From assembly GCA_944363925.1 (NCBI GenBank), contig CALVVS010000007.1, positions 1-38,551 of the forward strand: a stretch of DNA of 38,551 nt, given 5' to 3'. Shown in pieces: positions 1 to 38,551 of this stretch; position 1 is the first letter of the stretch, and every line of letters begins with the position of its first letter. Origin of the DNA: an uncultured Bacilli bacterium. Its GTDB lineage: Bacteria > Bacillota_I > Bacilli_A > RF39 > UBA660. Below the pieces are notes generated by a model. The model was not told the origin of the DNA, searched no databases, and saw only the letters and a list, made by a program, of their open reading frames with translations. A program made the translations under genes and the position numbers.

Positions 1-84
1 GTAAAGTTTTTTACGAACAAACGTTTCTAACTACTTAAATTTTATTTTTGCAAAGCAAATTCCTAGTATATAAAAAATATACCT

Positions 85-627
85 TTAATTTTTTCTTCTT
101 ACATAATAACCTATACTAAACAAAATAGACCCAATAAAAGCCACTATCATATCAAGCATCGTGTCAGTTACACCCGTTTCAGCCACCCTCTGCGCATCAC
201 CGCCAACAAGTAAATTACAAACAAATTCAAACGTTTCCCATGCAAAAGCACATAAACAGCTGAAAGCTATAATAAACAAAATATTAAACCACGTCTTACC
301 ACCTTTAGGTAAAAAAAGCATGCCAGCATAAGCTGTAAGTACTCCTGAAAAAGTATGTACAACTTTATCAAAGCCTTCCCATTTATTATAAAACTCTAAT
401 GTAACTCCCATATAATGCGCTAAAAAGATAAATATAAGCCATACAAATATTATTCCATCATTAAGCTTACCTTTAAAAAACTTATTAACTATAAAAGGTA
501 AAGTCGCCGTTAAAATAATACTTGAATCTTTTAAAATAATCACAATTCCTCTGTCAAGCTCACCAATAATCGTAAAAAAAGAACAAACTAAAGTAATAAA
601 TAGTAAAACTAAATTAATCTTCTTCAT
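85..627 (-). CDS. YjdF/DUF2238-like integral membrane protein
   Basis: A 180-aa protein with about five hydrophobic segments. Conserved-looking elements between them are FDKVVHTFSG (about residue 88), WETFEF (about 132) and GVTDTMLDMIVAFIG (about 154), the pattern I associate with the YjdF (DUF2238) family of small membrane proteins, whose function is not established. I start at the ATG at 627 because GGAGG lies 9 bases upstream; a TTG two codons earlier is too close to that site. The gene overlaps the 3' end of rmuC by 14 bases, so the two are probably translationally coupled. Family assignment comes from remembered motifs only. Confidence 0.6.
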   Translation of the reverse strand: MKKINLVLLFITLVCSFFTIIGELDRGIVIILKDSSIILTATLPFIVNKFFKGKLNDGIIFVWLIFIFLAHYMGVTLEFYNKWEGFDKVVHTFSGVLTAYAGMLFLPKGGKTWFNILFIIAFSCLCAFAWETFEFVCNLLVGGDAQRVAETGVTDTMLDMIVAFIGSILFSIGYYVRRKN

Positions 628-1678
628 GACCAATTTCCTCCACCTCTACTTGATTAATCGCATTAAATCTTTTTGTAATCTTATCCGTTGTTGTATGAAT
701 ATCTTTAACATCCTTACTAACCGTTTCAATACTTCGGTAAAGTTTATCCCATCTTTCCTTATAACGCTTAAATTCTGTGTCAAGTAATCTAAGTTCTTGA
801 TGAATAACCTTAGTATATTTATCTCTTTCAATATTCTTAATAATAATTTGTAAAGTCGTAAGCGTACTAATTAAAGTCGTCGGACCACAAATCCAAACTC
901 TTTTATTATACGCATAGTCCAAAATATCTTGATGATAAGCATTTACTTCCGCAAAAATAGCCTCAGCCGGCAAAAACAATATCGCTTGGTCAGTCGTCTC
1001 ACCTGGAATAATATATTTAGAAGCAATCGCATCAATATGCTTTTTCATATCCGCCTTAAACTTCCGCTCAGCTAAAGCCGGATTAGGGCTTTTCTTATCC
1101 ACCATTGCTTGATAATCTTCAAGTGGAAACTTCGAATCAATCGCAATAAGTCCGAGTGGCTCTGGCGCAAAAATCACACTATCCGCAATAGTTCCATTGC
1201 TTAAAGTATATTGAAGCCTATATATATTATCTTTATTTTCTCCAAATACATTAACCAAAATATGTTTCAAATTGACCTCACCAAATATTCCACGCGTTTT
1301 CTTATCCGTTAAAATCGATTGTAAAGAAACAATATCACTAGATAAAGAATCTATCTTCTTTTGCGCCTCATCAATCTTTGATAATCTTTCTAAAACAGAC
1401 GTAAATGTTTTATTGGTCTTTTCAAAATTTTGATCAAGCCGTTCATTTACCTTATCATTTATTAAATTCAAACGGTGCTCAATCCTCTCATTTAAAGCCG
1501 TAAAATCATCTAACAAATTTTTATTAATATCACCTTTAAATTCACCAAGTTCACGAACCATCTCTGTCTCTAATTTACCAAGCCTTTCTGTAATATTAGA
1601 CTCATTAATATTCTTTGTTAAAGAAATAATTTCTAAAATTAATATAACAATTAAAAGTCCAATTATAATATATTCCAT
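614..1678 (-). CDS. rmuC: RmuC family DNA recombination protein
   Basis: A 354-aa protein with one N-terminal membrane helix (about residues 3-20), a long coiled coil (about 25-125) and a C-terminal nuclease-like domain. Diagnostic RmuC elements are GIFGEVNLKHIL, the run ADSVIFAPEP followed by LIAIDSKFPLEDYQ, and the QAILFLPAEAIFAE segment. RmuC proteins limit inversion and rearrangement at short inverted repeats in E. coli; the fold is related to PD-(D/E)XK nucleases. Start chosen at the ATG at 1678 (AGAGGT six bases upstream) rather than the GTG two codons before it. A TATAAT-like -10 precedes the gene. Length is usual for the short Gram-positive form. Confidence 0.88.
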   Translation of the reverse strand: MEYIIIGLLIVILILEIISLTKNINESNITERLGKLETEMVRELGEFKGDINKNLLDDFTALNERIEHRLNLINDKVNERLDQNFEKTNKTFTSVLERLSKIDEAQKKIDSLSSDIVSLQSILTDKKTRGIFGEVNLKHILVNVFGENKDNIYRLQYTLSNGTIADSVIFAPEPLGLIAIDSKFPLEDYQAMVDKKSPNPALAERKFKADMKKHIDAIASKYIIPGETTDQAILFLPAEAIFAEVNAYHQDILDYAYNKRVWICGPTTLISTLTTLQIIIKNIERDKYTKVIHQELRLLDTEFKRYKERWDKLYRSIETVSKDVKDIHTTTDKITKRFNAINQVEVEEIGHEED

Positions 1679-1794
1679 AGTCACACCTCTATTCTTTATC
1701 TATTATACCCTATATCATCTATAAAACAAAACATTTTAACAAAAATTTCACTCCATATATAAATATACAACTTTTATACCAAAAATCCTTTTAA

Positions 1795-1826
1795 AAAAGA
1801 AAAAAACATTAGAAAATTCCAATGTT
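1795..1826 (-). terminator. Rho-independent terminator after the rhodanese gene
   Basis: On the minus strand AACATTGGAA and TTCTAATGTT form a hairpin (1805-1826) that begins at the rhodanese stop codon. It is followed by a T-rich run interrupted by one C. It ends the PH-domain/rhodanese unit ahead of rmuC. Confidence 0.75.
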
Positions 1827-2107
1827 TAATAACTTAAAAGCCACGCCTCATAGCCACCTATAATATTAAAAACTCTGTATCCCTTAACATTAAGCACTTG
1901 CGCTAAAGTCTTAGAAGAACTCCCTTTTTGACAGTAAATATAATATGTCAAACTTGGATTCAAATATTTTTCTGGATTATTCATAAGCATACTAGCATTT
2001 ACATTTATAGCTCCCGGAATATGATTATCGTTAAATTTTTCTCTACTTCTTATATCAATAACATGAGGATTAATAACTTTCAAAAAATCACTAACTGATA
2101 TTTCCAA
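1826..2107 (-). CDS. Single-domain rhodanese-like protein
   Basis: A 93-aa single rhodanese domain. It shows HVIDIRSREKFNDNHIPGAINV (about residues 14-36) and the active-site loop with Cys59 in YCQKGSSS, followed by GGYEAWL near the C-terminus, the standard order of the family. Such proteins carry sulfur as a persulfide on the Cys; the physiological acceptor cannot be told here. The start is a TTG at 2105-2107, preceded at five bases by AGAGGTGG. A longer reading frame to 2239 would run into the upstream PH-domain gene and has no ribosome binding site, so I reject it. The gene lies 76 bases after the PH-domain gene, probably on the same transcript. Confidence 0.82.
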   Translation of the reverse strand: MEISVSDFLKVINPHVIDIRSREKFNDNHIPGAINVNASMLMNNPEKYLNPSLTYYIYCQKGSSSKTLAQVLNVKGYRVFNIIGGYEAWLLSY

Positions 2108-2183
2108 TATACCACCTCTAGTATATTGTATGTAAAATAAACTATTAAAACTAATTATACTATACAAAAAAGAAATAGAATTT

Positions 2184-2825
2184 CTATTCCCCTTTATATA
2201 CCGTATTATAGCCCTTATTTTCAGCAGATCTATAAGCATTTGGAAATTCTATATCCGTTTGTATATCCATCACAATCTTCTGAATTTTTGGATAAATATC
2301 ATAAGGTTTTTCAACATCCAAAAGTGAATAAAAAACACTATGAACACCATTTCTCGTATGTCTGACATCACCTGTATCAATATATACATCACCAACACCA
2401 AGCATCTTATCTATCAAACCAATTTTTAAATTTATATTTTTAATATTCTTATAATAAATAGTCTGATAACTAGCTCCCACAATCCCTGTTTGAATAATAA
2501 TTCTTCTATCAGTGACATAATACTTTGTATTTTTCCACTTTGTATTTGCGGTTACAATATTTCCTATCCAAATCCACACAGGAAATAAATGAAAAGCAAA
2601 AAACAAAATCAAGAAAAAGAACTCACTATCATTTATATTAATCTGTAATATAAATGTTAAATCAATCGCTAACCACAATATAGCAATTGGCATCATCCCA
2701 AGTATACTATTAATAATAAAAGCTGACTTCTTAGGTTTAGCACTCCAAATAACATTTTCACCATCCAAAGTAGGACTAGGTAAACTTTCCTCATATTGTA
2801 CACTTTTATCATATTTAGAAAACAT
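2184..2825 (-). CDS. Membrane protein with bacterial PH domain (bPH_2/YdbT-like)
   Basis: A 213-aa protein. It has two close hydrophobic segments (about residues 38-60 and 68-92) and then a domain containing TKYYVTDRRIIIQTG and TIYYKNIKNINLKIGLIDKMLGVGDVYI, split here around the hydrophobic core. The YYVTDRRIII-type strand followed by Ile-rich strands is typical of bacterial PH domains of the YdbT family. The function of these domains is mostly unknown; in other bacteria they are linked to membrane stress. The ATG is preceded by GGAGTGAT and an extended -10 promoter at 2891-2899. The rhodanese gene follows. Confidence 0.72.
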   Translation of the reverse strand: MFSKYDKSVQYEESLPSPTLDGENVIWSAKPKKSAFIINSILGMMPIAILWLAIDLTFILQININDSEFFFLILFFAFHLFPVWIWIGNIVTANTKWKNTKYYVTDRRIIIQTGIVGASYQTIYYKNIKNINLKIGLIDKMLGVGDVYIDTGDVRHTRNGVHSVFYSLLDVEKPYDIYPKIQKIVMDIQTDIEFPNAYRSAENKGYNTVYKGE

Positions 2826-2890
2826 ATTACTCTATCACTCCATGCAATTCTATTTTTTCAATATATAATTACTTTAACAAAGCCAGATTT

Positions 2891-2899
2891 ATTATATCA
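2891..2899 (-). promoter_or_regulatory. Extended -10 promoter for the PH-domain gene
   Basis: On the minus strand this reads TGATATAAT, a perfect extended -10, about 66 bases before the start codon at 2825. No good -35 is visible, as is common with extended -10 promoters. Confidence 0.55.
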
Positions 2900-2931
2900 T
2901 AAATATTTACAAAACAGCCATATAAAATTTA

Positions 2932-2960
2932 TTGTATTTTCATTAATCTATGTTTATAAT
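2932..2960 (+). promoter_or_regulatory. Sigma-A-type promoter for the Ltp/PASTA gene
   Basis: TTGTAT (2932-2937), a 17-base spacer and a perfect TATAAT (2955-2960). The start codon is at 3042 with AAAGGAGTG ahead of it, leaving a leader of about 75 bases. Confidence 0.7.
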
Positions 2961-3041
2961 ATAAATAGAAAACATATAAAATAACATATCTAACAATAAT
3001 CATAATTATCATACTAAATATTATAAAGGAGTGTAACCAAA

Positions 3042-3740
3042 ATGAAAAAAACAAAAATATGCAAAAAATGTAAAAAAGAAATTGATAAAAATGCAAAAAC
3101 ATGTCAATATTGTAATACAAAGCAAAAAACAAATATAAAATTCATCATACTTATTGTACTTAGTATATTCATAATTATTATATATCTTAACAATAAAGAT
3201 AATGAAAATAGTATCATTAACAATATTATTTTTAAAAATAAAATAACAGTAAAAGACTTCAGTACTATGACCAAAACCGAAGTTGATACTTGGTGCCAAA
3301 ACAATAATATAAAATGTACCATAGAAAACAAATATTCCGATACTATTGATAAAAATCAATTTATTAGTCAAAGTATAAATGCCAATGAAAAAATACTTGA
3401 AAATGATGAAATAACAATTGTATTTTCACTTGGTAAAAAAATTACTACTGAACGAGAAGCGGCTTTAGAAAAAGCTAAAGATTACTCGGAACAATTTCAT
3501 ATGTCTAAGCAAAATATTTATAATCAATTAATATCTCAAATAGAAGGATTTAGTGAAGAAGAAGCAAAATACGCTATTGATAATTTAATAACTGATTACA
3601 AAAGCAATGCTCTAGAAAAAGCCAAAGATTACCAAAAAAATTCCAATATGTCCAAAAATGAAATTTACAATCAATTAATATCCAATGTAGAAAACTTTAC
3701 AGTCGAAGAAGCTCAATATGCAATTAATAATTTAAAATAA
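3042..3740 (+). CDS. Zinc-ribbon, single-TM, PASTA and tandem Ltp-repeat protein
   Basis: A 232-aa protein in clear modules. An N-terminal zinc ribbon has Cys pairs CKKC (7-10) and CQYC (21-24). One membrane helix follows (about 33-50). Then comes a PASTA-like domain (about 66-130; VKDFSTMTKTEVDTWC through ITIVFSLGKK). Two tandem repeats of about 45 residues end the protein, each of the form ALEKAKDY...MSK..IY.QLIS....F..EEA.YAI.NL. The repeats match the Ltp lipoprotein domain (PF07553), known from the Streptococcus phage TP-J34 Ltp superinfection-exclusion lipoprotein. Here a transmembrane helix replaces the lipobox. With the ribbon cytoplasmic, PASTA and Ltp would face outward. It is transcribed opposite to its neighbours from its own promoter. 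A role in blocking phage DNA entry is inference; the repeats also occur in host proteins of unknown role. Confidence 0.78.
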   Translation: MKKTKICKKCKKEIDKNAKTCQYCNTKQKTNIKFIILIVLSIFIIIIYLNNKDNENSIINNIIFKNKITVKDFSTMTKTEVDTWCQNNNIKCTIENKYSDTIDKNQFISQSINANEKILENDEITIVFSLGKKITTEREAALEKAKDYSEQFHMSKQNIYNQLISQIEGFSEEEAKYAIDNLITDYKSNALEKAKDYQKNSNMSKNEIYNQLISNVENFTVEEAQYAINNLK

Positions 3741-3839
3741 AAATACTCAAGATTATAAATCCACTCAAGTAATTTTTTATATTTTTGAGTGTAATCCAAT
3801 CTATTTGCCATTGCTTCTAGTAGCTATTAATATGAATAA

Positions 3840-3869
3840 AACCCTTTAAAACATTGAATTTAAAGGGTT
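3840..3869 (-). terminator. Terminator after virD4
   Basis: AACCCTTTAAA (3840-3850) pairs perfectly with TTTAAAGGGTT (3859-3869) around an 8-base loop. On the minus strand the stem is followed by TTTATT. It lies 7 bases after the virD4 stop. Confidence 0.78.
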
Positions 3870-3876
3870 CATCATT

Positions 3877-6186
3877 TTAATCATCATCATCCGCAAAGAA
3901 ATCATCAAAGAACTGGTCATCTGTTACATAATCTTTCTGATTTTCTTTCTTATCTTCTACTTTTGAATTATTTTTTTCTACTTTACGTCCTTCAATCTTT
4001 ACTACTTTTTTATCATTATTTTCTTTCTCTCTAACTGACTGATTAACCATATTTGTTATCTTAGCCGCAAAATCCGCACCATTTATAACTGGCTTCACTT
4101 CTTTTTTAGAAACCTCTTCAGGCTCATGAACCTTTTTAGAAGCAAAATCTTCATGTAAATGATTAACACCAATCTTACTCGGATCTAACATACTATTACC
4201 AGCCATATTTGATGGTACTTTCACCGGTTTAATCTGACCAACCATACCAGATTTTTTCTGCTGTTCTTCTTTTTCTAAACGTTCAACAGCCTTATCAATA
4301 TTTTTAAGCATGTCTTCCATCGACATTGGTCTTTTAGAAGTTGCTTGAGAAGAACCACCCATACCAGGCAAACCAGTTCTCTGATTTAAATTAGGCATTA
4401 CCTGACTAATAAGTTTATTCATACTCTCTTCTCTTCGAGCTTCTCTTTTTTTATCGACAAAAGCCTTCAAATCAAAAATATGTAACTTCTGCTTTTCCCT
4501 TGTTGGATAAGTAGCTTTTTCACACTTATCATTTTCGCCCCAATCAATTTGATAATCAAGCTTCAATTTAGTTCTAAAAGGGTCCATACGAGACCTAAGT
4601 AAAATTATTTCACCAACTTTTAATTTCTGTAAATCACTAACTGTAATAAGTGGTCTTGTCTCCTCTATAGCTTTACCATCTTTATCCTTCTTATCAGTCT
4701 TGACTTTAATCTCACCGCACATCTCACTAATTTCTTTCAATGCTGCAAGTTCTGTACTAATTAAATAAACCGTATTCGTACAGTTACCCCTAATCGTATC
4801 ACCTTTCTCTTTTCCATAAACTTCAGAAAGTTGAGCATAGTTTTGGATAACAAAGAAAAATCTCATTCGACGGCTTCTAGCCGCTGATACCATTGTATCA
4901 ACATCTTTTAAAGGTGGCATATTCGCAAACTCATCAAGTAAGAAATTCGTCCTATAAGGAAGCTTTCCCCCACATTTTTGCGCATAATCGACAAGTGTCT
5001 CATAACATTGTTTAAGAAAAATCGTAACTAAAGAGTGATAAGTTTTCTTTTCATCTTGAATAACAATAAATACCGCTGTTTTTTTTCTACCAATATCTTC
5101 AAACTCAAAATCACTATGTGAAAGCATTTCTGATAAATTCTCACGCGCCGCAAATAACCTAATCTTCTGTTTAAAAACTGATAAAATACTTCCCTTAGTC
5201 TCACTAGGTGCTGAAATTGTTGAAGAAGCACTAATATAAGCCGGACTAGTTGGATCCTTCATCTTAAAATATTCATTAGAGTAAGTTGAATTAGGTCCAC
5301 ACTTCTCCTCACCAATTGTCGTAAATAAATTGACACTATTCAAATTAATTTCTTCTTCTTTTGCATCTTCAAATAACCCTAAACAAATACCCGAAAAATA
5401 ATCAGCCGAAGTCTTTTCCCAAAATGGGTCACTATTTTGTGCATTTTCATCGTACAAAATATTCATAGCAAGGTCATCCGTAAGCTCATTAGCCTTATCA
5501 GAATTACCTTCTTTATAATATTTATAAGGCAAATGTAAAGGATTCCAACCACTACCTTGCTGAGGATTACGGAAATTTAAAAGTACAACATTATATCCTC
5601 TTTTCTTAAGCATTTCTGCTGTCGTCTCATAAATTTCACCTTTAGGGTCCGTAATAATCATTGATTCATCATGTTTGGCAAGCGAATGTACAAGTGGAAA
5701 AATAGCCACCTGCGTTTTACCAGCACCAGTCGAACCAATAATCAAATTATGACCTTCACCATTGTCTACCCACATCTTTTTACCATCGTTAATTAAAGGA
5801 AGACCTCCAGCATCAGCCTGAGGGGCCTGTACTTTAACCATCGTAAGTGCTTTCTTCATTTCATCTAAAGATGTCCATCTTGAATATCCTTTCGAAGCTT
5901 TTTTAGCCTCAGTCGAAAATCCAAACCCCTTCTCTCTTTCAAAAAAGCGATCAGACACACTAAATACACTAGCTATAAGTGCTATAATATAACAAGTAAT
6001 CGTCATCCCAATATACTCAGAAGAAAATGCTGGAAAAGGATTTAAACCATGAAATGGATGATCTAAATCACCTTTAGCAAACTGTATAATATTCAAAAGT
6101 GCCACTGCCACAAAATAAAGTAATACAACGCAATATCCACCAAAAATTATCCAATCTTTCTTATCAGCTCTAAATTTTAATTTCAT
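3877..6186 (-). CDS. virD4: VirD4/TraG-like type IV coupling ATPase
   Basis: A 769-aa coupling protein that would dock substrates at the T4SS channel. Two N-terminal membrane helices (about residues 10-34 and 58-76) precede a large ATPase domain. Walker A is GSTGAGKT (151-158), followed by IITDPKGEIYE, and Walker B is FLLDEFANMPPL (415-426); MVSAARSRRMRFFFVIQNYAQL after it is the usual VirD4 sensor region. The last 150 residues are charged and probably disordered, and end in a strikingly acidic DDQFFDDFFADDDD. Start at the ATG at 6186, preceded by GGAGGG; a 26-residue upstream extension has no ribosome site. It follows the Asp-loop membrane protein by 62 bases and is separated from the main T4SS operon by a terminator and an opposite gene. 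Confidence 0.93.
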   Translation of the reverse strand: MKLKFRADKKDWIIFGGYCVVLLYFVAVALLNIIQFAKGDLDHPFHGLNPFPAFSSEYIGMTITCYIIALIASVFSVSDRFFEREKGFGFSTEAKKASKGYSRWTSLDEMKKALTMVKVQAPQADAGGLPLINDGKKMWVDNGEGHNLIIGSTGAGKTQVAIFPLVHSLAKHDESMIITDPKGEIYETTAEMLKKRGYNVVLLNFRNPQQGSGWNPLHLPYKYYKEGNSDKANELTDDLAMNILYDENAQNSDPFWEKTSADYFSGICLGLFEDAKEEEINLNSVNLFTTIGEEKCGPNSTYSNEYFKMKDPTSPAYISASSTISAPSETKGSILSVFKQKIRLFAARENLSEMLSHSDFEFEDIGRKKTAVFIVIQDEKKTYHSLVTIFLKQCYETLVDYAQKCGGKLPYRTNFLLDEFANMPPLKDVDTMVSAARSRRMRFFFVIQNYAQLSEVYGKEKGDTIRGNCTNTVYLISTELAALKEISEMCGEIKVKTDKKDKDGKAIEETRPLITVSDLQKLKVGEIILLRSRMDPFRTKLKLDYQIDWGENDKCEKATYPTREKQKLHIFDLKAFVDKKREARREESMNKLISQVMPNLNQRTGLPGMGGSSQATSKRPMSMEDMLKNIDKAVERLEKEEQQKKSGMVGQIKPVKVPSNMAGNSMLDPSKIGVNHLHEDFASKKVHEPEEVSKKEVKPVINGADFAAKITNMVNQSVREKENNDKKVVKIEGRKVEKNNSKVEDKKENQKDYVTDDQFFDDFFADDDD

Positions 6187-6248
6187 AGCAAACCCTCCAT
6201 TACAAAACACCAATATTATAACATAAAAAAAGCAATATTTAAACAATA

Positions 6249-7040
6249 TTACTTCACAATACAATCTTGTTTGAGTTGATATTTTCCATCTTTATACTCA
6301 TAAATTTGATAACAATCTTCTAAAGTTGGTAAATTTAAAACTCCCTTAGAAACAATAGCTTCAAACAAACCATCACCATCTACATCAAATACTTCAGCAA
6401 TACTAAAAGGATCCATACCTTCGCTTTTCGCAATCACTGAAACATTTCCATCATCAACAATAAATAAATATGAAACAGGATCATATCCAACTTCCGTAAT
6501 AGATAAAGAATAACTAGACATTGTATAAAGAGTTTCATCTTGATTATCCCCATCTAAATCAATATCAACTTTAACTAAAGAATTTTTAAATAAAGTAAGT
6601 TCTTCTTGATTATTAGTATTATTAACCAAAGAAATATACTTATCATCATTAGAATCATAAAGTTCTAAATTAAAATCATCCACCGAAATATCATCTAATC
6701 CAGTAGAGGCAATTCTAAAATTTTTTGTATCAACATCATTATAATCATCATCCCAAAAATGCCATTTATCATTTACAAATTGCGCATATCTAGCACTTTT
6801 TTTATCCACACCATCATAAACCGTATAATCATGCTCTTGAACTCCTTCTGGCATTTCGGTCACTTGGACAAACTTATTATTCTTATACTCCCAAATTAAA
6901 AAATTCGATACATAAATATATCCTTTACTACTAGTACTTTTCTCATTAAAAAATAAAACAAATATCACATATAAACCAATAAGTAAAATAACAATTCCAA
7001 GTAGTATCATGTTCTTCTTACTAAAAACAAATTCACCCAT
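6249..7040 (-). CDS. Membrane-anchored protein with Asp-rich calcium-loop motifs
   Basis: A 263-aa protein with one N-terminal membrane helix (about residues 10-30) and an exported domain. Two Asp-rich loops are visible, VDIDLDGDNQDETLY (about residues 153-167) and VFDVDGDGLFEAIV (about 218-231). They have the D-x-D-x-D-G spacing of dockerin/VCBS/FG-GAP calcium-binding loops and sit in beta-rich sequence, suggesting an integrin-like propeller fragment. It is the first gene of a two-gene unit with virD4, from a consensus promoter and with AAAGGAG before the ATG. A role in the secretion system is suggested only by this pairing. Confidence 0.6.
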   Translation of the reverse strand: MGEFVFSKKNMILLGIVILLIGLYVIFVLFFNEKSTSSKGYIYVSNFLIWEYKNNKFVQVTEMPEGVQEHDYTVYDGVDKKSARYAQFVNDKWHFWDDDYNDVDTKNFRIASTGLDDISVDDFNLELYDSNDDKYISLVNNTNNQEELTLFKNSLVKVDIDLDGDNQDETLYTMSSYSLSITEVGYDPVSYLFIVDDGNVSVIAKSEGMDPFSIAEVFDVDGDGLFEAIVSKGVLNLPTLEDCYQIYEYKDGKYQLKQDCIVK

Positions 7041-7063
7041 TTCAAACAGCTCCTTTATTTTAA

Positions 7064-7092
7064 ATTATATAGGTTAAAACAATATATGTCAA
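7064..7092 (-). promoter_or_regulatory. Consensus promoter for the Asp-loop protein-virD4 unit
   Basis: On the minus strand TTGACA (7087-7092), a 17-base spacer and TATAAT (7064-7069): an exact match to the sigma-A consensus. It suggests steady expression of the coupling ATPase apart from the main T4SS operon. Confidence 0.85.
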
Positions 7093-7116
7093 TTATCAAA
7101 TTTAATTATAATTTTA

Positions 7117-7145
7117 TTGATAATCATATTTCAAATTGATATAAT
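7117..7145 (+). promoter_or_regulatory. Promoter for the 181-aa plus-strand gene
   Basis: TTGATA (7117-7122), a 17-base spacer and TATAAT (7140-7145), with TGA just before the -10 adding an extended -10. It is divergent from the promoter at 7064-7092; the two -35 elements are 24 bases apart. Confidence 0.82.
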
Positions 7146-7167
7146 TAAAATAGATTGGGGGTATAAA

Positions 7168-7713
7168 ATGGAAGACTATCAATTAAGAAAAAAAACTATT
7201 ATAATCACATGTATAAGTATTATAGCTATTATTATAATCATTTCTCTAATTTTAATATTTATAAATAATTCAAGCAAAGAAAACACCAATAACTTCTATA
7301 CATATCTAGAAGAAAATAATTTTAAAAAAGATGAAAATGGTGTCTATACAAAAAAAACAACCAATGGTAATACAACTACTACCGAAAGAGCTGTATCAAA
7401 TAAATACTTATTTGAAAAATGCATTACTGAAAACAATGACAACTACACATCCTTAAATCTTTTTTACACAAATGACAAAACTATCGAAATAATGTATCAA
7501 ATAGAAGGATATAATCAAGATAATAAATACGGTATTTTATTTCAAAAAGGCACTTATAAAAATGGTGATTTTAAATGTGAAATTGTCACTAATAAAAACT
7601 TTAAAACCAATTGTAAATATATGAAAACAGAAGCTCAAAAATACGAAAAAGAAATTAATCAAATAATAGATAAATATGACATTAACCCAAGTAATATAAA
7701 CATGAACAATTAA
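7168..7713 (+). CDS. Membrane-anchored protein of unknown function
   Basis: A 181-aa protein: short charged N-terminus, one membrane helix (about residues 13-36), then an extracellular polar domain with three Cys and a Thr-rich stretch (TNGNTTTTERA). I do not recognise the family. The start is the ATG at 7168, preceded by GGGGG; the longer frame begins upstream of the likely transcription start and is unlikely. It is convergent with the T4SS operon and shares a bidirectional terminator with it. It has its own strong promoter and is oriented against the T4SS genes on either side, so it is probably a separate insertion. Confidence 0.65.
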   Translation: MEDYQLRKKTIIITCISIIAIIIIISLILIFINNSSKENTNNFYTYLEENNFKKDENGVYTKKTTNGNTTTTERAVSNKYLFEKCITENNDNYTSLNLFYTNDKTIEIMYQIEGYNQDNKYGILFQKGTYKNGDFKCEIVTNKNFKTNCKYMKTEAQKYEKEINQIIDKYDINPSNINMNN

Positions 7714-7743
7714 AAATCAGCAAATCAAAAATTTGCTGATTTT
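7713..7743. terminator. Bidirectional terminator between the 181-aa gene and the T4SS operon
   Basis: A 13-base perfect stem (7713-7725 with 7731-7743) around a 5-base loop, core AATCAGCAAAT, with A and T tails suitable for either strand. It spans the end of the plus-strand stop and the start of the minus-strand stop, so it serves both convergent transcripts. Confidence 0.88.
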
Positions 7744-9835
7744 ATATTCCCATAACATTTTCTCCTAAATTAGTTGCACTAGAAACTCTTTTTCCTCCCC
7801 ACTCAGGAAACCAATCATCATTTCCTGGATTACCATATTTATTATAATAATCTCTAGACACTTCAAACTCTATAATATTTTGTCCTTGACTATGCCCCCA
7901 CTCATTACTGTTTTCATTAGGGGTTACTCTTTTCGCATCTGCTATAATACAAGGAATTCTTGTACCATCATCTAGAAAGAAATCAACTTTATCACCAACC
8001 TTACCAAATTTTTCTGTACAAGCAATCAAATATCTTCCTTCATAAACAGCAATTCCATTATCAAATTCCGCCCCTGCAGGTAACCAATAATTATAATAAA
8101 AATTACCTTGATTAGAAGTTGGATCCCAATTCCATTTATTATCACTGTTCAAATAAAACGTTACTGTATATCCACCATTACCAAACTCTTCTGGAATAAG
8201 AATCTCACCAACCTCACAAGCATCACTATAACTTCCACTACTAGAGCTAGAAGAACCTGAGCTACTTCCAAAAGGAACATCAGTCGCATACATAACCTTA
8301 TAAGCTACAACTTGCCAAGACTCGCCACTATAATTTTCGCTTAAAGTAGTTCCATCCCTTGCCGGATCATTAATCACAAGCTGACCATTTTCAACCCCTT
8401 GTACAGCCACCCAATGCTGCCTTCCATTATGATACATTTGTAAAACAACAAATGGTTGATACTGTCCTTCAACAGGTGTTGATAAAACTTCACTCATTTT
8501 ATTAGCAAGTTCACCTTCCGATGAAGACACAAACGTTTGAGTAGCCTGAAACTTAACATTTGGAGCAATAGCTGAAACATTCCAATAAAAATTACCAACA
8601 CTATCATAGACAGCAGCCTCACCTAAAGCACCCGGATTAAATTCAGAATATCCCTCAGGTAAAGAAGAAATCTGTGTGCCAGATCTAGCTATCTGAATTG
8701 CTACAGAAGTTGTCGTACATCCAATCGCACCAAGTGTAGATGAACCAAGACGAACATTTTTCCACCTATCATCCATCTGTTTCCACTCAGCATATGGTCC
8801 AGAAGCTCCATAATAAACGCACTCATCTAAAGCTTCATCATCACCTCTATAATATTTAGCTAAATTAATAATTTGTTTGGCCACAACATCTTTTTTTCTT
8901 TGATACAATTCCTTTCCTTCATCAGTACTTAAATCAGGATTTTTAACATGATTATAAGTACCACCAATAAAACCACGATTACAAATATTATTCATCGTAT
9001 AAAAACGACTAAGTTTACCTGCCATAGCATTAGCTTGCACACCAAAACTACCATTTTCGAACTCAAAACCTGGATTAAAGAAAGATACTGTCATATCAAA
9101 CGTCTGTCCAACTGCGCAAAACACCCCATTCATTACAATAGACATTGCATTTTCAAGTGGAGACTTTTCATCAAACATATTACCTACCATCTTATTACCG
9201 GCTAATGCTTTTTGATAATTTTCATCACTATAATTTCCAGTCCATCCACTTGAATCAAGCATAACAATAGTTGCTGCCATAAGCAAATCTATTGATTGTG
9301 GAGTTTTAATCGTATCAACATCGATAAATTGCCCAGAAGTTCCATCATTTACTCTTGCCACATATTTATCAATCATCTTTTTTAAAACACAGTCAGAATC
9401 CCATTGACCATCCTGATCTTCATCTTCTGGTTCAATAAAACATTCTGCAGCTGCCGATAACATATCACCAATACTGGCAATATTATCCATAATATTTCCA
9501 CCAAGTGCCGAAATTTGTTCAGCTAAACTATCAAGTTCATTTTGATATTCAGTTTCATTAAAATTTTCTTCATAACTTTCATTAACATAATCTGTAAAAG
9601 TACCCCTATGAGCAAGAGTTGCATATAAAGCCTCTTTATCTATTTGTTTAGGAAAAGCTTTTTTAATAGCATCGATTTTATCAAGCAATTGACGTTCTTT
9701 ACGGTTACCAACCGTCTCTTCATCCATATAATCCGCATTTACTCTAACTATATTAACCAAAACTATTAAAAAAATTATAGATAAAAAAGAAAGTATCTTC
9801 ATTTTTTTCTTTAAACTATTTAAAATCTTTTCCAT
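7742..9835 (-). CDS. Secreted C39-like peptidase of the T4SS operon with C-terminal beta-barrel-like domain
   Basis: A 697-aa protein, last in the T4SS operon. A signal or anchor helix (about residues 12-33) is followed by a helical domain with several Cys (36-335). The papain-like C39 domain (about 343-520) has Gln353 in WKQMDDRW, catalytic Cys373 in IGCTTTS, His474 in RQHWVAVQG and Asp490 in INDPA. A Ser/Gly linker (523-537) leads to a C-terminal domain containing EKFGKVGDKVDFFLDDGTRI, which resembles the double-psi or related barrels attached to some phage and conjugation hydrolases; I hold that part loosely. It would act outside the membrane, cleaving peptide bonds in the wall or in a partner protein. 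ATG at 9835 with AGGAGTGAT upstream. It lies 14 bases after the lipoprotein gene. Confidence 0.75.
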   Translation of the reverse strand: MEKILNSLKKKMKILSFLSIIFLIVLVNIVRVNADYMDEETVGNRKERQLLDKIDAIKKAFPKQIDKEALYATLAHRGTFTDYVNESYEENFNETEYQNELDSLAEQISALGGNIMDNIASIGDMLSAAAECFIEPEDEDQDGQWDSDCVLKKMIDKYVARVNDGTSGQFIDVDTIKTPQSIDLLMAATIVMLDSSGWTGNYSDENYQKALAGNKMVGNMFDEKSPLENAMSIVMNGVFCAVGQTFDMTVSFFNPGFEFENGSFGVQANAMAGKLSRFYTMNNICNRGFIGGTYNHVKNPDLSTDEGKELYQRKKDVVAKQIINLAKYYRGDDEALDECVYYGASGPYAEWKQMDDRWKNVRLGSSTLGAIGCTTTSVAIQIARSGTQISSLPEGYSEFNPGALGEAAVYDSVGNFYWNVSAIAPNVKFQATQTFVSSSEGELANKMSEVLSTPVEGQYQPFVVLQMYHNGRQHWVAVQGVENGQLVINDPARDGTTLSENYSGESWQVVAYKVMYATDVPFGSSSGSSSSSSGSYSDACEVGEILIPEEFGNGGYTVTFYLNSDNKWNWDPTSNQGNFYYNYWLPAGAEFDNGIAVYEGRYLIACTEKFGKVGDKVDFFLDDGTRIPCIIADAKRVTPNENSNEWGHSQGQNIIEFEVSRDYYNKYGNPGNDDWFPEWGGKRVSSATNLGENVMGI

Positions 9836-9849
9836 CTAATCACTCCTAA

Positions 9850-10512
9850 TCAAATATCATTATTCTGCCTATTCTTTGATATCAAAAATAAACCTATACC
9901 CAACATAACAATCAATACACCTATTATACCAAATATTAGAAAATAATTTATATCCATAGAATTTTTTTTATTTCTTTTCAAAACTAAATTTACTTCTTTA
10001 TCTTGAACATTGCTCTCATTAACTGTCCATGAATAAGTATTGTCATTTACTTCATCCGCATTATTTTCTAAAACCTCTAACTCACTCACAATAGCAATAT
10101 CAACATGATCAGTTATCAGTCCATTATCAGGATTCAAACATCTAAAACCCTTCCCACTTTCAATTCTAATTTCATCATCACTTTCAGTAATTTTCATATT
10201 AGGATAACAAGTATCAACAAAAGTTGATTTTCTAAAACTGTTAATATCATGAACATAATCATAAACCAAATCATTATAAATACCATTAGTATATATATGA
10301 GAATCATAATATTTAGCCTCATAACGATCATTTGAAATTGGCTGATTTGTTTTAATATAAACCGAAAGATCATCCACTGTCATATCTTGATTTAAAAAAG
10401 AAAAAGTCGCTTTTTCATCAAAAGTCTCATCGGCATTGATTTTTAACTCATAACTAACATCACAGCCAGTCACAAAAAACATTAAACAAAAAATTAAAAT
10501 TAATTTTTTCAT
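9850..10512 (-). CDS. LppM-like lipoprotein with C-terminal TM helix (copy A)
   Basis: A 220-aa protein. A lipoprotein signal peptide ends in the lipobox VTGC (Cys about residue 17), followed by DVSYELKINADETFDE, a start resembling LppM-type domains. A C-terminal helix (about 188-208) and short charged tail make it both lipidated and membrane-spanning. Start at the ATG of MKKLIL, with AAAGGTGG ahead; a GTG three codons earlier lies inside the ribosome site. It lies 11 bases after the C39-NlpC gene and is a clear paralogue of the gene at 11856-12548: the signal peptides are nearly identical, the ectodomain much diverged. Its role in the T4SS is unknown. Confidence 0.72.
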   Translation of the reverse strand: MKKLILIFCLMFFVTGCDVSYELKINADETFDEKATFSFLNQDMTVDDLSVYIKTNQPISNDRYEAKYYDSHIYTNGIYNDLVYDYVHDINSFRKSTFVDTCYPNMKITESDDEIRIESGKGFRCLNPDNGLITDHVDIAIVSELEVLENNADEVNDNTYSWTVNESNVQDKEVNLVLKRNKKNSMDINYFLIFGIIGVLIVMLGIGLFLISKNRQNNDI

Positions 10513-10523
10513 AAACACCACCT

Positions 10524-11825
10524 TTACGATGTTTTTCTAAAGTAATGCGTCCAATTATTATTATTTTCTGACACCCAAATTTCTGTACCAGTCTGATCTC
10601 CAGTCTGGCCACAAAGACCATTTCCTTCTCGGCTTTGAGAAGCTTGAACAACTTGTCCATCGCCTACATACATGCCCGTATGCTCCCATCGCCATAAAAT
10701 ATCACCAGGTTGTAGCTCATCCTCATTATAAGGTCGCATTTCAAAACCTATTCCAGTTAAAATACCCTCCATATAATAAGTCGTAAATGGATAAGTTCCT
10801 CCTAATTGTTCTGCCGTATATCCAGAATTCAAAAGTGCATAATAAACTAAACTTGAACAATCATAATCTGGGCCTGTTCTAGGCGTCTGACAATATCCAT
10901 GACTATCATCATTTGCTATATCTATTGCCCACTGAATATAATCTATATTAGATGTATTTTCACAAACCTTTGCTTTAAAAATTACTCCCCAGCCAAAACC
11001 TTTGGTCATTTCAGCTTCCGTAAATAATCTCTTATAATAATCATGTTTATAATTAGACATATTATCCGATGGATCATTGACTATATATTTATCATCAGAA
11101 GTTATTCCACGCACCACAACAAAATGCCCAGAATTAGTAAAAATACCACTTTCAGGACTATACCAAGCAATTACCGGTTGATCATTTTTTATAGCCGCTT
11201 TCATATCATCCCAATTTGAAGTATAAGTTGGACGTTCTATTCCGAAAGCATCTGAAACACCACCAAAACCATCCCAATAAATATTTCCTATACTATTATA
11301 AGTTTCGTTGACCTCAGGAGGATAAATCGTTTTATCAAGTAAATAACTTGATACCATTGCAAAAGAAGTTACATCACAGCCAGCTGCACGCAAAGTAAAA
11401 TATTCCCCCTTATCATGGTCATAAGTAAGTACATCCGCCCATCTTGAATCACCTTGCAAATAGTGCGGAATCGCTAAACCAAAATTAAGTGGATCATCAA
11501 AAGGGTGTTCAACACTAGTAGGATCCTCATTACAATAACTAGTAGATGAACCACCACTACCACCACCAAGATCAACTCCAAACACAATAAACGGAATAGC
11601 CGTAACCATCGAAAATACTACGATAACAAAAACTATAACAGCCGCTATAATAATTATTGGAAGTGCTAATGTAGACAAAATACTAAGAGCAGCTCCTTTA
11701 ATAAAACCAGTAATCGTACCAGTAACCTCTTCACCTGCACTTTTTTCTACCTGTCTCTTCTTTAAAGCATCTTTACCTTTAGAAACTGCATTTTTTGCTT
11801 TAATCACAAACGTTGGTAATGCCAC
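10524..11825 (-). CDS. Membrane-anchored double hydrolase: C39-like plus NlpC/P60 (copy A)
   Basis: A 433-aa protein with two cysteine hydrolase domains. A basic cytoplasmic N-terminus and one membrane helix (about residues 53-82) precede a Gly/Ser linker. The C39-like domain (about 118-285) has Gln124, Cys150 in AAGCDVTSFA, His234 in SGHFVVVRG and Asp251 in VNDPS. The NlpC/P60 domain (about 294-433) has Cys323 in YDCSSLVYYAL, LQPGDIL and His382 in EHTGMYVGDG. All key residues are present. NlpC/P60 enzymes cut wall peptides, so this is the likely VirB1/CwlT-type wall-opening factor of the T4SS. The start is GTG (11823-11825) after a strong GGAGGTGAT. It is the intact copy of a tandem pair. 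Confidence 0.87.
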   Translation of the reverse strand: MALPTFVIKAKNAVSKGKDALKKRQVEKSAGEEVTGTITGFIKGAALSILSTLALPIIIIAAVIVFVIVVFSMVTAIPFIVFGVDLGGGSGGSSTSYCNEDPTSVEHPFDDPLNFGLAIPHYLQGDSRWADVLTYDHDKGEYFTLRAAGCDVTSFAMVSSYLLDKTIYPPEVNETYNSIGNIYWDGFGGVSDAFGIERPTYTSNWDDMKAAIKNDQPVIAWYSPESGIFTNSGHFVVVRGITSDDKYIVNDPSDNMSNYKHDYYKRLFTEAEMTKGFGWGVIFKAKVCENTSNIDYIQWAIDIANDDSHGYCQTPRTGPDYDCSSLVYYALLNSGYTAEQLGGTYPFTTYYMEGILTGIGFEMRPYNEDELQPGDILWRWEHTGMYVGDGQVVQASQSREGNGLCGQTGDQTGTEIWVSENNNNWTHYFRKTS

Positions 11826-11855
11826 ATTATCACCTCCTAATTACTATAAAACAAG

Positions 11856-12548
11856 CTAAAAATCATTATTCTTTCGAAGTTTATGTCTAACAAACAAATA
11901 AATCAAAATAGAAGCTATAACAATAATAATAACAATAATACCTGTCATCGATGAAGCGCTTGCTTGCTCATCATCTTGCAAAACAATATCACTTAAACTA
12001 AAATTACCATTCTTTTCCAAAATAAGACTAACATTTTTAGCTAAATAATTATTCTCATTAATAATCCAAGTATATGTATCGCCATTAACTGTATCCGCAT
12101 TGTTTGAAATAACCTTTAATTTAGTTGTAACATTTATTTTTAAACTATCAGCCCTAAGTCCATCATCACCAATAAAACAAGCAAAATCTTCTCCACTATC
12201 TATAACAATCCTATCATCACTTTCCGTAACACTCATATTATGATAGCAATTATTAATAAAATAACTGTTTTTTAAACTATAAAAATCATGCTTATAACTA
12301 TATATCAAATCATAGCTATTCACATTCTCCACAATCTTTGAATTATAAAACTTTTTATCTTTTTCCGTTGGATAAACCGGGATCTTATTATCAGGATAAA
12401 ATGAAATATCATCATAACTTGTATTACTCTTAGAAAATGACAAAACAATATTTTCATCAAAAGTATCCTCGTCAATAGTAATATTATAATTAACATCACA
12501 GCCAGTAACCAAAAACATTAAACAAAAAATTAAAATTAATTTTTTCAT
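11856..12548 (-). CDS. LppM-like lipoprotein with C-terminal TM helix (copy B)
   Basis: A 230-aa paralogue of the lipoprotein at 9850-10512. The signal peptide with lipobox VTGC is nearly identical to copy A. It is followed by DVNYNITIDEDTFDENIV and an ectodomain sharing only scattered patches (SVTESDDRIVIDSGEDF corresponds to KITESDDEIRIESGKGF). A C-terminal membrane helix (about 201-221) precedes a basic tail. ATG of MKKLIL at 12548, with AAAGGATGG upstream; the ATG three codons before it lies inside that site. It lies 12 bases after the broken peptidase copy. The divergence from copy A suggests the two do different jobs or are under diversifying pressure. Confidence 0.7.
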   Translation of the reverse strand: MKKLILIFCLMFLVTGCDVNYNITIDEDTFDENIVLSFSKSNTSYDDISFYPDNKIPVYPTEKDKKFYNSKIVENVNSYDLIYSYKHDFYSLKNSYFINNCYHNMSVTESDDRIVIDSGEDFACFIGDDGLRADSLKINVTTKLKVISNNADTVNGDTYTWIINENNYLAKNVSLILEKNGNFSLSDIVLQDDEQASASSMTGIIVIIIVIASILIYLFVRHKLRKNNDF

Positions 12549-12560
12549 AAACACCATCCT

Positions 12561-13871
12561 TTAAGATGTTTTCCTATAATATGAAACCCAATCACCACTA
12601 TCTTCTGTCACCCAAATCTCTGTACCAGTCTGATCTCCAGTTCGACCACAAATTCCATTTCCTTCACGGCTACCAGAAGCTTGCACTACCTGGCCATCAC
12701 CAACATATATTCCCGTATGTTGCCTCCTATAATTATGTATAAATAAAATATCACCAGGCTCTAATTCACTTGGATTATAATCATGTCGCTCAAAACCTAT
12801 TCCAGTTAAAATTCTATCCATCGTTCCAGTTGCAAATGGATAAGTTCCTCCTAACTGTTCAGCTGTATATCCCGAATTTAAAAGTGCATAATAAACTAAA
12901 CTAGAACAATCATAATCCGGACCAGTCCTCGCACATTGACTATACCCATGACTATCATCGTTTGCTATATCTATTGCCCACTGCAAATAATCTATATTAG
13001 ATGTATTCTCACAAATTTTAGCTTTAAAAATTACTTCCCAGCCAAAACCTTTGGTCATTTCGGCTTCCGTAAATAATCGCTTATAATAATCATGTTTATA
13101 CTCAACCATATTATCAGTCGGATCATTGACTATATATTTATCATCAGAAGTTATACCACGCACCACAATAAAATGCCCAGCTTTAGTAAAAATTCCACTA
13201 GCCGCACTATACCAAGCAATCACTGGTTGATCATTTTTTATAGCTTCTTTCATATCAGCCCAATTACTTGTAAATGTAGGTCGCTCTATACCATAAATTT
13301 CTGAAATACGTCCAAAATTATCATTCCAAGTACGCCAACTAGTATCTAAATGTGTTATTATTTCCGATTGTCCTATCAAGTAAATAACTAACCACCATCG
13401 CAAAAGAAGTAGAATCACACCCTCCAGCCGCCAACGTTATATAACGATTCCATCCAGCATCATTATTATAATAAGTCAAATTCCCCATCTTGAGTCACCT
13501 TGTAAATAATGCGGAATAGCTAAACCAAAATTAAGTGGATCATCAAAAGGGTGTTCAACACTAGTAGGATCCTCATTACAATAACTAGTAGATGAACCAC
13601 CACTACCGCCACCAAGATCAACTCCAAACACCACAAAAGGAATAGCCGTAACCATTGCAAATACTACAATAACAAAAATTATAACAGCCGCTATAATAAT
13701 TATCGGAAATGCTAATGTAGACAAAACACTAATAGCAGCTCCTTTAATAAAACCAGTAATTGTGCCTGTAACCTCTTCGCCCGCACTTTTCTCTGCCTAA
13801 CCATTTTTTAAAGCATTCTTACCTTTAGAAACCGCATTTTTTGCTTTAATCACAAATGTTGGTAATGCCAC
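12561..13871 (-). pseudogene. Broken copy B of the C39-NlpC/P60 hydrolase gene
   Basis: This 1311-base region aligns end to end with the intact gene at 10524-11825 (1302 bases), including the GTG start (13869-13871) and the GGAGGTGAT ribosome site. It carries three lesions. An in-frame TAG lies at 13797-13799, at codon 25 of the gene, where copy A reads RQVEKSAG. A frameshift near 13480 comes after GDSRWG. A compensating frameshift near 13380-13400 restores the frame before ISEIYGIERP. Between the shifts the displaced frame still encodes the C39 motif (GCDSTSFAMVVSYLLD). The NlpC half is intact, with YDCSSLVYYAL and HTGIYVGDG. An internal restart could still give a truncated NlpC protein, but without a signal sequence. 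Assembly errors cannot be excluded, though three independent ones are unlikely. Confidence 0.82.
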
Positions 13872-13889
13872 ATTATCACCTCCTAATTA

Positions 13890-15674
13890 CTATAGTCCGC
13901 CACCTGAACCAAATGAATCTAATTCCTGCTGCGTTACCACAACATTAATCTTCATTCGTTTACTACCACATACAAACAAAGCTTCACCTTGATTGTATCC
14001 TTTAATACTTTCCTTCTCACTATCATTCAAATCTATCAATTTTGATAAATCCTCAACTGCCTGTTTCTTTAATCCCATTATCAAATAATAAGAAGCATTA
14101 TCAAATATTGCTTTACCTTGTGTAATAACTGCTGGATCACTAAAATCAGTTGGTTGCTGAGTAATAATAATCGTTCCTGTATTATACTTACGGGCACGCC
14201 TTTGAACCTGCGCCAAGAAATCCGCACCAAGTGTATTATTTCCAGACAAAAGCACATGTGCCTCATCAACCGTAAGTACCGTATTAATGCTCGCATCCAA
14301 AGTTAAACTCCATGCGTATTTAAGAACGTTAAAGAAAAGCGCATTCCTAATATTCTCATCAGAATTCATTAACTCTCTAATATTAAATACAATAAAATTA
14401 CTCTTTGGACTAATTGTTGTTTGACCATCAAAATAAAATCTAAGCTCTCTAATTAATGGACGTAACTTAAGCTCTAATTGCTCTAGAATATCTCTTTCTT
14501 TATTCTGCTCAGGCATTGCTGTAATCTTTCCTCTAACCGTCGCATATACATCCCTAAAAGTTGGATAATCTTTAGATGTAAATTTTCCAAAATCAGAATT
14601 AAAATCAATTCCAAAACGCTTATAAGTCTCTTGAACCATTTCACTAAAAATATTTAAAACATCTTCCGTAATAGATGGGTCATAATACTTCATAAATGCC
14701 TTTACCGTCTGTAAAGATCTCGTAAGTACCGCATACCCCATACCTTGCCTTATTTCATCCTCATCCGCATCGACAATAACTTCAAGTGGATTTATCATAC
14801 CAAACTCTCCACCTTTACCTAAATCGATAAAGTCGCCACCATAAAGTCTTGTCATATCTTCAAGTTCACCTTCAGGATCAATCAAAACCATCTTATAATC
14901 ATTTCTAATATGGCTTCTTAAAAGTAATTTAGCCGCTGTTGACTTACCACTACCAGAAGTACCTAAAATAATCATATTCGCATTATTTCGGTTATGCTCT
15001 TTTTGAATCTGATATAAAAATTGATTAAATAAAACTACACCCCCAGAAAAATCAACCCCAAGTAAAGTTGAAAGTCCAGGATCCTTAATACTATCAAAAA
15101 TATATGGATACATAGCTGCTAAAGTTGGAGACGGAATTGGTGTTCCAATTCTCTCTTCAATATCTTGCTTTGGAAAAATAGGCAACATACTCTTAAGAAC
15201 TTTTTCCTGTTCAAAACGAAGCGGTATAGCCCTCATATCCATAGCTTCCAAATAACTCCGAAGTTGTAACTTCTTAGAAGTTAATTCTTCATTAGAATCC
15301 GCTGTAATCATTAAATGTAATTGAAAATCATATATCTTAGCTTGACTAGCCGCAAGTTGCTTAATAAACTCCTCTAAAGACTCATAATCTTGTCTAAGTT
15401 TTTCTTGAATAGTCAAATCATGTTCCTCTTGATAACGAACTTTCAAATCTGCAATTTCCTTATTAATCATCTTATTAATAACGCCAAAAGGAAGTGGAAT
15501 ATGTTTTATAACCATTTTAATTCCAGCTATACTAGTCAAATTAGCTAAAAAACCAGGATAAATCATTTTTGGATAACTAATAACTGTTAGTATTGTTGAA
15601 TACTTATCACTAGCTACAAAACTACTAGGCTTAAACTCTAAACCCTTAGGCGCAATCTGTGTTCTAATATCCAT
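13890..15674 (-). CDS. virB4: VirB4-like T4SS ATPase, C-terminal ATPase part of a split VirB4
   Basis: A 594-aa protein with the VirB4/TraE ATPase core. After a helical lead (about residues 75-150, LRSYLEAMDMRAIPL) comes Walker A GTSGSGKS (238-245), then VLIDPEGELEDMTRLYGGDFI, and Walker B LTVDEAHVLL (about 463-472), followed by QVQRRARKYNTGTIIITQQ, a signature of the family. It would power pilus or channel assembly at the membrane. It begins at the ATG in a TAATG overlap with the preceding gene, which supplies the missing N-terminal region, so translation is probably coupled. The C-terminus ends in SGGGL. The broken hydrolase copy follows by 18 bases. Confidence 0.93.
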   Translation of the reverse strand: MDIRTQIAPKGLEFKPSSFVASDKYSTILTVISYPKMIYPGFLANLTSIAGIKMVIKHIPLPFGVINKMINKEIADLKVRYQEEHDLTIQEKLRQDYESLEEFIKQLAASQAKIYDFQLHLMITADSNEELTSKKLQLRSYLEAMDMRAIPLRFEQEKVLKSMLPIFPKQDIEERIGTPIPSPTLAAMYPYIFDSIKDPGLSTLLGVDFSGGVVLFNQFLYQIQKEHNRNNANMIILGTSGSGKSTAAKLLLRSHIRNDYKMVLIDPEGELEDMTRLYGGDFIDLGKGGEFGMINPLEVIVDADEDEIRQGMGYAVLTRSLQTVKAFMKYYDPSITEDVLNIFSEMVQETYKRFGIDFNSDFGKFTSKDYPTFRDVYATVRGKITAMPEQNKERDILEQLELKLRPLIRELRFYFDGQTTISPKSNFIVFNIRELMNSDENIRNALFFNVLKYAWSLTLDASINTVLTVDEAHVLLSGNNTLGADFLAQVQRRARKYNTGTIIITQQPTDFSDPAVITQGKAIFDNASYYLIMGLKKQAVEDLSKLIDLNDSEKESIKGYNQGEALFVCGSKRMKINVVVTQQELDSFGSGGGL

Positions 15675-16219
15675 TAACTCATCACCGTCCCAAACGTCGT
15701 AGTCATACCACCATTTAAGAAATTATCCAAAATAACTCTTAAATCATCATTAGATGTCTGTGCTGCATTAAGCCCCGCATTCGCAAAAGCTTGAATCAAG
15801 TTCCTAATTTTTTTCTGAATTTTATCCATATCCTTCTCTTTAAAAAGTAAATAAAATTCCGTATCAACAACATTATTAGTCGTAAACATATTAGCCTTAT
15901 TAATATCATCCATAATAAGCTTTCTCTTAACTGGATTAGTTTGCTGATTATAAAGAAGTTGCAATCTAGATAAATAAGAAGTAATATCAACAGGCCTATC
16001 AGCCGCAATAATCCAAAATTCATAATCAATTAAATTGTAAACATTTCTCAAATTAGTAATAATCATATTCTGTAATTCTGGCTCCAAAAGTGTAATATTT
16101 CTAGGAAATATCTTCACTCCCGTAACCTTTTCATTATTATCACAAATAATAACCCCATTTGTAATTGATCTTATTGGTACAAAATCATTTGTGTATTTGC
16201 TTCGACTCGCCGTACTCAT
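15674..16219 (-). CDS. VirB4 N-terminal domain as a separate protein
   Basis: A 181-aa soluble alpha/beta protein beginning with a segment (YTNDFVPIRSITNGVIICDN) like the start of Gram-positive VirB4/TraE ATPases. LIDYEFWIIAADRPVDITSYLSRLQ and TEFYLLFKEKDMDKIQKKIRNLIQAF fit the N-terminal CagE/TrbE domain. Normal VirB4 proteins of 650-850 residues carry this region in one chain. Here it stops at TAA, sharing one base with the ATG of the ATPase part. Its own ATG lies inside the VirB3-like gene (35-base overlap). The two products probably bind each other to rebuild a full VirB4. The lesion-free junction and overlap suggest a stable split rather than a frameshift. Confidence 0.72.
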   Translation of the reverse strand: MSTASRSKYTNDFVPIRSITNGVIICDNNEKVTGVKIFPRNITLLEPELQNMIITNLRNVYNLIDYEFWIIAADRPVDITSYLSRLQLLYNQQTNPVKRKLIMDDINKANMFTTNNVVDTEFYLLFKEKDMDKIQKKIRNLIQAFANAGLNAAQTSNDDLRVILDNFLNGGMTTTFGTVMS

Positions 16220-16511
16220 CGTTTACACACCAACCTTTCCATATAAATCTTTGTCTAGTCGTATAAAACCTATATAACTCTTGAATAATAACCCTAATAT
16301 TATGATAATTAGGTACTGGTAAAACCAGAAATCCACATATAACTGCTGGAAGTAAATCCAGTATAGCTGTGAATAATGATGTTGGCGCTATTATAAGTAA
16401 TAATAATATTGTAAACACAAGTCCAACAGCAAATAAAATCAAATCAAATGTTGTAAAAGCCCCAAAAATAAGCATAGACTTTTTTGAGTTTGCCGGAATT
16501 AAATACCTCAT
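16185..16511 (-). CDS. VirB3/PrgI-like small membrane protein
   Basis: A 108-aa protein with two adjacent hydrophobic segments (about residues 15-40 and 43-64) and a cytoplasmic tail containing LVLPVPNYHNIRVIIQELYRFYTTRQRFIWKG, in order. A two-helix protein directly upstream of virB4, with the segment VPNYHN and a basic aromatic tail, fits the VirB3/PrgI family that docks VirB4 to the membrane. I start at the ATG at 16511 (AAGGGGTG seven bases upstream) rather than the TTG one codon before. Its 3' end overlaps the VirB4 N-domain gene by 35 bases. Confidence 0.78.
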   Translation of the reverse strand: MRYLIPANSKKSMLIFGAFTTFDLILFAVGLVFTILLLLIIAPTSLFTAILDLLPAVICGFLVLPVPNYHNIRVIIQELYRFYTTRQRFIWKGWCVNDEYGESKQIHK

Positions 16512-16523
16512 CAAATCACCCCT

Positions 16524-17060
16524 TTACTTTCTAAAATGTTTTCTAACCTGATAATCTCTAACTATTTTATCAGCTTTAACACTATCTAAATATTCTGAGC
16601 TGTTAGTTATCTGAACAATCGTTAGTTCTGCAAGTTCTGCCGAACTAACAATTTGTCTCCATAAATCAAATTCCATTTGTTCAATATTTGGTAATCTAAC
16701 ATTTTCTCTTTTTATTCTTTTCAAACTATCACGTGAAATTCCATAAATAGTATTTTCACCTTGCGAATCAATAAAAGTAGAAATAATTTTCAAATATAAA
16801 TTTTGTAATTGTTCACAAAGTTCAGTATATTTATCATCACTAATCTGACCATTGGCAAATAAATAATCTACTTGTTTCCTTTTACCAGAAAGTAAAATCC
16901 AATCTCCGCTGTTCCCCTCGTTCAAATCTTTAATAGCTTGATTTTCCATATTATTTTTTAAATTAATAATATTTTTGTAAACTGAAATCTTATTATTAAT
17001 TATTTCACTTTTCATCGGTGCCCCAATTTTATTTCTAAAAATAGAATCGAAAATTCCCAT
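16524..17060 (-). CDS. Soluble protein of unknown function in the T4SS core
   Basis: A 178-aa protein with no signal peptide or membrane segment, mostly helical and charged. Visible parts are an N-terminal MGIFDSIFRNKIG, a helix with YKNIINLKNNMENQAIKDL, DWILLSGKRKQVDYLFANGQI, and a basic C-terminus VRKHFRK. I do not recognise the family. It lies between VirB6 (20-base gap) and VirB3 (12-base gap), exactly where other Gram-positive systems carry small accessory or VirB8-like genes, but the lack of a membrane helix argues against VirB8. A cytoplasmic factor working with VirB3/VirB4 is plausible inference. ATG at 17060 with AAAGGTTG ahead. Confidence 0.6.
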   Translation of the reverse strand: MGIFDSIFRNKIGAPMKSEIINNKISVYKNIINLKNNMENQAIKDLNEGNSGDWILLSGKRKQVDYLFANGQISDDKYTELCEQLQNLYLKIISTFIDSQGENTIYGISRDSLKRIKRENVRLPNIEQMEFDLWRQIVSSAELAELTIVQITNSSEYLDSVKADKIVRDYQVRKHFRK

Positions 17061-17080
17061 ATTATTTCAACCTTTCAAGC

Positions 17081-19213
17081 CTATTTATTCAAAAAGCTTT
17101 GATGTAAATCGGATAACTTAGCCTTTTCAGCATTTGAAGCATCTTCATATTTATTAGAATTTTTAATCGCAAACGCTTCTGCATGACCAGCTTTTTTAAC
17201 ACTATCAATATCATCCCATTTAATACTGTCTGTATTAATACTACCATCTGCTTTAATATCACGATGTTCATATATTGCATTATATGGCTTATCTTTAAGT
17301 TTACTTTCTCTAATATTTCTATAAATAGTTTGCTTTTGAATTTTAATTTCATCGTCTCCCTTAAGAAGAGGTGTACCCATATTACCATTATTATCAACAT
17401 ACCGTTTTATCATTCTTTGCTCACGTTGATAATAATCATTTAAATTAGTTTGATATTGTTGTTCACTAATTTCTTTCTTAGCAAACTGTTGTTCATTTTG
17501 AGATCGTAAACCTTGTACTAATTTCCACTCATCATACTTTTTAGAAAGTTGATCCCTTGCTCTTGACTCAATATTACCACCAGTTTTCTCTATACCCTCA
17601 TATACTCCAGCTTTTTGATCAAGATTTTCTTTTAAAGACTGAGCACCGATAGCATTTCTAACATATGAACCAACCCTATATGGCAATTTTGTATTAGCCT
17701 TAAGTGAAGTATTACGAGCTATATCACCAGCTACCTTAAACGATTTTGAAAGAGTTCCTTTACCACCAGATGCAACACCAGAAACACCACCACGTAAGCC
17801 ACCACTTAATGTGCCTCCTAAAGTTCTTCTAACAGTTGTTATTCCTTTTTCACCATTATCAATACTTGTTCTAGCTGCCGCTATTCCAGAAGCAGCCGCG
17901 CCTACTCCAAGTCCCACAGCTCCACCAGCTAACATTCCAAAACCACTATCTCTCGCACTTGCAAATGTTTTAAATGGATTAAGATTAAGATCTCCAGAAC
18001 CTTTAATACCAAATACACTTTCAATCATTTTAGGAACTTGTTTAGCAAACATAAATGCACCTATAACTAAGAATAGATAAATCCAAATACTATAAGCTGG
18101 ATCATCAATCTGCGCTCCTATATATGATTCACCACTACCATCAGAAAGTACACTAGAAGAAATAATTTCCACAAGTAACATTACAAAGAATATTGTTGCT
18201 AATCTTAAGAACAAAGAGAAATAAGTAGAAGCACTCTCCTTTATCCAATTATGAAGCTTACCGTTACTAATTGATTCTTTAGGATCAACATAAGATACTA
18301 TCGCAATCGGTGCTAACATCTGTAAGAAACAAAGCTTTATAGCCCTAACTGCAATATCTATTGAAAAAGATATCAAAAGGAAAACTACATACACACCAAC
18401 AGCCGATGAAATAAATGGTAAATAATCAATTACATAATTTCCATTATCTTTCCACCAAAGTAAAGAACCAAAATGACTAAAATCACGTTCATCACAGACA
18501 TTATCAATACATTTCTCATTTCCTGCATCATCCTCAGTAGGTGTATGTTTAAAGAAACTATATAAATTTACATCATTAGCTGCCGCATTTTCTTCACCAG
18601 CAATACCCTCGTTTAAGAAATTTAAACAAGCGTCATTTCTAGCTACATCAATAGAACCAAGTACTCCACTAGTTTCCGAACAAGCACTAATAGAATCACT
18701 TACGTTATAAAAAGCCCCATAAAGCATAAATTGTAAGTCCTTCGCCATCTCTTCAGCTTTAGCTGTATCAACACTTGTTACATTTCCCTCATCGTTAGCT
18801 TGAACAGTCCCCGAAGCACTAGTTCCCAAAATAAGCTGTCCAATAACATTTTCCTGAACCACAATTCTCTGTAACTCTGAAGCTACATTAAAAATATAAG
18901 GAACAGCGACTAACAATACTAAAGCCACTATCACATTAGTAACTAATTTTCCCATACCTTTAGAACTATCTCTAAAAGCATTAGGATCCACTATATATTG
19001 TAATAACGAAAAACTAACTTTAAAAAGCATAAATATACCAAGTAAAACATATATATGTTGGATCAATTGATAAAGAGGATTACCTTCTTCATTACTATAT
19101 AAATTTAACTCTGATAAATATATAAATAGCTTATAAACAGTAGGTATCAAACCATATATAATATTATCAAAGAAAAACATTAAGCTTCTAAAAAGATTTA
19201 CTATAATTTCCAT
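17081..19213 (-). CDS. virB6: VirB6/TrbL-like polytopic membrane channel protein
   Basis: A 710-aa protein. N-terminal membrane helices (about residues 8-32, 48-70, 88-112) precede an extracellular loop of about 130 residues with several Cys. A second helix cluster (about 268-300, 332-360, 378-395) contains VRAIKLCFLQMLAPIAIVSYVDPK, the segment most typical of VirB6/TrbL proteins, ending in WIYLFLVIGAFMFAKQVPKM. A Gly/Ala-rich segment (about 430-500) and a charged helical C-terminal tail of about 200 residues follow. VirB6 proteins form part of the inner channel of T4SSs. Strong GGAGG before the ATG. The position between the VirB2-like genes and VirB3/VirB4 matches a T4SS core. Confidence 0.85.
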   Translation of the reverse strand: MEIIVNLFRSLMFFFDNIIYGLIPTVYKLFIYLSELNLYSNEEGNPLYQLIQHIYVLLGIFMLFKVSFSLLQYIVDPNAFRDSSKGMGKLVTNVIVALVLLVAVPYIFNVASELQRIVVQENVIGQLILGTSASGTVQANDEGNVTSVDTAKAEEMAKDLQFMLYGAFYNVSDSISACSETSGVLGSIDVARNDACLNFLNEGIAGEENAAANDVNLYSFFKHTPTEDDAGNEKCIDNVCDERDFSHFGSLLWWKDNGNYVIDYLPFISSAVGVYVVFLLISFSIDIAVRAIKLCFLQMLAPIAIVSYVDPKESISNGKLHNWIKESASTYFSLFLRLATIFFVMLLVEIISSSVLSDGSGESYIGAQIDDPAYSIWIYLFLVIGAFMFAKQVPKMIESVFGIKGSGDLNLNPFKTFASARDSGFGMLAGGAVGLGVGAAASGIAAARTSIDNGEKGITTVRRTLGGTLSGGLRGGVSGVASGGKGTLSKSFKVAGDIARNTSLKANTKLPYRVGSYVRNAIGAQSLKENLDQKAGVYEGIEKTGGNIESRARDQLSKKYDEWKLVQGLRSQNEQQFAKKEISEQQYQTNLNDYYQREQRMIKRYVDNNGNMGTPLLKGDDEIKIQKQTIYRNIRESKLKDKPYNAIYEHRDIKADGSINTDSIKWDDIDSVKKAGHAEAFAIKNSNKYEDASNAEKAKLSDLHQSFLNK

Positions 19214-19224
19214 ATTTTCCTCCT

Positions 19225-20355
19225 TTATTGAGTCTCATTAGTCTCAGTAGATACATCATCACCAGTATCAGAATCAGTTCCTCCACTAGCTGAACCATCA
19301 ATATCACAGAATATATCGCCATTACTGCCAATAGATACCTCTCCTTCTCCAGCTGTATTATTAATTAAATCAACAATAAACGTCAAAAGCATCGGTAATA
19401 AAAGCAAAATAATAACTACAATTATCCTTGTATATAAATGCTTAATCGCATCTCTAAACTTCTCATCATCCGAACCAGTAATAGCCTTGATAAAACTTAC
19501 AGCTGTCATAACTACCACTAATATTATTCCAGCCACACTAATAAGCCAAAAAGCTGATGAAAGTATATTTTGTAAAGATGGACTAATAATTGTACATGGA
19601 TCACCAAGCGAATCTATATCATAACCCTCATTAGCCGCCCAATCTTTTATATTTTGTATTTCAACCGTTTCACCATTAAGACCGAGATTTTCTTTATTAT
19701 GTTCAATTTCCTCTTCTACCCTATCTTGCACGGTACTATCACATGCTGATTTAGTCGAATTTTTAATTTCATCTAAATTAGTCGACGAATTAATACAAGT
19801 AGAAGAACCATTAAATTGTCTGCCTGCCGCTGGAATATTCATCCACGCAATACGATTTGCCACACCTTCTTGTGTAGACTCACTAAAACTTATCCCACTT
19901 GGTCTCACATAACCTATCGTATATGTATCATTAGAAGTTCCATTAGTCAATGATACATATATTGATGGACAAGTAAAATTTCCATTATCTTTAAAATAAT
20001 TCTTAAACAAACTATCTGTATTATGAAAAATCTGATCATAATTACCCCAAGAATCAATAGAATAACAACTTGTACCATCGGTATTTTTATATGCATAAGC
20101 CCAAGACTCAAAAGAATCACAGTTTCCAGCATTTTTACTAGTATCTGAACATCTAAAAACAATATCCATATGTACAAAACCAGTATTTTGAGGACAATCT
20201 AAAGATAAATATCCAGGATCATCAGCCGAACCACGCAAGCCACAAAATTCATAACTACAAACTATTCCACTTGAACAACTAGCTGCTTTCGCACCAGCTA
20301 TATTAATAAACAAAACACAAATAATTAATAAAGTAAAAATAATATATTTTTTCAT
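19225..20355 (-). CDS. Secreted Cys-rich ectodomain fused to a VirB2-like two-helix module (copy A)
   Basis: A 376-aa protein: signal peptide (MKKYIIF to AGAKA), a Cys-rich ectodomain of about 230 residues (CSSGIVCSYEFC, FRCSDTSKNAG, NFTCPSIYVS), and a C-terminal module (about 275-350) of two hydrophobic helices around a charged loop. The loop contains FIKAITGSDDEKFRDAIKHLYTR; helix two is VVIILLLLPMLLTFIVDLI. This hairpin with both ends outside is the layout of VirB2/TrbC pilins, but it carries a large head. I start at the ATG at 20355 (AAGGG upstream); an ATG at 20373 would fall at or before the predicted transcription start. It is paralogous to 20433-21569. Probably a structural subunit or head of the T4SS surface assembly. 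Confidence 0.75.
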   Translation of the reverse strand: MKKYIIFTLLIICVLFINIAGAKAASCSSGIVCSYEFCGLRGSADDPGYLSLDCPQNTGFVHMDIVFRCSDTSKNAGNCDSFESWAYAYKNTDGTSCYSIDSWGNYDQIFHNTDSLFKNYFKDNGNFTCPSIYVSLTNGTSNDTYTIGYVRPSGISFSESTQEGVANRIAWMNIPAAGRQFNGSSTCINSSTNLDEIKNSTKSACDSTVQDRVEEEIEHNKENLGLNGETVEIQNIKDWAANEGYDIDSLGDPCTIISPSLQNILSSAFWLISVAGIILVVVMTAVSFIKAITGSDDEKFRDAIKHLYTRIIVVIILLLLPMLLTFIVDLINNTAGEGEVSIGSNGDIFCDIDGSASGGTDSDTGDDVSTETNETQ

Positions 20356-20377
20356 AAAATCCCTTACCCTCATATTA

Positions 20378-20405
20378 ATTATATCATAACAATCACACTA
20401 TACAA
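20378..20405 (-). promoter_or_regulatory. Internal promoter before ectodomain-VirB2 copy A
   Basis: On the minus strand TTGTAT (20400-20405), a 16-base spacer and an extended -10 TGATATAAT (20378-20386). Predicted transcription starts near 20371, which supports the start codon at 20355. It would allow copy A and the downstream core genes to be expressed apart from copy B. Confidence 0.65.
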
Positions 20406-20432
20406 AAGGTAAAAACTAATTATATTAATTTT

Positions 20433-21569
20433 TTACTCAGATGAATCACCAGAAATCCCATCAGCCGAACCGTCAACATCACAGAATATCTCGCCATTAT
20501 TACCAATAGAAACCTCACCTTCACCAGCTGTTCTATTAATTAAATCAACAATAAATGTCAAAAGCATTGGTAATAAAAGTAAAATGATAACTACAATTAT
20601 TCTCGTATATAAATGCTTAATTGCATCTCTAAATTTCTCTTCATCTGAACCAGTAATAGCCTTTATAAAGCTTATTGCAGTCATAACTACAACTAATATT
20701 ATTCCAGCTACACTAATAATCCAAAAAGCTGATGAAAGCATATCCTGTAAAGAAGGACTAATAATAGTACACGGATCACCAAGTGAATCTATATCATATC
20801 CTGCATTAGCTGCCCAATCTTTTATATTTTGTATATTTACCGTCTCACCATTAGTTCCTGTAGCATCTTGAACATCTTCAATCTGTTGATGAACAGCATC
20901 TTCAACCAAATCATCTGCTACTTTACAAGCATTTTCTTTAAGACTCAAATTTTGATTACCTCGTGAAACACATCCAACTGAAACACCATAAATTACTCCT
21001 GAACCACTAGAACTATAATTTCCCGAAAAATTATTACCTGAACCACTTATCTTAAGTGGCGGACATTTATAACCATTTTTCTTAAAATAATTCATAAATG
21101 TATTAGCTGGTATAGAAGCCGTTTCACTTAAACATTTATTATACTTATCATTATCTAAAAGACCATTTTGATCAAGTGAATTCTCATAACAATAAACAGC
21201 ATCTCCAGATAATGCTTCACTTCCTACATTATTAACACTAAAATTAATTTTCATTGCCGAACCTTCTCCAGCCCCATTAGCTTTACAAGCCCCTTGTTGA
21301 GAAGTAAACTTATTACAAGCAGAAGCCGTACTATCAGTCCCATCACACCTGAAAGCCACTTGGGCTATAGCTTTCTGATAATTAAAATCACAGTTTGTAA
21401 TACTAGTATCACTACAAAATTCATATTGACATATAATTCCATATGTACAAGCTCCATTATTAGATGAACCACCATCATCAGTTGACGTATTTGGAACAGC
21501 CTTTACTCCATTAATATTTACGAATAAAATACTTACAACTAATAAAACAAATATAATATTTTTTTTCAT
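20433..21569 (-). CDS. Secreted Cys-rich ectodomain fused to a VirB2-like two-helix module (copy B)
   Basis: A 378-aa paralogue of the gene at 19225-20355. A signal peptide ends near NGVKA. The ectodomain has the same Cys landmarks (CTYGIICQYEFC, AFRCDGTDSTAS, NGYKCPPLKIS) but otherwise differs strongly, with many Ser/Gly/Asn. From NIQNIKDWAAN through the two helices the C-terminal 130 residues are almost identical to copy A, including the loop FIKAITGSDEEKFRDAIKHLYTR. Duplication followed by diversification of the exposed part is the simplest reading. ATG at 21569 with GAGGG upstream, and a -10 TATAAT at 21608-21613 suggests an internal promoter. Structural role in the T4SS inferred. Confidence 0.75.
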   Translation of the reverse strand: MKKNIIFVLLVVSILFVNINGVKAVPNTSTDDGGSSNNGACTYGIICQYEFCSDTSITNCDFNYQKAIAQVAFRCDGTDSTASACNKFTSQQGACKANGAGEGSAMKINFSVNNVGSEALSGDAVYCYENSLDQNGLLDNDKYNKCLSETASIPANTFMNYFKKNGYKCPPLKISGSGNNFSGNYSSSGSGVIYGVSVGCVSRGNQNLSLKENACKVADDLVEDAVHQQIEDVQDATGTNGETVNIQNIKDWAANAGYDIDSLGDPCTIISPSLQDMLSSAFWIISVAGIILVVVMTAISFIKAITGSDEEKFRDAIKHLYTRIIVVIILLLLPMLLTFIVDLINRTAGEGEVSIGNNGEIFCDVDGSADGISGDSSE

Positions 21570-21607
21570 AAAAATATCTGCCCTCTTATCTTACAATATA
21601 CATAAAT

Positions 21608-21635
21608 ATTATAACATAGTTCACTAAACACACAA
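21608..21635 (-). promoter_or_regulatory. Internal promoter before ectodomain-VirB2 copy B
   Basis: On the minus strand TTGTGT (21630-21635), a 16-base spacer and perfect TATAAT (21608-21613), in a 110-base gap between the small VirB2-like genes and copy B. Confidence 0.5.
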
Positions 21636-21679
21636 ACACATTATAGGCTAAAAACACAAATTCATAGAAAAAAGAATTA

Positions 21680-22081
21680 TCACTCAGATAACTCTTCATT
21701 TTCTTCACTAGTATCAACGCCATTAATAAATTTCTTACTACAGCTCCATATATCACTGACAGTCGTCCCATCAGGATTAGTACTGTCTTCTACTCCCGAA
21801 ACCAAATTAACAGCAAGCTGAACCACAAATATAATTAGAAACACAACTAAAGCAGAAATAAGACGTGATACAAAAGCTTTTTGATATTTTTTAATATCTT
21901 CTTCTTTCTTAGCCACCACAGACTTTGTAAAATCCATCATACCCCATATAATGAGTAATATTGGCACCACAATCTTAATTCCTTTAATAATTGTTGATAC
22001 CACATTAAATAAAGCATTCGGTACTAAAATACCCTCACACAAAGTTGAATCAGCTACATCTAACATATAAAATATATCCAT
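21680..22081 (-). CDS. Small VirB2-like two-helix protein (second)
   Basis: A 133-aa protein: short N-terminus, amphipathic stretch, helix one (about residues 38-55, IVVPILLIIWGMMDFTK), charged loop (SVVAKKEEDIKKYQKAFVSRL), helix two (about 78-95, ALVVFLIIFVVQLAVNLV), and an acidic C-terminal tail with Cys. Layout and loop are those of VirB2/TrbC-type proteins and closely match the gene at 22111-22482. I start at the ATG at 22081 (AGGA seven bases upstream) rather than the TTG two codons before, which lies one base from that site. No cleavable signal peptide is obvious. Second gene of the T4SS operon. Confidence 0.72.
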   Translation of the reverse strand: MDIFYMLDVADSTLCEGILVPNALFNVVSTIIKGIKIVVPILLIIWGMMDFTKSVVAKKEEDIKKYQKAFVSRLISALVVFLIIFVVQLAVNLVSGVEDSTNPDGTTVSDIWSCSKKFINGVDTSEENEELSE

Positions 22082-22110
22082 ATCCAATTCCTACTTTCTC
22101 AAAATATTAA

Positions 22111-22482
22111 TTATTCTTTTCCACTTATCAATTCACTTGCACAATCCCAAGCAGTCTGGGCATCATTACCATCGCCACCAATACTTGCAGCTAAATTAAT
22201 AGCAAGCTGAACTATTGTAACAATCAAAAATACAACAACAGCCGCAATCAATCTTTTAATAAAAGTCTTTTGGCCTGCTTTGATTTTATCTTCATCTTGA
22301 CCAATAATTGCTTTAGCAAAATCAATCATACCCCAAATAATTAAAAGTATCGGAACTACCACTTGAATAGCTACAACAATTAAATGTACAACATTACCAA
22401 TTCCAGCTGGAATACCATTATCCATCCCAGCAACACCTTGACAATAAGGTTCAGCATTAGCCAACATATTTACTAAATTCAT
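22111..22482 (-). CDS. Small VirB2-like two-helix protein (first gene of the T4SS operon)
   Basis: A 123-aa protein: a short N-terminus with one Cys (AEPYCQG), helix one (about residues 28-50, LIVVAIQVVVPILLIIWGMIDF), charged loop AKAIIGQDEDKIKAGQKTFIKRL, helix two (about 75-95), and a short tail with Cys. The helix-loop-helix and position at the head of the operon suggest the main VirB2-type pilin or scaffold subunit. Excellent ribosome site (AAGGAGG seven bases before ATG) and a near-consensus promoter 29 bases upstream, so it should be highly expressed. Confidence 0.75.
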   Translation of the reverse strand: MNLVNMLANAEPYCQGVAGMDNGIPAGIGNVVHLIVVAIQVVVPILLIIWGMIDFAKAIIGQDEDKIKAGQKTFIKRLIAAVVVFLIVTIVQLAINLAASIGGDGNDAQTAWDCASELISGKE

Positions 22483-22510
22483 AATTTAAACCTCCTTAAT
22501 CTATATAATA

Positions 22511-22539
22511 AATATACCTTTTATTAAACATTTTGTCAA
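22511..22539 (-). promoter_or_regulatory. Main T4SS operon promoter
   Basis: On the minus strand TTGACA (22534-22539), a 17-base spacer and TATATT (22511-22516). Transcription would begin near 22504, about 22 bases ahead of the first VirB2-like gene. Confidence 0.83.
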
Positions 22540-22608
22540 TAGAAAGAAAAATATATACAAATTATTTACAGCACCAGTTTTACCTAAATAATATGTTTAT
22601 CTATATTT

Positions 22609-23805
22609 TTATTTATCTAATAACCAATCTATTATATTTTTATGAATTATACCATTTTGCGAAAAATCAAATCTATCCATCGAAATAACATACTTAGGAT
22701 AATTATCATCAATTTTTTTGTATGCTCCAAATTCTCTTTCAACCACTGATTCATCAGCTAAAATATAAGCAACCTGAATATATATTTTTTCTTTAAACCT
22801 AGTAGCAATAAAATCAATTTCACCATCTTCCAAATTTCCAATATTCACATTATAACCCCTCGCAATCAACTCATTATAAACAATATTTTCTAAATAAGCA
22901 CCTATCTGTTCCTTCTTACCATCACTTAATATATTGGTAAAACCTAAATCTGTTAAATAATACTTATATTTTCCAGTAAGAATTCTTTTACCACGTATAT
23001 CATATCTTTCTGCCTTTGATACTAGATTTGCTCTTATAATATAATCTAAATAATTATATAAAGTTTCCAAAGACACCTTCCTAGATTCACTCTCAAAATA
23101 TTTTTTTAACCTTTCTGGAGAAAAAGTTTGTGCAGGTGTAGTTAATATATAAGTAACTATTCTGTTTAATAAATCTATATCTTTTATATTAAATCTCTTT
23201 ACTATATCTTTAATAACAATTGAATCATATATATCACTTAAATACACTTTTTTAGACGCATCTTCCTCTTGCATAAATCTTTGTGGCATACCACCCCATT
23301 TAATATAATCATCAAACACATCATAAATATTATTTTTATCATTTATATTTAATAATTCACACACTTCGCTAAAAGTAAATGGCGTTACCTTAAAACTTAC
23401 ATATCTGCCAGCAATATGAGTAGCTAAATCACTTGATAATAAATCACTATTAGAACCAGTTATAAATATTGAAGTGTTTTTAGTCGCCCTTAAAGAATTT
23501 ACAACTTTTTCCCAAGAATTAACATTTTGAATTTCATCAAAAAACACATAGTACTTCTTACCATCTTTTATTCTCCCTTTTACATAATCATTTAACTTTT
23601 TAGGTTCAGTATATTCATCATAATCAAAATCCTCGAAATTTATATAAATTATATGTTCATCATCCACAGCATTATTTTTTAATTCATCTACAATCTGTGA
23701 TAAAATAACCGATTTCCCAGAACGCCTAATTCCTATTAATACTTTTATCAAGGCTTGATCATAAAATGGTCTTATTTGTTTTAAATACCGCTCCCTAATA
23801 ATCAT
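22609..23805 (-). CDS. AAA_14/DUF4143 ATPase
   Basis: A 398-aa protein of the large family of AAA_14 ATPases with a C-terminal DUF4143 domain. Walker A is GIRRSGKS (25-32) after RPFYDQALIKVLI. Walker B is YYVFFDEIQNVNSWEKVVNSLRA (split around residue 90), followed by IFITGSNSDLL. The C-terminal domain has a restriction-endonuclease-like pattern (NELIARGYNV, GEIDFIA, then IQVAY, with Gln where an acidic residue is usual). These genes are abundant in gut Bacteroidota and Bacillota; their cellular role is unknown. Start at the ATG at 23805 (AAGGTGG upstream) rather than a GTG four codons earlier. It has its own consensus promoter and sits alone between the Tad and T4SS operons. Confidence 0.85.
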   Translation of the reverse strand: MIIRERYLKQIRPFYDQALIKVLIGIRRSGKSVILSQIVDELKNNAVDDEHIIYINFEDFDYDEYTEPKKLNDYVKGRIKDGKKYYVFFDEIQNVNSWEKVVNSLRATKNTSIFITGSNSDLLSSDLATHIAGRYVSFKVTPFTFSEVCELLNINDKNNIYDVFDDYIKWGGMPQRFMQEEDASKKVYLSDIYDSIVIKDIVKRFNIKDIDLLNRIVTYILTTPAQTFSPERLKKYFESESRKVSLETLYNYLDYIIRANLVSKAERYDIRGKRILTGKYKYYLTDLGFTNILSDGKKEQIGAYLENIVYNELIARGYNVNIGNLEDGEIDFIATRFKEKIYIQVAYILADESVVEREFGAYKKIDDNYPKYVISMDRFDFSQNGIIHKNIIDWLLDK

Positions 23806-23829
23806 ATAAAACACCACCTTTATAAATAC

Positions 23830-23858
23830 ATTATATTATTATTCTTTAAAAATGTCAA
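23830..23858 (-). promoter_or_regulatory. Consensus promoter of the AAA_14 ATPase gene
   Basis: On the minus strand TTGACA (23853-23858), a 17-base spacer and TATAAT (23830-23835), a perfect consensus. Its -35 begins in the T-run that ends the upstream terminator. Confidence 0.83.
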
Positions 23859-23884
23859 AAAATTACGCCATGAAGTAATTTTTT
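23857..23884 (-). terminator. Terminator at the end of the Tad operon
   Basis: A 10-base stem (23857-23866 with 23875-23884, AAAAAATTAC/GTAATTTTTT) around an 8-base loop. It is AT-rich but ends in a T-run on the minus strand, 72 bases after the TadZ-like gene. The stem is symmetric, so strand is inferred from context. Confidence 0.55.
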
Positions 23885-23955
23885 TGATATTTTCTGTTTT
23901 TATTACAGTAAAACTATTACGAAATTACTTACCAAAAATCATAATAAAAAAAGAA

Positions 23956-24963
23956 TTACTTAAATATTCCCATAATTCCTTTCTTACTACCTTCACCATC
24001 GGTAGAACCTTGTTTATAAAAACCTAATTTTACAAAAAACTCATCTAATGCTTTATTTTCATCGCTTTGATCATTAAGTGGTGGAATTGTTGCAAACACC
24101 GTTAAACCAGTCTCAAATTCAAAATCAGAAATATCTTGACTGTTAAGCATACATTGATTTAAAACAACTTTTTTATTCTTATTTCTCTCAAACACTTTTG
24201 GATCACGAGCAAGTAACTTGTTAAGCTGTATTTTAGATGGTTCCACCAAATATATAATTTCACTCGCAAAAGTATCAGCTGTAGGACTTGTATTACCATC
24301 AAGTAAAATAATATCCGAAGAACTGTGTTTAGATATTGTATTGCCAAGTTCACCACTTGAAATACTATACATCTTTTCCTCATCAAAATACATAAAATCG
24401 TGCTTATCAACTTCCACAGCTACAACATCATAATTATGCTCTAATTGCTTTTTAGCAATATAAATCAATGTTGTCGCTCCAGCACCAGGTGTAATATCCT
24501 TAAAACAAATAACCGAACACCTCTTCATATCTTGGGCATAACTAATAGGTGCTCCAGATACAGTTGCCCCACCATGCGTCGTATCAAGCTGATGATATTG
24601 AGCTACATCACGGTAACTGTTTGGATGATCAATAAGCCATTTAACACCATCAACATTCATCGTAAAATTATAAATTCCCATCGAAATCAAATCAGATAAA
24701 TACTCTGGATCAGAAGTCTCTGGTGAACCATCTAAAAGTAATACTAACTTGTCCACATCCAAAGATAACGAAAGTTGCTGTAAAGTCTTAATATCTTTAT
24801 AATTTCTCAAAGCTGTAACATCTAAAACCATCTTCTGAAAAAAGAAATTTTGAAAAGTATTTATAATTTCATCAACCGTAAATTCGCCCTCTAATTTCTT
24901 AATAACCTCAACATCTAAATTAGATAAAGCCTCACGATATTTATTAGCAATTATAACGTTCAT
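23956..24963 (-). CDS. TadZ/CpaE-like protein with degenerate P-loop
   Basis: A 335-aa protein: an N-terminal receiver-like region (about residues 1-110, with VLDVTALRNY and LVLLLDGSPETSDPEYL) and a MinD-like domain (about 147-325). In that domain the P-loop reads DITPGAGATTL (156-166) instead of KGGxGKT/S, so the nucleotide-binding Lys is missing. Later elements fit the fold: VVAVEVDKHDF, SDIILLDGNTSPTAD, and IYLVEPSKIQLNKLL. TadZ/CpaE localises Tad pilus machinery at the pole. It is the last gene of the Tad operon, 14 bases after a minor pilin-like gene. AGGTGAT precedes the ATG at 24963. Confidence 0.75.
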   Translation of the reverse strand: MNVIIANKYREALSNLDVEVIKKLEGEFTVDEIINTFQNFFFQKMVLDVTALRNYKDIKTLQQLSLSLDVDKLVLLLDGSPETSDPEYLSDLISMGIYNFTMNVDGVKWLIDHPNSYRDVAQYHQLDTTHGGATVSGAPISYAQDMKRCSVICFKDITPGAGATTLIYIAKKQLEHNYDVVAVEVDKHDFMYFDEEKMYSISSGELGNTISKHSSSDIILLDGNTSPTADTFASEIIYLVEPSKIQLNKLLARDPKVFERNKNKKVVLNQCMLNSQDISDFEFETGLTVFATIPPLNDQSDENKALDEFFVKLGFYKQGSTDGEGSKKGIMGIFK

Positions 24964-24977
24964 TAAATATCACCTAC

Positions 24978-25454
24978 CTAACTATTAATCTCGTTAAATA
25001 TCATCGTCTCGCCACTTACCGGAAGTTTCAAAAGACCTCCTAAAACAGGTAAATCAAAATACATATAAGTTATTACTCGGTAATAAGTACCACATTTAGC
25101 CTTATCAGAACCATTAGTACACGTATCAAATTTATATACACAGTACTGATAATCACTGTTGCCATTAACTAGCTGCCCATCACGGCCACCATTTCCACTA
25201 ACACTTTGCGCGCAAACATCAGAATTATAATTATATCCAACATTTGCCCTATAACCAATATTACTAAGCCAGTCATCTATCCTATCTTGTGTTGAAGTTG
25301 TAAAACCTTGATCCTTCTCTATTTCTTCAATAACTTTATTTTTAGCTTTAAATCCTCTAGAATAAGAAAGAGAACCAATAAATAACATAATTAAAATTAT
25401 TACAAAAATAATAATCAAATTAAATACCCCAGCATTTGCAATTGCCTCTTTCAT
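24978..25454 (-). CDS. Minor pilin-like protein with Cys-containing ectodomain
   Basis: A 158-aa protein: a very short charged leader (MKEAIANAG), one hydrophobic helix (about residues 11-33), a helical stretch with charged residues, then an exported domain with four Cys (VCAQ, YQYCVYK, DTCTN, AKCGTYY) and a C-terminal segment MYFDLPVLGGLLKLPVSGET. It is clearly related to the neighbour at 25451-25948, whose end reads YVDLPIVGAFKVPVYTKGE. The form fits TadE-type or minor pilins. ATGA overlap with the preceding gene implies translational coupling. No typical prepilin peptidase motif could be fixed with confidence. Confidence 0.68.
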   Translation of the reverse strand: MKEAIANAGVFNLIIIFVIILIMLFIGSLSYSRGFKAKNKVIEEIEKDQGFTTSTQDRIDDWLSNIGYRANVGYNYNSDVCAQSVSGNGGRDGQLVNGNSDYQYCVYKFDTCTNGSDKAKCGTYYRVITYMYFDLPVLGGLLKLPVSGETMIFNEINS

Positions 25455-25948
25455 ACCCTAGCCTCCTGTTCTTGATCATCACTAAAATTATAAATTCGCT
25501 CACCTTTTGTATAAACCGGTACTTTAAATGCGCCAACAATAGGTAAATCAACATAAATATAGCTAGTAAGTGCATAATTATAATATATTGGCTGTCTATC
25601 ACCATTAGTCCTATCAGCCTCTTGCGAACCACGATCATCATAGTAGTAATATACACAGTAAAGATGTTTAGCATCCTTAGCTCTATATAAAGTACCACCA
25701 TTCATCACCTCAGGACAATCAGCTTGTCCTGTTGGACTATAAGTATAACCAATAGACGTCAAAAATTGCTCCATTTCTTCCTCAGCTAAACTATTATAAC
25801 CTTCAAACTTGTCTATCATATAAAGTAATCTTTCATTTACCTTAAAAGCCTTATAATAACTAATAGTCGCTGAAAGAAGGCCAAACACAATTATAATAAA
25901 TAATATAATCATATTGTATAAAAATACACTACCTATTCCTTCCCGCAT
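25451..25948 (-). CDS. Minor pilin-like protein
   Basis: A 165-aa protein: leader MREGIGSVFLYN, one hydrophobic helix (about residues 10-30), charged helix (KAFKVNERLLYMIDKF), and an ectodomain with two Cys (QADCPEV, LYCVYYYY) ending in IYVDLPIVGAFKVPVYTKGERIYNF. It is paralogous to 24978-25454. Its stop shares four bases (ATGA) with the next start. It lies just downstream of the hairpin that follows the main pilin gene, which would lower its expression relative to the pilin. Confidence 0.68.
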   Translation of the reverse strand: MREGIGSVFLYNMIILFIIIVFGLLSATISYYKAFKVNERLLYMIDKFEGYNSLAEEEMEQFLTSIGYTYSPTGQADCPEVMNGGTLYRAKDAKHLYCVYYYYDDRGSQEADRTNGDRQPIYYNYALTSYIYVDLPIVGAFKVPVYTKGERIYNFSDDQEQEARV

Positions 25949-25974
25949 TTTATCTCACCGCCTCATTATTCAAT

Positions 25975-26005
25975 AAAAGCCTGCTTCCAAAAAAAGCAAG
26001 CTTTT
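25975..26005 (-). terminator. Hairpin after the pilin gene, likely partial terminator
   Basis: On the minus strand AAAAGCTTGCTT and AAGCAGGCTTTT form a 12-base stem with one G-U pair around a 7-base loop, followed by TTATTG. It begins 8 bases after the pilin stop, and the minor pilin genes continue after it. It would let the pilin be made in excess, and could also protect the short pilin mRNA. Confidence 0.7.
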
Positions 26006-26013
26006 TTATAAAA

Positions 26014-26244
26014 CTACTCAGTAGCACAACTCTTTGCACCAGCATCTTGCCAACATTTCTGATAAGTACTACCAGCATTTTTACAACCAGTAGACCCCCA
26101 ATATCCTCCAGAATCAGTACAGCACGCTCTACAAGCAGTATTACTCATCAAACTATTGACAAGTGGTGTAACAACGGCAACAATGACACCAATTAAGATA
26201 ATAGCAACAACTGTTAAGTTTGCTTCTCCTGCTGCTTCTTTCAT
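26014..26244 (-). CDS. Tad/Flp-like major pilin, Cys-rich
   Basis: A 76-aa protein, the size of Flp pilins: short leader MKEAAGEANL, hydrophobic helix (about residues 10-32), then a compact exported tail with six Cys (38, 41, 42, 54, 64, 73), enough for three disulfides. A Gly6/Glu7 pair could be the prepilin cleavage site, but the usual Glu at position five of the mature chain is not evident. The gene sits directly after tadA-tadB-tadC and is followed by a hairpin. A strong ribosome site (AGGTGAT) and an extended -10 (26272-26280) fit high expression. Cys-rich Flp-like tails are unusual. Confidence 0.75.
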   Translation of the reverse strand: MKEAAGEANLTVVAIILIGVIVAVVTPLVNSLMSNTACRACCTDSGGYWGSTGCKNAGSTYQKCWQDAGAKSCATE

Positions 26245-26271
26245 TAAATATCACCTACCCTCCTATTTTTA

Positions 26272-26280
26272 ATTATAACA
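26272..26280 (-). promoter_or_regulatory. Extended -10 promoter of the pilin gene
   Basis: On the minus strand TGTTATAAT, 27 bases before the pilin start codon and inside the 59-base gap after tadC. The -35 region is poor, so confidence is modest. Confidence 0.5.
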
Positions 26281-26303
26281 CAATTTATCTAAATTGACTA
26301 TAC

Positions 26304-27098
26304 TTAATAACTCATCATCATCATCATTGACAAAAGTAAGAAACCAAGTATACCTCCACCAGTTCCAAAAAGCATCATCATCGTTTTATTTTCCATCTTT
26401 TCCAAACGTTCTTTATACTTTTGCTCACGGGCCTTATTCTGTAAAGTAGAAATTGTTCTTGAAAACATAAGTAACTGTTCCTGCTTATTTTCCTGGCTAC
26501 CTAAACCAAGTCTGTATAAAAGCCTCATCATCCTCATCGAATCACGAACTGGATATTGATGTGCAAAATCCATATAAGGCTGTACTGATGAATCACCCGC
26601 ATCAATCTTTGCCACAAGCTCCCTAAGACCTGACTTAAATAATTCCGGCGCCGTATCAATTGAACGCGCAAGGGCAACTGGAACTGTATAATGTTGAACT
26701 AAAATTTCTAGTCCCTTTAAATAGTATGGAAGAAGTAAATTAATTTTATGCAAATTTTGCTTATAATAACTGCTAAGCTGCATATAAGGTAATTTGAAAA
26801 AACCAAAACCAATTAATAAAGAAAGTAATATATAAGCAAATGATAATTGCTGTAAAAATATAAATAAACAAAATATAATTCCGACAATACCATTACGTAC
26901 TCTAAGACCATACATCTTATTTACATCAATATCACTACCATATTTTATCCTAAGCAAAAACTCATAATCATCTTCCATTAAAACCCTAAAATAAGGTTCA
27001 GTCTCTTTAATGAATTTGTTAGAACTAAAATGATTATTAACTTCAAGTATAAATATCACAATAATTGCAATCAATATAAACATTATACCTATACTCAT
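26304..27098 (-). CDS. tadC: TadC-like pilus assembly membrane protein
   Basis: A 264-aa protein with T2SSF layout: an N-terminal helix (about residues 2-20), a helix pair (about 75-105), a cytoplasmic helical domain with LLPYYLKGLEILVQHYTVPVALARSID in sequence, DSMRMMRLLYRLGLGSQE, and a C-terminal helix ending MMMMMSY. Together with the preceding gene it forms the usual TadB-TadC pair of the inner-membrane platform. I start at the ATG at 27098, one base after the tadB stop and with GGGGG nine bases upstream. A longer form starting at 27137 would overlap tadB by 38 bases. Confidence 0.8.
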   Translation of the reverse strand: MSIGIMFILIAIIVIFILEVNNHFSSNKFIKETEPYFRVLMEDDYEFLLRIKYGSDIDVNKMYGLRVRNGIVGIIFCLFIFLQQLSFAYILLSLLIGFGFFKLPYMQLSSYYKQNLHKINLLLPYYLKGLEILVQHYTVPVALARSIDTAPELFKSGLRELVAKIDAGDSSVQPYMDFAHQYPVRDSMRMMRLLYRLGLGSQENKQEQLLMFSRTISTLQNKAREQKYKERLEKMENKTMMMLFGTGGGILGFLLLSMMMMMSY

Positions 27099-27099
27099 A

Positions 27100-28005
27100 T
27101 TACTCAGCCCCCACATCTTCATTATAATATTTTTCACCAGATAAGATAAAGAAAGTATTAAGCCATATTATTCCGTGTAATAATACCTGTACCCACCAGT
27201 TAGTAAGCATCTCATTATAAGTTTCCATACCAAGCATAAACTGTACAAGCATTACCATCAAATAAAGTATAATACCAAATTGTAAAAACTTCTTGTGGAA
27301 AGTCGCTCTATCAATTCTATCACGGTAAACACTTTCAACCAGCATATCTATATCCTGACTCATATTTTCCAAAGATTCACCGGCATCCCTAGAACCTTCC
27401 TTAGTAATTTGTAAAAACAATTGATGCATATTTCTCACAATATAGAAATCATATTTTGAATTCATATAATTTATAGATTGATCAATAGTACCATTTTCAT
27501 AAGCCATATCAATCATCATCTTTACATCAGACTTAACAGGATCTTCAAGCACATTTGAAGCATATACTCCCTCTAAAGCCTTAACAAAAGATTGTGTTGT
27601 TGCAAATTCCATTATTGTATTTGTTGTATAAACTTGTATCTGTTCAAATATAAACTCACTATAAAGTCTTTTACATCTTAAATATGTCAAATATGGAATA
27701 ACAGCCACAGCCAAAACAGAATAAATAATCGACACAACAATATTATAAAAATATAAATAAGTAATTACTGCTGCACCAACAGCAAATACCACTATTTGAA
27801 TCGCATATTGTCTTGGAGTATACTCCTGACCAAGCTCCTTAATCTTTTCTCTAATTACCCTAAATGAATAAGGAGCATACTTTTCATAAACTACACCAAG
27901 TTTCTTATTAATAAATTTATAAACATTATTACTGTTACTATTATTACGATATAAAACAATAAATATAGCAATAATCGTAACAATCAAAAGAATAACAAAA
28001 GTCAT
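27100..28005 (-). CDS. tadB: TadB-like pilus assembly membrane protein
   Basis: A 301-aa T2SSF-type protein. An N-terminal helix (about residues 3-19), a helix pair (about 70-105), a cytoplasmic domain with QVYTTNTIMEFATTQSFVKALEGVY, split here by length, then TKEGSRDAGESLENMSQDIDML, and two C-terminal helices (about 245-262 and 275-290). It serves with TadC as the membrane platform on which TadA drives pilin insertion. Strong AGGAGGG before the ATG; 11 bases after tadA. Confidence 0.82.
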   Translation of the reverse strand: MTFVILLIVTIIAIFIVLYRNNSNSNNVYKFINKKLGVVYEKYAPYSFRVIREKIKELGQEYTPRQYAIQIVVFAVGAAVITYLYFYNIVVSIIYSVLAVAVIPYLTYLRCKRLYSEFIFEQIQVYTTNTIMEFATTQSFVKALEGVYASNVLEDPVKSDVKMMIDMAYENGTIDQSINYMNSKYDFYIVRNMHQLFLQITKEGSRDAGESLENMSQDIDMLVESVYRDRIDRATFHKKFLQFGIILYLMVMLVQFMLGMETYNEMLTNWWVQVLLHGIIWLNTFFILSGEKYYNEDVGAE

Positions 28006-28016
28006 AGTACCCTCCT

Positions 28017-29351
28017 TTACTCAAATAAATTTTCCACTGATTTTTCAGCCCCTGGCAAAGGTGCATTAGAACCAATATTACTAGAGTTAACTGTAGAATT
28101 ATTAACTCCAAAATTACTATTTTGTACTGTCACATTTTCACTAAAATTATTAACACCTAAATCAGAAGAATTCGGTGTAACACTACCCAAATTAGAAACA
28201 TTTGGCGCAGCATTAGTTAAATTAACATTAGAATTACTGTCTACCTTTTCCGCATTACTCTTAAGTGATTCCCCATCAGTATAAGTATCACCAGCCATAT
28301 TCTGAAGTTCTTTTGGTAAGAACACACCCTGCACCTCCAAATAATCAATCAAATAAGGACTAGGATTATTTCTTATAATCTTACCATCCGCACCTTTTCT
28401 ATAAATAACATTGTGTTTAGCTTCGTTAGTATCATTAGTTACATAAAACTCTGTAACCTCTGCAATCTCTCTTTTAAAATTGTGCGTTGCTTTATCAGTA
28501 TAACCTCGAATATAAACACCGAGCTGAATATATCTACAAATTGAACTCATAAACTGATCCAAATCTTGATTAGTCTCAAGTAAGCTATATAAACGGTTTG
28601 GAATAGATGAAGCCTTATCCGCATGGATAGTTGATAAAATATAATGTCCAGAAGAAATAGAGTTACGAACCGCAAGTACCGCTTCCGCACTACGAACTTC
28701 CGAAAGTAAAATCCATTTCGGATTTTGACGCATGCAAGCCTCCAAAATATCCGTATAAGAAGCAATATTGTTTGTTTTCATCGAAACTATATCTCGGTGT
28801 GGAAATATCTTATCCAAATGTAATTCCAAAGTATCCTCAATAGTAATTATTTTCTCATCTTCTGCAATCTTAGATGCCAAATACTTAATAAACTCTGTCT
28901 TACCAGAACCAGTTTCACCACAGGCAATAATATTACAGTGACCAAGCACACATTGCTCTAAAAAATCAATAACATCTAATTCAACATATTTATCCGCAAC
29001 TATTTTGTCCTTTTGTAATCGAATTTTCGCTGGTGTCTTACGGACAACACATGCAATTCCGTTTTGAGCAATAGTCGGATGGATAAAAGCTAAACGTAAC
29101 TCCGCACTTTCCGCATCCAGAAATGGATGAGCCATGTTAAAAGTCTTACCCATAACATTTGAACATTGAAACGCTAGCTTTTCCATAAATGCATCATTGA
29201 TAGCCGGATTTTCAATTCTAAATATTCCTTTAGATAATGTTTTTAAATGTATTTGCCCACCATTATCATAAGAAATATCAGTTATATCATCATCAGCCAA
29301 ATATGGTTTCAAATGACCAAAATCAATTTGATCAAAAACATTATTATTCAT
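28017..29351 (-). CDS. tadA: TadA/CpaF-type pilus assembly ATPase
   Basis: A 444-aa secretion ATPase of the VirB11/TadA type. An N-terminal domain (1-120) precedes Walker A GETGSGKT (145-152), the Asp box ITIEDTLEL (169-177), a Walker B-like WILLSEVR (213-220) with the catalytic Glu, and the His box LSTIHAD (239-245). These hexamers power Tad pilus extension. The last 85 residues form an Asn/Ser-rich, low-complexity tail (VNLTNAAPNVSNLGSV and similar), which is not usual for TadA. It is the only VirB11-type ATPase in the window; none lies in the T4SS operon. One-base gap after cpaB; GGAGTC ahead of the ATG. Confidence 0.9.
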   Translation of the reverse strand: MNNNVFDQIDFGHLKPYLADDDITDISYDNGGQIHLKTLSKGIFRIENPAINDAFMEKLAFQCSNVMGKTFNMAHPFLDAESAELRLAFIHPTIAQNGIACVVRKTPAKIRLQKDKIVADKYVELDVIDFLEQCVLGHCNIIACGETGSGKTEFIKYLASKIAEDEKIITIEDTLELHLDKIFPHRDIVSMKTNNIASYTDILEACMRQNPKWILLSEVRSAEAVLAVRNSISSGHYILSTIHADKASSIPNRLYSLLETNQDLDQFMSSICRYIQLGVYIRGYTDKATHNFKREIAEVTEFYVTNDTNEAKHNVIYRKGADGKIIRNNPSPYLIDYLEVQGVFLPKELQNMAGDTYTDGESLKSNAEKVDSNSNVNLTNAAPNVSNLGSVTPNSSDLGVNNFSENVTVQNSNFGVNNSTVNSSNIGSNAPLPGAEKSVENLFE

Positions 29352-29352
29352 A

Positions 29353-30405
29353 CTATGACTCCGAATTAGTTGAATTAGTCATTGGAATATCAATTGTAAG
29401 TGAATGAGCTGTACCATCTTGTTCCTGAACAGTTGCTGTCAAAGTACCTTTAGCTGTATAAACAAGCTCTTGCTTAGTACCAGTAACTGTTTGAGATTTT
29501 CCATTATCTTTAACATAAGTACAAGTATAAGTACTACCGCAACCCTCTGGGAAAGTAATCGTTACTGTATTCCTTGTTCCACCAGTTTCACTAACAGTTG
29601 GTACTAATGGATCAGTTGCCGTATCATCCGCAATTGGAATATTAACTGAATGTGCATCAATATAATCTACAAGTTGCTGCGTAGAAACTTGTGTAGCCCC
29701 TTCAGTATCAACCGTTCCACCATGTGGTACCGGATAAAGTTCAACACCTAAAGAACCCATATAAGAAGCTTTTTTAAGCATTAAATACAAGTCAGTCTTT
29801 AAACCAAAAATCATCATAGATGGTGTTCTTTGATCACTAGTATCCTCAAACACCGCACGTCCAGAAGAATCTTTAACCGCTAAAACTTCGATATTTTCAA
29901 TAAGTTTTCCAATCATGATTTTCTCGTCACGGCCATCTCCAACCTTCATGTAAATATCTATCTTGTTACCAGGAAAAATTGAATTACCATAAGTACTTTC
30001 CATATCAACTGGAAAATTGTAAACTACTTCTCCAGATTTAACTTTTGCAAAAGCCGCATCAGGAAGCTCATCCTCAGAAATTACTGTATCCGTATAAAAC
30101 ATACTTCCTTCAGGAATAACTGAGTTAACATTTGAATACATACCAACTATTTGTGACCTAGATCTAATAACATTATCACTAAGTGAAACATTTGGCATAT
30201 CAATTAATTCAACCATATCATCTGTTATTTCAGTTCTTGGCTGAATAGTTTGCGTTGCAACTGGAATTTGAATTGGTTCCACTGCTCTGTTGATTTGTGT
30301 ACTATAACCAACATAAAGTAAAATCAAAATTATAATAACTCCAATAATCGTCACCATATTTTTGTTTTTCAAAAACCTTTTGGCCGAAGCCACTAAATTA
30401 TTCAT
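29353..30405 (-). CDS. cpaB: CpaB/RcpC-like SAF-domain pilus protein
   Basis: A 350-aa protein: one membrane helix (about residues 18-36), a SAF domain (about 46-110, with IPVATQTIQPRTEITDDMVE and NSVIPEGSMFYTDTVI), and a second region typical of CpaB (FPVDMESTYGNSIFPGNKIDIYM, then KLIENIEVLAVKD). A C-terminal beta-rich extension (about 275-345, one disulfide-like CGSTYTC) looks Ig-like. CpaB/RcpC is a periplasmic or wall-side Tad component. It stands right before tadA, as in other Tad loci. GAGAGGA before the ATG. Confidence 0.82.
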   Translation of the reverse strand: MNNLVASAKRFLKNKNMVTIIGVIIILILLYVGYSTQINRAVEPIQIPVATQTIQPRTEITDDMVELIDMPNVSLSDNVIRSRSQIVGMYSNVNSVIPEGSMFYTDTVISEDELPDAAFAKVKSGEVVYNFPVDMESTYGNSIFPGNKIDIYMKVGDGRDEKIMIGKLIENIEVLAVKDSSGRAVFEDTSDQRTPSMMIFGLKTDLYLMLKKASYMGSLGVELYPVPHGGTVDTEGATQVSTQQLVDYIDAHSVNIPIADDTATDPLVPTVSETGGTRNTVTITFPEGCGSTYTCTYVKDNGKSQTVTGTKQELVYTAKGTLTATVQEQDGTAHSLTIDIPMTNSTNSES

Positions 30406-30431
30406 AAACTCATCCTCTCTCTTCTTTTATT

Positions 30432-30833
30432 CTAATAAGGAACTTCTAAAATGGCATCAATTCTATTTTGTAAATCAAATGTCATTTCCGTCCTACCACC
30501 AACACCGGCTACTCCACTTTGTACACTAAGACTTACTTTCGGTGGGCTTTCATTTATATCATAAAACTTTATTACATAATTTCTAGTTGTACTCGCACTT
30601 TCTGCATACCTTCTAATAAAGTTTTCAACAAATTTCTCACGGTAAATTCTAATCGTTCCGTTAGTTCTATAAGAAGCATAATCAAATGCATCCCACATTG
30701 CTGCCTCCGTGACCTCTTTTAAAAGCTGTGAATTGTGTTCATCTGTATTAGTTAAATTTTGGAATAAAACAATGAAGAAAATAGATAAAATTCCAAGACC
30801 AACTACAAATATACCCCAAAATGATTCCTTCAT
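30432..30833 (-). CDS. TadE-like/pilin-like single-helix protein
   Basis: A 133-aa protein with leader MKESFWG, one hydrophobic helix (about residues 8-27) and an exported domain with LLKEVTEAAMWDAFDYASYR and a C-terminal TFDLQNRIDAILEVPY. The short MKE leader and single helix resemble the pilin and minor pilins nearby. The Tad locus position between the thioester protein and cpaB suggests a minor pilin or TadE/TadF counterpart. Strong GGGGGTGAT upstream. Family not confidently named. Confidence 0.6.
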   Translation of the reverse strand: MKESFWGIFVVGLGILSIFFIVLFQNLTNTDEHNSQLLKEVTEAAMWDAFDYASYRTNGTIRIYREKFVENFIRRYAESASTTRNYVIKFYDINESPPKVSLSVQSGVAGVGGRTEMTFDLQNRIDAILEVPY

Positions 30834-30846
30834 GTTTTATCACCCC

Positions 30847-33387
30847 CTAAACATCTTTATCACAAGTGTAAAAATCAGATTTACCTGCACCTGCACACTC
30901 ACCAGTAACATCTACCTGAGTATTCAAAAATTTACTAATACATTTCCGACCATTCTCTAAACAATTTAAATTAAAATCATCATATTTATTTTTATCATTA
31001 TAATTTCTAATTGATTTAATTGTAGAAGTATCTAAAGTAACTTCATATAAAACATGACTATCACTATAAACCTTTGAACCATCTTTTTTCCCTTGACTTT
31101 TCTCTCTTGTAATATAATTTTTAACCGTTAAATTATCATACTTACAGCTATATACACCATTTGAATAACTACACCAGTTAGAACCTGTATCTCTTTTATC
31201 AGCTGCTTGTCCAGGAAATGGATCCTCTAAATCAATTGTTCTATAAATAACATCTACACCACCAGGTCCAGGACAATAAGGTTCCCCATTAATCGTTGGC
31301 ATTGGTGCACACTCACCGCTAGGACAGCATCCATAAGGGCACTCACTTTCAGGACAAACAGGATCTGTCTCATTACCCTTTAAACATTTTCCAGTCTCTG
31401 GGTTATATTTTGTACCAGCTGGACAGCATGCCTTAGTCACGGGATTCCAATCAACTCCAAGCTTTTTAGCATCCTCTTCAGTTTTACAATCATCATCTTC
31501 TGAAGGCTCACCTTCACAATTTCCAGTTGATGGATTATATTTTGTACCTGCCGGACAACATGCTTTCATATTAGGATTCCAATCTAATCCTAATCTATCT
31601 GCATCCTCTTCAGTATCGCAGTCATCACTAGGTCCACTATCACATTTCCCTGTCTCAGCATTATAAGTCGTTCCAGGTGGACAACAATAACCACCCTTAC
31701 TGTTCCAATCAAGGCCTAATTCTTTAGCATCCGCTGCCGTCTTACATCCATCACCAGGACCATCAGGATCATACGAAGTCAAAATCTCACAAGAATACTC
31801 ATCAGTTGGATCACCTAAAATGGAACTTTTAGCAATGCAGCTGCCACCACTACCACCATTACCTTTAGAAGTAGCTAAATATCCACTATTATTTGCCGCA
31901 CTACTAATCTTTGCATTAGCCGGCAAATCATAAGCAAATTGAATATCTGCTGCTTTTGCCCTAGTCGCATCTATTTTCACACCATGATTTTCAAATGAAA
32001 CAGGTAAATTAGCTATGCCAACATCTTTATATCCAGATGAATCTGGCTTATGCATAGAAAGTCCATCACTTAATCTAATATAACGATAATAATTTTCTGG
32101 CAACTTGTACTTAGTCGTATTTTCCATAGTAAGTTGAACAGTCTTTCCAGAAGTCGTCATACCTGATTTATATTCTAAAAGTGGATTACGAGCATACACA
32201 CTATATAACTGCATTTCATCAGGTTCATCCATACTATATTTACTATCTTCATACGTTTCCGTATATCTAAACCACATCGTTCCCATATCCGAAGCAAAGC
32301 TTCGCTTTTTACTGCTTTCATAACTAGATAAAGCTGCCCTTTGTCTAGCAATAAATGAAGCTGTGCTTTCCTTTTCGCCTTGAACTAAATTAGTTCTGCA
32401 CTCCCTTTTCCTATACACCTTAAATGGTTTCATATTAGGAATCGAAGTAGCTCCAAAATGACTTAAATTTGCTATTTCATATTGTTCAGGATTTAAAATA
32501 AAATATCTACCAGGTTCAACATAAATTTTGTCATCCGCATTTGGAAAATAAACCGAAAATTCCTCACGACAAAGTACATTACCACCCTCATAGAAATATC
32601 CAGCAATATTACTATTATCTGATGCCGTACTAGCTATTATTCCATTCCAATTGCTTGTATCTTTTATCGTATAAGCTAAATTATCCGCATTCGTATTCTC
32701 ACATGTCGCACATGAAGCCTGATATGAATAATCATATTCTAGTTTCATAACGTCAAATTCCATTAATGGCTGATTAGCTCCACTAACCCACACTGTTCCT
32801 TCACCTGTATATACTAATTTATTAGCCTGATAATATTGTTTAGCTGCCGCATATAATTGCTGTTCATATACAGTATTAGAATACATACAATCTCCACTTT
32901 TACAAGGAAATAATGATGGATTATTCCAAGCTTCAATCCAAAAATCATCCGTCCCACTAGTCCAATGAAAATATTTATTCATTGTATTCCAAATTAAAGC
33001 TTGTCCAAAAAAATATCTTTGTTCATCAGTCAAATCTTGTCTCTCTTTATATAAATAATCACTATATAATGATACTTCATTTAATAATTCTTGCGCTTGC
33101 GTCTCATTTAAACCCTGCTGCTTAAAATAAGTTAAAGCATCCATCGAACTCATAGTAAGACCGCTTTTAAAACGTTTAGTATAATCGGCACAAAAAGCAA
33201 TTCGTCCATTAACTGTTAAAATACCTTCTTTCCATCTTTTGCCACTACTAAGTATATAAACAGAAGCCCCAGAACTTCTATTACCACTTACTCCAGTCGC
33301 CGCTTCCACTTTATTTGAACCTAAAAACATCGCAAAATTTATAGCTAAAAATACCGTTAACAATAAAAATATTTTTTTTCGCTTCAT
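30847..33387 (-). CDS. Secreted thioester-domain adhesin with Cys-rich repeats
   Basis: An 846-aa secreted protein, the largest here. After a signal peptide (1-30) comes a domain with Cys66 in RIAFCADYTKR and Gln129 in RYFFGQALIW, the spacing and context of thioester domains (TED), where Cys and Gln form an internal thioester that binds host amines covalently. A middle beta-rich region (about 205-500) is followed by three Cys-rich repeats (548-668), a further Cys cluster (CPESECPYGCCPSGEC) and a C-terminal domain (715-846). There is no LPXTG motif and no C-terminal helix, so attachment must be by another route, perhaps through the pilus. ATGA overlap with the preceding gene. An adhesin carried by or with the Tad pilus is the best inference. 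Confidence 0.78.
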   Translation of the reverse strand: MKRKKIFLLLTVFLAINFAMFLGSNKVEAATGVSGNRSSGASVYILSSGKRWKEGILTVNGRIAFCADYTKRFKSGLTMSSMDALTYFKQQGLNETQAQELLNEVSLYSDYLYKERQDLTDEQRYFFGQALIWNTMNKYFHWTSGTDDFWIEAWNNPSLFPCKSGDCMYSNTVYEQQLYAAAKQYYQANKLVYTGEGTVWVSGANQPLMEFDVMKLEYDYSYQASCATCENTNADNLAYTIKDTSNWNGIIASTASDNSNIAGYFYEGGNVLCREEFSVYFPNADDKIYVEPGRYFILNPEQYEIANLSHFGATSIPNMKPFKVYRKRECRTNLVQGEKESTASFIARQRAALSSYESSKKRSFASDMGTMWFRYTETYEDSKYSMDEPDEMQLYSVYARNPLLEYKSGMTTSGKTVQLTMENTTKYKLPENYYRYIRLSDGLSMHKPDSSGYKDVGIANLPVSFENHGVKIDATRAKAADIQFAYDLPANAKISSAANNSGYLATSKGNGGSGGSCIAKSSILGDPTDEYSCEILTSYDPDGPGDGCKTAADAKELGLDWNSKGGYCCPPGTTYNAETGKCDSGPSDDCDTEEDADRLGLDWNPNMKACCPAGTKYNPSTGNCEGEPSEDDDCKTEEDAKKLGVDWNPVTKACCPAGTKYNPETGKCLKGNETDPVCPESECPYGCCPSGECAPMPTINGEPYCPGPGGVDVIYRTIDLEDPFPGQAADKRDTGSNWCSYSNGVYSCKYDNLTVKNYITREKSQGKKDGSKVYSDSHVLYEVTLDTSTIKSIRNYNDKNKYDDFNLNCLENGRKCISKFLNTQVDVTGECAGAGKSDFYTCDKDV
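31384..31746 (-). repeat. Three tandem Cys-rich repeats inside the thioester protein
   Basis: Three units of about 35 residues spaced 42-44 apart (548-582, 590-624, 634-668). Each reads roughly C-x5-DA..LG.DWN....CCP.GT.YN..TG.C, with four Cys. Unit two and unit three are the most alike (KACCPAGTKYNP in both). They probably form a rigid disulfide stalk. Confidence 0.85.
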
Positions 33388-34022
33388 CTGCGCACCACCT
33401 TTAAAACTATAAATATAATAAGGATCAATATTCCAATAGCCGACAACACCACATAAACTAAATTATCCATAATCACATCTAATACTGTCGTTTTTAAATC
33501 GTTATCTTCAGCTTTAAATAGTTCCTTACTAGTATTTCCAACTTTAGTTAAAGCATCAATAAACTCTAACTCTGAATAATTACTCGTGTCATACCATATC
33601 GAACAAAGCTCAGAACTCGCATACTTTTGACACTCTTGAAGTACAGAATATTGATTATAATAAGGAAAACTAATATGCTTAGTTAAAAGTACTTCACCTT
33701 TACAATTATTATCGTTAGAATAAATTGTATAATCAGCTTTATTATCCCAAATATAATACTTATGCATAAATTCACTTTGACCAGCAAATCTATTTCCTAA
33801 ATTATCCGTTACATAAATATCGTTTGTTATATTCGAAATATTAACTGTATATTCGGGAGAACTATTTACAATCTTGTAATTATAACTAAATTGCACATTA
33901 CTAGCTAGTCTAGATAACTCAGCTTGCCTTTGATAATCACACTCAGCACGTGTAACCAGTGGTACCATAAACAAACATACAAAAGTAAAAGCTAAATACT
34001 TTATAACAAATTTGACTCGCAT
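33384..34022 (-). CDS. Secreted, C-terminally anchored protein of unknown function
   Basis: A 212-aa protein with a signal peptide (1-27), an extracellular domain with four Cys (ECDYQRQ, NNCKGE, QECQKY, ELCSIW) and a C-terminal membrane helix (about 188-208) before the tail KVVRR. Beta-rich sequence around YTVNISNITNDIYV. No family recognised. It is coupled to the thioester adhesin by an ATGA overlap, so the two may act together, for example as a membrane anchor or chaperone for the adhesin (inference). GGGGAGG before the ATG. Confidence 0.65.
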   Translation of the reverse strand: MRVKFVIKYLAFTFVCLFMVPLVTRAECDYQRQAELSRLASNVQFSYNYKIVNSSPEYTVNISNITNDIYVTDNLGNRFAGQSEFMHKYYIWDNKADYTIYSNDNNCKGEVLLTKHISFPYYNQYSVLQECQKYASSELCSIWYDTSNYSELEFIDALTKVGNTSKELFKAEDNDLKTTVLDVIMDNLVYVVLSAIGILILIIFIVLKVVRR

Positions 34023-34058
34023 ATCCTATCCTCCCCTCTATTATAACACATTATTTTT

Positions 34059-35663
34059 TTATTTTAAAATATATTTATAAGTTAAATTACGAATATTAAA
34101 AGTTAAATTAATTTCCGTCGCATTACTAACTTCAAGTGGAATTTCAATATAAATAGCTGAATCTGTTCCAACATTAGGCTTTATTCGCTCTGTATCAATC
34201 CTCTGAGATAACCAATTATCATTTATTTTATAATTAATCGTCCCAAAAGTATTTAAAAATGAAGTTAAATTAGTTATCCTACTATCATTAATATTACTGT
34301 CATAACTAAACTGTCCATCAATCTTCATTAAAGTCTTTAAATAATGACCTGTTGCCGTAGGCACAACATACTCTGTAGAATCAATACACTTATTAGTCGC
34401 ATAACAATATTTATAATTGACTTTGAATTTATCACCTATCTCATAACTATTAATTTTTAAACTAGTATTTTCTAAAACACTATTTTCAAAAGTTTCTTCC
34501 TCACCTAGTTTAGTTTCACTAACATTTCTGTGTCCACTCAAATTAGTAGGTTTCAAATCCACAAAAATATTTTTAGCTCCAAGTTCACCTTTAACATAAC
34601 TGACATTATCATTAAATTTAAGTGTCATCGCTTTATCGGCATCCTCATATGGAATTAAAAATGCTAAAATATATGTTTGAAATTCATTATTAAGTGATTG
34701 ACCTGTATAAGGAGTTCCTAAATCATATATTTCTTTCGCATAATCTCTATTTTGACCATATGATGTGCCTACAACCCTAAGCGTAGCTAAGCCCGTATTC
34801 AAAGTCTTATCCACACTACCAGTTTTCTTTATATCAAACTTAATTGCCACTAACATATCATCAGTAATTTTATTACCACTTGGGCCATATTGCGTCAAAT
34901 ATGAATCCCTAATATTCATTACAACTCCACTCGCACTAAAAGATTCACCTTGCTCATAAGAAGCTGTATAAACACCAATATTCATATAAATTGTAAACGC
35001 AATAACAATCACAAAAATAATTAATGCCGTGTTAATTATTAACTTATTTTCCCCGTAAACATATCTAAACTGTCTTATTTTATTTCTAACTTGTCTGTTT
35101 ACTTTATTTTTATCAAACTCTAAAGAAACTTCAATTTCTTCGCTATCTTTTTCATCAATATCTAATTTTTGTAAATCACTGCCAAAATCAAACTGTTTAA
35201 TATCAAAACCTGTTGCTCTAACTCCATACCAAATTAAACTAACTAACTGTAAAACCGATATGATCAAAAACAAATCTCTTAAAGCGCTAGAAAGACGAAT
35301 ATCTAATAAATATGCACTAACATCCCTTAAATAAGGATAAACAATAAAATACAAAGCTATTGTTGCCACATAAACAATTAAACTATATATATAAAGAGCT
35401 TTAGGTTTCTTCTTATAAATCATTACCGAAAGTAAAATAATAATCAAAATAATTACACTTAAAGCCAGTATAAAACTATACATACTCAAAAGCATTCTTG
35501 GCGAAAATTCATTTAAAGCCGAAGAATAGTCTTGTACATATGCTCTAAAAAAGTTATATATTGAAAAAGAGCGATATAACAAAAGCGCCACAAGCACCGC
35601 AATAATCGCATGTAACCACTTAAAATATTTTATAAAAAACGCATATGGTTTTCTTAAGATCAA
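34059..35663 (-). CDS. Polytopic membrane protein with large exported domain, unknown function
   Basis: A 534-aa protein. Four hydrophobic segments (about residues 15-33, 59-83, 88-112, 127-147) are followed by a charged cytoplasmic stretch (150-205), a fifth helix (about 209-230) and an exported beta-rich domain of 300 residues (VVMNIRDSYLTQYG, ATLRVVGTSYG, with one Cys pair near KYCYATNKC). I do not recognise the family. The start is a TTG (35661-35663) after AGGGGCGG; an in-frame ATG does not have such a site. It is at the head of the conserved part of the Tad operon and may be a platform or anchor component. Confidence 0.62.
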   Translation of the reverse strand: MILRKPYAFFIKYFKWLHAIIAVLVALLLYRSFSIYNFFRAYVQDYSSALNEFSPRMLLSMYSFILALSVIILIIILLSVMIYKKKPKALYIYSLIVYVATIALYFIVYPYLRDVSAYLLDIRLSSALRDLFLIISVLQLVSLIWYGVRATGFDIKQFDFGSDLQKLDIDEKDSEEIEVSLEFDKNKVNRQVRNKIRQFRYVYGENKLIINTALIIFVIVIAFTIYMNIGVYTASYEQGESFSASGVVMNIRDSYLTQYGPSGNKITDDMLVAIKFDIKKTGSVDKTLNTGLATLRVVGTSYGQNRDYAKEIYDLGTPYTGQSLNNEFQTYILAFLIPYEDADKAMTLKFNDNVSYVKGELGAKNIFVDLKPTNLSGHRNVSETKLGEEETFENSVLENTSLKINSYEIGDKFKVNYKYCYATNKCIDSTEYVVPTATGHYLKTLMKIDGQFSYDSNINDSRITNLTSFLNTFGTINYKINDNWLSQRIDTERIKPNVGTDSAIYIEIPLEVSNATEINLTFNIRNLTYKYILK

Positions 35664-35724
35664 TTTTAACCGCCCCTTCCCTATAATATAATTATAACCT
35701 ATTTTATCACAAAAAAAAAGAAAA

Positions 35725-35804
35725 ATATTACTTTTTCAAACATTTCATAATAATTATATATTTTTCCTTTAATTTATCACATAAAATTTATGATTAACTA
35801 CCTA
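35725..35804 (-). pseudogene. Ghost of a second DNA glycosylase gene
   Basis: These 80 bases directly follow the stop of the NlpC-VirB2 gene, as the intact glycosylase gene follows the other copy. On the minus strand the first part (GTTAATCATAAATTT) matches codons 3-7 of the intact gene (GTTAATCATGAATTT). It then jumps to GATAAATTAAAGGAAAAATA, identical to the codons for DKLKEKY near its C-terminus, and continues with weaker similarity. About 430 bases of the middle are missing. The full duplicated unit was therefore hydrolase-pilin plus glycosylase. Confidence 0.82.
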
Positions 35805-36821
35805 TCACAATTTACATAATGGATTATCCGAATCATATCCTAAAATAGAAGCGACATTATTAATAATATCTATAATAAACGTAAGAATAACCGGCAATAA
35901 CAATAAAATAATCACCGCTATTATTCTAGATTTCAAATTGTTAAAGAAATTTTTCAAACCAGCATCATCATGACCCACTATCACCTTAATCAAGTCGATC
36001 ATGCTTAAAATTACAACTAAAACAATTCCTCCAACACTAATATATACAAACAAATTATTCAAAAATTCGCTTATTTCGCCAGAAATTAGATCACATGGAT
36101 CAGCTGCATTATATATCAAAGATCCATTAACTGACTCAGCCCATTTTTTTACATTTTCACTATAATTAATACCATCAAATCTAAAAATTGCATATGGCCG
36201 GCCATCCCAACCACCAGCTGCATTAAATAAACTTGGATAAAAACTACAATTATATCCCCCACACCAAGATGCCTGTATTGAATCAGCACCACTATTTGGC
36301 CAATATTTTCTAACAGCTTCATTTCCTAAATAAAGCCATATATGCTGACCTCTTGTTGTCATAGTTGGATCAACAAGCATAACATCTCCAGGCTCTAAAA
36401 AGGTTGTAGCTTGACCTAAATAATATGTCCCAACCCGCTTCCATTTTGTCTTTCCTTCACCTTCAGTAAGATAATCCCACTGATCAGGACATAAATACGT
36501 CGGAAAATCAGGATCTACACTTCCTCTAACAATGGTTGAAACAGCCACCGCACAATCGCCATATTCGCCACCATCTACTGTTCCTCCGCCTACAGGACTT
36601 ACCTTTTCACGAAGATCTATATAATTCTTTGTTTGACTATTATATTCTCTTGTCCACGCTCTCTCTACTATATATGCACTATTAATTCCACATGCCACTC
36701 TAGCCCCAGTATCCGCAATTTTATTTCCTTCAGCCGTATCAGCACGTACATCATTAATTGATAAAAAGAAAATAAAAAACAACATTATAAATATAATAAA
36801 TTTTTTCTCATAATTTCTCAT
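35805..36821 (-). CDS. NlpC/P60-like hydrolase fused to a VirB2-like two-helix module
   Basis: A 338-aa protein. After a signal peptide (1-28) comes an NlpC/P60-like domain (about 30-217) with Cys90 in YGDCAVAVSTIV, LEPGDVMLV and His160 in RGQHIWLYLGNEAV, the expected catalytic pair and surrounding pattern. A short linker leads to a C-terminal module (about 243-325) of two helices around the loop VIVGHDDAGLKNFFNNLKSR. This is the same VirB2-like design as in the T4SS proteins at 19225-22482, including DPC before helix one and LLLLPVILTFIIDII. The wall hydrolase is thus held on the outer face of the membrane by a pilin-like hairpin. GGGGGT before the ATG. The paralogue at 37404-38394 is split. 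Confidence 0.8.
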   Translation of the reverse strand: MRNYEKKFIIFIMLFFIFFLSINDVRADTAEGNKIADTGARVACGINSAYIVERAWTREYNSQTKNYIDLREKVSPVGGGTVDGGEYGDCAVAVSTIVRGSVDPDFPTYLCPDQWDYLTEGEGKTKWKRVGTYYLGQATTFLEPGDVMLVDPTMTTRGQHIWLYLGNEAVRKYWPNSGADSIQASWCGGYNCSFYPSLFNAAGGWDGRPYAIFRFDGINYSENVKKWAESVNGSLIYNAADPCDLISGEISEFLNNLFVYISVGGIVLVVILSMIDLIKVIVGHDDAGLKNFFNNLKSRIIAVIILLLLPVILTFIIDIINNVASILGYDSDNPLCKL

Positions 36822-36886
36822 AAAAAGACCCCCAAATAATCAAACTATAACAATTAATATAATAAAACTTAGATTTTATTATCAAC

Positions 36887-37399
36887 TTATTTTTCCTCTT
36901 TTTTACTATTATTTTTCAAATAATCCATAATACTCATATATTTTTCCTTTAATTTATCGTAGCTAAAAGTCGCATTAGCTCCACTAGTCGATGGTAAATA
37001 AATTGCTTTAATTAAAACATCTTTATAACAATACCTATCATATAACTCCAAAGCCTTCCTCCCAGTTACGAAAATAGTTTTCACATCAGTATCTTTAATT
37101 AAATTTTTAATGTCATTAACCTTAGGATTTTTTATAGAACTATCACTAGAACCATTTATCTCACATGAAGCAAGCACATCCCATAAAGCTATTTTATGCC
37201 TTTTTAAAAAATCCTTCTTATCTAAAATAGTCTTAGGTAAATCTTCACCAAATAAATCACTTAAAACTCGCCAAAACCTATTTTGTGGATGCATATAATA
37301 AAATCCAAATTCTCTAGATTTTATAGATGGAATAGATCCTAAAATAAGAATCTTACTATCCTTATTAATAAAAGGTCCAAATTCATGATTAACTAACAT
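36887..37399 (-). CDS. Uracil/hypoxanthine-DNA glycosylase family protein
   Basis: A 170-aa protein of the UDG superfamily, closest in motifs to the DNA-deoxyinosine (hypoxanthine) glycosylase family. Motif one is GSIPSIKSREFGFYY (21-35), followed by HPQNRFW (37-43), LWDVLASCE, and motif two LPSTSGANA (135-143). It would excise deaminated bases in the cytoplasm. It begins 4 bases after the stop of the split VirB2-like gene and sits between two copies of the NlpC-VirB2 unit, an odd place for a repair gene. A ribosome site is weak (GTAAGTTGTG), so it may depend on coupling. Confidence 0.82.
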   Translation of the reverse strand: MLVNHEFGPFINKDSKILILGSIPSIKSREFGFYYMHPQNRFWRVLSDLFGEDLPKTILDKKDFLKRHKIALWDVLASCEINGSSDSSIKNPKVNDIKNLIKDTDVKTIFVTGRKALELYDRYCYKDVLIKAIYLPSTSGANATFSYDKLKEKYMSIMDYLKNNSKKEEK

Positions 37400-37403
37400 A
37401 TTG

Positions 37404-37754
37404 TCACAACTTACATAACGGATTATCTGAATTATATCCTAAAATAGGGGCGACTTTATTAATAATTTCTATAATAAATGTAAGAATAACCGGCAATAAC
37501 AATAAAATAATAACAACTATTATTCTCGACTTTAAATTGTTAAAGAAATTTTTTAAACCATCATCATCGTGTCCTACTATAACCTTAACCAAATCAATCA
37601 TACTCAAAATTACAACTAAAACAATTCCTCCAACACTAATATATCCAAATAAACTATTCAAAAAACCACTTATTTCACCAGAAATAAGATCGCATGGATC
37701 AACTGTATTATATATAAAAGATTCGTTCGCTTGATCAGCCCATTTAAGTACCAT
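37404..37754 (-). CDS. VirB2-like two-helix module split from its NlpC partner
   Basis: A 116-aa reading frame matching the C-terminal third of the protein at 35805-36821: DPCDLISGEISGFLNSLF, loop VIVGHDDDGLKNFFNNLKSR and LLLLPVILTFIIEII, ending NPLCKL. Its ATG overlaps the end of the NlpC frame by 11 bases (ATGGTACTTAA), so it could be translated by coupling; the ribosome site is poor. Compared with the intact copy about seven residues (INYSENV) are missing at the junction and the frame is shifted. It is either a broken gene or a functional split. As a free protein it would have the size and form of the small VirB2-like proteins of the T4SS. Confidence 0.65.
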   Translation of the reverse strand: MVLKWADQANESFIYNTVDPCDLISGEISGFLNSLFGYISVGGIVLVVILSMIDLVKVIVGHDDDGLKNFFNNLKSRIIVVIILLLLPVILTFIIEIINKVAPILGYNSDNPLCKL

Positions 37755-38394
37755 TAAATCTAAAAATTACATAAGTCCTAGAATCACCATAAGGATTTTC
37801 TTCTGCGTTAAATAAAGTTGGATAATAACTACCATTAGGATATGAATTATATCCAGCTTCAACAGAATCAGCATTACTATCAGGATAATATTTTCTAACA
37901 GCTTCATTACCAAAATACATCCAAATATGCCCATAAACATTGCTTGACGTATTTACCGCAGAATCAACAATCAAAACATCTCCAGGCTCTAATGAAGCCG
38001 TACTAGTACCTTTATAATATATACCGATACGTTTCCAATCACTATTACCATCCAAATATCTCAACTGATTTGGTACTAAAAACGCCTCAAAGTTTGGATC
38101 AACACCAGAACTTCTAACAATTGTCGCTACTCCCACATCACAACTAGCATAAGAACCATCATCATTTGCGGCATTAACTATATATTTATCTCTAGCATCA
38201 ACATATTTTTTAGTAGTATCATTATAAATTTTAGTTGATGACCAATAAGCATAAATTCTCGATGTCCCACAAGCTAATTTAGCCCCCATATCCGCCATCC
38301 TATTTCCTTGCGTACTAGCCCCCAAAACATTATATGGAAAACATAAAAACACAAAAGTTAAAAACACAATAATTTTTAAATGTCTTTTTACCAT
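37744..38394 (-). CDS. NlpC/P60-like secreted hydrolase, split from its VirB2-like partner
   Basis: A 216-aa protein: signal peptide (1-25), then an NlpC/P60-like domain with catalytic Cys in YASCDVGVATIV, LEPGDVLIVD and His in VYGHIWMYFGNEAV. It ends at RFNGT where the intact paralogue continues through RFDGIN to the membrane module. All catalytic motifs are kept, so a soluble secreted enzyme could be made. The ectodomain differs from the paralogue mainly in loops. ATG at 38394 with AAAGGATGAGGG upstream, and a promoter at 38430-38451. First gene of the Tad-linked operon. Confidence 0.7.
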   Translation of the reverse strand: MVKRHLKIIVFLTFVFLCFPYNVLGASTQGNRMADMGAKLACGTSRIYAYWSSTKIYNDTTKKYVDARDKYIVNAANDDGSYASCDVGVATIVRSSGVDPNFEAFLVPNQLRYLDGNSDWKRIGIYYKGTSTASLEPGDVLIVDSAVNTSSNVYGHIWMYFGNEAVRKYYPDSNADSVEAGYNSYPNGSYYPTLFNAEENPYGDSRTYVIFRFNGT

Positions 38395-38429
38395 AAGCCC
38401 TCATCCTTTAATATTTTTAAGCTAATATT

Positions 38430-38451
38430 AGTATATCATAGAAACGGTCAA
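38430..38451 (-). promoter_or_regulatory. Promoter at the head of the Tad-linked operon
   Basis: An extended -10, TGATATACT (38430-38438), lies on the minus strand 35 bases before the first start codon. A TTGACC (38446-38451) is just upstream but only 10 bases from the -10, so it is not its -35; the extended -10 may act alone. Confidence 0.5.
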
Positions 38452-38551
38452 TTTAATATATTCTTAATTATAAAATCAGGATAGAAACGTGAAAAAATAT
38501 ATTAAAATTTATTGACAAGTAATAAATACAACAAAAAATTGACATTAAAAT

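Follow-up and report, generated by a model that had tools for sequence, protein, structure and literature searches.

The window, the whole stretch of 38,551 nucleotides analyzed here, encodes a protein in which a secreted domain of the NlpC/P60 fold is joined to a membrane hairpin related to VirB2-type pilins. The protein is one of a family-wide "cargo on a pilin" set that seems to be undescribed. We favor, with slightly less than even confidence, the reading that the hairpin docks a wall hydrolase at the chromosomal T4SS of this family, Bacilli with small genomes, where the protein would be a minor, pilin-like subunit with a role similar to that of VirB1. The gene and its parts are:

35805 to 36821 (-): NlpC/P60-hairpin fusion protein, 338 aa
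36741 to 36821 (-): putative signal peptide, residues 1-27, cut between VRA and D, read by eye from the sequence
36162 to 36740 (-): NlpC/P60-fold domain, residues 28-220, from AlphaFold model, structural alignment and homologues
36552 to 36554 and 36342 to 36344 (-): codons of Cys90 and His160, the catalytic-position residues of this domain
35853 to 36101 (-): VirB2/T4SS_pilin-type hairpin, approximately residues 241-323, with Cys243 ahead of helix 1 and Cys336 past helix 2

The open reading frame was present exactly as an earlier note on this DNA had given it. The signal peptide looks cleavable, and a small residue ahead of the cut is kept among the homologues of the protein. After it come the enzyme domain, which spans some 190 residues, then a short linker and finally the hairpin. 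The earlier note had claimed a secreted NlpC/P60 domain with Cys90 and His160 in place, and this was borne out by a structural search that had been set in advance as a refutation test and by the invariance of both residues in 7/7 homologues. AlphaFold gave a confident model for the enzyme domain alone (pLDDT 84.9, pTM 0.88), in which Cys90 opens helix 63-72 and His160 immediately precedes strand 134-137. By alignment, the third active-site position is probably Gln183; it is Gln or Glu across the family and apparently His in Gordonia. The best structural alignment of the domain model was to 8er5 (Z 10.5, rmsd 2.8 Å, 113 residues aligned). When the Foldseek candidates were re-aligned, ranks 1-47 were all NlpC/P60, CHAP or related cysteine amidases, and a transglutaminase first appeared at rank 48. 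Tse1 and Tae3 were among the structural neighbors.

Foldseek by itself was weak on the domain model (best E 9.8e-3) and gave no significant match with the full-length model, probably because the hairpin part is poorly modeled. Pfam PF00877 and PF05257 did not match the enzyme domain of the window, even at E 10. Judged from its model, the domain is thus NlpC/P60 by fold, though Pfam does not recognize its membership. Sequence-only searches of the PDB with the whole protein and with the N-domain profile found nothing, phage records held no match, and a scan of viral contigs with the N-domain found no relative.

The N-domain matched the C-terminal part, which is the second domain, of actinobacterial plasmid lysins when the whole plasmid collection was searched (6e-5). 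Lysins of Gordonia pGKT2 (KTR9_RS00280), Rhodococcus pGS01 and Glutamicibacter pGnB68 share the homologous cysteine domain with its Cys and His, and pairwise identity to KTR9_RS00280 was 33% over 132 columns. In these lysins the cysteine domain comes after a Phage_lysozyme2 or SLT domain, and no pilin-type hairpin was noted. Their genes have a relaxase gene (Gordonia) or a VirB4-like ATPase gene (Glutamicibacter) as neighbor. Bearing on a putative VirB1-type role of the window enzyme at a T4SS are its domain homology to the plasmid lysins and the locus position of two of the copies.

The hairpin was found to be related to VirB2-type pilins, as the earlier note had proposed, and not to be a generic anchor; it thereby withstood the second refutation test of that note. 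The match of the window hairpin to Pfam T4SS_pilin (PF18895; 2.7e-5, 24.6 bits) was below the cut-off of 26.6 bits, and two sister hairpins were above it (L051, 37.1 bits; L047, 28.1 bits). Compared with the bare pilins by HHalign, the full set of fusion hairpins had a profile probability of 98.1% (6e-14); with the enzyme clade alone the value was 93.8% (1.7e-7), and seven control families of membrane proteins from the same loci reached 5% at most. Chance likeness of hydrophobic helices was rejected on these controls and because the hairpin is nearly absent elsewhere in the class. The VirB6-like protein of the locus (17081-19213) showed a faint profile similarity to the hairpin (4-5%), at about residues 44-117 of the profile.

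In the full-length model the hairpin region consists of helices 242-281 and 286-323 at low confidence. The predicted topology, read by eye from the signal peptide and a basic loop, has both ends outside and the basic loop inside. Cys residues flank the hairpin on both sides in 53/55 bare and 42/46 fused sequences, the misses being truncated sequences; on the predicted topology both would lie outside and could pair. The loop Arg of the pilin pattern is kept in the hairpins. Fusion hairpins have a conserved Pro in helix 2, which the bare pilins are without. A tree built from 100 hairpins placed the bare pilins opposite the fusions (support 100/100), and within the fusions all hairpins of the genus that carry wall enzymes, of three cargo types, formed one clade (99/96).

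Five genomes of a single genus were found to carry the NlpC-hairpin fusion; six copies are intact in one frame and a seventh is split. Enzyme-domain identity of the six intact copies to the first was 45-68%, with some at only 45-53%. The N-domain was present in 5/44 genomes of the genus. Outside the genus, the hairpin was found in 36/38 family genomes sampled, with only three borderline matches in the rest of the class; in a larger family sample it was present in 105/117. Regions fetched from the genus held 46 fusions, 37 of which carry one group of related Cys-rich secreted domains.

Other enzymes were also found as cargo. L044 (genome G029) joins the hairpin to a different NlpC/P60 domain (PF00877, 2.1e-4, slightly below cut-off), and L178, from outside the genus, has an NlpC/P60 domain ahead of the hairpin that passes PF00877 (23.5 vs 23 bits). 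L039 (genome G030) carries a YkuD L,D-transpeptidase (PF03734, 1.9e-11) with one in-frame TAA between enzyme and hairpin. Outside the genus, cargo also follows the hairpin: CHAP in L179, C39 peptidase in L126 and in L197, and a domain resembling an esterase in L182. Among 122 fusions sampled, the longer part was before the hairpin in 115 and after it in 7, and most cargo was without an assigned family. A recent chance fusion was rejected, since different enzymes are joined on either side of the hairpin across several genera. In genome G365, two proteins (L182:892-1971 and L197:1868-2932) have near-identical hairpins at the extreme N-terminus, followed by the esterase-like domain in one and the C39-like peptidase in the other. 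A linker stop or frame change occurs in two separate copies (window 37404-38394; L039:6688-7674), leaving enzyme and hairpin as separate open reading frames.

Within a genome the hairpin is constant and the cargo varies. Hairpin identity exceeded cargo identity in 33 of 34 within-genome fusion pairs, with medians of 74% and 24%. In about a dozen within-genome pairs the hairpins were 92-99% alike and the cargo 16-48% alike. DNA identity in these pairs was mostly 0.9-1.0 inside the hairpin and about 0.5 right past the stop codon, while upstream of the hairpin it dropped within roughly 30-120 bases. Fourfold sites agreed at 34/37, 35/40 and 32/36 in three pairs (L043, L051 and L077/L079), which were used because such counts are reliable only where the hairpins start in register. 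With this high agreement protein constraint alone is insufficient, and gene conversion or recent cassette duplication accounts for the likeness of the hairpins. The enzyme paralogues of one genome (L077/L079) have hairpins that are 98% alike. The window enzyme hairpin is 84% identical to that of its enzyme-bearing paralogue and 44-46% identical to those of the operon fusions.

Pilin-like genes and T4SS genes lie on the same contig as the fusion. The features of the window locus are:

37744 to 38394 (-): second copy, enzyme half, with a stop codon just ahead of the hairpin
37404 to 37754 (-): second copy, hairpin half, in a different frame and overlapping the enzyme half
22111 to 22482 (-): bare pilin-like subunit 1, from tree and profile comparison
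21680 to 22087 (-): bare pilin-like subunit 2, from tree and profile comparison
20433 to 21569 (-): hairpin fusion B, Cys-rich secreted cargo
19225 to 20373 (-): hairpin fusion A, Cys-rich secreted cargo; 93% (hairpin) and 28% (cargo) identical to B
17081 to 19213 (-): VirB6/TrbL-like membrane protein; weak profile matches, size and position fit
16185 to 16514 (-): VirB3-like protein, from position and two helices; in relatives conserved beside VirB4
15674 to 16219 (-): N-terminal part of VirB4 as its own gene (NF045975, 2.8e-16)
13890 to 15674 (-): ATPase part of VirB4 (NF045975, 3.9e-102)
10524 to 11825 (-): separate C39 + NlpC/P60 lysin, likely the ordinary VirB1-type enzyme of the locus
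3877 to 6264 (-): VirD4 coupling ATPase

The bare pilin-like genes and fusions A and B adjoin the genes for VirB6, VirB3 and the split VirB4. In the window and in genome G014 the genes form a series on one strand, from the enzyme-hairpin gene through a UDG-like gene, surface proteins, Tad genes, pilins, fusions and VirB6-VirB3-VirB4 to VirD4. The window VirB4 is 65-81% identical to that of almost all family genomes, where it has the same split form. The open frame of about 595-620 aa for the ATPase in nearly all of them indicates that the split is native and family-wide and not an error. VirB4 proteins of what look like mobile elements are longer. A PF03432 relaxase was not matched in the genome of the window and was over the cut-off in only 19/117 family genomes. 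Genomes lacking the hairpin were mostly without the family VirB4 (9/12). This co-absence, which counts all hairpins and not the enzyme class, gave Fisher p-values of 3e-6 and, among genomes at least 90% complete, 1e-5; both are optimistic given related genomes and incomplete assemblies. The enzyme-hairpin gene heads the Tad/T4SS locus only in the window and G014. In G029 some 6.5 kb and a change of strand separate it from the locus, and in G004, G030 and G060 it is away from the locus, e.g., near dnaG/rpoD or beside mreB-like genes.

In the reading we favor, the protein would be a secreted NlpC/P60-fold enzyme, either a cysteine peptidase or an amidase, which the VirB2-type hairpin would hold in the membrane with both ends outside. 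The hairpin would act as a recognition module by which the enzyme could take its place among the pilin-like subunits of the chromosomal T4SS. Most likely the fusion would be present in low numbers, as a minor subunit in the membrane or at the base. There the enzyme may open or trim wall peptides, its presumed substrate, in the manner of the VirB1 proteins of conjugation machines. The protein is one of the cargo-on-hairpin set, in which cargo varies and the hairpin is common within a genome. The locus has its own C39 + NlpC lysin, so the hairpin enzyme is probably an addition and not the sole VirB1. This lysin, the presence of the N-domain in only a few genomes of the genus, the location of most enzyme-hairpin genes outside the T4SS operon, and the lack of homogenization between enzyme hairpins and operon fusions of the same genome (46% vs 93% within the operon) all count against this reading. 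On the condition that the hairpin polymerizes like VirB2, the earlier note had placed the enzyme exactly where the machine crosses the peptidoglycan. This is a position that we infer, because the enzyme hairpins form a clade of their own apart from the bare pilins and only two copies head the locus.

The scattering of the enzyme-hairpin genes makes a serious rival of the proposal that a pilin-derived hairpin was reused as a plain two-helix anchor for wall enzymes, with the link to the T4SS gone. It would also fit that the enzyme hairpins form a separate clade and show no homogenization with the operon fusions. We nevertheless hold it to be rather unlikely. The pilin pattern is retained, including the flanking Cys pair and the loop Arg, and among the enzyme paralogues of one genome the hairpins are homogenized. 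In addition, the gene stands at the head of the Tad/T4SS locus in two cases, and hairpin and VirB4 are absent together, counted over hairpins of every class. Pilus display, an idea that goes back to the earlier note, would have the hairpin join a VirB2-like polymer, with the enzyme borne outward on or along a filament at the surface. Homology to pilin-like subunits, a predicted topology that is that of VirB2 pilins, and varying cargo on a constant hairpin would suit such display. However, no filament is known for these bacteria, a domain of some 190 residues per subunit would crowd it, and the fusion hairpins are set apart from the bare pilins by the tree and by the helix-2 Pro. We hold display to be unlikely, and less probable than a plain anchor.

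We consider it very unlikely that the T4SS presents the enzyme to neighboring cells, or delivers it into them, to cut their walls. The likeness to Tse1 and Tae3 points that way, and a chromosomal T4SS with family-wide VirB4, in a genome without a PF03432 match, may not transfer DNA. However, a signal peptide and membrane hairpin fit surface retention and not translocation, and no recurrent immunity-like gene was found beside the copies. It is most improbable that the gene is misjoined or decaying and the fusion functionless. A frame change does divide the second copy in the window, and the linker of L039 contains an in-frame TAA, but the six intact in-frame copies keep Cys and His invariant at 45-68% enzyme-domain identity, and different enzymes are fused in other genera.

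Some parts of this arrangement are already known, namely Gram-positive VirB1 lysins, NlpC/P60 enzymes and the VirB2-like pilin arrays of Patescibacteria (PMC12857230, PMC12102498). PrgK of pCF10, TraG of pIP501 and Orf14 of Tn916 each serve a T4SS as a wall hydrolase whose cysteine domain is CHAP or a relative of it. In these lysins the cysteine domain is paired with a muramidase or transglycosylase and there is no VirB2-type hairpin (PMC12857230), whereas the window domain stands alone on a pilin-like anchor. Patescibacteria have monoderm-type T4SS loci with multicopy PF18895/VirB2-like pilins, mostly without a relaxase, as here. No enzyme-pilin fusions were found mentioned for them (PMC12102498; PMC12857230), and the lineage here is Bacilli. 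The best named NCBIfam matches of the VirB4 and the hairpins were Mycoplasma ICE proteins (Mbov_0395 pilin-like, Mbov_0396/MMCAP2_0566 TM, Mbov_0397 VirB4); they fell below the cut-offs of the models, which name no wall-enzyme domain. In agreement with the earlier note, which knew of no described NlpC/P60-VirB2 fusion, neither enzyme-pilin hairpin fusions nor the pattern of constant hairpin and variable cargo was found in the open-access literature searched.

VirB2 and VirB5 have been reported absent from Gram-positive T4SS, Patescibacteria excepted (PMC12857230), and VirB2 to be wanting in Gram-positive classes (PMC12102498). This contrasts with the present family, another monoderm one, where VirB2-type hairpins are nearly universal, multicopy and cargo-fused. 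A broader proposal, to which we give a little less credence than to docking, is that a Bacilli family has turned a T4SS pilin into a general fusion cassette. A species-specific hairpin, homogenized by recombination in each genome, would plug exchangeable cargo into one T4SS-based surface machine, the cargo being outside-facing Cys-rich and possibly adhesive domains, wall hydrolases, an L,D-transpeptidase and an esterase. Should the hairpin co-assemble with the machine, the arrangement would be a natural means of bringing wall enzymes and surface proteins to a T4SS, and would provide a module by which proteins of choice could be directed to it. Through the enzyme fusions it can be tested whether anything more than a pilin hairpin is needed for a wall hydrolase to be recruited to the point at which a T4SS traverses the peptidoglycan.

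Further observations concern other genes of the window. A Tad-type locus (23956-30405; RcpC, TadA, TadB/TadC-like, TadZ-like) adjoins the T4SS locus, both being on one strand, and G014 and G029 share this order. The large secreted protein beside the Tad genes (30847-33387) has a weak match to the thioester domain PF08341 (E 0.0087) and is possibly an adhesin. The C39 + NlpC/P60 lysin gene is accompanied by a broken tandem duplicate (12561-13418 with 13476-13724) within 10524-13724. A uracil-DNA-glycosylase-family gene (36887-37399) lies between both NlpC-hairpin copies of the window and adjoins the G014 copy too; the G029 gene has the same location but no NlpC-hairpin gene beside it.
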